Of a DNA stretch of 64,000 nucleotides, positions 1 through 64,000 are shown in pieces; positions within the stretch are counted from its first letter, which is position 1; every line of letters begins with the position of its first letter. The stretch comes from Rhodocyclaceae bacterium (GTDB taxonomy: Bacteria > Pseudomonadota > Gammaproteobacteria > Burkholderiales > Rhodocyclaceae). The stretch is from the NCBI GenBank assembly GCA_019455325.1, contig JACFMQ010000002.1:455353-519352 (forward strand), written 5' to 3'. The notes below the pieces were generated by a model that saw only the letters and a program-made list of their open reading frames with translations, ran no database searches and had not been told where the DNA came from. The position numbers and the translations under genes are program-made.

Positions 1-1
1 G

Positions 2-1807
2 CCGATCGGCGAGGTGGTTGAGGCGGCGCGCAAGATGACCGTCGGCGACTTCGACTTCAAGCTCGCCAGCGACGCGAAGGACGAGGTCGGCGAAGTGGTC
101 CGCGCCGTCGCCGGCGTCCAGGGCGCCGTCCAGTCCATGGTCGCCGACGCCAATACCCTGGCCAAGGCCGCGGTCGACGGCAAGCTCTCCACCCGCGCCG
201 ACGCCGCGCGCCACCAGGGCGACTTCCACCGCATCGTCGCCGGCGTCAATCAGACGCTGGACGCGGTGATCGGCCCGCTGAACGTGGCCGCCAACTACGT
301 CGACCGCATCTCCAAGGGCGACATCCCGGAGAAGATCACCGACGCCTACAACGGCGACTTCAACACCATCAAGAACAACCTCAACACCTGCATCGACGCC
401 GTCGGCCGGCTCATCGCCGACGCCCGCCTGCTCTCCGCCGCCGCGGTGGCCGGCAAGCTTTCCACCCGCGCCGACGCCACCCAGCACCAGGGCGACTTCC
501 GCAAGATCGTCGAGGGCGTCAATGAAACCCTCGACGCCGTCATCGGCCCGCTCAACGTCGCCGCCAGCTACGTCGACCGCATCTCCAAGGGCGACATCCC
601 GCCCCGCATCACCGATGCCTACAACGGCGACTTCAACGCCATCAAGAACAACCTCAACACCTGCATCGACGCCGTCAACGAACTCGTCGCCGACGCCAAC
701 ATGCTCTCCGCCGCCGCCGTCGCCGGCAAGCTCGACACCCGCGCCGACGCCGGCAAGCATCAGGGCGACTTCCGCCGCATCGTCCAGGGCGTCAACGACA
801 CGCTCGACGCCGTCGTCTCCCCGATCCAGGACGTGCAGCGCGTCATGGGCGCCATGGAGCGCGGCGACATGACGCAGACCATCACCCAGTCGTATCAGGG
901 CGACTTCGCCACCCTCAAGGAGGCGATCAACAACACCATCGGCCGCCTCTCCGAGACCATCGCCCAGATCATCACCGCGGCCGATGCCCTCTCCAACGCC
1001 TCCGGCCAAGTGTCGGCGACGGCGCAGTCGCTCAGCCAGGCTTCCTCCGAACAGGCGGCCTCGGTGGAAGAAACGACGGCCAGCCTGGAAGAGATGACCG
1101 CCTCGGTGTCGCAGAACACCGAGAACGCCAAGGTGACCGACAACATGGCCTCGAAGGCGGCGAAGGAAGCCGGCGAAGGGGGAGAAGCGGTGTCGAAGAC
1201 GGTCGATGCGATGAAGTCGATCGCCGACAAGATCGGCATCATCGACGACATCGCCTACCAGACGAACCTGCTGGCGCTGAACGCGGCGATCGAGGCGGCG
1301 CGGGCCGGGGAGCACGGCAAGGGCTTCGCGGTGGTAGCCGCCGAGGTGAGGAAGCTCGCGGAGCGCAGCCAGGTGGCGGCGCAGGAGATCGGGGAGCTGG
1401 CCGGCTCGTCGGTGAAGATGGCCGAGCGGGCGGGCACGCTGCTGACGGAAATGGTGCCGACGATCCAGAAGACCTCGGACCTGGTGCAGGAGATCGCCTC
1501 GGCGTCGGAAGAGCAGTCGAGCGGCGTGGCGCAGATCAACAATGCGATGGGCCAGTTGAACAAGGCGACGCAGCAGAACGCGTCGGCCTCGGAGGAGCTG
1601 GCGGCGACGGCCGAGGAGCTGGGCGGTCAGGCCGGGCAGTTGCAGGAGCTGATGGGCTTCTTCACGGTCGAGGAAGGCGGCGCGTCCCGCGGCCGGGCCG
1701 CGCGGCCGGCGGCGACGCCGGGCAGCGCCCCGCAGGCGGCCCGGCCGGCCGCCGGCGCCCGCGCCCCCCTCGCCGCCGTCGATGTCTCCGATTTCGAAAA
1801 ATTCTGA
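2..1807 (+). CDS. Methyl-accepting chemotaxis protein, 5' truncated by window edge
   Basis: C-terminal part of a transmembrane chemoreceptor. The reading frame is open from base 2, and an in-frame GTG at 14 lies inside a HAMP segment, so the true start is upstream of the window. What remains is an array of repeated HAMP-like units (recurring DRISKGDIP and [19 protein letters not shown] motifs), then the signalling domain with the invariant hairpin tip ([29 protein letters not shown]), then a Pro/Ala-rich tail ending DFEKF. That end resembles an aromatic variant of the NWETF docking pentapeptide for CheR/CheB. Each coiled-coil arm is about seven residues shorter than in E. coli Tsr, which would fit the 34-heptad class (inference). 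From about base 252 onward it is almost identical to the receptor at 2462-5299. It is followed at 18 bp by cheW. Confidence 0.95.
252..1807 (+). repeat. Long direct repeat, copy 1 (chemoreceptor gene)
   Basis: About 1.56 kb matching 3744-5299 at a constant offset of 3492 bases with no indels. I found only a handful of single-base differences, one of which changes an amino acid (Ala to Thr in the tail). It covers the HAMP array, signalling domain and stop codon. Synonymous sites are conserved too, which points to recent duplication or gene conversion. Confidence 0.95.
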
Positions 1808-1825
1808 GAACGGGAGCAAGGGATC

Positions 1826-2377
1826 ATGGGACAAGTAGCCACCACGCCCGTCAAGGCCGGGGTGCCCGCGACCGCTGCGGCCGCCGACAACGCGCCGCAG
1901 CAGTACCTGACCTTCACGCTCGGCGGCGAAATGTTCGCCGTCGCCATCCTCAACGTGAAGGAAATCATCGAATACGGCACCGTCACCGAGATTCCGATGA
2001 TGCCGCCGTTCATCCGCGGCGTCATCAACCTGCGCGGCGCCGTGGTGCCGGTGATCGACCTCTCCTGCCGCTTCGGCGGCAAGACCACGCAGGTGGCGCG
2101 GCGCACCTGCATCGTCATCATCGAACTCAATGAAGGCGACGCCAAGCACGACATCGGCGTAATGGTCGACGCCGTCTCCGAGGTGCTGGAGATCGCCCCT
2201 TCCGAGATCGAGCCGGCGCCGGCCTTCGGCGCCAAGATCCGCACGGACTTCATCTCCGGCATGGGCAAGGTCAACGGCAAGTTCGTCATCATCCTGTCGA
2301 TCGACCGCGTCCTCTCGGTCGAAGAGATCGCGCTGCTGTCGCAGGTAGGCGAAGGGGCGGCCGGCGAAACCCACTGA
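1826..2377 (+). CDS. cheW: Chemotaxis coupling protein CheW
   Basis: Scaffold that links chemoreceptors to the histidine kinase CheA in the polar array. The 183-residue product is one CheW/SH3-like domain (about residues 28-175). It carries the family hallmarks YLTFTLGGEMFAV near the start, PPFIRGVINLRGAVVPVIDL in the middle, and the IGVMVDAVSEVL and FISGMGKVNGKFVIIL blocks. About 25 extra Ala/Thr-rich residues precede the domain. The ATG has a GGAGCAAGGGA-type ribosome site. It lies between the two near-identical receptor genes, so it probably serves both. No cheA or cheY is in the window; they may lie upstream. Confidence 0.96.
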   Translation: MGQVATTPVKAGVPATAAAADNAPQQYLTFTLGGEMFAVAILNVKEIIEYGTVTEIPMMPPFIRGVINLRGAVVPVIDLSCRFGGKTTQVARRTCIVIIELNEGDAKHDIGVMVDAVSEVLEIAPSEIEPAPAFGAKIRTDFISGMGKVNGKFVIILSIDRVLSVEEIALLSQVGEGAAGETH

Positions 2378-2387
2378 AGCGCACGCC

Positions 2388-2412
2388 GCGGCCGGCGCCC
2401 GCCGCCGGCCGC
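2388..2412 (+). terminator. GC-rich hairpin between cheW and the second receptor gene
   Basis: A perfect 10-bp stem (GCGGCCGGCG paired with CGCCGGCCGC) with a 5-base loop in the 84-bp gap after cheW. There is no T-run, so it is not a classical intrinsic terminator. It could attenuate transcription or protect the cheW message end. Confidence 0.4.
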
Positions 2413-2461
2413 GACGAACGCAGAATCCGAACGAACATCCCGCAAAGAGGAGAATTCGACC

Positions 2462-5299
2462 ATGCAACACTCAGGGAACAGCACCCCGTCCGGGATCAGG
2501 TCGATCCGCCTGCGCCTGCTGTTGGTTTTCTCGGCGCTCGCCATCGGCATGGCGTTCTACCTCGTCAGGGAGATCGCCACGAACATCGGGGCCAGGCAGG
2601 AAGGCCAGAGGATCGCGGCAGTCACCGAGGTTTCGGTGGCGATCAGCGCGCTGGTGCATGAATTGCAAAAGGAGCGCGGCCTCTCGGCCGGCTTCATCGG
2701 CTCCGGCGGCACGCGCTTCGGCCCGGAGCTGGAAAAGCAGCGCAAGGACACCGACGCCAGCCGCACGGCGCTGGCCCAAGTGCGCGGCGCGCAGGCCGAG
2801 GACATGCTGCCGGCCGTCGTCCGCCAGGGCATCGCCGACGCCGATGCGTTCATCGCCGGGCTCGACGAAACGCGCCGGAAGATCACGGCCCTCGGGCTCG
2901 CCGGCCCGCAGTCCTTCGCCTTCTTCACGACCGGCATCGAGCATTACCTGGGGAGCGTCGCCAGCGTCGTGCCGACGCTGACCAACGCCGACATGGCACG
3001 CCAGTTCACCGGCTACGTGATGTTCCTCAACGCCAAGGAACAGGCGGGACGGGAGCGCGCCACGGTCAACGCCGCCTTCGCCGCCGACAAGCCGATGGAC
3101 CCGGCGCTGCTGCAGCGCTTCATCAGCATCATCAACAGCCAGGACCTCTTTCTCGCCCGCTTCCGCGAAGTCGCCGGCGAGGCGCAGAGGCAGGGGCTGC
3201 AGAAGCTGCTGGCCGCCCCCGCCAGCGTGCGCACCGCCGAGATGCGCCAGGTCGCCCTCGACCGGGCGCGCGAGGGCAGCTACGGCATCGTGCCGGCCGA
3301 ATGGTTCGCCACGATCACGGCGAAGATCGACGCGCAGAAGGTTTTCGAGGACGAGCTGGCCGCCGCCATCTCGGCGAACTCGGCCAGCCTGGCGGCGCAG
3401 GCGGCGCGCGGACTGGCGCTGTCGCTGGTGTCCGCGGTCGTCGTCCTGTTCCTCAGCGTCACCTTCGTCTGGCTGCTGTCGGCCACCCTGCGCGCCGTCC
3501 GCGGCGCCACCGAGTCGGCGCACCGCATCGCCGTCGGCGATCTCTCGGCCGTGCCGGTGGTGACGCGGCAGGACGAAATCGGCCAGCTCGAATACGCGGT
3601 CCGGGAAATCCACACCAACATCGCCGCCATGATCGACGACAGCCGGCTGCTGGAGGAGGCGGCGATCGACGGGCGCCTGACCACCCGCGCCGACGCCGGC
3701 CGGCACCCCGGCGACTACCGGACGATCATCGACGGCGTGAACAAGACGCTGGACGCGGTGATCGGTCCGCTGAACGTGGCTGCCAACTACGTCGACCGCA
3801 TCTCCAAGGGCGACATCCCGGAGAAGATCACCGACGCCTACAACGGCGACTTCAACACCATCAAGAACAACCTCAACACCTGCATCGACGCCGTCGGCCG
3901 GCTCATCGCCGACGCCCGCCTGCTCTCCGCCGCCGCGGTGGCCGGCAAGCTTTCCACCCGCGCCGACGCCACCCAGCACCAGGGCGACTTCCGCAAGATC
4001 GTCGAGGGCGTCAATGAAACCCTCGACGCCGTCATCGGCCCGCTCAACGTCGCCGCCAGCTACGTCGACCGCATCTCCAAGGGCGACATCCCGCCCCGCA
4101 TCACCGATGCCTACAACGGCGACTTCAACGCCATCAAGAACAACCTCAACACCTGCATCGACGCCGTCAACGAACTCGTCGCCGACGCCAACATGCTCTC
4201 CGCCGCCGCCGTCGCCGGCAAGCTCGACACCCGCGCCGACGCCGGCAAGCATCAGGGCGACTTCCGCCGCATCGTCCAGGGCGTCAACGACACGCTCGAC
4301 GCCGTCGTCTCCCCGATCCAGGACGTGCAGCGCGTCATGGGCGCCATGGAGCGCGGCGACATGACGCAGACCATCACCCAGTCGTATCAGGGCGACTTCG
4401 CCACCCTCAAGGAGGCGATCAACAACACCATCGGCCGCCTCTCCGAGACCATCGCCCAGATCATCACCGCGGCCGATGCCCTCTCCAACGCCTCCGGCCA
4501 AGTGTCGGCGACGGCGCAGTCGCTCAGCCAGGCTTCCTCCGAACAGGCGGCCTCGGTGGAAGAAACGACGGCCAGCCTGGAAGAGATGACCGCCTCGGTG
4601 TCGCAGAACACCGAGAACGCCAAGGTGACCGACAACATGGCCTCGAAGGCGGCGAAGGAAGCCGGCGAAGGGGGAGAAGCGGTGTCGAAGACGGTCGATG
4701 CGATGAAGTCGATCGCCGACAAGATCGGCATCATCGACGACATCGCCTACCAGACGAACCTGCTGGCGCTGAACGCGGCGATCGAGGCGGCGCGGGCCGG
4801 GGAGCACGGCAAGGGCTTCGCGGTGGTAGCCGCCGAGGTGAGGAAGCTCGCGGAGCGCAGCCAGGTGGCGGCGCAGGAGATCGGGGAGCTGGCCGGCTCG
4901 TCGGTGAAGATGGCCGAGCGGGCGGGCACGCTGCTGACGGAAATGGTGCCGACGATCCAGAAGACCTCGGACCTGGTGCAGGAGATCGCCTCGGCGTCGG
5001 AAGAGCAGTCGAGCGGCGTGGCGCAGATCAACAATGCGATGGGCCAGTTGAACAAGGCGACGCAGCAGAACGCGTCGGCCTCGGAGGAGCTGGCGGCGAC
5101 GGCCGAGGAGCTGGGCGGTCAGGCCGGGCAGTTGCAGGAGCTGATGGGCTTCTTCACGGTCGAGGAAGGCGGCGCGTCCCGCGGCCGGACCGCGCGGCCG
5201 GCGGCGACGCCGGGCAGCGCCCCGCAGGCGGCCCGGCCGGCTGCCGGCGCCCGCGCCCCCCTCGCCGCCGTCGATGTCTCCGACTTCGAAAAATTCTGA
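2462..5299 (+). CDS. Methyl-accepting chemotaxis protein with NIT sensor and HAMP array
   Basis: Complete 945-residue inner-membrane chemoreceptor. TM1 is at about residues 17-35. The periplasmic part (about 40-310) begins with [19 protein letters not shown], the signature of the NIT (nitrate/nitrite-sensing type) domain. TM2 is at about 316-342. A HAMP domain and further HAMP-like repeats follow (to about 620), then the signalling domain with the conserved tip and the C-terminal DFEKF, a probable CheR/CheB-docking end. The ATG has an AAAGAGGAG ribosome site. From about base 3744 it copies the receptor at the window start. It sits immediately upstream of cheD-cheR-cheB, the adaptation enzymes. 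NIT domains are known for nitrate or nitrite sensing, but the ligand here is inferred. Confidence 0.95.
3744..5299 (+). repeat. Long direct repeat, copy 2 (chemoreceptor gene)
   Basis: Second copy of the repeat at 252-1807. The two copies are separated by cheW and the unique N-terminal sensor part of this receptor. Confidence 0.95.
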
Positions 5300-5315
5300 A
5301 AGGAAAACCTGCACG

Positions 5316-5984
5316 ATGCCGCCCGCCACCTACGCCTGCCCGTCCGGAGCCGCCGCCACCCTCCGGCCGGGAGGGCGGCACGCGACCGACTTCACGTCGA
5401 TGTCCCCGCTGGAAATCGAGCGCCGCGCACACGCCATCAAACCGGGCGAATGGGCGGTCGAGCGGCAGCGGCCGATCGCCACCCTGCTCGGTTCCTGCGT
5501 CGCGGTCTGCCTGATCGACACCGGCATCCCCATCGCCGGCATGAATCATTTCATGCTGCCGCAGATGAAGAGCAATCCGAACGCCGACGTCGACATCCTG
5601 CTCGCCGGCGACGCCTGCATGGAGGCGCTGCTCAACGCCATGCTGCAGCGGGGGGCGGCCAAGCACCGGATCAAGGCCAAGGCGTTCGGCGGCGGCGCGG
5701 TCATCGACGCCACGCTGCCGACCTCGCTGGCCATCGGCAAGCGCAACGCCGACTTCGCGCACGAATGGCTGGACCGGGAGAACATTCCCCTGCTCGCCTC
5801 GGATTTCCTCGGCCCATGGTCGCGCAAGGTGCTGCTCGTCCCGGCGAACGGCGACGTCTATTGCCGGCGCGCCGCCTCCGGGCTGATCACCGACGAAGCC
5901 CTGCGGCGCGAGGAGCGGGTCTACGCCGAATCCCTGCAGCGGCAGTCCGCCGCCGTCGGCAGAAAGATCGAGCTGTTCGGATGA
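5316..5984 (+). CDS. cheD: Chemoreceptor glutamine deamidase CheD
   Basis: Hydrolyses specific receptor glutamines to glutamates, tuning receptor activity before CheR/CheB act on the sites. The protein is 222 residues. The catalytic pair is visible as Cys61 in [11 protein letters not shown] and His78 in GMNHFMLP, spaced 17 apart as in Thermotoga CheD. The ATG at 5316 is chosen because AAGGAAA lies just upstream and an earlier in-frame start at 5274 would lie inside the receptor gene. Its stop overlaps the cheR start (ATGA), so the two are probably translationally coupled. Confidence 0.93.
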
Positions 5985-6793
5985 GCGAAACGCCGATCAC
6001 CGATCAGGAGTTCGCGCTGTTCCAGCGGCTGATCTACAAGATCGCCGGCATCAACATGGCGGACTCGAAGCGCACGCTGCTCGTCGGGCGTCTGCAGCGG
6101 CGCCTGCGCCATTACGGCCTCGACACCTACACGCAGTATTACCGGCTGCTGGCCAGCGGCGAGCCCGCCGAGGAACTGCAGACGATGGTCGATCTGCTGA
6201 CCACCAACGAAACCTATTTCTTCCGCGAGCCGAAGCATTTCGAGTTCCTGCGCGACGAGGTTCTCGCCAAGCGGCGCAGCCCGGCCACGTTCCGCGTCTG
6301 GAGCGCGGCCAGTTCGACCGGCGAGGAAGCCTACACGCTGGCCATGGTGCTGGCCGAGACGATCCCGTCGACGCCCTGGGAGATCGTCGGCTCCGACATC
6401 AGCACGCAGGTGCTGGAGCGCGCGCGCCGCGGCCATTACCCGCTCGAACGCAACGAGGGCATCCCGCCGGCGCTGCTGCGCAAGTACTGCCTCAAGGGCG
6501 TCCGCGCGCAGGCCGGCACCTTTCTCATCTCGCCCGAGCTGCGCAGCCGCGTCAGCTTCCGGCAGGTCAACCTGACCCTGCCGGTGGACCGCGACGTCGG
6601 GATGTTCGAGGTCATCTTCCTGCGCAACGTGATGATCTACTTCGATCTCGAAACGAAGCGCAAGGTCGTGCAGAACCTCCTGCCGCATCTGGCGCCGGGC
6701 GGCCACTTCATCATCGGCCACTCGGAGACGCTCAACGGCATCGGCGAGGGGCTGTCGGCGGTCCGGCCGACCATCTACCGCAAGAGCGAGTGA
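5981..6793 (+). CDS. cheR: Chemotaxis protein methyltransferase CheR
   Basis: Transfers methyl groups from S-adenosylmethionine to receptor glutamates in the cytoplasm. The 270-residue product has the N-terminal CheR helical domain, the [14 protein letters not shown] segment, the SAM-binding [14 protein letters not shown] motif, and [11 protein letters not shown], typical of the family. The start is the ATG overlapping the cheD stop. The frame stays open far upstream through cheD, but that part lacks CheR similarity. The stop overlaps the GTG proposed for cheB. Confidence 0.95.
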
Positions 6794-7884
6794 ACAAGAT
6801 GGCTGAGAAAATCAAGGTCATGATCGTCGACGACTCCGCGCTGGTGCGCCAGGTCGTCTCGCAGGCGCTGTCGCGCGAGCCCGACATCGAGGTCATCGCC
6901 ACCGCCTCGGACCCGGTCTTCGCCATCGACAAGCTGAAGGTGGCCTGGCCCGACGTCATCGTGCTCGACATCGAGATGCCGCGCATGGACGGCGTCTCCT
7001 TCCTGCGCAAGATCATGGCCGAGCATCCAACGCCGGTGATCATCTGCTCCTCGCTCGCCGAGCGGGGGGCGCAGGCCACCTTCGACGCCATGGCGGCGGG
7101 CGCGGTGTCGATCATCACCAAGCCGAAGGCCGGGCTGAAGAGCTTTCTCGAAGACGCCTCGAACGACATCGTCCAGGCCGTGCGTTCGGCGGCGCGCGCC
7201 AACATGCGCGCCGTGCGCGCCGCGGCCCCGGCGATGCCGCGCCCGAAGCTCTCGGCCGACGTCGTCCTCAGCCCGGGCGCGCCGACGGCGATGGCGCGGA
7301 CCACCGACAAGCTGATCGCCATCGGCACGTCCACCGGCGGCACGCAGGCGCTCGAAGCGGTGCTCACCCGCCTGCCCTCGACCTGTCTCGGCATCGTCAT
7401 CGTCCAGCACATGCCGGAGAAGTTCACGGCGATGTTCGCCGAGCGCCTGAACGGCATCTGCCAGATCGAGGTCCGCGAAGCGAAGAACGGCGACCGCGTC
7501 ATCCCCGGCCGCGCGCTGATCGCGCCCGGCGGCCGCCACATGATGCTCAAGCGCAGCGGCGCGCAGTATCAGGTCGAGGTCGTCGACGGTCCGCTGGTCA
7601 ACCGCCACAAGCCGTCGGTCGACGTGCTCTTCCGCTCGGTGGCCAAGTTCGCCGGCGCCAACGCGCTCGGCATCATCATGACCGGCATGGGCGACGACGG
7701 CGCGCGCGGCCTGAAGGAAATGCGCGACGCCGGCGCGCCGACCATCGCCCAGGACGAGGCGAGCTGCGTCGTCTTCGGCATGCCGAAGGAAGCGATCAAG
7801 CTCGGCGCCGCCGACCGGGTGATGCCGCTCCCGGCGGTTCCCGACGCGATGATCGACTATACGAAGCGGGCGATGACCGTTTGA
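6790..7884 (+). CDS. cheB: Chemotaxis response regulator / protein-glutamate methylesterase CheB
   Basis: Phosphorylation-activated esterase that removes receptor methyl groups and deamidates glutamines. It is 364 residues. The receiver domain has the acidic pair DD near residue 14 and phospho-acceptor Asp60 in [13 protein letters not shown]. After a linker, the CheB esterase domain shows the catalytic Ser in GTSTGG, His in QHMPEKFT and Asp in [11 protein letters not shown]. The GTG at 6790 overlaps the cheR stop; an ATG at 6799 is an equally possible start. It is the last gene of the chemotaxis operon and is followed by a repeat element. Confidence 0.95.
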
Positions 7885-7904
7885 ACGGCGGCGTCCTGAA
7901 AAAG

Positions 7905-8057
7905 CAAACATCCACCGCAGAGACGCAGAGATTCGCAGAGAAAAACCGAGGCAAGGCATTTCTCTGCGTTACCTCTGCGCCTCTGCGCCTCTGCGGTAGG
8001 TGTTTACGTCGCTCATCCCGCTCCCCGGAGTACGAAAGCGTTCATGCGATTGCCCTG
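7905..8057. repeat. Palindromic repeat element, CTCTGCGG type, copy 1
   Basis: Left arm at about 7906-7940 (ATCCACCGCAGAGACGCAGAG and following) is the imperfect reverse complement of the right arm at about 7962-8006, which is built from CTCTGCG units. The right end carries TCATGCGATTGCCCTG (8042-8057), matching the end of the fuller copy at 10167-10352. The matching left end is missing here. Open frames across it (STAETQRFAE) are repeat-derived and not genes. Confidence 0.85.
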
Positions 8058-8077
8058 GCTTACGCTTTGGCCCGTGG

Positions 8078-8782
8078 TCAGGAAGCGGGGTCGAGGCGGT
8101 CGGTGAACACCGCGGCGACGCCGCGAGCGAACAGCGCGCGCGCCGCCGCCGCATCGTCCACCGTGTAGCAGAGGACCGGCACGCTGGCCGTTGCCGCCTC
8201 GGCGAGCGTCGCGTCGCGCACGCGCGCGGCGTCGCAGTGCAGCGTGACGGCGCCAAGGCCGGCCAGCGCATCGCGCCAGTCCGCCGGCACCTCCTCGTAG
8301 AGCAGACCGAGCCGCGCCCGCGGCGCGACGCGGCGGGCGGCAGCGAGCGCCGCCGGCGAGAACGAGGACAGCAGCGGCGCCTCGCCGCCGCCCCAGCGTT
8401 CGGCGACGAAGGCGGCGACGACCTCGCCGGTGCGCAGCTCGTGGCCGGCGGCCGGCTTGATCTCGACGTTGGCGAGAAGCCCGAGTTCGCCGCACAGCGC
8501 CGCCGCCTCGGCGAGCGTCGGCAGGCGCTCGCCGCCGCCGGCGTCGAGCGCGAAGAGGACGGCGTCCGGCGTGTCGCAGACGCGGCCGCGGCCGTTCGTC
8601 GTGCGTTCCAGGGTTTCGTCGTGGATCAGCACCGGCGTGCCGTCGGCGGAGAGCATGACGTCGAACTCGACCGCGCGAAAGCCGCGCGCGGCGGCCGCGC
8701 GCAGGCCGGCCAGGGTGTTCTCCGGCGCCAGCGCGCCGCCGCAGCGGTGGGCGATGAAGCGCGGCAGGCGCAGCGGCTCCAT
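8078..8782 (-). CDS. ugpQ: Glycerophosphodiester phosphodiesterase
   Basis: Cleaves glycerophosphodiesters to sn-glycerol-3-phosphate and an alcohol. The 234-residue protein begins with IAHRCGGALAPENTL, which holds the catalytic His-Arg and Glu. It continues with VEFDVMLSADGTPVLIHDETLERTT (metal-binding Glu/Asp and second His) and NVEIKP, all typical of GDPD TIM barrels. There is no signal peptide, so it is probably cytoplasmic like E. coli UgpQ. It starts 10 bp after the ugpB stop and is surely co-transcribed with it. Confidence 0.92.
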   Translation of the reverse strand: MEPLRLPRFIAHRCGGALAPENTLAGLRAAAARGFRAVEFDVMLSADGTPVLIHDETLERTTNGRGRVCDTPDAVLFALDAGGGERLPTLAEAAALCGELGLLANVEIKPAAGHELRTGEVVAAFVAERWGGGEAPLLSSFSPAALAAARRVAPRARLGLLYEEVPADWRDALAGLGAVTLHCDAARVRDATLAEAATASVPVLCYTVDDAAAARALFARGVAAVFTDRLDPAS

Positions 8783-8792
8783 GCCGGCCGCC

Positions 8793-10085
8793 TCAGCGCC
8801 GGCGCTGCGCCAGCTCGCTGCCGCAGCAGACGCCGTTCGCCGCGAGCAGCGCCGCCGGCAGCACGGCGTTGCCGCGCGCCACCGCCGTGTCGAGCGCCTC
8901 CTTGGCCGGCTTGCGGCCGTCCCAGACGGCTTCCAGCTCTTCCTCGACGATCAGGCGCACCGGCTCGATCTGCGACACGCGCAGCGGATGCGAGGCGCCT
9001 TCGTGCTGCAACTGCGCGTAGGCCACCTTGAGCCCGTCGAGGTCGGGCGCGAGCAGCCGGCTGTCCGCCGCCGCGCGCGCCGCCGGCGTCATCGGCAGAT
9101 AGCCGCCGAGCTTGGTCAGCTCGACCTGCGTCTCCGGCGCCACCAGGTAGGCGACGAACTTCGCCGCCGCCTTGTACTCGGCCGGCTTCTTGCCTTCGCC
9201 GATCCACAGCGAGGCGCCGTCGGCCAGCGCGTGCTTCGGCGCGCCGTACACGTCGTCGTAGTACGGCAGCGGCGCGATGCCGACGTCGAGCGCCGGCGAA
9301 TCGCGCAGCGTCGAGGCCAGCGAGGAGCCGGAGGTGAGCATGCCGCACTCGCCGGCGGCGAAGTGGCGGTCGGCCTCGTCGCGGCGGCCGAAGTACTTGA
9401 AGTAGAAGCTCTTGTGCCAGCTCGCCAAGAGCGCGATGTGCTTGACCTGGACGAGGCCGTTGAAGGCCAGCGTGTTGCCCTTGGGCCCGGCGAGGTCGCC
9501 GCCGTTCAGCACCGAAGTGTTGTCGATGTGCACCCAGGCCGGCCAGGAGCTGGTGTACGGGCAGCGCATGCCGGCGTCGAACAGCTTGCCGGCGGCGTGC
9601 TGCACCTCCCACCAGGTGCGCGGCGGCTTCTCCGGGTCGAGGCCGGCCTGGCGGAAGGCGTGCTTGTTGTAGTAGAGCACCGGCGTGGACATGGCCAGCG
9701 GCAGCGCGTTGAGGTTGCCGCGGGCATCGGCGACGCGCACGCGCAGCTCGGGCGCGAACTGGCGGCCGTCGAACTTCTCCCTGGCCGCCGACATCACCTT
9801 GTGCAGCGGCCGGAAGCTGGCGCGGCGGGAAGCGAAGTCGAGGACGTTCCCCGGCGTCGCCAGGTTGAGGACCGCCGGCGCACCGTCGTCGGTGCGCTGC
9901 ACGAGGCGGATGCGGTAGTCCTTGCTCTGGCCGTTGAAGCGCTCGACCAGCTCACCCAGGCGGGCAGCGCGGATGCCGTCGAGCTGGTGGGAAAAATCGA
10001 TCTCGGTGACGGCGAGGGCGGTCGCCGGCACGGCGACGGACAGCGAGAGGAAAGAGGCGAGCGTGGCGAAGCGGCGACGCGGCAT
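8793..10085 (-). CDS. ugpB: sn-Glycerol-3-phosphate ABC transporter substrate-binding protein
   Basis: Periplasmic solute-binding protein (430 residues) with an N-terminal signal peptide (about residues 1-26, cut near ALAV). It is similar to UgpB along its length (family 1 binding protein), including MSTPVLYYNKHAFRQAGLDPEKPPRTW, GECGMLTSGSS and LGGYLPMTP. The start at 10085 follows CGAGG. The frame stays open upstream, but that extension only translates the repeat element at 10167-10352. No ugpA, ugpE or ugpC is adjacent, which is unusual because they normally flank ugpB; the permease must be encoded elsewhere. Confidence 0.9.
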   Translation of the reverse strand: MPRRRFATLASFLSLSVAVPATALAVTEIDFSHQLDGIRAARLGELVERFNGQSKDYRIRLVQRTDDGAPAVLNLATPGNVLDFASRRASFRPLHKVMSAAREKFDGRQFAPELRVRVADARGNLNALPLAMSTPVLYYNKHAFRQAGLDPEKPPRTWWEVQHAAGKLFDAGMRCPYTSSWPAWVHIDNTSVLNGGDLAGPKGNTLAFNGLVQVKHIALLASWHKSFYFKYFGRRDEADRHFAAGECGMLTSGSSLASTLRDSPALDVGIAPLPYYDDVYGAPKHALADGASLWIGEGKKPAEYKAAAKFVAYLVAPETQVELTKLGGYLPMTPAARAAADSRLLAPDLDGLKVAYAQLQHEGASHPLRVSQIEPVRLIVEEELEAVWDGRKPAKEALDTAVARGNAVLPAALLAANGVCCGSELAQRRR

Positions 10086-10166
10086 GGCGGAACCTCGGGA
10101 CGGAACGGAGACTGACGGGGGATTATGCCACCATCGGCGCGCGCCGGTCGAAACCGCCGCGCCCCC

Positions 10167-10352
10167 CAGGGCAATCGCATGATTGAAGACGAGAACATCC
10201 ACCGCAGAGACGCAGAGATTCGCAGAGGAAACCAAAGCAGGAATGGCTCGGCCGATGGGTCACTCCGTTTCTGATTTTCTCTGCGTCCCCTCTGCGCCTC
10301 TGCGTCTCTGCGGTGGGGGGCAACTGCAGTTTTGGTTCATACGATTGCCCTG
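10167..10352. repeat. Palindromic repeat element, complete copy with terminal inverted repeats
   Basis: A 186-bp element. The 16-bp termini CAGGGCAATCGCATGA (10167-10182) and TCATACGATTGCCCTG (10337-10352) are inverted repeats with one mismatch. Inside are arms of CAGAG/CTCTG units (about 10194-10237 and 10278-10313) around a unique loop of about 40 bp. It has no coding capacity. It resembles a MITE or REP-like sequence and fills most of the 388-bp gap between ugpB and the lipoprotein gene. Confidence 0.85.
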
Positions 10353-10473
10353 CGCGCCCCTGGCCTGCGCGCGCAATGCGGTTAAAATGCCGCATCCTAG
10401 TTTCCCGCCCGCGAGGCGCCGAGCTTCGGCCGCGCCCGCCCGGGCATCGCCGCCTTCGCCAACCGAGACCGCC

Positions 10474-10875
10474 ATGCGCCGCCTTTTGCTCATCGCCCTG
10501 CCGCTCCTCCTGACGCTCGCCGGCTGCGACCTCGTCCAGCAGAAGATGGGCATCGAGGACCCCGCCGCCAAGGCGGCCAAGCTCGACGCCGAGGGCAAGG
10601 CCGTCGGCGGCGCCTGCCGCCATTCCGGCCGCGCCATCGAGGACTGCTACTCGATCTACCACTGGCTGCCGAAGGCGCCGATCTTCGAGGGCTGGCAGGA
10701 GATGGACACCTACATGCGGACGAACAAGATCGAGTCGGTCGAGCCGCAGTTGCCGCCGACGCCGCCGCCGGCACCGCCGGCGCCGCCGCAGACGACGACG
10801 AAGAAGCGCAAGGCGCCGGCCGCCGAGGGGGCCGACGGCAAGGCCGAGCCCGCCGCCGGCGCGGCGGCGAAGTAG
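10474..10875 (+). CDS. Small predicted lipoprotein
   Basis: 133 residues with a classical lipoprotein signal peptide ending in LTLAGC (lipid-modified Cys near residue 18). A short domain with three further cysteines (GGACRHSGRAIEDCYSIY) follows. The C-terminus is low-complexity Pro/Ala with a Lys-rich TTTKKRKAP stretch. I do not recognise the family and assign no function. The ATG at 10474 is chosen because it places the hydrophobic signal at the N-terminus; an in-frame ATG at 10387 would add 29 residues. It is convergent with tas. Confidence 0.75.
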   Translation: MRRLLLIALPLLLTLAGCDLVQQKMGIEDPAAKAAKLDAEGKAVGGACRHSGRAIEDCYSIYHWLPKAPIFEGWQEMDTYMRTNKIESVEPQLPPTPPPAPPAPPQTTTKKRKAPAAEGADGKAEPAAGAAAK

Positions 10876-10888
10876 CGCGCCGCGGCGC

Positions 10889-11926
10889 TTACGGCGCCGG
10901 GTTGGGGTAGCGCAGGTGGACCGCGTCGACCGCCGCCAGCAGCGCCGGCGAAAGCTCGATCTCCCAGGCGCCGAGATTCTCCTCCAGTTGCGCCAGCGAC
11001 GTGGCGCCGACGATCGTGCTCGCCACGCACCAGCGGCGGTAGCACCAGGCCAGCGCCAGTTGCGCCGGCGTGAGGCCGTGCTCGCGCGCCAGCACCGCGT
11101 AGGCGGCGGCCGCCGGCGATACGTTCGGCTTGGTGTAGCGCTGCGCGAAGCCGGGGAAGGCGTTCACCCGCCCCTTTGCCTGCGGGTCGTCGAGGTACTT
11201 GCCGCTGAGCAGGCCGAAAGCCAGCGGCGAATAGGCGAGCAGGCTCACCGACTCGCGGTGGCAGACCTCGGCGAGCGCCGTGTCGTAGGTCCGGTTGAGC
11301 AGGCCGTAGGCGTTCTGGATCGAGGCGATGCGCGGCAGGCCGTGTTCCTCGGCCAGCCGCACGAACTGCATGACGCCCCAGGGATGCTCGTTGGAAACGC
11401 CGACCGCGCGGATCTTGCCTTCCTGCACCAGTTCCGCCAGCGCCGCCAGCGTCTCGCGGATCGGCGTCGCCTCCCGCTCCTTCGCCGGGTCGTACTGCCA
11501 CTGCCCGAACAGCGGCTGATTGCGCGCCGGCCAGTGCAACTGGTAGAGGTCGACGTAGTCGGTGCGCAGGCGGCGCAGCGAGCCTTCGAGCGCGCTGCGC
11601 AGATTGGCCGCGTCCAGCCCGGCGGGGCCGCCGCGAATCCACGGCAGCCCGCGCCCCGGCCCCGCCGCCTTGGTCGCCAGCACGATGCGGTCGCGCGGCT
11701 GGCGCCTGAGCCAGGTGCCGACGATCTCCTCGGTCCGGCCGCAGGTCTCGGCCCTGGCCGGCACCGGGTACATCTCGGCGGTGTCGATGAAGTTGATGCC
11801 GGCGGCGAGCGCCCGATCGAGCTGGGCGTGGCCTTCCGCCTCGGTGTTCTGCTCGCCGAAGGTCATCGTGCCGAGGCAGACGCGCGACACGGAGAGCGAC
11901 GCGCCGCCGAGTTCGATCCGCTGCAT
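10889..11926 (-). CDS. tas: Aldo/keto reductase, Tas family
   Basis: NADP(H)-dependent aldo/keto reductase of 345 residues. It follows E. coli Tas almost from end to end (LGTMTFGEQNTEAEGHAQLD, FIDTAEMYPVP, GVSNEHPWGVM, VASTIVGATSLAQLEENL). The AKR tetrad is visible: Asp and Tyr in IDTAEMY, Lys in VLATKAAGPG, and His in LYQLHW. The physiological substrate is unknown; Tas was named for suppressing a tyrosine auxotrophy under starvation. The start ATG has a GGAGG site. It is transcribed divergently from rhlE. Confidence 0.92.
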   Translation of the reverse strand: MQRIELGGASLSVSRVCLGTMTFGEQNTEAEGHAQLDRALAAGINFIDTAEMYPVPARAETCGRTEEIVGTWLRRQPRDRIVLATKAAGPGRGLPWIRGGPAGLDAANLRSALEGSLRRLRTDYVDLYQLHWPARNQPLFGQWQYDPAKEREATPIRETLAALAELVQEGKIRAVGVSNEHPWGVMQFVRLAEEHGLPRIASIQNAYGLLNRTYDTALAEVCHRESVSLLAYSPLAFGLLSGKYLDDPQAKGRVNAFPGFAQRYTKPNVSPAAAAYAVLAREHGLTPAQLALAWCYRRWCVASTIVGATSLAQLEENLGAWEIELSPALLAAVDAVHLRYPNPAP

Positions 11927-11995
11927 GGAGGTCTCCTTTTCGTTCCCGGTCCGGCCGATTGTACGCCGCAGCGCCAGCGGAGCCGGCGATGCGTG

Positions 11996-12001
11996 TATAA
12001 T
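11996..12001 (+). promoter_or_regulatory. Probable -10 box for rhlE
   Basis: A perfect TATAAT lies 46 bp before the rhlE ATG in the tas/rhlE divergent gap. No good -35 is evident at 16-18 bp spacing. Confidence 0.45.
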
Positions 12002-12047
12002 CCCCGCCCTATGTCATTGATTGCAAATTCGTTCGAAGGGACCGCCG

Positions 12048-13487
12048 ATGCGTTTTGACGAGCTCGGCCTCGCGCCCGAAATCCTCCGCGCCATCGCCGA
12101 CCAAGGCTACACCGAGCCGACGCCGATCCAGCAGAAGGCGATTCCGCTGGTCATGGCCGGCAAGGACATCATGGGCGGCGCCCAGACCGGCACCGGCAAG
12201 ACCGCCGCCTTCACGCTGCCGCTGCTGCAGCGCCTGCTGCCGCTGGCCAGCCCGAGCCCGTCGCCGGCACGCCACCCGGTGCGCGCGCTGATCCTGGCGC
12301 CGACGCGCGAGCTGGCCATCCAGGTGCACGAGAACCTGCGCACCTACGCCAAGTACACCGCGTTCCGCACGCTGTGCGTCTACGGCGGCGTGGACATCAA
12401 GCCGCAGATCGAGGCGATCAGGAAGGGCGTCGAGTTCCTCGTCGCCACGCCGGGCCGGCTGCTCGACCTGGTCGAGCAGAAGTGCCTCAACTTCCAGAGC
12501 GTGCAGGCGCTGGTGCTCGACGAAGCCGACCGCATGCTCGACATGGGCTTCATCCCGGACGTCACGCGCATCATCAACCTGCTGCCGAAGGACACGCGGC
12601 AGAGCCTGCTCTTCTCGGCGACCTTCTCGAACGAGATCAAGAAGCTCGCCGACACCATGCTGAAGTCGCCGGAGCTGGTCGAGGTGGCGAAGCGCAACAC
12701 GGTGTCGGAAACGATCACGCACCGCGTGCACCCGGTGGCCGCGGAAGCCAAGCGCGCGCTGCTGACCAAGCTCCTGAAGTCGGACGAATACGACCAGGTG
12801 CTGGTGTTCACGCGCACCAAGCAGGAAACCGGCAAGCTCGCCCGCGATCTGGCCAAGTCGGGCATCGCGGCGGATGCGATCCACGGCGACAAGTCGCAGT
12901 CCGAGCGCCTGAAGGCGCTGGAGGCGTTCAAGGACGGCACGGTCAAGGTGCTCGTCGCCACCGACGTCGCCGCGCGCGGCCTGGACATCGACGAGCTGCC
13001 GCACGTCATCAACTTCGAGCTGCCGCACACGCCCGAGGACTACGTGCACCGCATCGGCCGCACCGGCCGCGCCGGCAAGAAGGGCACGGCGGTGTCGCTG
13101 GTCTCGGCTCACGAGGTGCAGTACCTGGTCGACATCGAGAAGCTGATCAAGATCGCCGTCGAGCAGATCGAAATCCCCGGCTTCGCGCCGGAGTACGACT
13201 ACGAATACCCGCCGAGCGGCAAGAAGCACCACCGCCGGCCGGCCGCGGCAACGCCGGCCGCCGCGCCGGTGGCGGCGCCGCGCCGCGGCCCGCGCGAGGC
13301 ACGGCCGGCGAAGCGCAGCAGCGTGGCGCCGGACGGCTTCGACTTCGCCGCGCCCTACGAGGCCAAGGAACTGGAGCCGCGCGGCGAGATTCCCGCCGAC
13401 GACCACGCGCCGCAGAAGCCCGACCCGCACAAGCCGAAGCGGCCGGTCGCCGCCCTCCTCGGCGGCCTCGGCAAGCGCGGCGGCTAG
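12048..13487 (+). CDS. rhlE: DEAD-box RNA helicase RhlE
   Basis: ATP-dependent RNA helicase of 479 residues, acting in RNA turnover and ribosome maturation. All core motifs are present in order: Q motif (GYTEPTPIQ), Walker [23 protein letters not shown] ([10 protein letters not shown]), [21 protein letters not shown] and [10 protein letters not shown]. The core ends near residue 375. A basic, Ala/Pro/Arg-rich tail of about 100 residues follows, as usual in RhlE. The ATG has GAAGGG seven bases upstream; a TTG at 12021 is possible but less likely. Confidence 0.95.
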
Positions 13488-13509
13488 GGCCGCCGGACGC
13501 GCCCCGCGC

Positions 13510-13809
13510 TCAGGGCGCGGGCGGCCGGATCTCCCCGGGGCGGCGCAGGTGCCCGTTGCGGCCGGGGTTGCGGTCGATGTAGACGCGGTGGGCGACGACG
13601 ACGATGGTATGCACCTCTTCGCCGGAAAGCTGGGGAAAGTTCTCGCGCAGCACGCGGAAGGCCAGGTGTTCGAGGGAATGCCCCGCCCATCCCTGATCCG
13701 GATCGAAGAACGGCGCGATCATCGCGTAGGCGGTATCGAAAAGATCCCGCAGCGTGAGGTTCTGGCGCCGCTCCCCGCTGGCGTAGGCGGACGTCCCGGC
13801 TTCGTTCAT
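13510..13809 (-). CDS. Small conserved-looking hypothetical protein
   Basis: 99 residues, cytoplasmic, with no transmembrane segment and no motif that I recognise. The sequence includes LRDLFDTAYAMIAPFFDPDQGWAGHSLEHLAFRVLRENFPQLS, which looks like an ordinary folded helical protein. A strong AAGGGGGAA ribosome site lies before the ATG at 13809. It lies 76 bp downstream of the HDOD gene on the same strand and may be the last gene of the glycolate operon. Confidence 0.6.
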   Translation of the reverse strand: MNEAGTSAYASGERRQNLTLRDLFDTAYAMIAPFFDPDQGWAGHSLEHLAFRVLRENFPQLSGEEVHTIVVVAHRVYIDRNPGRNGHLRRPGEIRPPAP

Positions 13810-13885
13810 CGCTTGTTCCCCCTTCTCTTTCCTTGTTCGTACTGGCGCGGGCTGCCGCCGGCGGCGTCGAGACGCGCGGCCATGG

Positions 13886-14764
13886 TCAGCGGGCCTCGCC
13901 CTGGTAGCGTTCGAGAATCTCGTCCATGAACTCGGGCAGCGCATCCTGATGCAGGCCGAGCTCCTCGGCCACGCTGGTGCGCACCCGCGCCCACTCCGGA
14001 TTGTCGACGGATAGGTTCTGGTAGTAGAGCTGGATCGACAGTTGCAGGATGGCGATCATGGTCCGCGCCGCGTGGTTGCCGAGGCTGTCCATGTCGCGCT
14101 GGAAGCGGATCGCGTCGCAGATGAAGTCCGGCAGCTTCCAGTATTTGCCGACCAGGTAGCCGACGACGCAGTGGTCGGCGTTGAAGCGCTTGTCCTCCTC
14201 GGCGAGGTCGAGCCAGGCGCCCTGCTCGTCGGCGTGCATGGCCTTGCAGTAGGTGGGAAAGCGCTGCATCAGCACGGGCACGCCGCAGCCGTGGAAGATG
14301 CCGGCGAGATAGGCCTGGTCGGGGAAGATGTTGCACACCGAGACGCGGTCCTCGGCGACCAGCATGGCGATCTGGCCGACGGCGCCCGAGCGCGCCCAGA
14401 AGGCCTCGAAGGCCCGGGCGTTGTGCTTCGACGGAATGGCCGCGGCCAGCGCCACCGCCTGCACGATGTTGCACGCCTGGCGGGTGCCGATCGCCTGCAG
14501 GATCTGCTCGACCGATTCGAAGGGATGCATGCGTCGGTAGGCGGCGCTCCGCACGACGCGGAACAGGGCGGCGACCATGCCCGGGTCCTGGCTGATGCTG
14601 CGCGCGATGACGCGCAGGTCGGTGACGCCGTGCGTCAGCAGGTGGCGCAGCTCCTCCACCGCGTGCGGCCGCGGCGGCAGTTTGATGCCCTTTTCCACGA
14701 GACGCCTGACGCTCCTGCTCTCATCCGGCGAAAGCGTCGCCAGCAAGGCCTCGTCGATGGCCAT
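13886..14764 (-). CDS. HDOD domain protein
   Basis: 292 residues with an HDOD domain, a catalytically degenerate HD-type fold found in bacterial signalling proteins. Recognisable parts are LPPRPHAVEELRHLL, VIARSISQDPGMVAALFRVVRSAAY, ESVEQILQAIGTRQACNIVQA, and the middle AYLAGIFHGCGVPVLMQRF with a DHCVVGYLVGKYW stretch. The start at 14764 is set by GAAGGGGGAT just upstream. It begins 10 bp after the glcF stop, so it is probably co-transcribed with the glycolate oxidase genes. The target is unknown. Confidence 0.88.
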   Translation of the reverse strand: MAIDEALLATLSPDESRSVRRLVEKGIKLPPRPHAVEELRHLLTHGVTDLRVIARSISQDPGMVAALFRVVRSAAYRRMHPFESVEQILQAIGTRQACNIVQAVALAAAIPSKHNARAFEAFWARSGAVGQIAMLVAEDRVSVCNIFPDQAYLAGIFHGCGVPVLMQRFPTYCKAMHADEQGAWLDLAEEDKRFNADHCVVGYLVGKYWKLPDFICDAIRFQRDMDSLGNHAARTMIAILQLSIQLYYQNLSVDNPEWARVRTSVAEELGLHQDALPEFMDEILERYQGEAR

Positions 14765-14774
14765 CGATCCCCCT

Positions 14775-16022
14775 TCAGATACGTTCTTCGATGATCTCCA
14801 CCCAGTGCCGGACGGGCAGCGCGCTGCCACTCTGCAGGTGGGTCTGGCAGCCGATATTAGCAGTAACGATCAGTTTCGGGGCGCCCGCCGAGAGGGCCGC
14901 CAGCTTGTTGTCGCGCAACTGCCGCGAGAGATCGGGCTGCAGGATCGAATAGGTGCCGGCCGAGCCGCAGCAGAGGTGAGGGTCGGCCACCGGCGCCAGC
15001 TCGCAGCCGGCCGCGCTCAGCAGTTCCTCGACCACGCCCTTGATCTTCTGCCCGTGCTGCAGCGTGCACGGCGAGTGGAAGGCGAGCTTCAGCGGCGGAT
15101 GCGCCTTGGCCGCGAGCAGCGGCTTGAGTCGCTCGGCCTCGGCGGCGAGGATTTCGGAAACGTCCTTGGTCAGCGCCGAGATGCGCTCGGCCTTGGCCGC
15201 GTAGGCCGGGTCGTGCCTGAGCAGCAGGCCGTATTCCTTGACGTGCGCGCCGCAGCCGGAGGCGGTCATGACGATCGCTTCGACGCCGGGCCCTTGCGTT
15301 GACTCGACGTGCGGCCACCAGGCGTCGACGTTGCGGCGCATGTCGGCGAGCGCCGCCTCCTGCGCGTCGAGGTGGAAGCGCAGCGCGCCGCAGCAGCCGG
15401 CCTCCGGCGCCTCGAAGAGCGTGATGCCGAGCCGGTCGAGCAGGCGCGCCGTGGCCGCGTTGGTGTTCGGCGCCAGCCCCGGCTGCACGCAGCCGGCGAG
15501 CGCCAGCATGCGCCGCGGGTGCGCGGACTTCTCCGGCCAGCCCTGCGACTGCCCCGGCGCCGCCGTCGGCACCTTGTCGGCCAGCGCCTGCGGCAGCAGC
15601 GGCCGCAGCATCTGGCCGGCGGCCACCGCCGGCCGGAAGATCCACGGCCGCGGCAGCGCCTCCTGCAGCAGGCCGCGCACGACGCGCTGGCCGAGCGGAC
15701 GGGGGACGCGCTCGTTGAGGAACTTGCGGCCGATGTCGAGCAGACGGTGGTACTTGACGCCCGACGGGCAGGTCGTCTCGCACGAACGGCAGGTCAGGCA
15801 GCGGTCGAGGTGCAGTTGCGTCTTCTCGCTGACCGGCTGGCCTTCGAGCATCTGCTTGATCAGGTAGATGCGGCCGCGCGGGCCGTCCAGCTCGTCGCCG
15901 AGCAACTGGTAGGTCGGACAGGTGGCGGTGCAGAAGCCGCAGTGCACGCAGGTGCGCAGGATGGCGTCGGCCTCGCGGCCCTCGGCGGTGTCCTTGATGG
16001 CGTCGATGAGGTTCGTTTGCAT
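14775..16022 (-). CDS. glcF: Glycolate oxidase iron-sulfur subunit GlcF
   Basis: Electron-transfer subunit (415 residues) of the membrane-associated glycolate dehydrogenase, which oxidises glycolate to glyoxylate. Two ferredoxin-type [4Fe-4S] motifs lie at the N-terminus: CVHCGFCTATCP (near residue 25) and CLTCRSCETTCP (near 76). Two CCG cysteine-rich domains follow (GCCGALRFH and LCCGSAGTY). The start ATG is 2 bp after the glcE stop. The frame is open further upstream, but that part is only an antisense or shifted reading of glcE. Confidence 0.94.
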   Translation of the reverse strand: MQTNLIDAIKDTAEGREADAILRTCVHCGFCTATCPTYQLLGDELDGPRGRIYLIKQMLEGQPVSEKTQLHLDRCLTCRSCETTCPSGVKYHRLLDIGRKFLNERVPRPLGQRVVRGLLQEALPRPWIFRPAVAAGQMLRPLLPQALADKVPTAAPGQSQGWPEKSAHPRRMLALAGCVQPGLAPNTNAATARLLDRLGITLFEAPEAGCCGALRFHLDAQEAALADMRRNVDAWWPHVESTQGPGVEAIVMTASGCGAHVKEYGLLLRHDPAYAAKAERISALTKDVSEILAAEAERLKPLLAAKAHPPLKLAFHSPCTLQHGQKIKGVVEELLSAAGCELAPVADPHLCCGSAGTYSILQPDLSRQLRDNKLAALSAGAPKLIVTANIGCQTHLQSGSALPVRHWVEIIEERI

Positions 16023-16024
16023 CG

Positions 16025-17125
16025 TCAGAAATCCGGATACATGCGGCCGGGATTGAAGACCCCCTGCGGGTCGAAGGCCGCCTTCAGCCGGCGGTGGATC
16101 TGCAGCAGCGCCGGCGGCAGCGGCTGGAAGGCGCCGGCGGCGGCCTTCAGCGCCTCGCTGCCGCGGAACAGCGTGGCGTGGCCGCCGGCCTGCGCGGCGA
16201 CGGCGCGCATGCGCTCGGCGCCCTGGTCGCCGCGCAGCCAGCGCAGCGCGCCGCCCCACTCGATCAACTGCGGGCCGAGGCCCATCGGCGGCGTCGTCGA
16301 CGCCAGCGACAGGCGCCACAGCGGCTCGCTGCCGGCGAAGAACGGGTGCGTCTGCTCGCGCACGGACTGCCAGAAGGCGGCGGCGACGTCGTCGGCGACC
16401 ACCTCGCCGCCGAGCGCCGCCTGCGCCGCCTCGATCGCCGCGCGCGCGCCGGCGAGGCGCACGGTCAGCGCGCCCTCGTGCCAGACCGAGGCGGCGAGCG
16501 GCAGCGGCCGGCCGCCCCATTCGTTGAGCCGGGAAAGCGCCGTCGCCTCGTCGATGGAAAAGCGCAGCGTGCGCACGGCCACCGGCAGCGGCAGCACCTT
16601 CAGCGACACCTCGGCGATCAGGCCGAGCGTGCCGAGGCTGCCGGCCATCAGGCGCGGCACGTCGTAGCCGGCGACGTTCTTCATCACCTGGCCGCCGAAG
16701 GCGAGCAGTTCGCCCCGGCCGTCGATCAGCCGGACGCCGAGCACGTAGTCGCGCACCGCGCCGACCGTCGCCCGGCGCGGGCCGGAGAGGCCGGCGGCGA
16801 CCATGCCGCCGACGGTGGCGCCGCTGCCGGCGGTGGCGCCGAGCACCGCCGGATAGCCGAAGTGCGGCGGCTCGAACGGCAGGCACTGGCCCTGCTCGGC
16901 GAGCGCCGCTTCCAGCTCGGCGAGCGGCGTGCCGGCGCGGGCGACGACGACCAGCTCGGTCGGCTCGTAGGCGACGATGCCGCGGAAGCCTGCGGTGTCG
17001 AAGGTCTCGCCGGCCGGCGCGCCGCCGTAGAAATCCTTGCTGCCGCCGCCGCGGATGCGCAGCTTGCCTTGTCTCTCGGCCGCGTCGCGCACGCGGTCGG
17101 CCCATTCCTTGAGTACGGCGTCCAT
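16025..17125 (-). CDS. glcE: Glycolate oxidase FAD-binding subunit GlcE
   Basis: 366 residues with a PCMH-type FAD-binding domain (RIRGGGSKDFYG, PPHFGYPAVLGATAGSGATVGGMVAAGLSGPRRA, QVMKNVAGYDVPRLMAGSLGTLG). It ends with the family-typical LKAAFDPQGVFNPGRMYPDF. Works with GlcD and GlcF in glycolate oxidation. The ATG overlaps the glcD stop (ATGA), so translation is probably coupled. Confidence 0.94.
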   Translation of the reverse strand: MDAVLKEWADRVRDAAERQGKLRIRGGGSKDFYGGAPAGETFDTAGFRGIVAYEPTELVVVARAGTPLAELEAALAEQGQCLPFEPPHFGYPAVLGATAGSGATVGGMVAAGLSGPRRATVGAVRDYVLGVRLIDGRGELLAFGGQVMKNVAGYDVPRLMAGSLGTLGLIAEVSLKVLPLPVAVRTLRFSIDEATALSRLNEWGGRPLPLAASVWHEGALTVRLAGARAAIEAAQAALGGEVVADDVAAAFWQSVREQTHPFFAGSEPLWRLSLASTTPPMGLGPQLIEWGGALRWLRGDQGAERMRAVAAQAGGHATLFRGSEALKAAAGAFQPLPPALLQIHRRLKAAFDPQGVFNPGRMYPDF

Positions 17126-18615
17126 CAGAACCTCGGCGCAGCGTCGGACGAAACAGACGACGGGGCAATGCCGGCGCGCGTCTGCAGGTATTCGCGGCAG
17201 CGGGCGAGCGTCGGTACGCCCTTGCCGGGGTTGAGCAGGCCCTTCTCGTCGAAGGCCGCCTTCAGGCGGTGGAAGGCTTCGATCTCGGCGGCCGTGAACT
17301 GCGCGGCCATGACGTCGATCTTCTCGACGCCGACGCCGTGCTCGCCGGTGACCGTGCCGCCGAGCCGCACCGACAGTTCGAGGATCTCGGCGCCGAAGGC
17401 GGTGGCGCGTTCGAGTTCGCCGGGCTGGTTGGCGTCGTACATGATCAACGGGTGCAGGTTGCCGTCGCCGGCGTGGAAGACGTTGGCGCAGCGCAGGCCG
17501 TACTTCGCCGACAGGTCGGCGATCGCCTCGAGCATCTCGGCCAGGCGCTTCCTCGGGATGGTGCCGTCCATGCACAGGTAGTCCGGCGTGATGCGGCCGA
17601 CCGCCGGGAACGCGGCCTTGCGGCCGGCCCAGAAGCGCAGGCGCTCGGCCTCGTCGCGCGAGACGACGAGCGAGGTGGCGCCGCTCTTTTCCAGCACCGC
17701 CTTCATGCGCTCGATCTCTTCCGCCACCTCCGCCGGCGTGCCGTCCGACTCGCACAGCAGCACGGCCTCGGCCTCCAGGTCGTAGCCCGCCTTGACGTAG
17801 GGCTCGACGGCGTGCGTCGCCGGCTTGTCCATCATTTCCAGGCCGCCCGGGATGATGCCGGCGGCGATGACGTCGGCGACCGCGTTGCCGGCCTTCTGCA
17901 CGTCGTCGAAGTAGGCGAGCACGACCTGCGCCAGCTCCGGCTTCGGCGTGAGCTTCACCGTCACCTCGGTGATCACCGCCAGCAGGCCCTCGGAGCCGTT
18001 GATCACGGCCAAGAGGTCGAGGCCGGCGGCGTCGAGGCCGGCGGCGCCGAACTCGACGGCCTCGCCCTCGACGGTGAAGCCGCGCACCTTGAGCACGTTG
18101 TGCACGGTCAGCCCGTACTTCAGGCAGTGCACGCCGCCCGAGTTCTCGGCGACGTTGCCGCCGATGGTGCAGGCGATCTGCGACGACGGATCGGGCGCGT
18201 AGTAGAGGCCGAACGGCGCCGCTGCCTCGGACACGGCGAGGTTGCGCACGCCCGGCTGGACGATGGCCGTGCGCGCAAGCGGGTCGATGCGCAGGATCTT
18301 CCTGAAGCGCGCCAGCGACAGCACGACGCCGTCCTCGTGCGGCATGGCGCCGCCGGAGAGGCCGGTGGCGGCGCCGCGCGGCACCACCGGCACCTTCAGA
18401 TCGTGGCAGGCGCGCAGCACGGCCTGCACCTCGGCCTCGGTCTGCGGCAGCGCCACCAGGAGCGGCAGCGCGCGGTAGGCGGTGAGGCCGTCGCACTCGT
18501 AGGGGCGCAGCTCCTCCTCGTCGGCGAGCAGCGCGCCGGGCGGCAGCACGGCGCGCAGGCGGGCGAGGATGGCGCGCTTGTCCGCGGCGAAGCGGACGTC
18601 GTTCACGAAGGCCAT
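17125..18615 (-). CDS. glcD: Glycolate oxidase catalytic subunit GlcD
   Basis: 496 residues, FAD-linked oxidase of the vanillyl-alcohol oxidase/PCMH superfamily. Visible features are the FAD-binding PVVPRGAATGLSGGAMP and DPSSQIACTIGGNVAENSGGVHCLKYG, and the C-terminal GEHGVGVEK and AFDEKGLLNPGKGVP. Oxidises glycolate (or D-lactate-like 2-hydroxy acids) to the 2-oxo acid. It lies 21 bp downstream of the GntR regulator gene and overlaps glcE. Confidence 0.94.
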   Translation of the reverse strand: MAFVNDVRFAADKRAILARLRAVLPPGALLADEEELRPYECDGLTAYRALPLLVALPQTEAEVQAVLRACHDLKVPVVPRGAATGLSGGAMPHEDGVVLSLARFRKILRIDPLARTAIVQPGVRNLAVSEAAAPFGLYYAPDPSSQIACTIGGNVAENSGGVHCLKYGLTVHNVLKVRGFTVEGEAVEFGAAGLDAAGLDLLAVINGSEGLLAVITEVTVKLTPKPELAQVVLAYFDDVQKAGNAVADVIAAGIIPGGLEMMDKPATHAVEPYVKAGYDLEAEAVLLCESDGTPAEVAEEIERMKAVLEKSGATSLVVSRDEAERLRFWAGRKAAFPAVGRITPDYLCMDGTIPRKRLAEMLEAIADLSAKYGLRCANVFHAGDGNLHPLIMYDANQPGELERATAFGAEILELSVRLGGTVTGEHGVGVEKIDVMAAQFTAAEIEAFHRLKAAFDEKGLLNPGKGVPTLARCREYLQTRAGIAPSSVSSDAAPRF

Positions 18616-18636
18616 GGGCGGACTCCCGGAAAACGC

Positions 18637-19383
18637 TCAGGCGGCGGGCTTGGGTTCGGCGGCGCTGCCGAGGTCGGCCGGCAGGTCGACGCCGACCCGC
18701 TCGGCGGCGCCGCGCAGGTGCACGTGCGCGGCGGCGCGCGCCGCCGCCGGATCGCCGGCGGCGATGGCATCGAGCAGGACGAAATGCTCGCGCTGCGCCT
18801 GGCGCGGCGACTCCATGCCGCGCGGATGGTCGACCCAGGCCATGCGCCGCGACTCGGAGAACTGCCGGCCGAGAAACTCGGAGAGGCGCAGCACGTACTG
18901 GTTGTGCGTGGCGGCGGCGATGGCCAGGTGGAAGTCGTCGTCCGCCTCGGAACCGTTGATTTCGGCGGCGAGCGCCCCGTCCATGCGGCGCAGCGCGTCG
19001 CGCATGGCGGCGACGTCGGCCTCGGTGCGCCGGCGGGCGGCGAGTTCGGCGACGGCGGCCTCGACCATCGTGCGCAGCTCGAAGATGTGCAGCAGGCCGT
19101 CCTCGCCGCCGGGGGCGATGCGGAAGTTGAGGCTCTTCGGATTCTCGGTGACGAAGGCGCCGGCCCCCTGCCGCGTCTCGATCAGGCCGTCGGCCTTGAG
19201 CCGGGCGATGGCCTCGCGGACGACGGCGCGGCTAACGCCGAAGGTCTCGGCGAGCACCTTCTCGGTCGGCAACTGCGCGCCGGGCGCGTAGTCGCCGCGC
19301 AGGATGCGGGCCTCGAGCTCGGCCGAGACCTCCTCGCTGAGGCGCGGCGGGCGATGGATGCGGCTGAGGGTTTCGAGTGGCAT
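18637..19383 (-). CDS. FadR-subfamily GntR transcriptional regulator
   Basis: 248 residues. The N-terminal winged HTH (PGAQLPTEKVLAETFGVSRAVVREAIARLKADGLIETRQGAGAFV) is followed by an all-helical FCD ligand domain with the metal-binding pattern (Asp/His in DDDFHLAIAAATHN and two His in AAHVHLRGA). It is the first gene of the glcDEF operon, so it likely controls glycolate or lactate use. ATG 19383 is chosen because a TTGTC/GACAA dyad sits just upstream. A GTG at 19434 would place the dyad inside the gene. No clear ribosome site is seen at 19383. Confidence 0.85.
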   Translation of the reverse strand: MPLETLSRIHRPPRLSEEVSAELEARILRGDYAPGAQLPTEKVLAETFGVSRAVVREAIARLKADGLIETRQGAGAFVTENPKSLNFRIAPGGEDGLLHIFELRTMVEAAVAELAARRRTEADVAAMRDALRRMDGALAAEINGSEADDDFHLAIAAATHNQYVLRLSEFLGRQFSESRRMAWVDHPRGMESPRQAQREHFVLLDAIAAGDPAAARAAAHVHLRGAAERVGVDLPADLGSAAEPKPAA

Positions 19384-19393
19384 ATAAATCAGG

Positions 19394-19404
19394 TTGTCAG
19401 ACAA
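19394..19404. promoter_or_regulatory. Putative operator of the GntR regulator
   Basis: The dyad TTGTCAGACAA lies 11 bp upstream of the regulator ATG. FadR-subfamily regulators commonly bind short TTGTnnnACAA-like palindromes near their own promoters; autoregulation is inferred. Confidence 0.5.
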
Positions 19405-19606
19405 TGCGGAAGGATCATACGCCGAGGATTTCACGATGTGAAGCCACCTCGGCGTTTCTACGGTTATTAGACGACAACGGTCCGGGCGATTCGTTGATGT
19501 CGGTCAGGATCGCGGGCTGCCGGCGCTCGCCGTCGGCAGCCCGGCCGGCCGCGCTGCGCGGCCGGGAACGGGGGGCGGATGCCGCGGGGAAAGACCGCGC
19601 GGGCGA

Positions 19607-20407
19607 TCAGCCCGCCGCCGTCGCCGGCGCCTTCGCGCCCGCCAGCCAGCCGAGCCCGGCCTCGCTGCCGGCGGCCGGCACGTACTCGCAGCCGACCCAG
19701 CCGGCGTAGCCGATCCGGTCGAGCAGCGCGAACAGGTACGGATAGTTGATCTCGCCGCTGCCCGGCTCGTGCCGGCCGGGATGGTCGGCGATCTGGATGT
19801 GCGCGATGCGGTCGAGGTTGGCCTCGATGGTGCGCGCCAGGTCGCCCTCCATCACCTGTGCGTGGTAGACGTCGTACTGCAGCCACAGGTTCGGCTCGGC
19901 GACCGATTCGATCAGCGACAGCGCCTTCCGCGGCGAGTCGATCCAGAAGCCGGGCATGTCGATGCGGCTGTTGATCGGCTCGACGAGCAGGCGGATGCCC
20001 GCCGCCGCCAGCCGCGACGCCGCGTGCCGCAGGTTGCCGAGCAGGGTGGTGCGGACCTCCTGCGGGCGCAGTCCCGGCCGCGGGATGCCGGCGAGCGCGT
20101 TCACCTGCGTGCAGCCGAGTTCGCGCGCGTAGTCGATGGCCAGTTCCACCCCCTCGCGGAACTCCGCCTCGCGGCCCGGCAGCGCCGCCAGGCCGCGCTC
20201 GCCGGCCGCCCAGTCGCCGGCCGGCAGGTTGAAGAGCGCCTGCTGCAGGCCGTTTTCGCGCAGCAGTCGGGCCAGCTCGGCGGCCGGATGGGCGTAGGGG
20301 AACATGTACTCGACGCCGGCGAAGCCGGCGCGGGCGGCGCGCTCGAAACGATCCTCGAAGGCGGCTTCGGTGAACAGAAAGCCGAGATTGGCGCAAAAAC
20401 GGGGCAT
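19607..20407 (-). CDS. hyi: Hydroxypyruvate isomerase
   Basis: 266-residue xylose-isomerase-like TIM barrel. Interconverts hydroxypyruvate and tartronate semialdehyde in glyoxylate use. Family features are MPRFCANLGFLFTEAAFEDRFERAARAGF, LLVEPINSRIDMPGFW (metal-binding Glu), QYDVYHAQVMEGDL, HIQIADHPGRHEPGSGEINY and GCEYVP. A strong GGGAGGAATT ribosome site precedes the ATG. It is encoded just upstream of the GntR-glcDEF cluster on the same strand, which fits glycolate to glyoxylate to hydroxypyruvate metabolism. The 223-bp gap downstream holds no gene beyond the regulator dyad. Confidence 0.9.
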   Translation of the reverse strand: MPRFCANLGFLFTEAAFEDRFERAARAGFAGVEYMFPYAHPAAELARLLRENGLQQALFNLPAGDWAAGERGLAALPGREAEFREGVELAIDYARELGCTQVNALAGIPRPGLRPQEVRTTLLGNLRHAASRLAAAGIRLLVEPINSRIDMPGFWIDSPRKALSLIESVAEPNLWLQYDVYHAQVMEGDLARTIEANLDRIAHIQIADHPGRHEPGSGEINYPYLFALLDRIGYAGWVGCEYVPAAGSEAGLGWLAGAKAPATAAG

Positions 20408-20423
20408 CGCGAATTCCTCCCGA

Positions 20424-20429
20424 TATAAT
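20424..20429 (+). promoter_or_regulatory. Possible -10 box for the cobalamin adenosyltransferase gene
   Basis: TATAAT in the 96-bp divergent gap between hyi and the adenosyltransferase gene, 75 bp before the latter's ATG. No convincing -35 was found. Confidence 0.35.
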
Positions 20430-20503
20430 TCGCAGCTTCGAATCTGCCGGCCCGCTTCTGGTCTAGTTCCGGCAGCCCCCGGCATTCTGACAGGAAACGA
20501 AAA

Positions 20504-21055
20504 ATGGGCAACCGCCTCTCGAAGATCGTCACCCGCACCGGCGACGCCGGCACCACCGGCCTCGGCGACGGCAGCCGCGTCGGCAAGGACAGCCGGCGCA
20601 TCGACGCGCTCGGCGAGGTCGACGAACTCAACTCGACGCTCGGCGTGCTGCTCGCCGAGGAACTGCCGGCGGCCGTACGCGAGGCGCTGCTCGGCATCCA
20701 GAACGACCTCTTCGATCTCGGCGGCGAGCTGTGCTGCCCGGGCATGACCATGGTCAGCGAGGCGCAGGTGCTGCGCCTGGAGCAACTGGTCGAGGATTTC
20801 AACGAAGACCTGCCGCGCCTGAAGGAATTCATCCTGCCCGGCGGCAGCCGGCCGGCGGCGCTGGCGCACCTGGCGCGCGCCGTCGCCCGCCGCGCCGAGC
20901 GCAGCGTCGTCGCGCTGGCGGCGGCCGAGCCGGTCGGCGACGACGTGCGCCGCTACCTGAACCGCCTCTCCGACCTGCTCTTCGTCCTCGGCCGCCACCT
21001 CAACGTCGCCGCCGGCCGCGGCGACGTGCTCTGGGTGCAGCGCAAGAACGCCTGA
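20504..21055 (+). CDS. Cob(I)alamin adenosyltransferase, PduO type
   Basis: Transfers the adenosyl group from ATP to cob(I)alamin to make adenosylcobalamin. The 183-residue product has the family's N-terminal ATP site (SKIVTRTGDAGTTGLGDGSRVGKDS), the RIDALGEVDELNSTLG block and the C-terminal RRYLNRLSDLLFVLGRHLN. Homotrimer in the known family members. Its stop is next to the convergent UbiA-type gene. Confidence 0.94.
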   Translation: MGNRLSKIVTRTGDAGTTGLGDGSRVGKDSRRIDALGEVDELNSTLGVLLAEELPAAVREALLGIQNDLFDLGGELCCPGMTMVSEAQVLRLEQLVEDFNEDLPRLKEFILPGGSRPAALAHLARAVARRAERSVVALAAAEPVGDDVRRYLNRLSDLLFVLGRHLNVAAGRGDVLWVQRKNA

Positions 21056-21056
21056 G

Positions 21057-21920
21057 TCAGGCGAGGATCAGCAGCACGGCGACGAGCCAGCCGCCGGCCG
21101 CCGCCAGGAGGTGCCGGTCGGTCAGCAGGTCGAGCGCCGGGTCGCCGCCGCCGGCCCGCCGGTGCAGGCGGTAGAGGTAGCGGAACATCCCGTACACGAC
21201 GAAGGGCACGGTCGCCGCCAGGCGGTCGTCGTCGTGCAGCGCCCGCGTGTCGGGGCTGACGGTGTACAGGCTGTAGCAGACGATGGTCGCCGCGGCGCAG
21301 ATGCCGGTCAGTTGATCGAGCAGCGCCGGGTCGTAGTCGTCGAGCACCCGCCGGTGGCCGCCGGCGCCGCCGGCGAGCGCCCGCAGCTCGGCGCGGCGCT
21401 TGCAGAAGCCGAGGAAGAGCGTGAGCATCAGCCCGCACAGCAGCAGCCAGTGCGAGGGCGCGATGCCGACGCCGAGCGTGCCGGCGAGGATGCGCAGCAT
21501 GAAGCCGGCGGCGATGATGAAGACGTCGAGCAGCACCACGCGCTTCAGGCCGAGCGAATAGCCGACGTTGAGCAGCAGGTAGGCGGCGACGATGGCCAGC
21601 ACCGTCGGCGAGGCCAGCCAGGCGAGGCCGGCGGCGGCGGCGAGGCAGAGCGCGCCGACAACGAGCGCGGCGCCGGCGGGAATCACGCCCGAAGCCAGCG
21701 GCCGCCGGCATTTCTCCGGATGCAGCCGGTCGCGCTCGCGGTCGACGAAGTCGTTGCCGACGTAGACCGCCGACGCGGCGAGCGAGAAGGCGGCGGCGGC
21801 GAGCAGCACCTGCCCGACCGTCTGCGCGTCGTTCCAGGCGTGGCCGAAGAGCAGGCCGACGAAGACGAAGCCGCTCTTCAGCCACTGGTGCGGACGCAAC
21901 AGCTCGATCCATGGCCTCAT
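21057..21920 (-). CDS. UbiA-family prenyltransferase (decaprenyl-phosphate phosphoribosyltransferase-like)
   Basis: 287-residue inner-membrane protein with about eight transmembrane segments. The UbiA active-site motif is NDFVDRERDRLHPEKCRRPLASG near residue 55. The short N-terminus MRPWIELLRPHQWLKSGFVFVGLLFG and the lack of typical quinone-prenyltransferase features resemble the DPPR synthase branch, which links polyprenyl phosphate to phosphoribose. The ATG overlaps the stop of the GT39 gene (ATGA), suggesting both act in one lipid-linked sugar pathway. The exact acceptor and donor are inferred. Confidence 0.85.
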   Translation of the reverse strand: MRPWIELLRPHQWLKSGFVFVGLLFGHAWNDAQTVGQVLLAAAAFSLAASAVYVGNDFVDRERDRLHPEKCRRPLASGVIPAGAALVVGALCLAAAAGLAWLASPTVLAIVAAYLLLNVGYSLGLKRVVLLDVFIIAAGFMLRILAGTLGVGIAPSHWLLLCGLMLTLFLGFCKRRAELRALAGGAGGHRRVLDDYDPALLDQLTGICAAATIVCYSLYTVSPDTRALHDDDRLAATVPFVVYGMFRYLYRLHRRAGGGDPALDLLTDRHLLAAAGGWLVAVLLILA

Positions 21921-23458
21921 CGCTCCACCTCCCCCGGGAAATAGCGCTCGACGAACGGACAGGCGCGCAGCGGCAGCGTTTCCGGCAGGCGGTAGTAGAG
22001 ATCGCGCACGCGCCGCAGTACGCGGTCATGATACACGGCGTAGCGGAAGCCCCGCCCGTGCACGAGGTGGAAGACCACGCCCTCGACGGTGAAGGTGTCG
22101 ACGGCGACGTCGGCGAAGAACGGCGCGTAGGACCGCGCGTGCGCCGCGCCGCGGCGCACGATGAGCAGGTCGCGGCCGTCGAGCGCGCGGAAGTCGGTGT
22201 CGAAGTCGTCCTGCCGGCCGTGGACCGAGCCGGTGCCGAACACCGCCACCGGGCGGCCCGCGGCGTGCGCCAGCACGGCCGACGACGCATAGCTCTCCGT
22301 CGCCAGCGTGCAGTCCTCGCCGCAGCGCGCCAGCGGCTCGCGCAGCCGGTCCACGACCGCGTCGCCGCGCAGCATGAGCACGGCGCCGGGGTGCAGGCTG
22401 CCGCCCTCCCACACGGACAGCGGCAGGCCGAGCAGCGCCGCGGCGGCGATGACGTGCAGCGCGGCGAACGCCGCCGACCAGCGGCACAGGCGCCACAGCG
22501 CGTCGATCGGCAGCGCGGCGGCGGCGAGCACGGCGACGAAGGGCATGAAGGCGAGCAGCCAGTGCAGGCCGACGCTCTTCGTGAAGGACAGCAGGAAGAA
22601 AAGGGCGAGCGGCACGCCGGCGAGCCAGGCCATGGCCCGCGCCGTATCGTCGGCGGCGAGCGTCGCCGCCAGCCGGTCGCGGCCGCGCCACAGCGCCCAC
22701 AGCAGCCAGGGCGTCGCCAGGTAGGCGAGCGAGGCGGCGAAGAGCGGCGGGTTGAGCCAGTCGAAGCCGGCCCGCTCGTTGCGGTTGTAGAAGTTGAAGA
22801 GGACGTTCGGCCAGCAGTGGCCGGCGTTCCACCACAGGTTCCAGGCCGGGCCGACGAGGGCGCAGGCGGTGAGCGCGGCGAGCATGGCGACGCAGCCGCG
22901 GTCGCGGCGGGCGAACAGCGCGTGCGCGGCGAAGGCGAAGCCGAGCAGCGCCGCGAAATACTTGCCGAGGAAGGCGGCGCCGAGCAGCAGGCCGGCCAGC
23001 GCGTGCCAGGCGAACGAGGCGCGGCGCATGCCTTCGACGTAGGCCAGTACCGACAGCAGCGAGAAGAGGATCACCGGCGTGTCGGTGGTGATCAGCACGT
23101 TCCAGACGTCGGCCGGCTGCAAGAGCACGAGCAGCGCGGCGAGACGGGCGCGCTCGTCAGACTGCACGCGCAGCAGCGACCAGGCGCCCCAGGCCAGCGC
23201 GAAGGGCAGCAGCAGCGCCGGCAGGCGCAGCCACCACTCGGCGCGGCCGAAGGGCAGCAGCGCCGCCAGCCACCAGCCGACCATCGGCGGGTGGTCGTAG
23301 TAGCCGCCGGCCGGCCGCTCGCCCCAGACGACGAAGTAGGCCTCGTCGCCGGTCAGCGGCAGCGCCGCGGCGAACCAGAAGCGGAAGAGGACGAGCGCGG
23401 CGAGCGCGACCGCCAGCCAGCGGCCGGTCCGCGAGGCCGGCAGCCGCAGTCGACTCAG
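21917..23458 (-). CDS. GT39-type membrane glycosyltransferase (PMT/ArnT-like)
   Basis: About 513-residue polytopic membrane protein. After an N-terminal transmembrane segment comes LTGDEAYFVVWGE, the acidic first-loop motif of PMT/ArnT enzymes, which use polyprenyl-phosphate sugars as donors. HPPMVGWWLA and many transmembrane helices follow. A C-terminal non-membrane part of about 150 residues includes LATESYASSAVL. No ATG, GTG or TTG lies between the end of aroG and the catalytic motif. The only plausible start is the CTG at 23456-23458, overlapping the aroG stop as CTGA, with GAGG about 10 bases upstream. Confidence 0.82.
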   Translation of the reverse strand: MSRLRLPASRTGRWLAVALAALVLFRFWFAAALPLTGDEAYFVVWGERPAGGYYDHPPMVGWWLAALLPFGRAEWWLRLPALLLPFALAWGAWSLLRVQSDERARLAALLVLLQPADVWNVLITTDTPVILFSLLSVLAYVEGMRRASFAWHALAGLLLGAAFLGKYFAALLGFAFAAHALFARRDRGCVAMLAALTACALVGPAWNLWWNAGHCWPNVLFNFYNRNERAGFDWLNPPLFAASLAYLATPWLLWALWRGRDRLAATLAADDTARAMAWLAGVPLALFFLLSFTKSVGLHWLLAFMPFVAVLAAAALPIDALWRLCRWSAAFAALHVIAAAALLGLPLSVWEGGSLHPGAVLMLRGDAVVDRLREPLARCGEDCTLATESYASSAVLAHAAGRPVAVFGTGSVHGRQDDFDTDFRALDGRDLLIVRRGAAHARSYAPFFADVAVDTFTVEGVVFHLVHGRGFRYAVYHDRVLRRVRDLYYRLPETLPLRACPFVERYFPGEVER

Positions 23459-24534
23459 GTGGTGGCCTCGACCAGGCGGCGCTGACGCACGCCGTGCGCC
23501 AGCGTCTCCAGCACGCCGACGGTGGCCTCCCAGCCGATGCAGGCGTCGGTGATGCTCTTGCCGTATTCGAGCGGCCGGTCCGGCGACAGGTCCTGGCGGC
23601 CCTCGTTCAGGTGCGATTCGACCATCACGCCGATGATGCGCTCGTCGCCGGCGGCGAGCTGGCCGGCGACGTCCTTCGCCACCTCGACCTGACGCTCGAA
23701 CTGCTTGCTGCTGTTGGCGTGCGAGAAGTCGACCATGACGCGCGCGGCCAGCCCGGCGGCGGCGATGTCCCGGCAGCACTGGTCGACGCTTGCCGCGTCG
23801 TAGTTCGGCGCCTTGCCGCCGCGCAGGATGACGTGGCAGTCCTCGTTGCCGGCGGTGGACACGATCGCCGAGTGGCCGCCCTTGGTCACCGACAGGAAGT
23901 GGTGCGGCGCGCTGGCCGCGCGGATCGCGTCGACGGCGATGCGCACGTTGCCGTCGGTGCCGTTCTTGAAGCCGACCGGGCAGGAAAGGCCGGAGGCCAG
24001 TTCGCGGTGCACCTGCGACTCGGTGGTGCGCGCGCCGATGGCGCCCCAGGCGATCAGGTCGGCGGTGTACTGCGGCGTGATCGTGTCGAGGAATTCGGTG
24101 GCGCAGGGCAGGCCGAGCTCGTTGATTTCCAGCAGCAGGCGGCGCGCCACGCGCACGCCCTCGTTGATGCGGAACGAGCCGTCGAGCCGCGGGTCGTTGA
24201 TCAGCCCCTTCCAGCCGACGGTGGTGCGCGGCTTCTCGAAATAGACGCGCATGACGACGATCAGGTCGTCGGCGTGGCGCGCCATTTCCTTTTCCAGGCG
24301 CCGCGCGTACTCCATCGCCGCGTCGAAGTCGTGGATCGAGCACGGGCCGACGACGACCAGCAGCCGGTCGTCGGCGCCGTGCAGCACGCGGTGGATGGCC
24401 TGGCGGGCGTTGTACGTGGTCTGCGCCGCGCGCGCCGACACCGGATACTCGCGGAACACGTGCGCGGGCGGGACCAGTTCCTTGATTTCCTTGATGCGGA
24501 CGTCGTCCGTGTTCGGCTTGGTGTGCGGCGTCAT
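23455..24534 (-). CDS. aroG: 3-Deoxy-7-phosphoheptulonate (DAHP) synthase, class I
   Basis: Condenses phosphoenolpyruvate with erythrose-4-phosphate, the first step of the shikimate pathway. The 359-residue sequence is typical of the AroF/G/H class: VVVGPCSIHDFDAAMEYA, MRVYFEKPRTTVGWKGLINDP, ATEFLDTITPQY, GARTTESQVHRELASGLSCPVGFKNGTDG, VMVDFSHANSSK and GVMVESHLNEGRQ. Which aromatic amino acid inhibits it cannot be told from this. It heads a coupled operon with the GT39 and UbiA-type genes. Confidence 0.95.
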   Translation of the reverse strand: MTPHTKPNTDDVRIKEIKELVPPAHVFREYPVSARAAQTTYNARQAIHRVLHGADDRLLVVVGPCSIHDFDAAMEYARRLEKEMARHADDLIVVMRVYFEKPRTTVGWKGLINDPRLDGSFRINEGVRVARRLLLEINELGLPCATEFLDTITPQYTADLIAWGAIGARTTESQVHRELASGLSCPVGFKNGTDGNVRIAVDAIRAASAPHHFLSVTKGGHSAIVSTAGNEDCHVILRGGKAPNYDAASVDQCCRDIAAAGLAARVMVDFSHANSSKQFERQVEVAKDVAGQLAAGDERIIGVMVESHLNEGRQDLSPDRPLEYGKSITDACIGWEATVGVLETLAHGVRQRRLVEATT

Positions 24535-24703
24535 GATGTGAATCCCGATGAATATTTGTGCGTTGCGGAAAAGCCTTCGATTTTACTCGAAACGGCGGAG
24601 GCGACGGAACGCGCCGTCCGCCTCCCCGTTTGTACGCCGAATCCGCGCCGCGTTCCCCGGCCGTGCGGCGATATGTCGCATTCCCGGCGCACCTTCGCCT
24701 TCC

Positions 24704-24709
24704 TATACT
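24704..24709 (+). promoter_or_regulatory. Possible -10 box for the copper TonB receptor gene
   Basis: TATACT lies 52 bp before the ATG at 24761, in the 226-bp divergent gap after aroG. The -35 region (TTCCCG at 17 bp) is weak, so an activator or another sigma factor may be involved. Confidence 0.35.
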
Positions 24710-24760
24710 CCCCTGCCGAAAACGCTGTATCGCCGAAAAGCCAAAACACAGGGAGAACCC

Positions 24761-27055
24761 ATGCAATTCACCAAGACCCCGATCGCCGTCGCCATCGCCT
24801 GCCTGCTGCCGCACGCCGCCGGCGCGCAGCAGACGCCGCCGCAGCGCACGCTCGACGAAGTCGTCGTCAGCGGCAGCCGCATCGAGCCGACGCCGATGCC
24901 CGCCGGCCGCGTCGACGGCGACGTGCTCACCCAGCTCCGGGCCGGCACCAGCGACACCGCCAGCCTGCTCGCCGACGTTCCCGGCGTGAACCTGCAGGGC
25001 GCCGGCGCGACCTCCAGCCTGCCGGTGATCAACGGCCTCGGCGGCGACCGCGTGCGCACCCAGGTCGACGGCATGGACCTGATCGCTTCCTGCCCGAACC
25101 ACATGAACCCGCCGCTCTCGTACGTCGATCCGAGCGCCGTGGAATCGCTCAAGGTCTACGCCGGCATCTCGCCGGTCAGCGCCGGCGGCGACAACATCGC
25201 CGGCACCATCGTCGCCAAGACGAAGGAGCCGCGCTTCGCGGCGCCCGGCGAAGGCACGCTGTTCGCCGGCGAACTCGGCGCCTTCTACCGCAGCAACGGC
25301 GACGCCTACGGCGGCAACCTGAACGCCACGCTGGCCAGCGAAAGCCTCAGCATCTCGTACACCGGCGCCAGCGCCCAGGCCGACAACTACAAGGCCGGCG
25401 GCAAGTTCAAGAACTACACCGCCACCGGCGTTCCCGGCCATGCGCTGGGCCGCGACGAAGTCGGCTCGACCGCCTACGAAACGCGCAACCACACCCTCGG
25501 CGTCGCCTGGAAGGGCAGCGGCCATCTGATCGAGGCCAAGGTCGGCCTCCAGGATCTGCCGTTCCAGAACTATCCGAACCAGCGCATGGACATGACCGAC
25601 AACGAGCAGTTGCGCTTCAACCTGCGCTACCTCGGCAAGTACGACTGGGGCGCGCTGGAGGCGCGCGCGTACCGCGAGAAGGTCGACCATTCGATGAATT
25701 TCGGCGAGGACAAGCGCTTCTGGTACGGCGCCGCGTCCAACTCGGGGCCGAACAATTCGATCGGCAGCCCCTGCGCGCCGATCGGCGCCACCTGCGCCGC
25801 CGGCATGCCGATGGAGACGGAAAGCAGGAACACCGGCCTGGCGCTCAAGGCCGACATCGATCTCGGCGAGTCGGATCTGCTGCGCGTCGGCGCCGAGCAC
25901 CAGCACTACACGCTCGACGACTGGTGGCCGCCGTCGGGCGGCGGCATGTGGCCGAACGCCTTCATCAACATCAACGACGGCAAGCGCAAGCGCACGGCGC
26001 TGTTCGGCGAGTGGGAAGCGACGCCCAGCCCGCAGTGGACGACCTCGCTCGGCGTCCGCTACGAGCGCGTCGGCACCGATGCCGGCAGGGTCCACGGCTA
26101 CGACCGTGCGACCCCGCCGACCAGCGGCGCCGGCGGCATGATGAATCAGACCGGCGAGGCCGTCGCCTTCAACAACGCCGACCGCAGCAAGACCGACGAC
26201 AACTGGAACCTGAGCGCGATCGCCCGCTACACGCCGTCGGCGACCCGCGACGTCGAGTTCGGCTTCGCCCGCAAGGTGCGCTCGCCGAACCTGTACGAGC
26301 GCTACACGTGGTCGACCGCCGGCATGATGGCCGGGATGAACAACTTCGTCGGCGACGGCAACGGCTACGTCGGCGACATCGACCTGAAACCGGAGAAGGC
26401 GCACACCCTGGCGGCGACGCTGAGCCTGCACACGCCGGCGCGGGACTGGGCGTTCACGGCGACGCCGTACTACACCTGGGTCGCCGACTACATCGACGCG
26501 GTGCGGGCCACCGGCGCGACGACGACGAACCAGTTCGTCGTGCTGAAGTACGCCAACCACGACGCCCGCCTGTTCGGCCTCGACCTCGCCGGCAGGATGC
26601 CGCTGGGCAAGAGCGGCTTCGGCGAGTTCGGCCTCAAGGGGCAGCTCAACTACACGAACGGCAAGAACCGCGACACCGGCGACGACCTCTACAACATCAT
26701 GCCGCTCAACGCCAAGCTGACGCTGACGCACAAGACCGGCGGCTGGGACAGCGGCGTCGAGCTGGTGCTGGTCAAGTCGAAGGACAAGGTTTCGGACGTG
26801 CGCAACGAGGTGAAGACCGACGGCTACAGCCTGGTGAACCTGCGCTCCAGCTACGCCTGGAAGAACGTGCGCATCGACTTCGGCGTCGAGAACCTGTTCG
26901 ACCGCGAGTACGACCTGCCGCTCGGCGGCGCCTACATCGGCCAGGGCCGCACCATGTCGCTCAACCCGCCGGCGGCCGACGGCATGTTCGGCTGGGGCAC
27001 GGCAGTTCCCGGCATGGGCCGTTCGTTCTACGCGGGCGTGAACTACAAGTTCTGA
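24761..27055 (+). CDS. TonB-dependent outer-membrane receptor, OprC/NosA-like (copper)
   Basis: 764 residues with a signal peptide (cut near AGAQQ), a TonB-box-like start (TLDEVVVSGSR), a plug domain and a 22-strand-type beta barrel ending in aromatic NYKF. Residues CPNHM (Cys111, Met115) and HSM (His310, Met312) match the CxxxM and HxM copper-binding pattern described for OprC. Other Met-rich stretches occur (TAGMMAGMNN). The family imports copper, often linked to copper enzymes such as nitrous oxide reductase. GGGAGAA precedes the ATG. Metal identity is inferred from the motifs. Confidence 0.85.
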   Translation: MQFTKTPIAVAIACLLPHAAGAQQTPPQRTLDEVVVSGSRIEPTPMPAGRVDGDVLTQLRAGTSDTASLLADVPGVNLQGAGATSSLPVINGLGGDRVRTQVDGMDLIASCPNHMNPPLSYVDPSAVESLKVYAGISPVSAGGDNIAGTIVAKTKEPRFAAPGEGTLFAGELGAFYRSNGDAYGGNLNATLASESLSISYTGASAQADNYKAGGKFKNYTATGVPGHALGRDEVGSTAYETRNHTLGVAWKGSGHLIEAKVGLQDLPFQNYPNQRMDMTDNEQLRFNLRYLGKYDWGALEARAYREKVDHSMNFGEDKRFWYGAASNSGPNNSIGSPCAPIGATCAAGMPMETESRNTGLALKADIDLGESDLLRVGAEHQHYTLDDWWPPSGGGMWPNAFININDGKRKRTALFGEWEATPSPQWTTSLGVRYERVGTDAGRVHGYDRATPPTSGAGGMMNQTGEAVAFNNADRSKTDDNWNLSAIARYTPSATRDVEFGFARKVRSPNLYERYTWSTAGMMAGMNNFVGDGNGYVGDIDLKPEKAHTLAATLSLHTPARDWAFTATPYYTWVADYIDAVRATGATTTNQFVVLKYANHDARLFGLDLAGRMPLGKSGFGEFGLKGQLNYTNGKNRDTGDDLYNIMPLNAKLTLTHKTGGWDSGVELVLVKSKDKVSDVRNEVKTDGYSLVNLRSSYAWKNVRIDFGVENLFDREYDLPLGGAYIGQGRTMSLNPPAADGMFGWGTAVPGMGRSFYAGVNYKF

Positions 27056-27076
27056 GGTCCGCCCGGCCCGCCCTGG

Positions 27077-27096
27077 AACCCCGCTGCGGCGGGGTT
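27077..27096 (+). terminator. Hairpin after the copper receptor gene
   Basis: Perfect 8-bp stem AACCCCGC/GCGGGGTT with a TGCG loop, 21 bp after the stop. It lacks a clear T-run but is in the right place for a terminator. The rest of the 153-bp gap to the toxin gene shows nothing recognisable. Confidence 0.55.
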
Positions 27097-27208
27097 CATC
27101 GATCCGGTCCGCGCCTTCCGGGTTGAGTTCGGAGCTGTAGTCGGGCAGGGGTCGGTTTTACGGGTTCTTGCTTCACTGACCGCCAATAAATCACAACGGA
27201 ACAACCGT

Positions 27209-27745
27209 TCACTCCGGCGGAAACCGTAGCCGCGAGAACACGCGTCCAGCCTGAATCGCGCGCGCTTCGACTTCCGCCGCCGATGCCAGCAATCCCTTTT
27301 GTTCGAGAAAGCGCAGAAAGGCGCGGGTACTGATCTTGCGGCAGGACGCGGGCACGAGAAAGCTGCCGCGTGCAATCCTGTGATCCTCGAACAGAAAGAC
27401 GCCCGTCCGGGGCGGAACGGCCAGGGCGAAATCGTTGAAAACTTCCTGGATCGCCAGTTCGCCCAAGTCCCGGCGGCGCGGCAATGCGCCGGCCTGTTGC
27501 GCCCGTTGGTGGCTCACCAGCGTTCGCGTCGGCAATATGGGTATCGCATGTTTCGCCGCCCAGCCGGCGAGCGTCTGGCTGGTGGGCGTCGGGTTGCGGG
27601 TGACCTCGTGCAGCACCATGTCGACCAGCATCACGCGCCAGCCGGGTTTGAACAACAGGTCGAGCGCGTCGGCATACGCCAGTGTGATCAGCGGCCCGGC
27701 ATCGGGCAGCAAGGCGATGTCCGCCGTCATGCTTGCCTGTTGCAT
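27209..27745 (-). CDS. PIN-like toxin of a type II toxin-antitoxin pair
   Basis: 178 residues. Acidic residues are placed as in PIN ribonucleases: Asp in LLPDAGPLI near the N-terminus, Glu in MVLHEVTRNP, Glu in RDLGELAIQEV and Asp in FLFEDHRIA. A long basic C-terminal tail follows. It starts 6 bp after the antitoxin stop; an in-frame ATG (MTADIA) lies 15 bases into the gene. It probably cleaves RNA when released from its antitoxin. The subfamily is uncertain. Confidence 0.75.
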   Translation of the reverse strand: MQQASMTADIALLPDAGPLITLAYADALDLLFKPGWRVMLVDMVLHEVTRNPTPTSQTLAGWAAKHAIPILPTRTLVSHQRAQQAGALPRRRDLGELAIQEVFNDFALAVPPRTGVFLFEDHRIARGSFLVPASCRKISTRAFLRFLEQKGLLASAAEVEARAIQAGRVFSRLRFPPE

Positions 27746-27751
27746 ACGGAA

Positions 27752-28102
27752 TCATGCGCCGGGGAGTTCGTTCAACTGTCTGACCATCTCGTCGGTCTGG
27801 GCATCGGGCAGACGCGGCATGGGTAGCCGCGCCTGAACCATCAGCAGGAAGAGGTCTTCTTCGCTCTCCAGCCCCAACGCGTCCATCGCCGCCGCGTCAT
27901 TGACCCGCCCAAGGGAAAAATCGACCAGCACGCGGAAGTTCTGGTTGCCGGCCGCTTCAGCGACCTCAAAGGTTTCGACCAGATAACGCAATTCGGCATT
28001 GAACAAGGCATTGACCGAGGTATCCGTCTTGGCAGCAAGCACCTTCGCCCGCCGGAGCAGATCGCGGTCGACCGCGCCGGTGAAATTGACGGTTTGTGCC
28101 AT
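27752..28102 (-). CDS. RHH-type antitoxin paired with the PIN-like toxin
   Basis: 116 residues. The N-terminus VNFTGAVDRDLLRRAKVLAAKTDTSVNALFNAELRYLVE has the beta-strand/helix/helix pattern of ribbon-helix-helix DNA-binding antitoxins. The C-terminal acidic part (ALGLESEEDLFLLMVQARLPMPRLPDAQ) would bind the toxin. A strong AGGAGGG site precedes the ATG. A perfect dyad 27 bp upstream is probably its operator. Confidence 0.78.
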   Translation of the reverse strand: MAQTVNFTGAVDRDLLRRAKVLAAKTDTSVNALFNAELRYLVETFEVAEAAGNQNFRVLVDFSLGRVNDAAAMDALGLESEEDLFLLMVQARLPMPRLPDAQTDEMVRQLNELPGA

Positions 28103-28129
28103 GAGTCACCCTCCTGAAACATCACTGAT

Positions 28130-28146
28130 TCAAGTGTAGCACTTGA
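28130..28146. promoter_or_regulatory. Probable toxin-antitoxin operator
   Basis: Perfect dyad TCAAGTGtagCACTTGA (7-bp arms, 3-base centre) directly upstream of the antitoxin gene, overlapping a possible reverse-strand -10 (TACACT). This is the typical place for autoregulation by an antitoxin-toxin complex. Confidence 0.65.
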
Positions 28147-28216
28147 TCATGTGCTGGATTCACGGTTTTGCTCCCTACCCGGCGCGACGGCGAGTCGAAA
28201 CCGCCGTCGCGCCGGG

Positions 28217-28384
28217 GCCGACTTTTGGGCATGCAAGGAGCTGGCCAAAGGGTGGGGGCAAATTGCCACCCCCCTTCGCATCCAAACCGAGGGCGGCGTC
28301 CAGCGGGTGAATTGCGCCAGCACCGAGGGTCTGTTCCGCATCATCCAGTCCATTCCCTCGCCCAGGGCAGAAGCTGTTCGACCG
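28217..28384 (+). pseudogene. Remnant of a Bro-N phage antirepressor-like gene
   Basis: The forward frame here reads ADFWACKELAKGW, then NCASTEGLFRIIQSIPSPRAE. The second part closely matches the core of BRO-family N-terminal domains (typically CANTEGLFRIIQSIPSPKAEPFK). The frame then drifts into unrelated sequence and lacks a proper start, ribosome site and C-terminal half. It is read as a decayed prophage or mobile-element relic. The surrounding 424-bp gap (28103-28526) otherwise holds only the two dyads listed. Confidence 0.65.
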
Positions 28385-28447
28385 CCAATCTGCTGCCAGA
28401 CTGCCATCTGGCACTGACGGCCGGGCCGCCGGGAAACCTAAGTACCT

Positions 28448-28466
28448 GATTGCAAAAGATGCAATC
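28448..28466. promoter_or_regulatory. Dyad upstream of the octaheme cytochrome operon
   Basis: GATTGCAaaagaTGCAATC, with perfect 7-bp arms and a 5-base centre, 60 bp before the cytochrome ATG. The regulator is unknown. It does not fit the FNR (TTGAT-N4-ATCAA) consensus. Confidence 0.45.
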
Positions 28467-28526
28467 GCTTTCACATTGCGTGCATGGTTCTTGCTGTTCC
28501 TTCCAGGATAAAAAAAGGAGGGGACC

Positions 28527-30149
28527 ATGTCTTCATATCATCGACGCCAATTGGCAGCCGTCTTCTGGCTGCTCGGGCATGTGCTGCTGGCGCACGCCGC
28601 GCCGCAGGAACCGCCCAAAAAACAGACGACGGCCGACCACGGCAAGCTGGAAGCGCTGAAAGGCCCTTTCAAGAGCGGGCCGGAAGTCACCCAGGCCTGC
28701 CTAAGCTGCCACAACCTGGCCGGCCACCAGGTGATGAAGAGCATCCACTGGCAATGGGAGGCGGACAGTCCGACCACCGGCAAAAGGCTGGGCAAGAAAT
28801 GGGCGGCCAACAATTTCTGCGGCTCGGTGCTTTCCAACGAGACGCGCTGCACCAGTTGCCACGCCGGCTACGGCTGGACCGACCAGAGCTTCGACTTCTC
28901 CCGCCAGGAGAACGTGGACTGCCTGGCCTGCCATGACACGACCGGCACCTACAGGAAATTCGGCACCGATGCCGGCCATCCCCTGTACGCCGACCGGGAG
29001 TTCGAGCCGATGGAAGGGCCGCCGGGCAAGAAGCGGTTCAAGGCCCCGGACCTGACCCGGATCGCCCAGCATGTCGGCAAGTCCGGCCGCGCCAACTGCG
29101 GCGCCTGCCATTTCAACGGCGGCGGCGGCGACGGCGTCAAGCACGGCGACCTCGACTCCTCGCTGCAGAATCCGCCGCGCGAACTCGACGTGCACATGGC
29201 AAAGGACGGCCCGAACATGGCCTGCGCCGACTGCCACACCTTCAACGCGCACCAGCCATCGGGCAGCCGGTACGCGGCCACCGCGAAGGACAGGCACGGC
29301 CTCGACCTGCCCAAGGACGACCACGACCGCGCCACCTGCGAATCCTGCCACGGGTCGGCGCCGCACCGGCAGGCCAGGATCGACCGCCACACCGGCAAGG
29401 TCGCGTGCCAGACCTGCCACATCCCGGAGTTCGCCCGCGGCGGCGTCGCCACCAAGATGCTGTGGGACTGGTCCACGGCCGGCCGCATGGACGGCGACGG
29501 CAGGCCGCTGTTCATCAAGGACGGGCACGGCCACCTGCAATACTCGGCGGCCAAGGGCGACTTCGGGTACGGCGAAAACGTCCGCCCCGAGTACAAGTGG
29601 TACAACGGCGTCGTGCATCAGCTCGCCATCACCGACAAGCTGGACGGACTGATCGACGAGCAGGGCGTTCTCGAACTGAACCGGGTCGAAGGCTCGGCCA
29701 AAGACCCGAACGCCCGCATCTGGCCATTCAAGGTCATGCGCGGCAAGCAGCCCTACGATCCGGTGAACCGCACGCTGGTGGTCAACCACGTCTACGGCGA
29801 CGACGACACGGCGCTCTGGAAGAACCACGACTTCGCGAAATCGATCCAGGCCGGTATGGACTACGCCGGCCTGCCCTACAGCGGCCGGTTCGACTTCGTC
29901 GAGACGCGCATGAACTGGTTCATCACCCACATGGTCGCGCCCAAGGAAAAGGCCGTGCCCTGCCAGGACTGCCATACCCGTTCCGGCGACGGCCGGCTGG
30001 CGGCGATCACCGACATCTACCTGCCGGGCCGCGACACCCAGGGCTGGGTCGACCTGCTGGGCGGCCTGATGATCGCCGGCGCCATCGGCGGCGGCCTGCT
30101 GCACGGCGGCATCCGGATCGCGAGCCGGCGCAAGGAGAAGACGAAATGA
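28527..30149 (+). CDS. Octaheme c-type cytochrome, tetrathionate reductase (OTR) family
   Basis: 540 residues with an N-terminal signal peptide (cut near AHAAP), exactly eight CxxCH haem motifs (CLSCH, CTSCH, CLACH, CGACH, CADCH, CESCH, CQTCH, CQDCH), and one C-terminal transmembrane helix (LLGGLMIAGAIGGGLLHGGI) before a basic end. It should therefore be membrane-anchored and periplasmic. Family members reduce tetrathionate in vitro, and also nitrite or hydroxylamine; the true substrate is uncertain. A very strong AAGGAGG ribosome site precedes the ATG. The stop overlaps the start of the cytochrome b gene (ATGA), so the pair forms a quinol-to-periplasm electron route. Confidence 0.9.
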   Translation: MSSYHRRQLAAVFWLLGHVLLAHAAPQEPPKKQTTADHGKLEALKGPFKSGPEVTQACLSCHNLAGHQVMKSIHWQWEADSPTTGKRLGKKWAANNFCGSVLSNETRCTSCHAGYGWTDQSFDFSRQENVDCLACHDTTGTYRKFGTDAGHPLYADREFEPMEGPPGKKRFKAPDLTRIAQHVGKSGRANCGACHFNGGGGDGVKHGDLDSSLQNPPRELDVHMAKDGPNMACADCHTFNAHQPSGSRYAATAKDRHGLDLPKDDHDRATCESCHGSAPHRQARIDRHTGKVACQTCHIPEFARGGVATKMLWDWSTAGRMDGDGRPLFIKDGHGHLQYSAAKGDFGYGENVRPEYKWYNGVVHQLAITDKLDGLIDEQGVLELNRVEGSAKDPNARIWPFKVMRGKQPYDPVNRTLVVNHVYGDDDTALWKNHDFAKSIQAGMDYAGLPYSGRFDFVETRMNWFITHMVAPKEKAVPCQDCHTRSGDGRLAAITDIYLPGRDTQGWVDLLGGLMIAGAIGGGLLHGGIRIASRRKEKTK

Positions 30150-30754
30150 ACGAACGCATCTACATCTACAAACGCTACGAGCGTTTCTGGCACTGGTCGC
30201 AGGCCCTGCTGATCATCGTCATGATGGTCACCGGCTTCGAGGTGCACGGCAGCTACGCGCTGATCGGCTTCGAGCAGGCCGTGCAGGCGCACACGCTGGC
30301 CGCCTGGGCGCTGCTCGTGCTGTGGGCCTTCACCATCTTCTGGCAATTCACCACCGGCGAGTGGCGGCAATACCTGCCTTCGTTGAAGAACGTCGGCGCG
30401 ATGATCAGGTACTACACGATCGGCATCTTCACCAACGCGCCGCACCCGTTCAGGAAGACCGTCGCGCAGAAGCACAACCCGCTGCAGCGCCTCGCCTACC
30501 TGGCGCTGCTCGCCTTCATTTCGCCGCTGATCTGGGGCAGCGGCATCTTCTACCTGTTCTACGGCGACTGGGCGAAATTCGGCCTCGACCGGAGCCTGTC
30601 GCTGGCCTGGGTGGCCACGCTGCACGTGCTCGGCGCCTACATGATCACCGCCTTCTTCTTCATCCACGTCTATCTGACGACGACCGGCCACACGGTCTTC
30701 GCCCACGTCAAGGCCATGATCACCGGCTGGGAGGAGGTCGACGAACGCCACTGA
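30146..30754 (+). CDS. Membrane cytochrome b (b561/hydrogenase-type), partner of the octaheme cytochrome
   Basis: 202 residues with four to five transmembrane helices and histidines placed as haem b ligands: RYERFWHWSQALLIIVMMVTGFEVHG in helix 1, HTLAAWALLVLW in helix 2, and HVLGAYMITAFFFIHVYLTTTGH in the last helices. It belongs to the cytochrome b family of Ni/Fe hydrogenases and formate dehydrogenases. It probably oxidises quinol and passes electrons to the octaheme cytochrome encoded just upstream with an overlapping start. Confidence 0.9.
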   Translation: MNERIYIYKRYERFWHWSQALLIIVMMVTGFEVHGSYALIGFEQAVQAHTLAAWALLVLWAFTIFWQFTTGEWRQYLPSLKNVGAMIRYYTIGIFTNAPHPFRKTVAQKHNPLQRLAYLALLAFISPLIWGSGIFYLFYGDWAKFGLDRSLSLAWVATLHVLGAYMITAFFFIHVYLTTTGHTVFAHVKAMITGWEEVDERH

Positions 30755-30816
30755 CCCGTGGCACGGCCGGGCTTACGTGGCTTTCGGCGGGGCCTGGCCC
30801 TGCCTTTTCCGCCCGC

Positions 30817-31335
30817 TCACCAACCCCAGTAGAGGCCGCCCCGCCAGCCGCCGGGCGCATGCCAGCCGCCGTACGGATACGGATAGGGATGGAGCGGATA
30901 CGACGGGCAGACGCGCGGCCGCGCGCGCTCGGCCGCGAGTTCGGCATCGAGGCGCGCCTGCAGCGCCGCCAGGCGGCCGTCGGCGTCGGTACGCAGCGCC
31001 GCCTCGCGGGCGTCGACCAACGCCTCCAGCACCGGCAGCGGCACGCCGCGCGCATGCAGGTCGAGGAGCAGCGCGGCCGTCGGCCGCAGACGCGCGCCGT
31101 CCTCGCGCCAGCGGCCGACGACGGCCTCGGGCGCGGCGCCGGCGGCGGCCAGGCGGACGATCTCGTCGGCCGAGAGCGACGCGGCGGCCGGCGCCCCGGC
31201 GACCGGCAGGCGGTCGATGCGCGGCGACGGCGGCGCGGCGCAGGCCGCGAGCAGGACGGCGAGGGAAGCCGCGGCGAGCAGGCGGCCGCCGGAGCGGCGA
31301 GGATCAGCGCGGCGGCAGGCGTTCGTAGAGGCCAA
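30817..31335 (-). CDS. Predicted lipoprotein with Tyr/Pro/Gly-rich end
   Basis: 172 residues. Its signal ends in LAVLLAAC (lipobox), followed by an Ala/Arg-rich helical domain (LSADEIVRLAAAGAAPEAVVGRWREDGARL). The tail is YPLHPYPYPYGGWHAPGGWRGGLYWGW. The function is not recognised. There is no ATG. TTG at 31335 has GGAGG six bases upstream; a TTG at 31341 is too close to it. The start overlaps the 3' end of the preceding gene by 32 bases, so the two are probably coupled. Confidence 0.65.
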   Translation of the reverse strand: MASTNACRRADPRRSGGRLLAAASLAVLLAACAAPPSPRIDRLPVAGAPAAASLSADEIVRLAAAGAAPEAVVGRWREDGARLRPTAALLLDLHARGVPLPVLEALVDAREAALRTDADGRLAALQARLDAELAAERARPRVCPSYPLHPYPYPYGGWHAPGGWRGGLYWGW

Positions 31336-32101
31336 CGACAACCTCCATTTCTTCCAGGATGCGTTCGCTGGTGGTGGCGACGGCGGTGGACAGGCGCTTC
31401 CAGTCGCCGCTGCCGCGCTGGCCCAGCGCGTTCTCGAAGAAGAACCACTGCTGGTTCACCAGATCGAGCCCCTCCCGGAGCTGCGGCGTGTTCGCCGCCG
31501 CCGAGCCCAGCTCCTTGTGACCGACGGTGAACTCCCGGCGCGCCTTCTCCAGTTCGGCCGCGCTGTCGGCGTCGGCGACGCCCCAGGCGAGCGCCTGGTA
31601 GAACTTGGCCATGCGCTGCGAGAGCATGCGCTGGCGGCCGGAGATGTTCACCAGGCGGCCGGCGGTGGTGCCGGCGTGCTTCTCCAACTGCACCGTGCCC
31701 TGGTGCGCCAGCGCCAGCACCTGCTCGGAGAGCGCCAGCACCATCCGGCCGCCCTCCGGGTTCGGCGGCGCGCCGACCAGCGAATCCTTGTAGGCGATCC
31801 ACGCCGCCTCCAGCTTCTGGTAGGTCTCCCGGGTCTCCGGCGTCGGCGCGAAGTTCTTCAATTCGACCAACTGGCGGTCGAAGAAGGCGATCGAGCTGTC
31901 GAGCACCTTCTTCGAGCGGTCGATGTCCACGCCCAGGCCGAGCTGGAAGTAGGCTTTGGCCATGCGCTGCGAAAGCATCCGCTCGCGGCCGGCCTTGTTG
32001 ATCGCGGCGTTGATGTCGGTGATCTGGGCCTGCGCGACGCCGGCCGCCAGCAGGCTGCCGACCAGCACGGCGCGGACGGTGCGCCCGATGAAAGACTTCA
32101 T
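31304..32101 (-). CDS. Exported protein with two PilJ-type sensor domains
   Basis: 265 residues with a signal peptide (cut near AQAQ). Two copies of the type IV pilus chemotaxis transducer N-terminal domain (PilJ-N) follow, each containing GRERMLSQRMAKAYFQ- or GRQRMLSQRMAKFYQ-like motifs (near residues 40 and 155). There is no transmembrane helix beyond the signal and no signalling domain, so it is a free periplasmic sensor or binding protein. GAGGAGGAA precedes the ATG. It is encoded upstream of, and overlapping, the lipoprotein gene. Confidence 0.85.
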   Translation of the reverse strand: MKSFIGRTVRAVLVGSLLAAGVAQAQITDINAAINKAGRERMLSQRMAKAYFQLGLGVDIDRSKKVLDSSIAFFDRQLVELKNFAPTPETRETYQKLEAAWIAYKDSLVGAPPNPEGGRMVLALSEQVLALAHQGTVQLEKHAGTTAGRLVNISGRQRMLSQRMAKFYQALAWGVADADSAAELEKARREFTVGHKELGSAAANTPQLREGLDLVNQQWFFFENALGQRGSGDWKRLSTAVATTSERILEEMEVVVGLYERLPPR

Positions 32102-32211
32102 GCGTTCCTCCTCGGAAAATCGACCACGGGGTCGGGCTAGGGTTCCGAGCGGGCGAGACTAATCGCCGCGACGCGCGCCTACAATGACATGCGTCAAATG
32201 CCCATACGCGC

Positions 32212-33672
32212 TCAATGGGTACCGCCGACCGTCAGGCCGTCGATCCTCAGCGTCGGCTGGCCGACGCCGACCGGCACGCTCTGTCCGTCCTTGCCGCAGG
32301 TGCCGACGCCGGGGTCGAGCTTCATGTCGTTGCCGATCATCTTCACCCGCGTGAGCGCGTCCGGGCCGTTGCCGATCAGCGTCGCGCCCTTGACCGCCGG
32401 GCCGATTTTCCCGTTCTCGATGAGGTAGGCCTCGCTCATCGAGAAGACGAACTTGCCGCTGGTGATGTCCACCTGGCCGCCGCCGAAGTTGGCGGCGTAG
32501 ATGCCCTTCTTCACCGAGCGCACGATCTCTTCGGGGTCGTGCGCGCCGGCCAGCATCGTGGTGTTGGTCATGCGCGGCAGCGGCAGGTGGGCGAAGGACT
32601 CGCGGCGGCCGTTGCCGGTGGGCGCGACGCCCATCAGGCGCGCATTCAGGCTGTCTTGCATGTAGCCCTTGAGGATGCCGTCCTCGATCAGCACCGTGCG
32701 CTGCGTCGGGTTGCCCTCGTCGTCGATGTTCAGCGAGCCGCGGCGGTCGGGAATCGTGCCGTCGTCGACGACGGTGACGCCTTTCGCCGCGACGCGCGTG
32801 CCGATGCGCCCGGAGAACGCCGAGCTGCCCTTGCGGTTGAAGTCGCCCTCCAAGCCGTGGCCGACCGCCTCGTGCAGCAGGATGCCGGGCCAGCCGGGGC
32901 CGAGCACGACGGTCATGGTGCCGGCCGGCGCCGGCCGCGCGTCGAGGTTGGTCGTCGCCTGATGCACTGCCTCCTTGGCGTAGCGCTGCAGCAGCTCGTC
33001 GTCGAAGCGGCCGTAGTCGAAGCGGCCGCCGCCGCCGGCCGAGCCCTGCTCGCGCCGGCCGTTCTCCTCGACGATGACGGTGATCGACACGCGCACCAGC
33101 GGCCGCGCGTCGGCGGCCAGCCGGCCGTCGCTGCCGGCGACGAGGATCACCTCGTACTCGCCGGCGAGGTGCGCCATGACCTGCTGCACGCGCGGATCGA
33201 GCGCGCGGGCAAAGGCTTCCAGCCGTTCGAGCAAGGCCACCTTGGCTTCGGCCGGCAGCGAGGCGAGCGGGTCGTCGCCGCGGTACAGCGCGCGGCCGCG
33301 GCGGGAGAGCAGCACCGGCACCAGCCGCGACTGGCCGGCGTCGGCGATGGCGCGCACGGCCTTGGCCGCGCCGTCGAGCGCCGCCGCGCTGATGTCGTCG
33401 GAGTAGGCGAAGGCGGTCTTCTCGCCCGAGCAGGCGCGCACGCCGACGCCCTCGTCGATCGAGAAGCTGCCCGACTTGACGATGCCCTCCTCCAGACTCC
33501 ACGCCTCGGAGCGGCTGTACTGGAAGTAGAGGTCGGCGTAGTCGACGCCGTGGCGGAAGATCGTGCCGAAGACCGACGAGAGGTCGCGGCTGCCGAGCCC
33601 GTAGGGGGCGAGCAGGATCTGCTCGGCCTGGGCGAGCGGGGTGATGCCGGCGGAAAGGAGCGTGGAAGTCAT
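32212..33672 (-). CDS. tldD: Metalloprotease TldD
   Basis: 486 residues, cytoplasmic subunit of the TldD/TldE heterodimer that degrades unfolded or modified peptides. The active-site zinc motif is [13 protein letters not shown] (HExxxH, near residue 260). Also visible are [41 protein letters not shown] and the C-terminal [21 protein letters not shown]. It starts 13 bp after the nitrilase stop, an order commonly conserved in betaproteobacteria. No tldE (pmbA) is in the window. Confidence 0.95.
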
Positions 33673-33685
33673 GATCGATGCCTGG

Positions 33686-34504
33686 TCATTTGAAGATGCG
33701 GTGGCGCAGCGCCGGCAGGCTGGCGCGCGTCTGGGCGATGAGCTCGCGGTCGAAGTCGCCGATGACGACGCCCGGCCCCTTCAGCTTGCGGTCGACGATG
33801 GTGCCCCACGGGTCGACCAGCATGCTGTTGCCGTGCGTCTCGCGGCCGTTCTCGTGGCGCCCGCCCTGGCCGACGGCGAGCACGTAGCACTGGTTCTCGA
33901 CGGCGCGCGCGCGCAGCAGGATCTCCCAGTGCGCGCGGCCGGTGGTCTCGGTGAAGGCCGCCGGCACGACGATCAGGTCGGGCTCGCCGAGCCGGCGGTA
34001 AAGCTCGGGAAAGCGCAGGTCGTAGCAGATCGACAGGCCGACGCGGCCGAACGGCGCGTCGAAGGCCACCGGCTCGCGGCCGGCCTCGATCGTCGCGCTC
34101 TCGTCGTAGCGCTCGGCGCCCTGCTCGAAGCCGAACAGGTGGATCTTGTCGTAGCGCGCGACGCGGCGGCCGTCCGGGCCGCAGACGACGCTGGCATTGC
34201 GCATCTTCGCCGGATCGTCCGCGACCAGCGGCAGCGAGCCGCCGATCAGCCAGACGCCGTGACGCGCCGCGGTCTCCGCCAGCCAGTCCTGGATCGGGCC
34301 GCGGCCGTCGGCCTCGCGCGCGGCGACCTTGTCGGCGTCGGTCAGGCCCATGATCGGGAAATACTCGGGCAGCGCCACCAGCGTCGCGCCCTGCGCCGCG
34401 GCCTCGGCGACCAGCCGGCCGGCGGCCGCCAGGTTGTCGGCGACGCGCGGCGTCGACACCATCTGCACCGCCGCCACGCGCGGCCTGCGTTCTCCTGTAG
34501 TCAC
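33686..34504 (-). CDS. Carbon-nitrogen hydrolase (nitrilase superfamily)
   Basis: 272 residues. The catalytic Glu-Lys-Cys triad is visible in [19 protein letters not shown] and [16 protein letters not shown]. The pattern resembles the Nit1/Nit2 and NitFhit branch, whose members hydrolyse deaminated glutathione or omega-amides; the substrate here is inferred. It is encoded between yhdP and tldD in one compact block on the same strand. Confidence 0.9.
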
Positions 34505-34520
34505 GTCCTCGTTCCTCGCC

Positions 34521-37500
34521 TCATTGTCCGTCGCCCGCGTTCATCGGCTCCAGCCGCTGCGTCGACAGCTTTTCCACCTTCGGATCGTCCCACGTTCCGG
34601 TCACGGAATAGTCGAACGAAAAAATCTGGTTGAGCGGATTCTGCAACACCTTGTGCGCCAAGAGCGCCGCCGCGCCGGCCACCGGATTGACCAGCGCCAC
34701 GCCGAGCGCCGCGGTGCCGCCGAGCTCCGGCTGCACGTTGACCACCAGCTTCTGCGTCTCCCGCTCCAGGTCGACCTCGCCGCGCATCAGCACGCGCGCC
34801 GACGGGCCGTCGATCTGCAGGCGCTCGGTGCGCATGATGCCGCCCTTCACCTCCATCCTGCCGGCGATCGAGTCGAAGGCGAAGCCTTCCGAGAAGACAT
34901 CGCGGAAATCGAGCGTGATCCGCCGCGGCAGCGACTGCAGGCTGATCAGGCCGAGCAGCTTGCCGGCGGCGCCGGGGTCGAGCTTGGCGAACTGGCCGCG
35001 CGCCGCCTCCACCTGCATCTCGCCGGCCATCGTCGGGTAGTCGATGCGGATCGGCTGGCCGGCCCAGCTCAGCTTGCCGGCGAGCGTCGCCGAGCCGCGC
35101 CTGAGCGTGCCGGCGTAGCCGAGGCGTTCGAGCAGCCCGCCGGCGTTGCCGGCGGTCAGCGAAAAATCGAGGTCGAAGCGCTGCGGCGCCTGCATGCGCC
35201 AGACGCCGCTGCCGTCCAGGCGGCCGTCCGGATTCTCGATGGACAGCTTTTCGATGCGCCAGTTCACCGCCTCGTTGCGCGCCTGCAGTTCGAGGCGGCC
35301 GAGCTTCTTGCCGCTGACCGAAAAGCTGTCGGCGATCACGTCGAGCGCCGGCAGCTCGTCCGGCGTCGGCCCCTCGACGCGCGGCGCGTCCGCCGGCAGC
35401 GGCTCGACGGCGAAGTTGCGCAGCCGCGCACGCAGCGCGCCGCGGCCGGCGGCGTTGAACTGCAGCTCGCCGTTCGCCTCGCGCGAGGCCAGCGTCGCCT
35501 GCCAGCGCCGGTCGACGGCCGAAGCCAGCAGGCGGACGTCGTGGAACTGGCGGCCGAAGGCGTCGAGCCGGCCGGCGCGCAGCTCGACCCGGTCCGGCGC
35601 GAACTCGGCGAGGGCGCCCGCCCCCCCTTTGTCGCCGCCGGCCGGCGCGGCGAAGGCAGCGCGCCAGAAATCGACGTCGAACCCGGGCGCCACGACGAGC
35701 AGCGACACGCCCTTCTCCGGCAGCACCGGCGGCGCGCCCAGCGCCAGCGCGCCGCGCGCCAGGCGCCAGCGGCCGTCGGCATCCCGGCGCCGCAGCAGCT
35801 CGCCGGCCAGCGCCTTGCCGACCGACAGGCGCATGCGGTCCTGCGCCGGCGCCGGGCCGCCCTTCTCGAAGCGCACCGGCAGCTTCTCCGCCGCCGTCTT
35901 GCCGAGCCCGGCCGGCAGGTTCGAGGAGAGGCCGACGAGGTCCGACTCGACGACGATCTCGGCGCTGTTCCGGCGCACGCCGATCTCGGCCCGCCATTCG
36001 GCGCCGCCGGCGAGGTGGTCGAAGATCGGCAGCGGATACTCGCGGCGCGCCTGCGCCGCCGACAGGCGGCCGCCGGCGACGACGTTGACGCGGCCGTCGG
36101 CGGCGGTGTCGGCGCGCACCTTGACCGGCCCGCCGAGGAACAGCCCATTGACGTCGCGCACCGTGATCGAGGCGTCGGTGAACTGCAGGTTGCCGTTCAC
36201 GCCGGTCAGCGGCGGCAGCAGCGGCTCGACGACGAGCTGGTTGTCGATGAAGCGGAAATCGCCCTTGACCCGGGTGTTCTCGGTGGCGGCGAGCGGCACG
36301 TCGAGCGTCAGGTCGAGCCGCCCCTGCCCCTGCGCGCGCATCTCCGAGGTGGCGTGGTCGATGGCTTCGGACACCGGGCTGTCGGCGATGAAGCGGAAGA
36401 AGTCGGCGGTCGGCCCGTCGACGCGGCCGCGCACGCGCAGCAGCGGTTCGGCCGCGTCGAAATCCGGGATCTCGGCGACGGTGGCGCTGATGCGCGTGCC
36501 GAAGAGCGCGCCGCGCTGCGCCTCGACGCGCATGCCGGCGCCGGCGAAGCGCAGGTCGCCGGAAACGCCTTCGAGCTTCGGCCAGCCCGGCGCGTAGTCG
36601 ATCGTCACGTCGTGCGCCTTGGCCGTGACGAGGAAGGTGCCGGAGCCGTCGGTGAAGGGAAAGCGGTCGAGGTCGCCCTTCAGCGTCAGCCTGGCGTCGC
36701 TGGCGTGGCCGGCGACGATGCCGCGGCGCAGCCAGTCGCGCGCCTCGGCGTTGACCGCGTGCGGCATGTAGCGCCAGACCGCGTCGCCGCGCGCGCGCGA
36801 CAGCGCCGCCGTCAGGTCGATCTCGCCGGCGCCCGCGCCGGCGTGGCGATAGCGGCCGCTGGCCGAGCCGGCGGCGTGCTCGCCGGCGAACTCGACCTTG
36901 TCCAGGTCGACCTCGACCGCCTCGCCGTCGATCTTCCAGCGCACGCCGGCGGAGAAGCTGTCGAAGGCCAGCCGCGGCTCCGGGAAGACGCGCGGCAGGT
37001 CGAGCGCCGACCTGCGCGAGCGGATGCTGGCGCTGCCGCCGCGCTCGTTCGCCTCGACGCTGCCGGAAATGCCGGAAAAGCCGGGGAAGTAACCCTGCGC
37101 GGCGAGGCCGAGGCCGGCGAAGCCGGCGCGCAGCGAATAGCGTTCCAGACGCTCGGCGCTGCCGGTGAACGACAGGCGCAGGTCGGAAATCTCGCCGCTC
37201 GGCGCGTAGTCGGCGAGCAGCCTGCGGCTGCGAGCGTCGAGCGGCAGGTAGGCGGCGAAGCGCGCCAGGAGCGGCAGGTCGAGGCGGCTGGCGGTGGCGC
37301 TGCCTTCGCCGCCCTCGGCCGCCGCGCGCCAGTCGGCGCTGAAGTCGGTCGGCGGCAGGTGCGTGCCGTCTTCCAGCGCCAGCGCCAGCGCCTTGCCGGA
37401 GGCGGCGAAGCCGTCCTCGCGCAGGCGCCCGCCGAGGCGGCCGGAAAGGGTGGCCAGGCGCAGCTCGGGCAGGCCGCGCGCCAGCCGCAGGCGGACGTCG

Positions 37501-38420
37501 CCGAGCGCCAGGTCGGCGGTCAGGTCGAGCAGCCGGCCGGCGCCCACCGACAGCCAGGCGCGCAGCGCGCCGCGCCCCTGCGGCAGCGCCACCGGGTAGT
37601 CCACCCAGCGCCGCCAGCCGGCGAGGTCTACGTAGTCGAGCTCGGTGAACAGCTCGCCCGACCATTCGTCGAGCGCCGACAGATCGTCGCCCTCGAGCCG
37701 GCCGCGGAGGTCGATGCGCGCCGCCAGTTCCGGCGGCGGCAGCGCGGTCAGGCCGAAGCGGTGCTCGCGGCCGCGGTTGTCGAGCGCCAGGTTGAGGTCT
37801 TCGAGGATCAGCGGCGGCGCGGCGCGCGTCTCGTCCTCCCAGACCAGCGTGGCGCCGTTGATGCGGATGCGCTGCTGCGCCAGCGCCCAGTCGGCGAAGC
37901 CGGCATTGCCGTCGCCGTCGCCGACCGGAATGCCGCCGACGGTGAGCGCGCCGGCCGCGTCGCGGCGGACGTGCAGCACCGGCTCGTCGACGGCGAGCAG
38001 CGCCAGGCGCAGTTGCCAGTGCAGCAGCGAAGACCAGTCGAGCACCGCCTCGACGCGCGAGAAGGCCAGCGCCGGCCGCCCCGCCGCGTCGTGCACGCGC
38101 ACGCCGGTGAGCGTCAGGTCGGGCTTGAGGCCGGCCCAGCCGGCGACGATGCCGTCGATGCGCACCGGCAGGTCGAGCGCCCGGCTCGCCAGTTGCTCGA
38201 TGTCGCCGCGATAGCGCTCGATGTTCGGCAGCACCGAATAGCGCAGCGTCAGGATCAGCCCGGCGAAGGCGAAGTAGAGGGCGAGCGCCGTCCAGCCGGC
38301 GATGCGCCAGAAGCGGCGGGCCAGCGGCGGGGCGACGAAGGGCAGGAGCGCGTGCAGGCGATGGTAGACCGCCGGACGCAGCTCGCGCACGCGCGGGTCG
38401 ACGGGATCGTGCTCGCTCAT
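34521..38420 (-). CDS. yhdP: YhdP-type AsmA-like envelope protein
   Basis: 1299 residues with one N-terminal transmembrane helix (about 42-62, WTALALYFAFAGLILTL). A very long periplasmic region rich in beta-strands follows, matching the DUF3971/AsmA-like organisation. The end contains RGEVDLERETQKLVVNVQPELGGTAALGVALVNPVAGAAALLAHKVLQNPL, typical of this family. In E. coli YhdP helps move phospholipids to the outer membrane. ATG 38420 (MSEHDPVD) is chosen since upstream sequence belongs to the divergent glnE promoter; its ribosome site is weak. Confidence 0.9.
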   Translation of the reverse strand: MSEHDPVDPRVRELRPAVYHRLHALLPFVAPPLARRFWRIAGWTALALYFAFAGLILTLRYSVLPNIERYRGDIEQLASRALDLPVRIDGIVAGWAGLKPDLTLTGVRVHDAAGRPALAFSRVEAVLDWSSLLHWQLRLALLAVDEPVLHVRRDAAGALTVGGIPVGDGDGNAGFADWALAQQRIRINGATLVWEDETRAAPPLILEDLNLALDNRGREHRFGLTALPPPELAARIDLRGRLEGDDLSALDEWSGELFTELDYVDLAGWRRWVDYPVALPQGRGALRAWLSVGAGRLLDLTADLALGDVRLRLARGLPELRLATLSGRLGGRLREDGFAASGKALALALEDGTHLPPTDFSADWRAAAEGGEGSATASRLDLPLLARFAAYLPLDARSRRLLADYAPSGEISDLRLSFTGSAERLERYSLRAGFAGLGLAAQGYFPGFSGISGSVEANERGGSASIRSRRSALDLPRVFPEPRLAFDSFSAGVRWKIDGEAVEVDLDKVEFAGEHAAGSASGRYRHAGAGAGEIDLTAALSRARGDAVWRYMPHAVNAEARDWLRRGIVAGHASDARLTLKGDLDRFPFTDGSGTFLVTAKAHDVTIDYAPGWPKLEGVSGDLRFAGAGMRVEAQRGALFGTRISATVAEIPDFDAAEPLLRVRGRVDGPTADFFRFIADSPVSEAIDHATSEMRAQGQGRLDLTLDVPLAATENTRVKGDFRFIDNQLVVEPLLPPLTGVNGNLQFTDASITVRDVNGLFLGGPVKVRADTAADGRVNVVAGGRLSAAQARREYPLPIFDHLAGGAEWRAEIGVRRNSAEIVVESDLVGLSSNLPAGLGKTAAEKLPVRFEKGGPAPAQDRMRLSVGKALAGELLRRRDADGRWRLARGALALGAPPVLPEKGVSLLVVAPGFDVDFWRAAFAAPAGGDKGGAGALAEFAPDRVELRAGRLDAFGRQFHDVRLLASAVDRRWQATLASREANGELQFNAAGRGALRARLRNFAVEPLPADAPRVEGPTPDELPALDVIADSFSVSGKKLGRLELQARNEAVNWRIEKLSIENPDGRLDGSGVWRMQAPQRFDLDFSLTAGNAGGLLERLGYAGTLRRGSATLAGKLSWAGQPIRIDYPTMAGEMQVEAARGQFAKLDPGAAGKLLGLISLQSLPRRITLDFRDVFSEGFAFDSIAGRMEVKGGIMRTERLQIDGPSARVLMRGEVDLERETQKLVVNVQPELGGTAALGVALVNPVAGAAALLAHKVLQNPLNQIFSFDYSVTGTWDDPKVEKLSTQRLEPMNAGDGQ

Positions 38421-38431
38421 CGGCGACGGCT

Positions 38432-38461
38432 TTGCCAAATGCTGAAAAGGGTCACTAGAAT
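38432..38461 (+). promoter_or_regulatory. Probable sigma-70 promoter of glnE
   Basis: TTGCCA (38432-38437), an 18-bp spacer, then TAGAAT (38456-38461), about 115 bp upstream of the glnE ATG in the divergent yhdP/glnE gap. Confidence 0.5.
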
Positions 38462-38577
38462 GGCGCTGTGATTTGCTCAGCTCCCATTGTACCGGCTTTG
38501 CGCCGCCGCCCCGGCGGCGCGCCGGCCGCGCCGACGGGGCTTTCGCCGGACCGCCGGAAACCAAGAACGAGACCGCC

Positions 38578-41310
38578 ATGAGCGCCGCCCCCGACCTCCC
38601 CGCCGGCTTTCCCACTGCCTGGCAGCCCGCCCTCGCCCACAGCCGCTACCTGCGCCAGTTGCTCGCCGCGCGGCCGGCGATCGCCGACTGGCTGGCGGAG
38701 AACGCCGGCGCGCCGATCGACGCCGGCACCCTGCGCGACTTCCTCGCCGCCGCCGGCGCGCCCGACGAGGCGGCGCTGAAGGCGGCGCTGCGCGGCCTGC
38801 GCCAGCGCACGATGGCGGCGCTGATCGTGCGCGACCTGGGCGGCGCGGCGCCGCTCGCCGAGGTGGTCGAGACCATGAGCGCGCTCGCCGACGTCACCAC
38901 CAACTTCGCGCTCGACTTCCTGCACCGCCAGCTCGCCGCGCAGTACGGCGAGCCGCAGGACGCCGACGGCCGGCCGCAGCGCCTCCTGGTGGTCGGCATG
39001 GGCAAGCTCGGCGGCCGCGAGCTGAACGTGTCCTCGGACGTCGACTACATCTTCGTCTACCCGGAAGAGGGGCAGACCGCCGGCGGCGCCGACGGCCGCG
39101 GCCGGATCGACAACTACGACTTCTTCACGCGCCTCGGCAAGCGCCTGATCGCCGCGCTCGGCGAGCCGACCGCCGACGGCCAGGTGTTCCGCGTCGACAT
39201 GCGCCTGCGGCCGAACGGCGACTCCGGGCCGCTGGTCTGCTCGCTCGATTCGCTGGAAAACTACTTCATCACGCAGGGCCGCGAGTGGGAGCGCTACGCC
39301 TGGATCAAGGCGCGCGCGATGAACGAGGGCGACAACCTGCAGCCGGGCTGGCAGACCGCGCTGGAAAAGGTCGCCCGCCCCTTCGTCTTCCGCAAGTACC
39401 TCGACTTCGGCGCCATCAACGCGATGCGCGACCTGCACGCGCAGATCCGCCGCGAGGTCGCCCGGAAGGATATGGCCGACCACATCAAGCTCGGCCCCGG
39501 CGGCATCCGCGAGATCGAGTTCATCGCCCAGGTCTTCCAGTTGATCCGCGGCGGCCGCGACTCGGCGCTGCAGGTGCGGCCGACGCTGCAGGTGCTGCGG
39601 CTGCTGGCCGAGCGCCGCCTGCTGCCGGACGAGGCATACGCCGAGCTCACCGCCGCCTACGATTTCCTGCGCCGGCTGGAACACCGCCTGCAGTACGTCG
39701 ACGACGCGCAGACGCACATGCTGCCGGCCGGCGACGAGGCGCGCGCGCAGATCGCCGCGAGCATGGGCTTCGCCGACTGGCCGGCCTTCGCCGCCGCGCT
39801 CGACGGCCACCGCGCGCACGTCGCCCGCCACTTCGAGCAGGTCTTCTCCGACCCCGAGGCCGGCACCCATCCGCTCGCCGGGCTGTGGCTCGGCCAGTGC
39901 GGCGCCGAGGACTGCACCGAGCGGCTCGGCGAACTCGGCTTCACCGACCCGAAGACCATCCTCGAACAGCTCGAACGCTTCCGCGGCGCCGCCCGCTACC
40001 AGCAGTTGCCGGCCGCCAACCGCGAGCGCATCGACGCCGTCGGCCCGCGCCTGATCCAGGCCGCGGCGGCGACGCCGAGGCCGGACGTGACCTTCGCCCG
40101 CGCGCTCGCCTTCCTCGAAACCATCAGCCGCCGCGGCGCCTACCTGGCGCTCTTGCAGCAGTACCCGCAGGCGCTGGCCAAGGTCGCCGAACTGGTCGGC
40201 AGCTCGCAATGGGCCGCCGCATACCTGAACAAGCACCCGGTGCTGCTCGACGAGGTGCTCGACCCGCGCCTCTACGACGTCGCCACCGACTGGCCGGCCT
40301 TCCGCGAAATCCTCGGCAACCAGCTCGCCGCGCACGCCGGCGACGCCGAGCGCGAGATGGACATCCTGCGCGAGGCGCACCACGCGCAAGTGTTCCGCGT
40401 GCTGGCGCAGGATCTCGCCGGGCTGCAGACGCTGGAACGCATCTCCGACCACCTTTCCGAACTGGCCGACATCATCGTGCAGAAGACGCTGCAACTGGTC
40501 TGGCCGAAGATCCGCCAGCGCCACTGCGAGACGCCGAAGTTCGCGGTGATCGGCTACGGCAAGCTCGGCGGCAAGGAGCTGGGCTACGCCTCCGACCTGG
40601 ACATGGTCTTCCTCTACGACGACGACCACCCCGACGCGCAGGAGAACTACGCGCGGCTGGCGCAGCGGCTGAACACCTGGCTGTCGACGCAGACGCCGGC
40701 CGGCATGCTCTTCGAGACCGACCTGCGCCTGCGCCCGAACGGCGACGCCGGCCTGCTCGCCGTCACCGTCGACGCCTTCCGCGAATATCAGCTCGGGCCG
40801 GCCTGGGCCTGGGAACACCAGGCGCTCACCCGCGCCCGCTTCGTCGCCGGCGACGAAGCCGTCGGCGCGCGCTTCGAGGCCATCCGCGAGGAGATCCTGA
40901 CGCTGCCGCGCGAGCCGGCGAAGCTCAAGGAAGAGGTGCTGGCCATGCGCCGGCGCATGCTCGACGCGCACGCCTCGAACAGCGAGGAATTCTTCGACCT
41001 CAAGCAGGATCCGGGCGGCATCATCGACGTCGAGTTCATCGTCCAGTACCTGATCCTGGCGCACGCGCACGCGCATCCGGAGCTGACGAAGAATCTCGGC
41101 AACATCGCGCTGCTCGGCATGGCCGCCGGCCTCGGCCTGATCCCGACCGAACTCGCCGAGCCGGTGCAGAACGCCTACCGCGAATACCGCCGCATGCAGC
41201 ACGCGGCGCGCCTGAACGGCGACGGCAAGGCGCGCGTCGAGCGCGCCGCCGTGCGCCGCCGGATCGAGGCGGTGCGCGCGCTGTGGCAGGCCGTCCTCGC
41301 CGAAAACTGA
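38578..41310 (+). CDS. glnE: Glutamine synthetase adenylyltransferase/deadenylylase
   Basis: Bifunctional nitrogen-control enzyme that adds AMP to, and removes it from, glutamine synthetase. It is 910 residues (E. coli 946). Two nucleotidyltransferase domains carry the GKLGGRELNVSSDVDYIFVY motif (about residue 140; deadenylylation half) and GKLGGKELGYASDLDMVFLYDD (about 660; adenylylation half). Each is followed by a GlnD-PII-uridylyltransferase-type helical domain (DPGGIIDVEFIVQYLIL near 810). ATG 38578 gives the normal N-terminus; the frame is open further upstream, but that lacks family features. Confidence 0.95.
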   Translation: MSAAPDLPAGFPTAWQPALAHSRYLRQLLAARPAIADWLAENAGAPIDAGTLRDFLAAAGAPDEAALKAALRGLRQRTMAALIVRDLGGAAPLAEVVETMSALADVTTNFALDFLHRQLAAQYGEPQDADGRPQRLLVVGMGKLGGRELNVSSDVDYIFVYPEEGQTAGGADGRGRIDNYDFFTRLGKRLIAALGEPTADGQVFRVDMRLRPNGDSGPLVCSLDSLENYFITQGREWERYAWIKARAMNEGDNLQPGWQTALEKVARPFVFRKYLDFGAINAMRDLHAQIRREVARKDMADHIKLGPGGIREIEFIAQVFQLIRGGRDSALQVRPTLQVLRLLAERRLLPDEAYAELTAAYDFLRRLEHRLQYVDDAQTHMLPAGDEARAQIAASMGFADWPAFAAALDGHRAHVARHFEQVFSDPEAGTHPLAGLWLGQCGAEDCTERLGELGFTDPKTILEQLERFRGAARYQQLPAANRERIDAVGPRLIQAAAATPRPDVTFARALAFLETISRRGAYLALLQQYPQALAKVAELVGSSQWAAAYLNKHPVLLDEVLDPRLYDVATDWPAFREILGNQLAAHAGDAEREMDILREAHHAQVFRVLAQDLAGLQTLERISDHLSELADIIVQKTLQLVWPKIRQRHCETPKFAVIGYGKLGGKELGYASDLDMVFLYDDDHPDAQENYARLAQRLNTWLSTQTPAGMLFETDLRLRPNGDAGLLAVTVDAFREYQLGPAWAWEHQALTRARFVAGDEAVGARFEAIREEILTLPREPAKLKEEVLAMRRRMLDAHASNSEEFFDLKQDPGGIIDVEFIVQYLILAHAHAHPELTKNLGNIALLGMAAGLGLIPTELAEPVQNAYREYRRMQHAARLNGDGKARVERAAVRRRIEAVRALWQAVLAEN

Positions 41311-41334
41311 CCCGCCCCTTTCAGGAGACCACGC

Positions 41335-43470
41335 ATGACATCGACTGCGACTGCCCATCAATGGCGCTTCTTCCGCGCCGGCGGCTTCGACCAGGTCCGG
41401 CTGGACCGCAGCGAGGACCTGATGCACCTCGACCGGCTCGACCAGAAGCTGTGGGTCGCGCTCTCCTGCCCGGTGAACGGGCTGGAGTTCGATACGCGCA
41501 CCCTGGCGCTGCTCGACGCCGACGGCGACGGCCACGTCCGCGCCAACGACGTCATCGCCGCCTGCCGCTGGACCGGCGGCCTGCTGCGCGACCGCGACCT
41601 GCTGGTCCGCGGCGTGCATCCGCTGCCGCTCGCCGCCATCGACGACGCCACCGACGAAGGCCGCGTCCTGCTCGCCTCGGCGCGGACCGTCCTGAAGAAC
41701 CTCGGCAAGGACGCGGACGCGATCAGCGTCGAGGACACCGAGGACAGCGTGCGCATCTTCGCCGCCACGCGCTTCAACGGCGATGGCATCGTCATCCCGG
41801 CGTCGACCGACGACGCGGCGCTGCAGGCGGTGATCGCCGACATCGTCGCCGTCTGCGGCGGCCGGCCGGACCGCAGCGGCGAGACCGGCGTCGGCGCCGA
41901 GGAATGCGGCGCCTTCTTCGCCGACCTCGATGCGCTCGTCGCCTGGCTGTGCGTCCCCGAGGAAAGCCCGGCGCCGCTGCCGCTCGGCGCGGCGACGGCG
42001 GCCGCCGCCGCGGCCGTCGCCGCCGTGCGCGCCAAGGTCGACGACTACTTCGCGCGCTGCCGGCTGGCCGAGTTCGACCCGCGCGCCGGCAACGCGATGA
42101 ACGGCAGCGACGAGGATTTCCGCGCGCTCGCGCTGCGCACGCTGAACCCGGCCGAGACCGGCGACGGCATGGCCGCGCTGCCGCTGGCGCGCGTCGAGGC
42201 CGGCCGGCCGCTGCCGCTCGCCGGCGGCGCCAACCCGGCCTGGGCCGAGGCGCTGGCCGCGCTGCGGCAAGACGCGGTGGCGCCGCTCGTCGGCGACCGC
42301 GAGACGCTCGACGAGGCCGGCTGGCGCGAGATCGTCGCTCGCCTGGCGGCCTTCGCCGACTGGCAGGCGGCGCGGCCGGCGACGCGGCTCGACGCGCTCG
42401 GCGAAGCGCGCGCGCGCGAGATCGCCGCGCTGGCGCCGCAGGCCGCGCTCGACGCGCTGATCGCGCAGGACCTGGCGCTGGCCGGCGAGGCCGACGCCAT
42501 CGCCGCCGTCGACCGCCTCGTCCACTACGCGCGCGACCTCGGCCGGCTGTGCAACAACTTCGTCTCCTTCCGCGACTTCTACACCGGCCAGGGCAAGGCC
42601 GTGTTCCAGGCCGGCACGCTCTACCTCGACGGCCGCAGTTGCGACCTCGTCGTGCCGGTGCTCGACGCTGACAGGCACGCCGCGCTCGCCGGCCTCTCCG
42701 GCATCTACCTCGCCTACTGCGACTGCACGCGCGGCGGCGACAGGCGCAGCATCGCCGCCGCCTTCACCGCCGGCGACTCGGACCAGTTGATGGTCGGCCG
42801 CAACGGCGTCTTCTACGACCGCGACGGCAAGGACTGGGACGCGACGATCACGAAGATCGTCGAACATCCGATCAGCGTCCGCCAGGCCTTTTGGTCGCCG
42901 TACAAGAAGCTGGCGCGGATGGCCGCGGAGCAGTTCCAGAAGTTCGCCGCCGCCCGCGCCAAGGCGGCCGACGATCTCGCCGCCAAGAGCGTCGCCGGCG
43001 CGCAGCAGGCGGTCGCCGCGGGCAAGCCGGCGACGGCGCCGACCCCGTTCGACGCCGCCCGCTTCGCCGGCATCTTCGCCGCCATCGGGCTGGCCATCGG
43101 CGCCATCGGCACGGCGCTGGCCTCGGTCGTCACCGGCTTCCTCGGCCTCAGTTGGTGGCAGATGCCGCTGGCGCTGGCCGGCCTGGTGCTGATCGTCTCC
43201 GGCCCGGCGATGGCCATGGCCTGGTTCAAGCTCAGGAACCGCAACCTCGGGCCGCTGCTCGACGCCAACGGCTGGGCGGTGAACGCGCGGGCGAAGATCA
43301 ACATCAGCTTCGGCACCTCGCTGACGCAACTGGCGACGCTGCCGGAAGGCGCCGAGCGCGCGCTCGCCGACCCCTACGCCGACCGGCGGACGCCGTGGAA
43401 GCTCTATTTCGTCGCGCTCGTGCTGGCCGTCGTGCTCCTCGTCTGGGCGACGAAGAGCGGCGGCGTCTGA
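41335..43470 (+). CDS. Large unknown membrane protein with an EF-hand-like loop
   Basis: 711 residues and not recognised as a named family. Near residue 60 is LLDADGDGHVRAND, a good EF-hand calcium loop (Asp at positions 1, 3, 5 and 12). The middle is a long Ala/Arg-rich soluble region with RLCNNFVSFRDFYTGQGKAVFQAGTLYLDGRSCDL. The last third has three transmembrane helices (FAGIFAAIGLAIGAIGTALASVV, MPLALAGLVLIVSGPAMAMAW, LYFVALVLAVVLLVWA) separated by a conserved-looking loop. It lies 24 bp after glnE on the same strand with an AGGAGA site, so it may be co-transcribed. Confidence 0.8.
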   Translation: MTSTATAHQWRFFRAGGFDQVRLDRSEDLMHLDRLDQKLWVALSCPVNGLEFDTRTLALLDADGDGHVRANDVIAACRWTGGLLRDRDLLVRGVHPLPLAAIDDATDEGRVLLASARTVLKNLGKDADAISVEDTEDSVRIFAATRFNGDGIVIPASTDDAALQAVIADIVAVCGGRPDRSGETGVGAEECGAFFADLDALVAWLCVPEESPAPLPLGAATAAAAAAVAAVRAKVDDYFARCRLAEFDPRAGNAMNGSDEDFRALALRTLNPAETGDGMAALPLARVEAGRPLPLAGGANPAWAEALAALRQDAVAPLVGDRETLDEAGWREIVARLAAFADWQAARPATRLDALGEARAREIAALAPQAALDALIAQDLALAGEADAIAAVDRLVHYARDLGRLCNNFVSFRDFYTGQGKAVFQAGTLYLDGRSCDLVVPVLDADRHAALAGLSGIYLAYCDCTRGGDRRSIAAAFTAGDSDQLMVGRNGVFYDRDGKDWDATITKIVEHPISVRQAFWSPYKKLARMAAEQFQKFAAARAKAADDLAAKSVAGAQQAVAAGKPATAPTPFDAARFAGIFAAIGLAIGAIGTALASVVTGFLGLSWWQMPLALAGLVLIVSGPAMAMAWFKLRNRNLGPLLDANGWAVNARAKINISFGTSLTQLATLPEGAERALADPYADRRTPWKLYFVALVLAVVLLVWATKSGGV

Positions 43471-43477
43471 CCCCCGC

Positions 43478-43503
43478 CGGCGCCGGCCCGTCGGCCGGCG
43501 CCG
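43478..43503 (+). terminator. Strong hairpin after the EF-hand membrane protein gene
   Basis: Perfect 11-bp GC stem (CGGCGCCGGCC/GGCCGGCGCCG) with a 4-base loop, 8 bp after the stop codon, without a T-run. It is probably the 3' end of the glnE transcript. Confidence 0.5.
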
Positions 43504-43552
43504 CGTCCCTCCTCCCGCCCTCGCCGGCGCCTCGCGTTTCCCGATCCGCGCG

Positions 43553-43595
43553 AAACACCCACCGCAGAGGCGCGGAGGCGCAGAGGATCGCAGAG
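43553..43595. repeat. Partial palindromic repeat (CAGAG arm), copy 3
   Basis: AAACACCCACCGCAGAGGCG followed by GGAGGCGCAGAGGATCGCAGAG matches the left arm of the elements at 7905 and 10167. The right arm and terminal repeats are missing. It lies in the 319-bp gap (43471-43789) along with the hairpin and the next promoter. Confidence 0.7.
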
Positions 43596-43684
43596 AAAAC
43601 CAAAACCGTTTCCTTCGTCCCCTGCGGGACATCGGGCGCCATCCCCGGACGCCTGCGCACGCCGCACCTGCCGCCGCCAGGGCG

Positions 43685-43714
43685 TTGCAATAATTCAGAA
43701 CATACTAATATACT
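43685..43714 (+). promoter_or_regulatory. Probable promoter of the flavoprotein gene
   Basis: TTGCAA (43685-43690), an 18-bp spacer, then TATACT (43709-43714), within a locally AT-rich patch 76 bp before the TTG start of the flavoprotein gene. Confidence 0.5.
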
Positions 43715-43789
43715 GATTCGACAGAAACCCGGCACAAGCACCGGGCTCGCCGTTCAATCTCCGTGCAGGAAAACCAAAGGAGACGTCAA

Positions 43790-45166
43790 TTGGAAAACAA
43801 TCCGTGCTGCCCCCCGCCGACGGCGGATCCCTTGCAACGACACGAGGCGCTCGTCCGCCTCGCCCTCGACCGGCGCGGCTTCCTCGGTCTCGGCGCGGCC
43901 GGCGCGCTCGCCGCGCTGGCGCCGGCGGCGCGGGCCGCCGAGCCGGCGCCGGTGAAGACCGCGGCGCGCATCGTCATCGCCGGCGCCGGCGCCGCCGGTC
44001 TCGCCTGCGCCTCGCGCCTGGCGCAGCGCCTCGCCGGCGCGCAGATCACCATCCTCGACAAGCGCGAGCGGCATCTCTACCAGCCAGGCTTCACGCTGAT
44101 CTCGGCCGGCGTCAAGCCGGAAAGCTACGTCATCTCCGCCACCGCCGACTACCTGCCGGCCGGCGTCGAGTGGCTGAAGGAAGGCGTCGCCGAATTCGAT
44201 CCGGAAGGCAACAAGGTGGTCACCGACGCCGGCCGCAGCCTGGCCTACGATTTCCTGATCGTCGCCACCGGGCTGAAGCTCGACTACGCGGGCATCGAGG
44301 GCATGGACGCGGGGCTCGTCGGCAAGGACGGCATCGGCAGCATCTATCTCAGCCCGGAGGGCGCCGCCGCCACCTGGCGCGAGATGTCGGCCTTCGCCGA
44401 CCGCGGCGGCGTCGGCCTCTTCTGCCGGCCGGCGACCGAGATGAAGTGCGCCGGCGCACCGCTGAAATACACCTTCCTCACCGACGACCACCTGCGCCGG
44501 CGCGGCAACCGCGGCAAGGCCGAGCTGATCTACGCGGCGCAGAACAAGGGGCTGTTCAGCGTGCCGATCGTCTCCGAGAAGGTGCGCATGCTGTTCCGCG
44601 ACCGCGGCGTCAAGGTCAACTACGAGCACGTGCTGACGGCCATCGACCCCGGCCGCAAGGTGGCCACCTTCCGCACGCCGCAGGGGCCGCAGGAAATCGG
44701 CTTCGACTTCATCAACGTCGTGCCGCCGATGCGCGCGCCGGACGCCGTGCGCAACAGCCCGCTGCGCTGGCAGGAAGGCGCCTTCGCCGCCGACGGCTGG
44801 ATGGAGGTGGACCGGGCGACGCTGCGCCACAAGCGCTTCGCCAACGTCTTCGGCGTCGGCGACATCGCCGGCGTGCCCAAGGGCAAGACCGCGGCGAGCG
44901 TGAAATGGCAGGTGCCGGTGGCGGTGGACCACCTCGTGGCGAGCATCGAGGGCAAGACCTCGACGGCGGTCTACGACGGCTACACCTCGTGCCCGCTGAT
45001 CACCCGGCTCGGCCAGGCCATGCTCGTCGAGTTCGACTACCACGACAACCTCGTCCCCTCCTTCCCCGGCGTCATCGCGCCGCTGGAGGAACTGTGGATC
45101 ACCTGGGTGATGAAGACGATGGCGCTGAAACCGACCTACCTCGCCATGCTGCGCGGCCGTAGCTGA
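43790..45166 (+). CDS. Tat-exported sulfide:quinone oxidoreductase-like flavoprotein
   Basis: 458 residues. The start TTG at 43790 is set by AAGGAGA six bases upstream; a GTG at 43763 is possible but lacks such a site. The N-terminus holds a Tat signal (LDRRGFLGLGAAGALAALAPAARA). The FAD dinucleotide fold is IVIAGAGAAGLACASRL. Cysteines typical of sulfide:quinone reductases are present: Cys220 in MKCAGAPLKY and Cys401 in YDGYTSCPLI, with another at 212. The C-terminus (PLEELWITWVMKTMALKPTYLAMLRG) resembles the membrane-contact end of this family. It probably oxidises sulfide or a polysulfide in the periplasm and reduces quinone; the substrate is inferred. Confidence 0.88.
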   Translation: MENNPCCPPPTADPLQRHEALVRLALDRRGFLGLGAAGALAALAPAARAAEPAPVKTAARIVIAGAGAAGLACASRLAQRLAGAQITILDKRERHLYQPGFTLISAGVKPESYVISATADYLPAGVEWLKEGVAEFDPEGNKVVTDAGRSLAYDFLIVATGLKLDYAGIEGMDAGLVGKDGIGSIYLSPEGAAATWREMSAFADRGGVGLFCRPATEMKCAGAPLKYTFLTDDHLRRRGNRGKAELIYAAQNKGLFSVPIVSEKVRMLFRDRGVKVNYEHVLTAIDPGRKVATFRTPQGPQEIGFDFINVVPPMRAPDAVRNSPLRWQEGAFAADGWMEVDRATLRHKRFANVFGVGDIAGVPKGKTAASVKWQVPVAVDHLVASIEGKTSTAVYDGYTSCPLITRLGQAMLVEFDYHDNLVPSFPGVIAPLEELWITWVMKTMALKPTYLAMLRGRS

Positions 45167-45180
45167 AAGGGAGCACGAAA

Positions 45181-45543
45181 ATGAAGGAACTCGATCCGCT
45201 GGTCCTCTTCGCGGTTTTCCAGGAAATGCTCGGCCCGCAACTGTGGCTGCTGATCCTGCTCGCCGCCGCCGGCATCATCGGCTTCGCCGCGCTGCTCGTG
45301 CGCGAGCGCCGGCTCTACAGCCGCCGTCTCGTCGCTTCCGAGCTGTTCGGCCTGCTCGGCGGCGTCCTCGCGCTGGTGCTGATGGCGCAGTTCTCGGTGT
45401 CCGGCTTCTCCGACGCCGGCGGGCCGATCGACTGGCTGCTGATCGGCCTGGTCTACGGCATCGGCCTGGTCGGCTCGACCATCCTGGTCTACGCCGCGCT
45501 CGGCTGGCTGGGCTGGCCGCGCACCGCCGACGGCCGGCGCTGA
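45181..45543 (+). CDS. Small membrane protein next to the flavoprotein (DUF5368-like)
   Basis: 120 residues with three transmembrane helices (LWLLILLAAAGIIGFAALLV, LFGLLGGVLALVLMAQFSV, IDWLLIGLVYGIGLVGSTILVYAALG). The layout MKELDPLVLFAVFQEMLGP and SDAGGPIDWLLIGL resembles the uncharacterised DUF5368 family as I recall it. It starts 14 bp after the flavoprotein gene with an AAGGGAG site, so it is probably a membrane partner of that enzyme. No catalytic residues are evident. Confidence 0.75.
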   Translation: MKELDPLVLFAVFQEMLGPQLWLLILLAAAGIIGFAALLVRERRLYSRRLVASELFGLLGGVLALVLMAQFSVSGFSDAGGPIDWLLIGLVYGIGLVGSTILVYAALGWLGWPRTADGRR

Positions 45544-45545
45544 AC

Positions 45546-46700
45546 TCAGACGCGCCGCAGCCGCTCGCCGGCTGCGGCCAGCGTCTCTTCCTTCTTGGCG
45601 AAGCAGAAGCGCACGACGCGTTCGTCGTGGCCGTCGTGGTAGAAGGCCGAGACCGGAATCACGGCGACGCCGACCTCGCGCGTCATCCACTCGGCGAATT
45701 CGCGGTCCGGCTTGTCGGAAATCGCGCCGTAGCGGGCGAGCTGGAAATAGGTGCCGCGGCAGGGCAGCAGTTCGAAGCGCGAGCCCTGCATCTCTTCGCG
45801 GAAGAAGTCGCGCTTCTGCCGGTAGAAATCGGCCAGCCCGAGGTGGCGGCCGGCATCCTGCATGTATTCCGCGATGCCCACCTGCCCCGGCGTGTTCACG
45901 GTGAACACGTTGAACTGGTGCACCTTGCGGAACTCGGTCATCAGCGCCTGCGGGCCGACGACGTAGCCGATCTTCCAGCCGGTGATGTGATAGGTCTTGC
46001 CGAACGAGGAGACGACGATGCTGCGCGCGGCCAGCTCCGGATGCCGGCACAGGCTCTGGTGTTCCGCATCAAAACAGATGTGCTCGTAGACCTCGTCGCC
46101 GAGGATGACGATGTCGGTGTCGCGCGTCAGTTCGGCGAGCGTCGCCATGTCCTCGGCCGAGAACAGGCTGCAGCTCGGGTTGTTCGGCGTGTTCACGACG
46201 ATCATGCGCGTGCGCGGGCCGATCAGCGACTTGACGTGCTCCCAGTCCGGCCGGTAGTCGGGGAACGACAGCCGCGAGTGGACGGCGCGGCCGCCGACGG
46301 TTTCGATGGCCGGCACGTAGCTGTCGTACACCGGCTCGAAGACGATCACCTCGTCGCCCGGGTGCACGAAGGCGGCGATCGCCGTGTAGATCGCCTGCGT
46401 GGCGCCGGCGGTCACCGTGATCTCGGCATCGACGTCGTAGCGCGCGCCGTAGAGCGCCGCCACCTTGTCGGCGATGCCCTGGCGCAGCTCCGGCGTGCCG
46501 GCCATCGGCGCGTACTGGTTGCGGCCGGCGAGCATTGCCCGGTGCACGGCGTCGAACAGCGCCGGCTCGGCCTGGAAGTCGGGGAAGCCCTGCGACAGGT
46601 TGATCGCGCCGCAGTCGGCGGCGAGCTTCGACATCACGGTGAAGATGGTGGTGCCGACGCGGGGCAGCTTGGAATCGACGGCGACGGGCGAGGAGAGCAT
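45546..46700 (-). CDS. PLP-dependent aminotransferase, methionine aminotransferase (YbdL)-like
   Basis: 384 residues, fold-type I aspartate aminotransferase family. Visible are AINLSQGFPDF, NQYAPMAGTPELR, VTAGATQAIYTAI, NTPNNPSCSLFS, ILGDEVYEHICFD, and the PLP lysine in SSFGKTYHITGWKIGYV. The overall pattern is closest to YbdL-type methionine/2-oxo-4-methylthiobutanoate aminotransferases. It is transcribed divergently from mtnA, 50 bp apart, which suggests a shared role in sulfur-amino-acid salvage. Confidence 0.88.
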   Translation of the reverse strand: MLSSPVAVDSKLPRVGTTIFTVMSKLAADCGAINLSQGFPDFQAEPALFDAVHRAMLAGRNQYAPMAGTPELRQGIADKVAALYGARYDVDAEITVTAGATQAIYTAIAAFVHPGDEVIVFEPVYDSYVPAIETVGGRAVHSRLSFPDYRPDWEHVKSLIGPRTRMIVVNTPNNPSCSLFSAEDMATLAELTRDTDIVILGDEVYEHICFDAEHQSLCRHPELAARSIVVSSFGKTYHITGWKIGYVVGPQALMTEFRKVHQFNVFTVNTPGQVGIAEYMQDAGRHLGLADFYRQKRDFFREEMQGSRFELLPCRGTYFQLARYGAISDKPDREFAEWMTREVGVAVIPVSAFYHDGHDERVVRFCFAKKEETLAAAGERLRRV

Positions 46701-46750
46701 GGGCGGCCTGCGCGGAAACGCGAGAAGGAAGGGAAAGCCGTCACTGTAGA

Positions 46751-47839
46751 ATGGCGGGCATGAAAGTCAATGGCACCTCCACCCGCGCCATCTGGCGCGT
46801 CGCCGGCCAGCCGGCGGTCGATATCATCGACCAGACCGCGCTGCCGCACGCCTATAGAATCCTCCGCCTCGCGTCGCTGGAAGACACGGCGCACGCCATC
46901 CGCAGCATGCAGGTGCGCGGCGCGCCGCTGATCGGCGCCACCGCCGCCTACGGCGTGGCGCTGGCGCTCTTGCGCGACGCCGGCGACGCGGCGCTGGCCA
47001 AGGCCGTGGCCACGCTCGGCGCGACGCGGCCGACGGCGGTGAACCTGCACTGGGCGCTGGCGCGCATGCAGGCGCATCTGGCGCCGCTGCCAGCCAGCGA
47101 GCGCGGCGCCGCCGCCTGGCGCGAGGCCGAGGCCATCGCCGACGAGGACGTGGCGCAGAACCGCGCCATCGGCGAACACGGCCTGGCGCTCCTGCGGCCG
47201 CTCGCCGAGAAGCGCGGCCGGCTGGACGTGATGACCCACTGCAACGCCGGCTGGCTGGCCACCGTCGACCACGGCACGGCGCTCGCCCCGGTCTATGCCG
47301 CCGTCGACGCCGGCATCGAGGTGCGCGTCTGGGTTTCCGAGACGCGGCCGCGCAACCAGGGCCTGCTCACCGCCTGGGAGCTGCAGCAGCACGGCGTGCC
47401 GCACACGCTGATCGCCGACAACGCCGCCGGCCTGCTGCTGGCGCGCGGCGAGGTCGACGCGGTGATCGTCGGCGCCGACCGCATCTCCGCCAACGGCGAC
47501 GTCGCCAACAAGGTCGGCACCTACCTCAAGGCGCTGGCCGCGAAGGAGGCCGGCGTACCGTTCTACGTCGCCGCACCGCGCTCGACGCTCGACTTCGCCT
47601 GCCCGAACGGCGAGGCGATCCCGATCGAGGAGCGCGAAGGCGACGAGCTGCGCGTCGTGCACGGCGCCGGCAGCGACGGCCGGCCGGCCGCGCTGCGCCA
47701 GTTGCCGGCGGCCGAAGCCGTCGCTAACCCGGCCTTCGACGTGACGCCGGCGCGCTTCGTCTCGGAGGTGATCACCGAGCGCGGCAGCGCCGCGGCGCAC
47801 GCGCTCGCCACGCTCTATCCGGAGGAATGCGGTGCCTGA
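46751..47839 (+). CDS. mtnA: S-methyl-5-thioribose-1-phosphate isomerase
   Basis: Converts methylthioribose-1-phosphate to methylthioribulose-1-phosphate. The 362-residue protein has the eIF2B-alpha-like fold with SMQVRGAPLIGATAAYG, catalytic Cys in MTHCNAG and catalytic Asp in VGADRISANGDVANK. Two ATGs (46751 and 46760) are possible; neither has a good ribosome site. A TAGAAT at 46747-46752 could be a -10 that gives a nearly leaderless transcript. The stop overlaps the start of the class II aldolase gene. Confidence 0.93.
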   Translation: MAGMKVNGTSTRAIWRVAGQPAVDIIDQTALPHAYRILRLASLEDTAHAIRSMQVRGAPLIGATAAYGVALALLRDAGDAALAKAVATLGATRPTAVNLHWALARMQAHLAPLPASERGAAAWREAEAIADEDVAQNRAIGEHGLALLRPLAEKRGRLDVMTHCNAGWLATVDHGTALAPVYAAVDAGIEVRVWVSETRPRNQGLLTAWELQQHGVPHTLIADNAAGLLLARGEVDAVIVGADRISANGDVANKVGTYLKALAAKEAGVPFYVAAPRSTLDFACPNGEAIPIEEREGDELRVVHGAGSDGRPAALRQLPAAEAVANPAFDVTPARFVSEVITERGSAAAHALATLYPEECGA

Positions 47840-48464
47840 ACTGCGCGCCGAACTGATCGCCGCCGCCCGCCGCATGGCAGCAAGCGGCCTCAACCGGGGC
47901 ACCGCCGGCAACCTCTCGGTGCGCGAGCGCGACGGCTTCCTGATCACGCCGACCGGCATGGACTACGAGACGCTGACGCCGGCCGACGTCGTCTTCATGC
48001 GGCTGGACGGCAGCCACGACGGCCGGCGCAAGCCCTCGTCGGAGTGGCGCTTCCACCGCGACCTCTACGCCGCGCGGCCGGAGGCCGGCGCCGTGCTGCA
48101 CGCGCATTCGCCGTTCGCCGCCAGCCTGGCCTGCCTACGCCGCGAGATTCCGCCCTTCCACTACATGATCGCCCGCTTCGGTGGCGACACGGTCCGCTGC
48201 GCCGGCTACGCCACCTTCGGCACGCAGGAGCTGTCCGACGCGGCGCTGGCGGCGATGGCCGGGCGCAGCGCCTGCCTGCTCGCCAACCACGGCATGCTGC
48301 TCCACGGCCGCGACCTGAAGCACGCGCTCGACCTCGGCGTCGAGCTGGAGGCGCTCTGCGAGCAGTACTGGCGCGCCTGCCAACTGGGCGAACCGGCCTT
48401 GCTCGACGCCGAGGAGATGCGGCGGGTGCTGGAGAAGTTCGCCGGCTACGGCCAGCAGGCGTAG
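47832..48464 (+). CDS. Class II aldolase/adducin-family protein, likely 5-methylthioribulose-1-phosphate aldolase
   Basis: 210 residues. GTG start with GGAGG six bases upstream, overlapping the mtnA stop. It shows the family zinc ligands in LHAHSP and NHGMLLHG, and GTAGNLSVR for phosphate binding. The catalytic segment KPSSEWRFHRDLY matches fuculose-phosphate aldolase (SSEWRFH) better than the MtnB dehydratase. Together with mtnA this suggests the DHAP shunt, where methylthioribulose-1-phosphate is split to DHAP and 2-methylthioacetaldehyde. An MtnB dehydratase role cannot be excluded. Confidence 0.82.
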   Translation: MPELRAELIAAARRMAASGLNRGTAGNLSVRERDGFLITPTGMDYETLTPADVVFMRLDGSHDGRRKPSSEWRFHRDLYAARPEAGAVLHAHSPFAASLACLRREIPPFHYMIARFGGDTVRCAGYATFGTQELSDAALAAMAGRSACLLANHGMLLHGRDLKHALDLGVELEALCEQYWRACQLGEPALLDAEEMRRVLEKFAGYGQQA

Positions 48465-48532
48465 TCGGCGGCAAGCTTCCGCCGGCAGCGCGTCATCTAC
48501 CGCTCTGCCTGCATCTCGACGTCCGCGATGTC

Positions 48533-48549
48533 GCGACACTCTGTGTCGC
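48533..48549. promoter_or_regulatory. Palindromic operator candidate upstream of the sirtuin gene
   Basis: GCGACACtctGTGTCGC, with perfect 7-bp arms and a 3-base centre, 37 bp before the sirtuin ATG. It lies just upstream of a possible -10 (TAGGAT, 48560-48565), the right place for a repressor. A degenerate copy lies at 49365-49381. Confidence 0.6.
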
Positions 48550-48586
48550 ACGACGAGCCTAGGATTCGACGAGGAGGCAACCCAAA

Positions 48587-49336
48587 ATGAGCGAATCCAT
48601 TCCCGCCGAACTCTTCGTCCTGCTGCGCACGGCACGGCATGTCGTCGTACTCACCGGCGCCGGCGTTTCCGCCGAGAGCGGCATCCCGACCTTCCGCAAC
48701 AAGATGATGGGCCTGTGGGAGCGCTACGAGGCCGAGGAACTGGCCCGTGCCGATGCTTTCCGGCGCGACAGGGCGCTGGTCTGGGGCTGGTATGAATGGC
48801 GGCGCAAGCTGGTGATGCTGGCGCAGCCCAATCCGGCGCATCTCGCCATCGCGGCGCTGGCGGAACGGACGCCGCGCCTGACCGTCATCACCCAGAATGT
48901 GGACGACCTGCACGAGCGGGCGGGCAGCCGGGGCGTCATCCATCTGCATGGCGAAATCCAGCGTCCGCGCTGCTTCGCCTGCAATCGGCCATTCGCATTC
49001 GGGCCTGGCATCCCGGACGAACCCGAAGGCGGTCGCAGACTGGAACCGCCGCGCTGCGCGCATTGCAATGGCTACATCCGCCCCGGCGTCGTCTGGTTCG
49101 GAGAAATGCTCCCGCAAGACGCATGGAAAGCCGCCGCCAAGGCTTGCGAAGCCTGCGACCTGATGTTCGTCGTCGGCACTTCCGCGCTGGTGCATCCGGC
49201 GGCGAGCCTGCCGGAAATCGCCGCGCGGCGCGGCGTGCCGACGGTGCAGGTCAACCCGAACGCCACGGCGCTCGATGATGTGATGCGCTTCAATCTGACC
49301 GGCGCCGCCGGAGAAATCATGCCGCGCCTGCTTTGA
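48587..49336 (+). CDS. cobB: NAD-dependent protein deacylase, class III sirtuin (SIRT5/CobB-like)
   Basis: 249 residues, a complete sirtuin. It shows GAGVSAESGIPTFR (NAD binding), ITQNVDDLHERAG, catalytic His in HLHGEI, the zinc ribbon CFAC plus CAHC, and VVGTSALVHPAA. The YEWR near residue 66 matches the YxxR acyl-pocket motif of SIRT5-like enzymes that remove succinyl or malonyl groups. A strong GAGGAGG precedes the ATG. It lies 93 bp upstream of the AAA+ gene on the same strand, and both have a similar dyad upstream. It looks like a housekeeping deacylase, but co-regulation with the accessory module is possible. Confidence 0.92.
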   Translation: MSESIPAELFVLLRTARHVVVLTGAGVSAESGIPTFRNKMMGLWERYEAEELARADAFRRDRALVWGWYEWRRKLVMLAQPNPAHLAIAALAERTPRLTVITQNVDDLHERAGSRGVIHLHGEIQRPRCFACNRPFAFGPGIPDEPEGGRRLEPPRCAHCNGYIRPGVVWFGEMLPQDAWKAAAKACEACDLMFVVGTSALVHPAASLPEIAARRGVPTVQVNPNATALDDVMRFNLTGAAGEIMPRLL

Positions 49337-49364
49337 CGCGGCGCCGGTTTTCCCCGCTTCGGAT

Positions 49365-49381
49365 GCGACACATCCTGACGC
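49365..49381. promoter_or_regulatory. Degenerate copy of the GCGACAC dyad upstream of the AAA+ gene
   Basis: GCGACACATCCTGACGC matches the site at 48533-48549 (read on the reverse strand) at 13 of 17 positions, including TGCGACACA exactly. It lies 49 bp before the AAA+ start codon. Confidence 0.5.
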
Positions 49382-49393
49382 TGGCGCCCGGAT

Positions 49394-49412
49394 GATGACG
49401 GCCATCGTCATC
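49394..49412. promoter_or_regulatory. Second dyad upstream of the AAA+ gene
   Basis: GATGACGgccatCGTCATC, with perfect 7-bp arms and a 5-base centre, 17 bp before the ATG. It could be another operator or a hairpin in the 5' untranslated region near the ribosome site. Confidence 0.4.
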
Positions 49413-49429
49413 CGATCGAGAGATTCACC

Positions 49430-51661
49430 ATGTCCACCACGCGCCGCACGAACAAGCGCAGGGCCGGCAGGCACCATGCGGAGCTTCATCCGCTGGTTCA
49501 CCTGTGGATTCTGCGCATCCTCGTCAACCTGAACGCACACCACGCATTTGTCGACAGGGACGGCGTGGCTGACGACGCCCTGGCCCGCGCGCTGGGGCTG
49601 GGGGATTGGATGGATTGGATGAACGAGGAAGCCAATGTCGATGACGACAATGCGGAGCCGTGGTTGACCGAAGAAAAACGATGCGAAGAAAAAAAGCCCA
49701 AACGCCCCAACTATCTGGCTGAACTACGCGCGCTGCATCGCCAGACGGAGAGAGCGGCCGTCAAAGACAGCGCCCGCTTCGAGCCGTCCACGCCACTGCG
49801 CGCGAACGTGCAACGACTGGCGCAACTGGCGGGCTTGTCTGCGGTAGACGAGCGCATCCTCGTCTTCGCCATCCTCGTGCGTGAAGAGCACATGCTGAGA
49901 ACGGTCGCCCGCTTTCTGGGCGACATGAATCTGGAGCGGGTTTTCCAGTCGGTCGCCGCCGTGCTGGCGGTGCCCGCAAGCGATGTGCGCATGGCCTTGC
50001 GCGGGCAGGGTACGCTGCTGCGCAGCGGCCTCGTGTCCACCAGGAAGCAGCACGGCTACCTCCATGATCTGAGCGAATGGCTGGATCTTCTGTCCGACAG
50101 CTTCGCCATGCAGATGACGCTGGCGCAGGCCGACCCCGTCAATCTGCTGCGCGGCAAGGTCAACCCCGTGGCACCGGGGAACCTGCACTTGGCGGATTAC
50201 GCACACGTGCAGGAATCCCTGGATGCGCTGATGCCCTATCTGCACCAGGCCACGGCCACGCGGAAGAAGGGCGTGAACATCTACATCCACGGCGCGCCGG
50301 GTACCGGCAAGAGCCAACTCGCCCGCACGGTGGCGGCGGCCCTGGGGTACGAGCTGTTCGATGTGGCGAACGAGGACGAGGACGGCGCCCCGGCCGACCG
50401 CGCGGAGCGCCTGCAAGCCTATCGCGCGGCGCAGAGCTTCTTTGCGCAACGCAGGGCGCTGATCGTGTTCGACGAGGCCGAGGATGTGTTCGACGACGGC
50501 ACGCGCATGTTCCTTCGCCTGTTCGGCGATGACAGGAGCGGCACGGGCAAGGACAAAGGCTGGATCAACCACGCGCTGGAAAACAACCCCCTGCCGACGA
50601 TCTGGCTTTCCAACGCCAACCACCTCGACCCGGCCTTCATGCGCCGCTTCGATATGGTGTTCGAGTTGCCTGTGCCGCCCAGGAAGCAGCGCGAAAAAAT
50701 CGTGCTCGACGCCTGCGGCGACATGGTGGACGCGGCGAGCGCGAAATCTCTTGCCAAAGCGTTGTCCGAGGTGGAAACCCTTGCGCCGGCGGTCGTCACC
50801 CGCGCAGCCAGCGTGGTGCAGGCCATTCGGGCCAGGCACGAAACGCAGGGCGTGGATTTCAGCGTCGCGCAAAAAACGCGGATGCTGCAACACCTGATCG
50901 GCAACACGCTCGAAGCCCAAGGCCATGCCGCGCTGAAAAGGCATGACCCCGACCGCCTACCCGAAGTGTACGACCCGGCCTTCATCCATGCGGATACGGA
51001 CCTGGCGGTGGTGGCCGAAGGCATCGAAACCGCAGGCGGCGCGAGATTGTGTCTCTACGGCCCGCCCGGCACGGGCAAGACGGCCTATGGTCGCTGGCTG
51101 GCGGAGCAGTTGGGCAAACCGCTCATCGTCAGGCGCGCATCCGACATCCTTTCCAAGTGGGTGGGCGGCACGGAGAAAAACATGGCTTGCGCCTTCCGCG
51201 AAGCCGAGCGAGAAAACGCCGTGCTGCTGATGGACGAGGTGGACAGCTTCCTGCAAGACCGGCGCGGCGCGAGCAAGAGCTGGGAGGTGACGGCGGTGAA
51301 CGAAATGCTGACGCAGATGGAAAGTTTCGGCGGCGTGTTCATCGCTTCCACGAACCTGATGGATGGTCTCGACCCGGCGGCGCTGCGCCGCTTCGACCTG
51401 AAAGCCCGGTTCGACTTCCTGAAACCGGAGCAGGCCGCCGAACTGCTGCGCCATCAATGCGCCCATCTCGGATTGGCCGCACCGAACGACGCCGACCTGG
51501 AAGCCCTCGACCGCCTGAAAAACCTGACGCCCGGCGATTTTGCCGCCACCCTGCGTCAACATCGCTTTCGCCCCATTGCCTCCGCCGCGCAGTGGGTGCG
51601 GAGCCTGCAAGGCGAATGCGCATTGAAGGAGGGCGCAAAGGCCGCCATTGGATTCATGTAA
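49430..51661 (+). CDS. Tandem AAA+ ATPase of an accessory gene module
   Basis: 743 residues. An N-terminal region of about 260 residues is helical and partly charged, with no recognised domain. AAA1 follows with Walker A GAPGTGKS (about 287) and Walker B ALIVFDEAEDVF (about 343). AAA2 has Walker A GPPGTGKT (about 543), Walker B VLLMDEVDSF (about 598) and an Arg-finger-like ALRRFDLKARF. The tandem layout resembles Cdc48/ClpB-like unfoldases or remodelling ATPases. AAA1 is unusual in having DEAEDVFDDG after Walker B. It is encoded 53 bp before the DUF2779 nuclease gene and probably drives or controls it. I do not know a characterised orthologue. Confidence 0.88.
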   Translation: MSTTRRTNKRRAGRHHAELHPLVHLWILRILVNLNAHHAFVDRDGVADDALARALGLGDWMDWMNEEANVDDDNAEPWLTEEKRCEEKKPKRPNYLAELRALHRQTERAAVKDSARFEPSTPLRANVQRLAQLAGLSAVDERILVFAILVREEHMLRTVARFLGDMNLERVFQSVAAVLAVPASDVRMALRGQGTLLRSGLVSTRKQHGYLHDLSEWLDLLSDSFAMQMTLAQADPVNLLRGKVNPVAPGNLHLADYAHVQESLDALMPYLHQATATRKKGVNIYIHGAPGTGKSQLARTVAAALGYELFDVANEDEDGAPADRAERLQAYRAAQSFFAQRRALIVFDEAEDVFDDGTRMFLRLFGDDRSGTGKDKGWINHALENNPLPTIWLSNANHLDPAFMRRFDMVFELPVPPRKQREKIVLDACGDMVDAASAKSLAKALSEVETLAPAVVTRAASVVQAIRARHETQGVDFSVAQKTRMLQHLIGNTLEAQGHAALKRHDPDRLPEVYDPAFIHADTDLAVVAEGIETAGGARLCLYGPPGTGKTAYGRWLAEQLGKPLIVRRASDILSKWVGGTEKNMACAFREAERENAVLLMDEVDSFLQDRRGASKSWEVTAVNEMLTQMESFGGVFIASTNLMDGLDPAALRRFDLKARFDFLKPEQAAELLRHQCAHLGLAAPNDADLEALDRLKNLTPGDFAATLRQHRFRPIASAAQWVRSLQGECALKEGAKAAIGFM

Positions 51662-51713
51662 GGGCCGGACACATGGGATGATTCGTCCATCGGCGGAAAG
51701 GGAGCGTGGGAAC

Positions 51714-53213
51714 GTGGCGTGTACGCTGTCGAAAACAAAGCTGTTGAATTTCCGGCAATGCCCCAAGCGGCTATGGCTGGAAATCCATCGACCGGAATTG
51801 CGCCAGGATTCGAGCGCGACGCAGGCCAGCTTCGCAGTCGGCCATCGAGTCGGCGAGATCGCCCGCCAACTCTACGACCCGAAGGGCAAGGGGACGCTGC
51901 TCGATCCGCAGACCGACGGGTTCGAAGCGGCATTTGCGCGCAGCCTCGACTTGTTGACTTCCGCCCAGCCGATTTTCGAGGCCGGGTTCCGTGCGGAAGG
52001 CGCGTTGGCTTTCGCGGATGTGATGTTGCCGACGAGAAAGGCAGGCAAGCGCGTCTGGCGCATGGTCGAGGTCAAGTCATCGACCGCGGTGAAGGATTAT
52101 CACCGCGACGATGCCGCCGTGCAGTCTTTCGTCGCCAGAGCCGCCGGCGTGCCTCTGGCCGGGATTGCGCTGGCGCATGTCGACAGCCGGTGGGTCTATC
52201 CGGGCGACAGGGATTATCGGGGCTTGCTGGTCGAAAACGATCTGACCGACGAGGCGTTCGGACGCGACGGGGAGGTGCGTGCGTGGATCGCCGAGGCGCA
52301 GCGGATCGTTTCCAGGGAAAAGGCGCCGGCCATCGACACGGGCAGCCGGTGCGGCAACCCTTACGACTGCCCGTTTCTGGACCACTGCCGGGGGCAGGCG
52401 CCGCAGGCGGAGTATCCGGTCGCATGGCTTCCCGGAGTACGATCGAAGGCGCTGAAATCGTTCATCGAGTCGACGCCGGCCTGCGACCTGCGCGAGGTGC
52501 CCGACGGCTTGCTCAACGACATCCAGCGGCGCGTCAAGGCCGCCACGCTGTCCGGGAAGCCGTATTTCGACGCGGAAGGCGCTACGCAGGCACTGCGCGC
52601 GCACAAGCTGCCGGCGTATTTTCTGGATTTCGAGACCATCCAGTTCGCCGTTCCAATCTGGAAGGGCACGCGCCCTTACCAGCAGATTCCATTTCAGTTC
52701 AGCGTGCACAGGATTTCCCGCACGGGCAAGGTTGAGCATCGCTCATTCCTCGATCTGTCCGGCGCCGATCCGTCGAAGGCATTCGCCGAAACCTTGATTA
52801 CCGCCTGTAGAGAACGCGGCTCCGTTTTTGTTTACAACGCCGGATTCGAAACCGCGCGCATCCGCGAACTGGCCGAACGTTTTCCGCACATGAAGCGCGA
52901 TCTGCTGGCCTTGAACGAACGCATCGTGGATTTGCTGCCCGTGGCGCGTGAATATTACTACCACCCCGACCAGCAAGGAAGCTGGAGCATCAAGGCCGTG
53001 CTGCCGACGTTGTGCCTAGATTTGAATCACGGTACGCTCGACGGCGTGCAAGACGGCGTCGATGCGCAAACCGTATGTCTAGAAGCCATTGCCCCTGAAA
53101 CCGCGTCAGAACGGAAGGCAGAAATCGAACGGCAGTTGCTGGCCTACTGCAAGCTCGACACCTGGGCAACGGTGAAGCTGTGGATATTTTTCACCGGCAA
53201 TACGATCAATTGA
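51714..53213 (+). CDS. DUF2779-type protein: Cas4-like Fe-S PD-(D/E)XK nuclease fused to DnaQ-like exonuclease
   Basis: 499 residues. The N-terminus LSKTKLLNFRQCPKRLWLE is typical of DUF2779/RecB-like proteins. Cys16 with Cys213, Cys219 and Cys225 (CGNPYDCPFLDHC) could bind an Fe-S cluster as in Cas4 and AddB. Glu119 and Lys121 in MVEVKSS form the nuclease ExK motif. The C-terminal half has the RNase H-like exonuclease motif YFLDFETIQF (Asp305, Glu307) and LLAYCKLDTWAT (Tyr478, Asp482), so both nuclease sites look intact. GTG 51714 fits the family start; ATG 51678 is also possible. Confidence 0.82.
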   Translation: MACTLSKTKLLNFRQCPKRLWLEIHRPELRQDSSATQASFAVGHRVGEIARQLYDPKGKGTLLDPQTDGFEAAFARSLDLLTSAQPIFEAGFRAEGALAFADVMLPTRKAGKRVWRMVEVKSSTAVKDYHRDDAAVQSFVARAAGVPLAGIALAHVDSRWVYPGDRDYRGLLVENDLTDEAFGRDGEVRAWIAEAQRIVSREKAPAIDTGSRCGNPYDCPFLDHCRGQAPQAEYPVAWLPGVRSKALKSFIESTPACDLREVPDGLLNDIQRRVKAATLSGKPYFDAEGATQALRAHKLPAYFLDFETIQFAVPIWKGTRPYQQIPFQFSVHRISRTGKVEHRSFLDLSGADPSKAFAETLITACRERGSVFVYNAGFETARIRELAERFPHMKRDLLALNERIVDLLPVAREYYYHPDQQGSWSIKAVLPTLCLDLNHGTLDGVQDGVDAQTVCLEAIAPETASERKAEIERQLLAYCKLDTWATVKLWIFFTGNTIN

Positions 53214-53290
53214 CGGCAGCAGGAATCCGTACGACACCCATCGACCATATAAATGGTTTAAAACAATTTCACCCAACGAGGAACCATGAG

Positions 53291-53887
53291 ATGGCAATGA
53301 AATTCAAAGGCATCGGCGAAGCATTCGAGGCTTTCTTTGAGGAAGCCATTGTCGAGAGAGGATTGATCGACAAATTGATGGAGATCGAAAATGGCTTCGA
53401 GGGGTGGCTGAAACTGGAATTTTATTTCTGGCTTATCAAGCGTTACAATCTTTCCCGGTCAAAAGATGAGATCGGAATGGAGTGGAAAACGCAGTTGAAC
53501 AAAAAAGCCAGCGATTACAAAAAAACAAAACAGTGCGATCTTTGGGTATGTGACATCAATAACCCGGATGATGAACGGTATCACTACATCGAGATAAAGG
53601 CTCCATTCAACAACGACAACAGAGGGAAAATGCTTCACGGGGACAACCTCTCCGCATCAAGCGACCTTTGGTACATATCAAGAATCGAAGCCGGCAAGAA
53701 GGCGCTTCAATATCCTCTCAGCGGCAGCGTTATTATTCTTGGGGTTGGCTTTGATGCCACAGAATGGAAAGAAGCCGTAAAAGACATTAAAAAATACGCC
53801 AACATTCCATTGCGTGAAAAATTGATCGAAGAAGACAAGCGCCACGAGAAAATCAGGTGGGCCGTTCTGACTCACGATTACCGATGA
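53291..53887 (+). CDS. Small AT-rich PD-(D/E)XK-like protein, probable nuclease
   Basis: 198 residues with no family recognised. A restriction-endonuclease-like core is visible: Asp83 in KQCDLWVCD, then Glu101 and Lys103 in YHYIEIKAPF, an Asp-X17-Glu-X-Lys spacing, preceded by an acidic helix (NGFEGWLKLEFYFW). Base composition is visibly much more AT-rich than either neighbour, a sign of separate transfer. ATG 53291 has AGGAA eight bases upstream; an earlier in-frame start at 53180 would overlap the DUF2779 gene. The stop overlaps the WYL start (ATGA), so it belongs to the module. A DNA-cutting role is inferred. Confidence 0.75.
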   Translation: MAMKFKGIGEAFEAFFEEAIVERGLIDKLMEIENGFEGWLKLEFYFWLIKRYNLSRSKDEIGMEWKTQLNKKASDYKKTKQCDLWVCDINNPDDERYHYIEIKAPFNNDNRGKMLHGDNLSASSDLWYISRIEAGKKALQYPLSGSVIILGVGFDATEWKEAVKDIKKYANIPLREKLIEEDKRHEKIRWAVLTHDYR

Positions 53888-54903
53888 AAAACAAACGCCC
53901 CGAAACCCTCGAAACCGCATTGCTCGCCATCGAATTGCTGAAGCGCATCCCGCGCGGACGCAAGGCGAGCGCGAGCGAGCTTCATACGCAGTTGCGCGAC
54001 GCCGGCATAGACCGCGATCTGCGAACCATCCAGCGCCAGCTTCAAATGCTGAGCGAGCATTTCGAGATCGAACGCGACGAGCGCAGCAAGCCCTACGGCT
54101 ATCGCTGGCTGGAGCAGGCGAAGGGCATGGCCCTGCCCGGTTTGACGCCGCAGGAATCGCTGCTTCTCCTGCTGGCCGAGGAGCATTTGCGCAACCTTCT
54201 GCCCGCGCGCCTGATGAAATCCATGTCGGGCTTCTTCGCTCAGGCGCGGCGCAATCTCGGCCCCGGCGGCAACGCCAGGCTGGAACGCGAGTGGCCCGGC
54301 AAGGTGCGCGTGGTCGCCACCAGCCAGCCGCTGTTGCCGCCCGGCATTCCCCCTGCCGTCTTCGAGATCGTCAGCGATGCGCTTTACGGGAACCATTGGC
54401 TGCATCTGGATTACCGCAATGCGAGCAGCAAGCGGAGCACGGTCGAGGTGATGCCGCTGGGCCTGGTGCAACAAGGGCCACGCCTCTATCTCGTTTGCCG
54501 CTACCGGGGCTACGGCAACGAGCGCAACCTGGCGCTGCACCGCATCCTTTCCGCCAGAATGTCCACGCTGTCGTTCGAGCGGCCAAGGGGATTCGATCTC
54601 AAGCAATACGACGACGACGGGCGTTTCGGGTTCGGCGAGGGGAAACGCATTCGGCTGACGTTCCGTATCGACCGGAATGCCGGCCTGCACCTGCTGGAAA
54701 CGCCACTGGCGGCGGATCAGCAGGTCGCCGAACGGGACGATGGGCAGCTTGAAGTCACGGCGACCGTGGTGGATAGCGCCATGCTGGAATGGTGGCTGCG
54801 CGGATTCGGCGATGCCGTGTCCCATATACGGCGGAAAGCCGTCAAACAGGCAGTGCCGATCAGCCGGCCCACCGGGGCGCTTCGCTCGTGCCTCCGCATG
54901 TGA
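53884..54903 (+). CDS. WYL-domain transcriptional regulator
   Basis: 339 residues. The N-terminal winged HTH (TLETALLAIELLKRIPRGRKASASELHTQLRDAGIDRDLRTIQRQLQML) is followed by a WYL domain (LHLDYRNASSKRSTVEVMPLGLVQQGPRLYLVCRYRGYGNERNLALHRI) and a C-terminal WCX-like part. WYL regulators such as BrxR and CapW control phage-defence loci and bind short palindromes. The GCGACAC dyads upstream of the sirtuin and AAA+ genes are candidate sites. It is the last gene of the module, with a start that overlaps the upstream nuclease gene. Confidence 0.9.
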   Translation: MKNKRPETLETALLAIELLKRIPRGRKASASELHTQLRDAGIDRDLRTIQRQLQMLSEHFEIERDERSKPYGYRWLEQAKGMALPGLTPQESLLLLLAEEHLRNLLPARLMKSMSGFFAQARRNLGPGGNARLEREWPGKVRVVATSQPLLPPGIPPAVFEIVSDALYGNHWLHLDYRNASSKRSTVEVMPLGLVQQGPRLYLVCRYRGYGNERNLALHRILSARMSTLSFERPRGFDLKQYDDDGRFGFGEGKRIRLTFRIDRNAGLHLLETPLAADQQVAERDDGQLEVTATVVDSAMLEWWLRGFGDAVSHIRRKAVKQAVPISRPTGALRSCLRM

Positions 54904-54921
54904 GAGACGAGGCTTCCTCGG

Positions 54922-55152
54922 CTACCCGCCCGCTCGGGCGTCGTCGGCATCGAGGCGATCCAGTATCGCCAGCGCGCGATTCACATCGCCGGTTGCCGTC
55001 AGCGCGCGGAAATGGCTCTCGGTATCCCACGCCGCCAGTGCATGGGCGCTCAACTGCTCCACCAGCTTGTTCGTACTCAAGCCACGGCTTCTTGCCATGT
55101 CCTTGAGACGCGCAGCGGTATCATCGGGAAGTCGTATCGTCAGCGCGCTCAT
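54922..55152 (-). CDS. Lone RHH-type antitoxin-like protein
   Basis: 76 residues. The N-terminus MSALTIRLPDDTAARLKDMARSRGLSTNKLVEQLSAHALAAW is a clear ribbon-helix-helix (CopG/Arc-like) DNA-binding fold of antitoxins. ATG 55152 is chosen since GGAGG lies seven bases upstream; the ATG at 55158 is too close to it. No toxin gene is adjacent: downstream is the convergent WYL gene and upstream an unrelated membrane protein gene. The toxin is lost or elsewhere. Confidence 0.75.
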   Translation of the reverse strand: MSALTIRLPDDTAARLKDMARSRGLSTNKLVEQLSAHALAAWDTESHFRALTATGDVNRALAILDRLDADDARAGG

Positions 55153-55202
55153 TTCCATACCTCCATACATTACGCTGCAAAAAAGGTCGGCACCGGCCAT
55201 GG

Positions 55203-56024
55203 TCAGCGCGGCACCAACACCCCCCGCGCCACCGCATACAACCCCCAGACCAGCAGCAGCGGCAGGATCAGCGTCTGCAGGACGAAGATCACCATCAGCT
55301 TGACGATGTGCGCCGTCGCCTGTTCGACGGTCTGGCGCAACTGCTCGAAGCGCGCCTTCCATTCGACGCCCTGCGTTTCCAGCCAGCCCTTGAAGCGTTC
55401 GACCAGCCCGGCATCGGCGGACGCCGGCGGGCCGAGGCGGGCGGCGCCGCCAGCGGTGTGTTCGATCACCTGCTGGCTGGCGGCGTAATCGTCGGCCATG
55501 AAATGCCGGAAGGCGGCGTCGCTGCCGATGGTCGCCAGTGGCACGGCGAAGCGCGTCAACAGCAGGACCAGCAGCAGGCGGGAAAGCCAGGGGGGCGCCC
55601 GCCCCCGGCCGAGAAAGGACAGCGCCCAGACGGCGGCGAGCAGGGAAAGGAAGGCCGAGATCGCCCAATGCGCGCCGATTTCGAGCAGCACCTTCTGGAT
55701 GCCGAAGGCGATGCTCGCCATCAGCATCAGGTCGGCGAAGCGTTCCACCAGGTCGTTCAGCGGATCGAGCACCTGGCCGACGCTGAGGTTGACGCCAACA
55801 CCGGCGGGCTGGACGGCGATCTCCGTGCCCTGCGCCAGCGAAATCGCGGCATTCAGCGCCCGCGCCGAGGCGAAGCTGATCAGGGCCCGCTTCAGGCCGG
55901 CGTCGACCTGCGCGTTGGCGGCGCCTTCCAGCGGCCGCAGCCAGGCCGCCGCGACCATCGCCAGCAGCAGCCCGACGAGGACCAGGCGGGCGGCCGTGCC
56001 GGGCGTCGAGGCATCCTGGCGCAT
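55203..56024 (-). CDS. Unknown inner-membrane protein
   Basis: 273 residues with an N-terminal hydrophobic segment (LVLVGLLLAMVAAAWL). Further transmembrane helices follow at about 100-160 (DLMLMASIAFGIQKVLLEIG, ISAFLSLLAAVWALSFLG, LLLVLLLTRFAVPLATIG) and at the C-terminus (HIVKLMVIFVLQTLILPLLLVWGLYAVARGVL). Between them a soluble loop is rich in Glu/Gln helices, possibly a coiled coil. I do not recognise the family. GGAGGAG precedes the ATG. It is 26 bp after the next small membrane gene on the same strand. Confidence 0.7.
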   Translation of the reverse strand: MRQDASTPGTAARLVLVGLLLAMVAAAWLRPLEGAANAQVDAGLKRALISFASARALNAAISLAQGTEIAVQPAGVGVNLSVGQVLDPLNDLVERFADLMLMASIAFGIQKVLLEIGAHWAISAFLSLLAAVWALSFLGRGRAPPWLSRLLLVLLLTRFAVPLATIGSDAAFRHFMADDYAASQQVIEHTAGGAARLGPPASADAGLVERFKGWLETQGVEWKARFEQLRQTVEQATAHIVKLMVIFVLQTLILPLLLVWGLYAVARGVLVPR

Positions 56025-56050
56025 CGGATCGCTCCTCCCGGACGCGCCGC

Positions 56051-56413
56051 TCAGCGCGGCGCTCCGTCGCGCGGCGGATCGTCGCGGGCGATCTCGACCG
56101 CGATCACCTCGCCCTCGATCACCGCCCCGCGGCCCGCCTCCTCGCCGGCGGCAGGCGGCCGCTCGCGCGCCATCTCCGCCATCCGTTCGTCGAGTTCGCG
56201 GCGGACGCGGCGCGTCTTCCACCACAGCCAGGCGCCGGCGATCAGCCCCAGGCCGAGGGCGACGGCGACGAAGACCAGCGAGAAGGTGAGGGCCACCGCG
56301 AAGAAGACGACGGCGACGATCGCCGCCAGCGCCTTGGCGAACGGCCCCGGCGGCCGGCCGCCGGCGCCTGTCGATCGCGCGAAGAATTCCCCGTTTTCCC
56401 GTTCCGGACGCAT
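56051..56413 (-). CDS. Small membrane protein of unknown function
   Basis: 120 residues with two closely spaced transmembrane segments (ALAAIVAVVFFAVALTFSLVFVAVALGLGLIAGAWLWW). A basic, then acidic, cytoplasmic tail follows (RRVRRELDERMAEMARE, then EGEVIAVEIARDD). AGGAAAGGAAA precedes the ATG at 56413. It is probably co-transcribed with the unknown membrane protein downstream and divergent from the SLC13-type permease. Confidence 0.65.
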   Translation of the reverse strand: MRPERENGEFFARSTGAGGRPPGPFAKALAAIVAVVFFAVALTFSLVFVAVALGLGLIAGAWLWWKTRRVRRELDERMAEMARERPPAAGEEAGRGAVIEGEVIAVEIARDDPPRDGAPR

Positions 56414-56534
56414 TGTTTCCTTTCCTGCAGTCTTTTCGGGCGACGCCGCCCAGCCGATACAATAGCCCAGCTTGCGCTCTCCGTCCGCCCGACGCGCCGC
56501 CAGGCGCACCGACACACACCGCCCGAATACCGAA

Positions 56535-58370
56535 GTGAACCTCGAAACGCTCTGGGTCTTCCTCCTGCTCGCCGCCTGCGTCGCGGCCTTCGTCGCCAAC
56601 CGGCCGCGCATGGACGCCGTCGCCCTGCTGGCCCTGCTCGCCCTGGTCGTCTCCGGCACGCTCGACGTCCGCGAGGCGCTGGCCGGGTTCAGCGAGCCGA
56701 GCGTGATCCTCATCGCCGCCTTCTTCGTCATCGGCGAAGGGCTGGTGCGCACCGGCGTCGCCCACCGCGTCGGCGACTGGCTGCTCGAACGCGCCGGCGC
56801 CAGCGAGACGCGCCTGCTGACGCTGCTGATGCTGGCCGTCGCCGGCCTCGGCTCGGTCATGAGCTCGACCGGCGTCGTCGCCCTGTTCATCCCGGTGGCG
56901 CTGAGCATCGCCCGGCGCATCGGCGCCGCCCCCGGCCGCCTGATGATGCCGCTGGCCTTCGCCGGGCTGATCAGCGGCATGCTGACGCTGGTCGGCACGC
57001 CGCCGAACATGGTGGTCAGCAGCGAGCTGGCGCGCGCCGGCCACGCCGGCTTCGGCTTCTTCGACTTCACGCCGGCCGGCCTGGTCGTGCTGGCGCTCGG
57101 CGTCGCCTACATGGCATTCGCCCGCCGCTGGCTGGGCGAGGCCGGCGGCAAGTCCGACGGCGCCGCCGGGCAGCGGCGGCGCCTGCGCGACCTCGCCGCC
57201 GACTATGCGCTGCTCGGCCGGCCCCGCCGGCTGCGCGTCCTGCCCGATTCGCCGCTGATCGGCCACACGCTGGGCGGGCTGCAACTGCGCAAGGCGCACG
57301 GCGCCAACGTCATCGCCATCGAGCGCGCGCGCCAATTCGGCAAGGACATGCTGACGACCTCGGCCAACCGGGAGATTCTCGCCGGCGACATCCTGTTCGT
57401 CGATTTCGTCGCCCCCGGCCTCGATCTCGACGGTTTCTGCCGGGACATGCACCTGCAGGGGCTCCCCTTCAAGGGCGACTTCTTCTCGGACATGTCGCGC
57501 GAACTGGGGCTGGCCGAGGTCATGCTGCCGCCGGATTCGGGCCTGATCGGCAAATCCATCCTCGAACTGCGCATGCGCTCTCAGCGCGGCATCAACGTCA
57601 TGGGGCTGCGCCGCCAGGGCCACGCCTTCAGGGACGATCTGCTGCGCGAGAAGCTGCGCATGGGTGACACCCTGCTCATCGCCGGCACCTGGAAGGCGAT
57701 CCGGCTGCTCAACGCGCAGGCGCGCGATTTCCTCGTGCTGACGCTGCCCGCCGAGATCGACGAGGCGGCGCCGGCGGCGCGGCGCGCGCCCTTCGCACTG
57801 CTCGCCCTGGCCGTCACCGTCGGGCTGATGATCAGCGGCCTCGTGCCGAACGTCGTCGCCGCGCTGATCGGCTGCCTGCTGATGGGCGCCTTCCGCTGCA
57901 TCGACATGGACAGCGCCTACCGCGCCATCCACTGGCAGAGCCTGATCCTGATCGTCGGCATGCTGCCCTTCGCGCTGGCGCTGCAGAAGACCGGCGGCAT
58001 CGACCTGATCGTCGCCGGCCTGCTCTCGCTCACCGGCGACGCCTCGCCGCGCCTGGTGCTGGCCGCGCTCTTCGCGCTCACCGCGGTCGTCGGGCTGTTC
58101 ATCTCGAACACGGCGACGGCGGTGCTGATGGCGCCGATCGGCATCGCCCTCGCGCAGCAGATGGAACTCTCGCCCTACCCCTTCGCCATGACCGTCGCGC
58201 TCGCCGCGTCGGCGGCCTTCATGACGCCGGTGTCGTCGCCGGTGAACACGCTGGTGATCGGCCCCGGCCGCTACCGCTTCGTCGATTTCGTGCGCATCGG
58301 CGTGCCCTTCACGCTGATCGTGCTGATCGTCTGCGTCGGCCTGCTGCCGGTGCTGTTTCCGTTCGGCTAG
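56535..58370 (+). CDS. SLC13/DASS-type permease with RCK_C (TrkA-C) domains
   Basis: 611 residues. About five N-terminal transmembrane helices with MSSTGVVALFIPVAL and GTPPNMVVSSELA are followed by two central cytoplasmic RCK_C-like domains (residues about 220-410, each with LIG-type strands). The C-terminal transmembrane block has ISNTATAVLMAPIGIALAQQM and TPVSSPVNTLVIGPGRYRFVDFVRIG. Such proteins import anions such as sulfate or dicarboxylates; the substrate is not known. GTG 56535 is the most likely start, though the ribosome site is poor. The stop overlaps that of the convergent araC-like gene. Confidence 0.88.
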   Translation: MNLETLWVFLLLAACVAAFVANRPRMDAVALLALLALVVSGTLDVREALAGFSEPSVILIAAFFVIGEGLVRTGVAHRVGDWLLERAGASETRLLTLLMLAVAGLGSVMSSTGVVALFIPVALSIARRIGAAPGRLMMPLAFAGLISGMLTLVGTPPNMVVSSELARAGHAGFGFFDFTPAGLVVLALGVAYMAFARRWLGEAGGKSDGAAGQRRRLRDLAADYALLGRPRRLRVLPDSPLIGHTLGGLQLRKAHGANVIAIERARQFGKDMLTTSANREILAGDILFVDFVAPGLDLDGFCRDMHLQGLPFKGDFFSDMSRELGLAEVMLPPDSGLIGKSILELRMRSQRGINVMGLRRQGHAFRDDLLREKLRMGDTLLIAGTWKAIRLLNAQARDFLVLTLPAEIDEAAPAARRAPFALLALAVTVGLMISGLVPNVVAALIGCLLMGAFRCIDMDSAYRAIHWQSLILIVGMLPFALALQKTGGIDLIVAGLLSLTGDASPRLVLAALFALTAVVGLFISNTATAVLMAPIGIALAQQMELSPYPFAMTVALAASAAFMTPVSSPVNTLVIGPGRYRFVDFVRIGVPFTLIVLIVCVGLLPVLFPFG

Positions 58371-59299
58371 CCGCCGCGAACCGACTTCGGCGTGCGTCCG
58401 AAATACCGCGCGAAGGCCGCGCTGAAATTCGCCGGGTGCTCGTAGCCGACGGCGTAGGCGACCTGAGCCACCCTCGCCCCCGACGCCAGCAGCGTCCACG
58501 CGCGCTGCATCCGCAACTGCAGCAGGTGGCGGGCCGGCGTGACGCCGAAGGCTTCACGGAAGCCGGCCTTGAATGCCTGTTCGTTGAGCCCGACGGTCGC
58601 GCACAGGTACGGGATCGTCAGGCGTCGGTCCATCTGCGCGCGCATCAATTCGCGGGCGCGTTCGAGTTTCTCGATCAGGGGCCCGTCCAGGCGCGGTGAG
58701 GGATCGCACGCCCCCGCCGCCGCCGACAGCGGCCGCAGGACTTCGGCCGCCAGCGTCAGCGCCGCGATCTGCCGCTCCAGCGGCGGCACGCGTTCGGGGA
58801 CGAGCAGCGCCTGCAGCAGCGCCCGGCACCACGGCGGGATCGTTTGTTCGCCGAGCGCCTCGACCCCGTTCCGGCACGCCAGCCGCGCGGCGGCGGCCAC
58901 GCCGAGGTAGCGTTCGACGGCCGGTGCGGCGAGCACCAGCCGCAGTTGGCGCACCGTCGCGCCGGCCCGGACGCGCCGCTCGCCGGCGCTGGCGGTGTAT
59001 GCCGCCAGGGTCGCATGCCCGGCGCGGAAGCGCAGGGCCGCGCCCCGGCGCGCGACGTAGCCGGATTCCCCGGAAATGCCGAAGGTGGCGACCAGCGTCG
59101 TCCCCGGGCCGACCTGGGCGGACTCCTCGGTCAGATCGCCCGACGGGCGGTACAGGGAATGCGCCAGCGTCAGGCCCTCGCCCAGCGGGGCGTATTCCGT
59201 CCAGCAGTCGCCGAACTCCGCGGGCAGGACGGCGCGCGTCCCGCCGGCGGCGCCGCCGGGGATGCGCAGCACGTCCTCGCTTCGCGCCCGGCTAGACAT
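58367..59299 (-). CDS. AraC-family regulator, siderophore-locus type
   Basis: 310 residues. The C-terminal double HTH is clear (RRLTIPYLCATVGLNEQAFKAGFREAFGVTPARHLLQLRMQRAWTLLASGARVAQVAYAVGYEHPANFSAAFARYFGRTPKSVR). The N-terminal part has the length and pattern seen in PchR-like regulators, which sense iron-siderophore complexes. It is divergent from the TonB receptor gene and probably activates it when the siderophore is present. The ribosome site at the ATG is weak. Confidence 0.88.
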   Translation of the reverse strand: MSSRARSEDVLRIPGGAAGGTRAVLPAEFGDCWTEYAPLGEGLTLAHSLYRPSGDLTEESAQVGPGTTLVATFGISGESGYVARRGAALRFRAGHATLAAYTASAGERRVRAGATVRQLRLVLAAPAVERYLGVAAAARLACRNGVEALGEQTIPPWCRALLQALLVPERVPPLERQIAALTLAAEVLRPLSAAAGACDPSPRLDGPLIEKLERARELMRAQMDRRLTIPYLCATVGLNEQAFKAGFREAFGVTPARHLLQLRMQRAWTLLASGARVAQVAYAVGYEHPANFSAAFARYFGRTPKSVRGG

Positions 59300-59360
59300 C
59301 GCCGGAAACGCCGCCCGCGCCCGATCGCATACGAATTTCTCCTGATCGCATTCGATTATT

Positions 59361-59379
59361 GATGAGATTCATTCTCATC
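59361..59379. promoter_or_regulatory. Fur box between the araC-like and TonB receptor genes
   Basis: GATGAGATTCATTCTCATC is a perfect 7-bp-arm palindrome with 11 of 19 matches to the Fur consensus, 47 bp before the receptor ATG. It indicates iron-repressed transcription of the receptor, and perhaps of the regulator. Confidence 0.75.
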
Positions 59380-59425
59380 GAATCATAGCATTGGCCATCG
59401 ACCCGCAAGAACGGAGGAAATGGAA

Positions 59426-61420
59426 ATGCGAAAGACGCTTCACCGCGACATCGGCCTGCTGGCGATGCTGCTCGGCGCAGGTCACGCCGCCCTGGCGCAG
59501 GAGGCCGCCGAACTGCCCGCCGTCACCGTCACGGCCAACAAACGGTCGCAGGCGCTGGAGCGCGTCCCGGCCAGCATCACGGTGATCGACGCAGACGAAC
59601 TGGAGGCCGCCGGCGCGCGCGGCATCGAGGACGTGGCGGCGATGGCGCCGGGCTTCGCCATCCAGCCGATGGGGCAATCCGGGCTGCAACCGCCGGTGAT
59701 GCGCGGCCTCTCCGCCAACGTCATCTCCTTCTCGTCGTCGGCCGCGCTGGTGGTGGACGGCGTCGCCACCCTGCGCGGCCAGGGCTTCGACGACAGCCTG
59801 CTCGGCGTCGAGCGCGTCGAGATCCTGCGCGGCCCGCAGTCCGCGCTGTACGGGCGCAACGCCGAAGCGGGCGTGGTGAACATCGTCACGCGCCAGCCGG
59901 GCAACGATCCGCATGCCGCGCTCGCGCTCGACCTGGGCAGCCGCGACAAGCAGGCGCTGCGCTTCGATGCCGGCGGCGCGCTGGTGCGGGACACGCTGTA
60001 CCTCGGCGTGGCCGGCGAATTCTTCCGGCAGGACGGCTTCATCGACAACGTCCACACCGGCCGCGCCGAGGATGACCGCGAACGCCGCAGCGGCCGGCTG
60101 ACGCTGCGCTGGACCCCGGACGCGCGTACCGACGTCGCCCTGCGCCTCTCTCAGCGCGAATACGACGACGGCGGCTCGCTCTGGGGGCCGACCGGCGGCC
60201 GGCGCGAAACGGTGCGTTCGGGGACGGAAAGCTGGAACCGCAGCAAGTCGCGGACGGCGTCGCTGGACATCGCCCATGAACTGGCCTCCGGCCTGCGCCT
60301 GCGCTCGATCACCGCCGGCAACGAGCATTTCGACCGCATTCTCCAGGACATGGATTTCCAGCCGGCGAGCCTCACCCACCTGGGCCGCGACTACCGCTTC
60401 CGGACTCTCTCGCAGGAGTTTCGGGTCGAAGGCAAGGCGGGCGACGCCGCCTGGGTGGCCGGCCTCTACCTGGACCGCGACGACAACGAACTGAACTTCG
60501 AGAACAGGACGCCGCTGGCCCTGGCGCGCACGTCGTCGACGCAGGAAGGCAACGCCGCCGCGCTATTCACCCAGTGGGACGTGCCGCTTGCGGCGCGCTG
60601 GTCGCTGCAGGCCGGCGCCCGCATCGAGCGCGACGAGATCCGCTTCCGGCTGGCCGGCGGCAGCGAACGCGAGCGCGAGTGGACGCGCCTGACGCCGAAG
60701 CTGGCCCTGCAATACCAGTGGCAGCCGCTGGCGCAGATCTACGCCAGCGTTGCGGACGGCTTCCGCGCCGGCGGCTTCAATACCTTTGCGCCGGAGACCT
60801 ACCGCAGCTACGCACCAGAAAAGCTGCGCGCCTGGGAACTGGGCATCAAGGGCAGCCTGCTCGACCGCCGCCTGCGCTACAGCGCCGCCGTCTATCGCAT
60901 GGACATCGACGACATGCAGGTGCAGCAGATGGGCGCGGTCATGGGGCAGGTGTTCATCACCAACGCCGCCACGGCCCGCTCGACCGGGGCCGAGGCCGAG
61001 CTGCGCTGGCTGCTCGGCGGCGGCTGGCAGGTGCAGGCGGCGCTCGGGCTGAACCGCACCCGTTTCCGCGAATTCAGGGACGGCGCCAACGACTACTCGG
61101 GCAAGCGCAATCCCTTCGCGCCCGACATCGACGGCCACCTCGGCCTGCGCTACGACGCGCCGGCCGGCTGGTTCGCCCAGGCGCAGGTCGCCGGCTACGG
61201 CAAGGTTTACGTGGATGCGGCCAATACGCCGGCCTGGCGGCGGCCCGGTCATGCCGTGGTCAATCTTTCCGCCGGTTATGCGTGGGGACGGACGGAGCTG
61301 ACGGCCTACGTCAACAACGCCGCCGACAAACGCTACGACACCGTCGGCTTCCCGAACGGCGCGATCACCATCTACAGCCCGCCGCGCGAACTCGGGCTGC
61401 GCCTGAACTGGCGTCTGTGA
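59426..61420 (+). CDS. TonB-dependent siderophore receptor
   Basis: 664 residues with a signal peptide (cut near ALAQ), a TonB-box-like LPAVTVTANKR, and a plug domain (VPASITVIDADELEAAGARGIEDVA, VERVEILRGPQSALYGRNAEAGVVNIVTRQP). A beta barrel ends in LRLNWRL. ATG 59426 is chosen because GGAGG lies eight bases upstream; the in-frame ATG at 59420 is too close to it. The upstream Fur box and the neighbouring AraC and MFS genes indicate iron-siderophore uptake; the ligand is unknown. Confidence 0.92.
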   Translation: MRKTLHRDIGLLAMLLGAGHAALAQEAAELPAVTVTANKRSQALERVPASITVIDADELEAAGARGIEDVAAMAPGFAIQPMGQSGLQPPVMRGLSANVISFSSSAALVVDGVATLRGQGFDDSLLGVERVEILRGPQSALYGRNAEAGVVNIVTRQPGNDPHAALALDLGSRDKQALRFDAGGALVRDTLYLGVAGEFFRQDGFIDNVHTGRAEDDRERRSGRLTLRWTPDARTDVALRLSQREYDDGGSLWGPTGGRRETVRSGTESWNRSKSRTASLDIAHELASGLRLRSITAGNEHFDRILQDMDFQPASLTHLGRDYRFRTLSQEFRVEGKAGDAAWVAGLYLDRDDNELNFENRTPLALARTSSTQEGNAAALFTQWDVPLAARWSLQAGARIERDEIRFRLAGGSEREREWTRLTPKLALQYQWQPLAQIYASVADGFRAGGFNTFAPETYRSYAPEKLRAWELGIKGSLLDRRLRYSAAVYRMDIDDMQVQQMGAVMGQVFITNAATARSTGAEAELRWLLGGGWQVQAALGLNRTRFREFRDGANDYSGKRNPFAPDIDGHLGLRYDAPAGWFAQAQVAGYGKVYVDAANTPAWRRPGHAVVNLSAGYAWGRTELTAYVNNAADKRYDTVGFPNGAITIYSPPRELGLRLNWRL

Positions 61421-61437
61421 AGCGAAGGAGAGCGGAC

Positions 61438-62481
61438 ATGAACGACACGCTTCGGGCCCACCCCCTGCAAGCCTATTGGCGACTGGCCGCGGCCGCGGTC
61501 CAGACCGAGGCGCTGAGCGCCGCGCTGGCACTCGGCGTCTTCGAGGCCCTGCGCGGCCTGGCGACGCCCGACGAACTGGCCGCCGAACTCGGCCTGAACG
61601 CGCGCAATACCGCGCACCTGCTCGAACTGCTGTGGGGCATGGGCCTGCTGGAACGGGCCGCGCGCCCCGCGCTGGACCGCATCGGCGGCGCCGAACGGAC
61701 CTACGGCCTGACGGAAACCACACGCACGTATTTCCTGGCGTCGTCCCCGTCCTGGGCCGGCGACACCTGGCACTACCGCGCGGCGCGCCTGCGGCAGGCC
61801 GCCGGCCTGCTCGAAGCGCAGGTGCGGCAGGGTCCGCAGGCCGAACGCGAAGACGCCGCCGGGCAGTGGAGCACCGCCGCACGCCGGCAGCTCGCGCAGG
61901 ATCAGCGTGCGGCAACCGTGCCGGCGGCGGTGGAGATCGTCTCGCGCCTGCCGGAGTTCGCCGCGGCGACGCGCCTGCTCGACCTGGGCGGCGGGCCGGG
62001 CTGGGTGGCCATCGAACTGGCGCGCCAGCGGGACGGCCTGGCCGGCGTGGTCTTCGACCTCCCCGAAGTCGCCGCGGTGGCGGCCGAGAACATCGCCGCC
62101 GCCGGCCTGGCGGACCGGCTGTCCGTCATCGGCGGCGACCTGGCGGTCGACGGCGTCGGCGACGGCTACGACCTCGTCTGGTGCTCCTCGGTGCTCCATT
62201 TCGTGCCCGACGCCGAGGCGGTCCTGCGCCGGATCATGGCGGCGCTGCGGCCGGGCGGCGCGCTGGTCTGCGCGCACGCCGAGATCGGCGACGAGCCGGA
62301 CGCCGCCGCCGAGGTCCTGCAGTTCTACCTGCCGATGCTGATGCAGGGGCGCCACGTCGGCCACCGCGGCGACATGGCGGCGACGCTGCGGCGCCTCGGC
62401 TTCGGCCGCATCGACGGCTTCGCCTGCGCCCTGTTTCCGCTGGCGCCGCTGCAGGTCGTCGTCGGCCGCAAGGAGGCATGA
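61438..62481 (+). CDS. SAM-dependent O-methyltransferase-like protein
   Basis: 347 residues with an N-terminal dimerisation/winged-helix domain (ALSAALALGVFEALRGLATPDELAAELGLNARNTAHLLELLWGMGLLER) and a C-terminal methyltransferase domain. SAM-binding motifs are LLDLGGGPGWVAIELAR, VVFDLPEV and DLVWCSSVLHFVPD. It is similar in layout to acetylserotonin/plant-type O-methyltransferases. It lies 17 bp after the receptor gene with GAAGGAGA before the ATG, inside the iron-uptake operon. Its substrate may be a siderophore or a degradation product (inference). Confidence 0.88.
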   Translation: MNDTLRAHPLQAYWRLAAAAVQTEALSAALALGVFEALRGLATPDELAAELGLNARNTAHLLELLWGMGLLERAARPALDRIGGAERTYGLTETTRTYFLASSPSWAGDTWHYRAARLRQAAGLLEAQVRQGPQAEREDAAGQWSTAARRQLAQDQRAATVPAAVEIVSRLPEFAAATRLLDLGGGPGWVAIELARQRDGLAGVVFDLPEVAAVAAENIAAAGLADRLSVIGGDLAVDGVGDGYDLVWCSSVLHFVPDAEAVLRRIMAALRPGGALVCAHAEIGDEPDAAAEVLQFYLPMLMQGRHVGHRGDMAATLRRLGFGRIDGFACALFPLAPLQVVVGRKEA

Positions 62482-62483
62482 GC

Positions 62484-63692
62484 ATGCCCGGCCCCCGCCT
62501 GCGCCAGGCGACGTTCGGCTGGATCCACTTCGCGCTGACGGCACCGGCGATCTACCTCTGGCTCGGCCTGCCCCTGGTCATGCGGCAGCAGGGATGGTCG
62601 GGCGCGGAGATCGGCCTGTTTCAGCTTGCCGGCCTGCCGGCCGTGTTCAAGGTGTTTCTCGCCCTGCCAGTCGAACGCCGGCGGACGGGGCCGCGGCCCT
62701 ACCTGCGCTGGGCCTGGCTGACCGGCGGCGGCTACCTGCTGGCGCTGCTGGCACTCGCCGCCGCCGACGCGCATGCCGACAAGGCCGTTCTCTTCGCGCT
62801 GACGCTGCTGGCCGCCCTGTGCGCCACCTGGGCGGACATTCCGGTGAATGCGCTGGCCATCCGGCTGTTTTCCCCCGAGGAACGCCCGCTCGCCGGCGGT
62901 GTGCGCGCCGCGGCGAGCTTCGCCGGCGCCGTCGTCGGCGGCGGCGTCATGCTGCTGGTCCAGCAGGCATTCGGCTGGTCGGCGCCGTTCCTTATGCTCG
63001 GCGCCTTCCTGATCGTGGCGCTGGCGCTGCTCGCCGTCATCCGGGAGGAGGATGAGGAAAAGACCGCGGTCGACGGCCGCCCGTCGCCGCTCGCCGTGTG
63101 GCGCGGCTTCTTCGGTCAGGCCGGCGCCGGCACGTGGACGGCGGTGCTGCTCGGCTATTTCCCCTGCGTGGCCGCGGCCTGGATCTATCTCAAGCCCCTG
63201 CTGCTCGACCGCGGCTTTCCGGCGGGCGAGGTCGCCTGGATCGCCGGCATCGGCGGCGGCATCGTCGGTGCGCTGGCCAGTCTGGCCGCCGGCCTGCTGC
63301 CGCGCCGCCGCGTGCCCGGCGTCCTGCCGCTGTCCGCCGCCGCCAACGCGCTCGCCCTGGGCCTGCTGGCCGCGGCGGCCGAACATGCGCCGGCGGCCGG
63401 GCTGATCGCTGCCGCCGCCTTTCTCGCCTTCGCCATGGGCCTGTCGTCGGCGCTCGCCTTCGCGCTGATGATGGAATTCGCCCGCGACGCCTGGCGCGCC
63501 GCCGATTACGGCCTGCAGGCCAGCCTGTTCACGCTCGGCCGGATCGCGGTCGCCGCGGTCGCCGGGCCATGCCTCGACCGCTTCGGCTACGCCGGCATGC
63601 TGGCCGCGCTGGCCGCCGCCGCGCTGGCGGTGGCCGCGCTGATCGCCGCGCGCCGGCGCTTCGTCCTTTTCCTTGGAGGAGCATCCTCATGA
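62484..63692 (+). CDS. MFS transporter, FptX/RhtX siderophore-importer-like
   Basis: 402 residues, about 12 transmembrane helices. The N-terminus FGWIHFALTAPAIYLWLGLPLVMRQQGWSGAEIGLFQLAGLPAVFKVFLA is typical of the RhtX/FptX and AmpG-like branch, which carries intact ferri-siderophores across the inner membrane. AAGGAGG lies seven bases before ATG 62484; the ATG at 62478 overlaps the methyltransferase stop but has poor spacing. The stop overlaps the start of the next gene. Confidence 0.88.
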   Translation: MPGPRLRQATFGWIHFALTAPAIYLWLGLPLVMRQQGWSGAEIGLFQLAGLPAVFKVFLALPVERRRTGPRPYLRWAWLTGGGYLLALLALAAADAHADKAVLFALTLLAALCATWADIPVNALAIRLFSPEERPLAGGVRAAASFAGAVVGGGVMLLVQQAFGWSAPFLMLGAFLIVALALLAVIREEDEEKTAVDGRPSPLAVWRGFFGQAGAGTWTAVLLGYFPCVAAAWIYLKPLLLDRGFPAGEVAWIAGIGGGIVGALASLAAGLLPRRRVPGVLPLSAAANALALGLLAAAAEHAPAAGLIAAAAFLAFAMGLSSALAFALMMEFARDAWRAADYGLQASLFTLGRIAVAAVAGPCLDRFGYAGMLAALAAAALAVAALIAARRRFVLFLGGASS

Positions 63693-64000
63693 TCACGCAA
63701 CGCAACCGGCTTGCCGCGCTTCTGCTGTCGTCCTTACTGAGTCTTCCGGCCTGGGGTGCGGACGAGTGCGCGCGCATCGAACCGGGGCCCGCGCAGTATT
63801 CGCTGATCCATCCGTTCCACCTGCCGCACGTTCTCCGCTTCATCACCGAGAACGAAGACGCCTTCCGCATCGACGCCGGCCAGCAGCAGGCGATCGGCCG
63901 GCTGGTCGCCGAAGTGAGCGGGCCGACACAGGCCCGTCAGGCGGAGGCCGGCCGGCTGGAACGGGAAATCGCCGTCGCCGCCTTCGCCGGACAGGACAGC
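63689..64000 (+). CDS. Periplasmic protein, truncated by window end
   Basis: The first 104 residues are visible. There is a signal peptide (LAALLLSSLLSLPAWGADE), a Cys near residue 27, then IHPFHLPHVLRFITENEDAFRIDAGQQQAIGRLVAEV and a charged helical stretch. The helical, Gln/Glu-rich start resembles Spy/CpxP-like periplasmic proteins, but this is weak. TGGAGGA precedes the ATG, which overlaps the MFS stop, so it belongs to the iron-uptake operon. Confidence 0.6.
   Translation, partial: MITQRNRLAALLLSSLLSLPAWGADECARIEPGPAQYSLIHPFHLPHVLRFITENEDAFRIDAGQQQAIGRLVAEVSGPTQARQAEAGRLEREIAVAAFAGQDS

Follow-up and report, generated by a model that had tools for sequence, protein, structure and literature searches.

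A putative mobile, WYL-controlled ATPase-nuclease cassette in a variable region of a Rhodocyclaceae genome

A recurrent core of three genes, encoding a tandem-AAA ATPase, a DUF2779 dual nuclease and a WYL regulator, is present in the 64,000-nucleotide stretch of a Rhodocyclaceae genome that was analysed (the window). The likeliest reading is that this core forms a mobile, WYL-controlled cassette, triggered by ssDNA, that would serve in genotoxic stress or in defence (probability roughly 0.48); the same figure applies jointly to the view that an adjoining Sir2-family gene and an orphan third gene are variable add-ons of the cassette. At the level of sequence, one can recognize the order of the genes and its recurrence, a control site, a conserved protein tail, and motor and nuclease residues that are intact.

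Organization of the locus

The following features were identified:

48460..64000, no strand: variable region with the cassette, extending about 1.5 kb past the window end
48532..48550, no strand: control site 1, CGCGACACTCTGTGTCGCA, 1 mismatch, 36 bp 5' of the Sir2 start
48587..49336, + strand: Sir2-family gene, 249 aa (PF02146, E=2.7e-54), probably co-regulated
49364..49382, no strand: control site 2, TGCGACACATCCTGACGCT, 2 mismatches, 47 bp 5' of the ATPase start
49389..49414, no strand: inverted repeat CGGATGATGACGGCCATCGTCATCCG, directly 5' of the ATPase start (palindrome scoring)
49430..51661, + strand: tandem-AAA ATPase gene, 743 aa (ORF list, PF00004)
51714..53213, + strand: DUF2779 gene, with a Cas4-like Fe-S PD-(D/E)XK domain and an RNase H-like exonuclease domain
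53291..53887, + strand: AT-rich orphan gene, 198 aa, possibly a PD-(D/E)XK nuclease as judged by eye only
53884..54903, + strand: wHTH-WYL-WCX regulator gene, 339 aa (PF13280 and PF25583; wHTH by eye)

An earlier note on this DNA had described a module of four same-strand genes at 49430-54903, and all four ORFs are indeed present there. The second gap is 77 bp as it had stated (ATG of the third gene at 53291), and the ATG of the WYL gene at 53884 overlaps the stop of the third gene as ATGA. The first gap exists as well, but with the likely GTG start at 51714 it measures 52 bp rather than 53 bp. Those limits enclose the four genes, whereas both control sites and the Sir2 gene, at 48532-49382, fall outside them. 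The earlier note mentioned neither this gene nor the shared control site, nor the junction of the variable region at 48459/48460.

The four-gene module itself is unsupported, because none of the searches yielded a relative of the third gene. This gene lies in an AT-rich stretch, as had been noted (G+C 48.7% in 53001-54000 versus 62.9% and 65.2% in the kilobases next to it). The assignment of its product as a PD-(D/E)XK protein was not borne out: 'CDLWV' and 'YIEIK' motifs can be seen by eye, no match was obtained in Pfam, PADLOC, NCBIfam or PHROGs, and the fold model (mean pLDDT 42.4) is uninformative. The Sir2 gene is probably part of the cassette, since it lies in the same variable region of about 17 kb and is preceded by a control site of its own.

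Three same-genus genomes align to the window at 84–90% up to 48458/48459, and the next 15–16 kb of each show no match to it. In G053, the one genome tested on the right, homology restarts at C24:520837, equivalent to window position 65485, so that the variable region spans about 17.0 kb here versus about 1.6 kb in G053. The ATPase was found in none of these three other genomes of the genus, two of which are 87–88% complete, and in 17 of 150 family genomes (E<1e-95); relatives are also located on plasmids. The absence of the ATPase from same-genus genomes and the variability of the host region speak for a mobile cassette.

Recurrence and linkage

The earlier note had proposed looking for recurrence in unrelated genomes; there the ATPase, DUF2779 and WYL genes were found together, without the third gene. 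In 9 of 145 loci, the gene that immediately follows the ATPase on its strand encodes DUF2779. Among the 139 unique ATPases, 61 have a WYL gene within 6 genes and 53 have none, while 25 could not be judged. On the ATPase tree, the DUF2779 linkage requires at least 13 changes and the WYL linkage at least 20. ATPase and DUF2779 co-occur in 12/300 genomes of the order sample versus 2.6 expected (p=3.6e-7, uncorrected for shared ancestry) and in 5/398 genomes of the phylum sample versus 2.3 expected (p=0.07, not significant); in the family sample, all three genomes with DUF2779, out of 150, also have the ATPase (p=0.0012). The association of WYL with DUF2779 (14/48 versus 1/53, p=1e-4) has the right direction in phylogenetic pairs (2.8 versus 0.2) and is not significant there (median p 0.25).

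These data bear on the view that the genes are chance neighbours, i.e. accessory genes gathered in the same variable regions without a joint function. The ATPase does occur in many contexts, with 60 neighbour clusters among those listed, most of them in few loci. Moreover, DUF2779-WYL pairs exist without an ATPase in the stretch seen (L224, L225, L227, L230), 13 of 20 DUF2779 loci have no WYL gene within four genes, and the third gene is a singleton. Nevertheless, we consider this explanation very improbable, given how tightly the genes are spaced, that their order is retained in unrelated genomes and on plasmids, and that one control site stands before both ATPase and DUF2779 genes.

The tandem-AAA ATPase

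The ATPase contains two AAA domains (PF00004, E=5.7e-38 in two stretches), with Walker A motifs at residues 288–295 (AAA1) and 544–551 (AAA2). Both Walker A/B pairs, which had been described as complete, occur in the protein, and the 146 aligned relatives largely retain them, together with arginine fingers in both modules. An aromatic residue (W/Y/F) occupies the AAA2 pore-loop position in 144 of these 146 sequences, the loop in the window copy being W577-V578-G579; the corresponding AAA1 loop of the window copy is acidic and has no aromatic residue.

The predicted model (pLDDT 87.5, below 50 at residues 739–743) matches Rix7, NVL and p97/Cdc48 in structure comparison, with E down to 4.6e-19. 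By modelled fold and pore loop the protein resembles the Cdc48/Rix7 double-ring unfoldases, and these features point to a Cdc48-type protein unfoldase rather than to a motor that loads or gates two nucleases, as had been suggested. It would work like Cdc48 but is not classed as Cdc48: the NCBIfam CDC48 model scores 81.5 bits, under its curated cut-off of 802.65, and a Cdc48-type N domain was not matched. The Cdc48 N domain is beta-rich; the N-terminal region of the model (to about residue 250) is mostly helical.

Other similarities lie at the level of the AAA domain. The best PADLOC match is IetA (9.3e-39; best stretch 537–694, the second AAA domain), and NCBIfam IteA gives 117.5 bits against a cut-off of 510 (best stretch 535–693). 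Identity with IetAS was rejected, as the IetA match is partial and the other three genes have no protease match in Pfam. AAA-level similarity was also seen to the PADLOC TRIP13 model (9.4e-17) and to clamp loaders (phrog_168, 1.2e-16).

A C-terminal end of the type [ILVMF]-G-F is found in 126 of 145 ATPase copies versus 9 of 2,232 other ORFs. In the window copy, IGF (740–742) lies in a flexible tail and is a predicted exposed tripeptide of the docking type. A p97- or proteasome-type C-terminal end is unlike this IGF tail. By analogy, the tail may correspond to the Clp loop that docks ClpP, which makes ClpP a candidate partner.

The DUF2779 protein

The second protein (PF11074, E=9.7e-46) shows similarity to the PADLOC Cas4 model (1.7e-4) and, below the cut-off, to Pfam Cas_Cas4 (E=0.12). 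The earlier note had seen nuclease motifs in this protein and in the third; they hold for the DUF2779 protein, in which they are conserved in 47 relatives (retained from 54 matches by length and identity), but were not borne out for the third. Numbered from the ORF start at 51648, Cys235, Cys241, Cys247, Glu329 and Asp428 are conserved in 47/47 sequences, Asp124 and Asp327 in 46/47, and Cys38, Glu141 and Lys143 in 45/47. The Cas4-type set is present (D124, E141, K143 and Q159, with C38, C235, C241 and C247), and both the Fe-S site of Cas4 type and that of an exonuclease appear to be retained in the protein.

The WYL regulator and its putative control site

The last gene encodes a WYL regulator, as had been proposed (PF13280, 6.2e-13; WCX, 7.5e-08). 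Its best solved matches are the WYL entries 9cu3, 9pfq, 8tp8, 7u02 and 7tzv, which we take to be DriD (phmmer 1.5e-08 to 6.4e-08), followed by PafBC (6sj9); the regulator is related to both, and hence its kinship is not specific for DriD. Arg60 in the presumed wHTH (numbered from the ORF start at 53857) is Arg in 77 of 81 WYL proteins of 290–420 aa. CapW is a repressor and DriD an activator, so that the regulation could go in either direction.

An inverted-repeat control site, TGCGACA-N5-TGTCGCA, was identified in this analysis. Allowing up to 2 mismatches, 39 of 142 unique loci carry it ahead of the ATPase (1.85 expected) and the other 103 do not. Spacer variants of 3, 4, 6 or 7 gave no match at the 142 starts, and four control palindromes gave 0–1. 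The exact core CGAC-N7-GTCG occurs at 31/142 starts versus 2.28 expected; of three control palindromes with 7-nt spacing, one occurs at 5/142 versus 2.7 expected. The base preceding the core is G in 55 and A in 13 of 70 half-sites. The site also precedes 7 of 48 DUF2779 genes versus 44 of 2,091 other ORFs.

Both sites in the window are imperfect. Site 1, with an exact core at 48534, is the only place in the 4.46-Mb genome that fits with no more than 1 mismatch; the core of site 2 is one letter off, and at up to 2 mismatches the genome-wide count equals that of the control (19 versus 20). In the inverted repeat at 49389..49414, 11 of 13 half-positions pair, a score reached in 0/100 letter shuffles; the best palindromes of 19 relatives differ from it.

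By raw counts, the operator tends to accompany a linked WYL gene (34/61 versus 9/53 without WYL at up to 3 mismatches, Fisher p=2e-5; 22/61 versus 7/53 at up to 2, p=0.006), but this association is not seen in independent phylogenetic pairs (3.4 in the same direction versus 2.1 opposite). The core at ATPase starts is identical to that of the DriD consensus, ATACGAC-N7-GTCGTAT (PMC12340889), and by analogy the cassette is probably switched on by ssDNA via the WYL regulator.

Such an operator would also suit an operon for DNA repair or recombination that is induced by ssDNA, does not depend on SOS and has no role in defence; in it, the unfoldase would clear proteins from DNA ends and the dual nuclease resect these ends. 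PafBC and DriD are described as DNA-damage regulators, and a Cas4/AddB-type Fe-S nuclease fused to an exonuclease-type domain (PMC3985635) fits this as well. The patchy distribution given above, the location in a variable region and the plasmids carrying relatives argue against it, and we regard it as improbable.

Proposed function

In the mechanism that we infer for the cassette, covering ssDNA sensing, the direction of regulation, protein threading, ClpP docking, the target and a defence outcome, a DriD-like WYL regulator would sense ssDNA, whether produced by damage to DNA, by phage replication or by DNA uptake, and would act at the two CGAC-N7-GTCG-type sites, before Sir2 and before the ATPase, to switch the operon. 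The ATPase would assemble into a Cdc48-like double ring and thread or strip proteins; nucleic acid thereby exposed would be degraded by DUF2779 at its two nuclease sites. The conserved IGF tail may dock a partner, with ClpP as first candidate.

An anti-phage function is plausible from gene context. In its strict form, a dedicated system, the operon would be induced or triggered by phage, the two nuclease sites would destroy phage or host DNA, and the ATPase would be a sensor or gate. WYL regulators control CBASS and BREX (PMC9122588, PMC9122589), and 164 of 347 BrxR homologues are reported to be followed by a known defence system within 50 kb (PMC9122601). One relative (L007) adjoins the BREX genes pglZ and brxD, others adjoin PLD and helicase genes, with weak ZacB, DrmC and DrmD similarity in L130, and the variable region and plasmid carriage agree with such a role. 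However, a PADLOC run gave no system match, in line with the earlier note, which had not recognized the module as BREX, Zorya, Wadjet or a Cas operon; the operator looks like one used by a DNA-damage regulator; and the genes that accompany relatives (RtcB, HDAC-like, FtsZ-like, ADP-ribosylglycohydrolase, 5'-nucleotidase) reach beyond classical defence. We hold a dedicated anti-phage system to be rather unlikely, and favour the broader genotoxic-stress or defence cassette. BREX and CBASS were rejected, as no pglZ, brxC or cyclase-effector match was found in the DUF2779, third and WYL proteins (Pfam, PADLOC, NCBIfam); for the ATPase, this covers the best 25 Pfam and NCBIfam matches, and its similarity to TRIP13 stays at the AAA level.

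A bolder proposal, which we put forward as doubtful, is a mobile, ssDNA-switched bacterial counterpart of the Cdc48-protease pathway, in which a DriD-type WYL regulator would control a Cdc48-like unfoldase feeding housekeeping ClpP through its IGF tail. Interchangeable nucleases, sirtuins, RNA-repair ligases and ADP-ribose enzymes at one control site would then make up an operator-defined defence regulon. An unnamed, widespread AAA ATPase family is tied here to a defined DNA switch whose trigger is known in DriD (ssDNA). If the WYL protein binds TGCGACA-N5-TGTCGCA and IGF binds ClpP, accessory regions would hold an SOS-independent, ssDNA-triggered module for protein and DNA disassembly that is absent from the defence library searched (PADLOC), and the control site could find further members regardless of gene content.

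Comparison with known systems

The ATPase shares with the type II AAA+ unfoldases Cdc48/p97, Rix7 and NVL the two AAA modules with arginine pairs and the AAA2 pore-loop aromatic, but differs in its mostly helical N-terminal region, the acidic AAA1 loop of the window copy and the IGF tail. With ClpX, ClpA and ClpC it has in common the (L/I/V)-G-(F/L) tripeptide, by which Clp ATPases dock ClpP (PMC8745299); here the tripeptide stands at the extreme C-terminus, in Clp in an internal loop, and the AAA clade is another one.

The DUF2779 protein resembles Cas4/AddB-type Fe-S nucleases and the COG2251/TM0106 proteins in its PD-(D/E)XK motif, four conserved cysteines and two-domain plan (DUF83 plus RNase H-like, PMC3985635). 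Its second domain is of the DUF2779 type, however, and the four genes include no CRISPR gene.

CapW (CBASS) and BrxR (BREX) likewise represent wHTH-WYL-WCX control of an accessory operon through a palindrome of about 20 bp, with half-sites also spaced by 5 nt in BrxR (PMC9122588, PMC9122589). The BrxR site, ATACCGTAAAAATAATTTACTGTAT, has other letters (PMC9122589), and no CBASS or BREX genes were found among the four genes. The ADP-ribosylglycohydrolase-centred WYL/Nudix conflict systems combine WYL proteins, optional nucleases and NAD/ADP-ribose enzymes (PMC9503650), and some ATPase relatives adjoin an ADP-ribosylglycohydrolase-phosphatase fusion (L013); the window has Sir2 only. The term AAA is absent from the main text of PMC9503650, and DUF2779 was not found there.

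The DriD regulon of Caulobacter, an SOS-independent DNA-damage response under an ssDNA-activated WYL activator, offers a related WYL-WCX regulator and the same CGAC-N7-GTCG target core; both bapE, an endonuclease, and recJ, an exonuclease, belong to its targets (PMC12340889). In contrast to DriD, the regulator here is encoded within the operon, most cores are preceded by G instead of A, and what would be controlled is a mobile ATPase-nuclease cassette.

Gene organization and genomic context

The cassette is real, recurrent and mobile, and it is of a known general kind, a WYL-controlled accessory operon, in a combination that is new. Two features were unexpected, a DriD-type control site and an IGF tail on the ATPase, and a defence role is likely. 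The genes and sites are as follows.

49430-51661, + strand: tandem-AAA ATPase, 743 aa, first of four same-strand ORFs in 49430-54903
51714-53213, same strand as the ATPase: DUF2779 protein, probable start GTG 51714
53291-53887, same strand: AT-rich third protein, 198 aa, ATG 53291
53884-54903, same strand: WYL-WCX regulator, 339 aa, ATG 53884 in an ATGA overlap with the stop of the third gene
48587-49336, upstream of the ATPase: Sir2 gene (PF02146, 2.7e-54)
48532-48550 and 49364-49382: two copies of the control site, upstream of Sir2 and the ATPase

Upstream, besides Sir2, lie two genes that are by eye of methionine-salvage type; 3' of the cassette are genes for a citrate-transporter-type protein, an AraC regulator, a TonB receptor and an MFS protein. 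A short gene on the - strand just downstream (54922-55130, in ORF 54922-55668) appears by eye to encode a ribbon-helix-helix-like protein. Counts of promoter-like and terminator-like sequences were uninformative (sigma-70-like 2 versus 1.2, terminator-like 12 versus 8.3 in shuffles), as was a repeat search.

Three genomes of the same genus align with the window at 84-90% identity up to 48458/48459, and the next 15-16 kb fetched from each showed no match to it. In one genome, G053, homology picks up again at C24:520837, equivalent to window position 65485, implying that about 17 kb in the window's genome, including the Sir2 gene, stands in place of about 1.6 kb. None of the three congeners has the ATPase (two of them are 87-88% complete). 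A housekeeping operon, which the earlier note had named as an alternative, was set lower on the strength of this absence.

Recurrence and linkage of the genes

Relatives of the ATPase were found in 17 of 150 genomes of the family (E<1e-95, a cut-off chosen post hoc at a gap in the observed E-values), in 25 of 300 of the order and in 42 of 398 of the phylum (E<=1e-90). DUF2779 proteins were found in 3, 31 (those over the cut-off) and 22 genomes of the same samples, respectively, and in none of 14 control genomes. By a hypergeometric test, which ignores shared ancestry, the two co-occur in 3 family genomes versus 0.3 expected (p=0.0012), in 12 order genomes versus 2.6 (p=3.6e-7) and in 5 phylum genomes versus 2.3 (p=0.07); in 8 of the 12 order genomes both lie within about 10 kb of one contig.

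Gene neighbourhoods were compared in loci fetched for a subset of the genome matches; one search gave 446 relatives, 80 of them listed. DUF2779 is the next same-strand gene after the ATPase in 9 of 145 loci (the window, L004, L005, L030, L050, L130, L148, L150 and L151). Five of these pairs run on to a WYL gene, the window's pair by way of the third gene; two stand at a contig end and two are without an adjacent WYL gene. Opposite-strand DUF2779 and WYL genes adjoin the ATPase in L154, L155, L172, L173, L057 and L026. A Sphingobium plasmid carries ATPase, WYL and DUF2779 together, and an Aliarcobacter plasmid has PD-(D/E)XK, DUF2779 and WYL genes, with no such ATPase seen within 13 kb. Among 20 loci fetched by DUF2779, a WYL gene lies at most 4 genes away in seven (L224, L225, L227, L228, L229, L230, L232) and in none of the other 13, some of which are on short contigs. 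The linkage in unrelated genomes that had been predicted holds for the ATPase, DUF2779 and WYL genes and is not supported for the third gene. On the ATPase tree, linkage to WYL changed at least 20 times and linkage to DUF2779 at least 13 times.

Several loci show further features. On the Sphingobium plasmid the ATPase-WYL-DUF2779 set adjoins a further WYL gene, which diverges from a gene for a TM0106 RecB-like nuclease (L244:9450-11662). The ATPase-DUF2779 pair on a Marinobacter contig (L050) is flanked by two similar transposase-like fragments of 203 aa, one at each end of the contig. In several relatives (L130:6197-12000, L004, L008, L017 and L021) genes of unknown kind, PLD-like genes and helicase genes follow, those of L130 with PADLOC similarity to ZacB, DrmC and DrmD. 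The unannotated phage record MT835507.1 (47.5 kb) encodes an ATPase relative (40.7% identity, 81% coverage), and PHROG 10401 matches the window ATPase across residues 79-737. Several ATPase copies in G669, G653, G371 and G342 have one in-frame stop, which suggests decay. An E. coli copy was set aside, since megablast gave no match among 20,395 records of the collection.

The control site

A k-mer search 5' of 142 unique ATPase genes (146 before copies identical over their last 200 residues were merged) found TGCGACA at 41 loci versus 5.8 expected. The palindrome TGCGACA-N5-TGTCGCA, with at most 2 mismatches, precedes 39 of the 142 versus 1.85 expected, a count made on a set that includes the close relatives in which the site was first noticed. 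Spacer shifts and other palindromes at the same loci served as controls: spacers of 3, 4, 6 or 7 gave 0, and four other palindromes 0-1. The site also precedes 7 of 48 DUF2779 and 9 of 92 WYL genes and, in small numbers, 4 of 7 FtsZ-like, 3 of 5 HDAC-like and 3 of 10 Sir2 genes, versus 44 of 2,091 other ORFs; counts of other ORFs are rough here and below, because ORFs were called by a length/GC3 rule that mis-called the window's Sir2 and citrate-transporter genes.

In the window's genome (4.46 Mb, 31 contigs), 48532-48550 is the sole match with at most 1 mismatch, and at most 2 mismatches give a chance-level 19 matches versus 20 for the control, so that, judged by sequence, it here has the look of a switch acting locally rather than of a genome-wide regulon. 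The exact site occurs three times in 98 order genomes (control, one), once adjoining DUF2779 and twice inside other ORFs; of the viral-contig loci that carry it, none of the 80 listed encodes a family ATPase (>300 bits), DUF2779 or WYL. A best-palindrome search in 19 relatives was uninformative.

At up to 3 mismatches the site accompanies 34 of 61 ATPase loci with a linked WYL gene versus 9 of 53 without, an association lost in independent phylogenetic pairs (3.4 the same way versus 2.1 opposite); many ATPase copies lack both. Linkage tests used the 139 unique ATPases left by a 550-aa filter.

Some sites stand before other kinds of genes. Tubulin/FtsZ-like proteins are encoded near the ATPase at L154:6908-7846, L155, L004, L020, L131, L157 and L176, and none is encoded in the window. 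Histone-deacetylase-family genes preceded by the site are L139:4247-5101 and L154:4-771 (both PF00850) and L158 (by similarity). In L139 (G120:C14:46745-66240) three sites are common to two divergent ATPase copies, and its 84.8-kb contig holds four copies. RtcB RNA ligase genes occur near the ATPase in L040:6203-7429 and L006, the former with a site (2 mismatches) flanked by RtcB and a divergent gene of 174 aa. L180:5111-6652 combines RNase_T exonuclease and SIR2 domains in a single chain, with a site beginning 54 bp 5' of its called start.

The ATPase motor and its tail

Both AAA domains are conserved in 146 relatives: Walker A lysines are kept in 145 (AAA1) and 146 (AAA2), Walker B acids in 139 and 146, sensor asparagines in 138 and 146, and arginine pairs in 138/143 and 145/145. 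One AAA2 pore-loop position is W/Y/F in 144 of 146. An AlphaFold model (39 input sequences, pLDDT 87.5) matched the fold of Rix7 best, then Cdc48/p97, Drg1 and NVL (E from 4.6e-19 upwards; across the 50 matches listed, TM was 0.36-0.61), all of which are protein unfoldases. At the level of the AAA domain, clamp loaders matched more weakly (phrog_168, 1.2e-16) than CDC48 (4.4e-23). Remodelling of proteins is thus better supported than the loading of a nuclease proposed in the earlier note, and an ATPase acting as DNA loader was set lower on the strength of pore loop and fold.

In the model the last helix stops at 734, with no regular structure beyond, and residues 739-743, which include I-G-F, have pLDDT <50. 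An [ILVMF]-G-F tripeptide lies in the last 8 residues of 126 of 145 complete ATPase copies, versus 9 of 2,232 other ORFs in those loci; in 17 complete copies the last 12 residues contain none. Among 39 diverse ATPases Gly741 is invariant and Phe742 is at least 90% conserved. The tripeptide (L/I/V)-G-(F/L) is described as the ClpP-docking element of Clp ATPases (PMC8745299), and we infer that the IGF tail may dock ClpP; a literature search for a C-terminal version gave none recognisable by title among the matches listed.

The DUF2779 protein and the third gene

Of 47 DUF2779 proteins compared, at least 44 keep each Cas4-type residue (C38, D124, E141, K143, Q159, C235, C241 and C247), and the same holds for every exonuclease-type residue (D327, E329, E401, D428 and D504). 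DUF2779 has been assigned to a 3'-5' exonuclease clade, and a DUF83 fusion noted (PMC3985635).

The third protein had likewise been taken for a nuclease. Its predicted fold was uninformative, and relatives were found neither among the ORFs fetched from the relatives' loci nor in 72,556 plasmids, 50,697 phage records, viral contigs and 199 other genomes. The likeliest reading of the gene is an insertion, specific to this strain, at the DUF2779-WYL junction; its product is a putative nuclease.

Comparison with known systems

PADLOC and NCBIfam searches gave no named defence system, as anticipated, and that identity was set aside. Among the titles and abstract openings listed, a limited sample with few subscription papers, no report of an ATPase-DUF2779-WYL set was found, and the main text of PMC9122601 mentions neither DUF2779 nor AAA; for the letters of the control site the titles among the matches listed were unrelated. 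The window's WYL regulator gave modest matches to solved WYL proteins, PafBC among them. Of the structures matched, entries 9cu3, 7tzv, 7u02, 8tp8 and 9pfq we take to be DriD, the ssDNA-activated WYL regulator of the Caulobacter DNA-damage response.

CapW, the WYL regulator of CBASS, is described as binding palindromes of 19-24 bp (PMC9122588). The half-sites reported for BrxR of BREX are likewise 5 nt apart, but their letters differ from those of the cassette site (PMC9122589). In a slightly different set of 142 unique ATPases, the exact core CGAC-N7-GTCG lies near 31 starts versus 2.28 expected, whereas its half-sites at six other spacers gave 0-1 and three control palindromes 1, 5 and 2 versus 0.7, 2.7 and 1.0 expected. 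This core is common to the cassette site and to the consensus given for DriD, ATACGAC-N7-GTCGTAT (PMC12340889).
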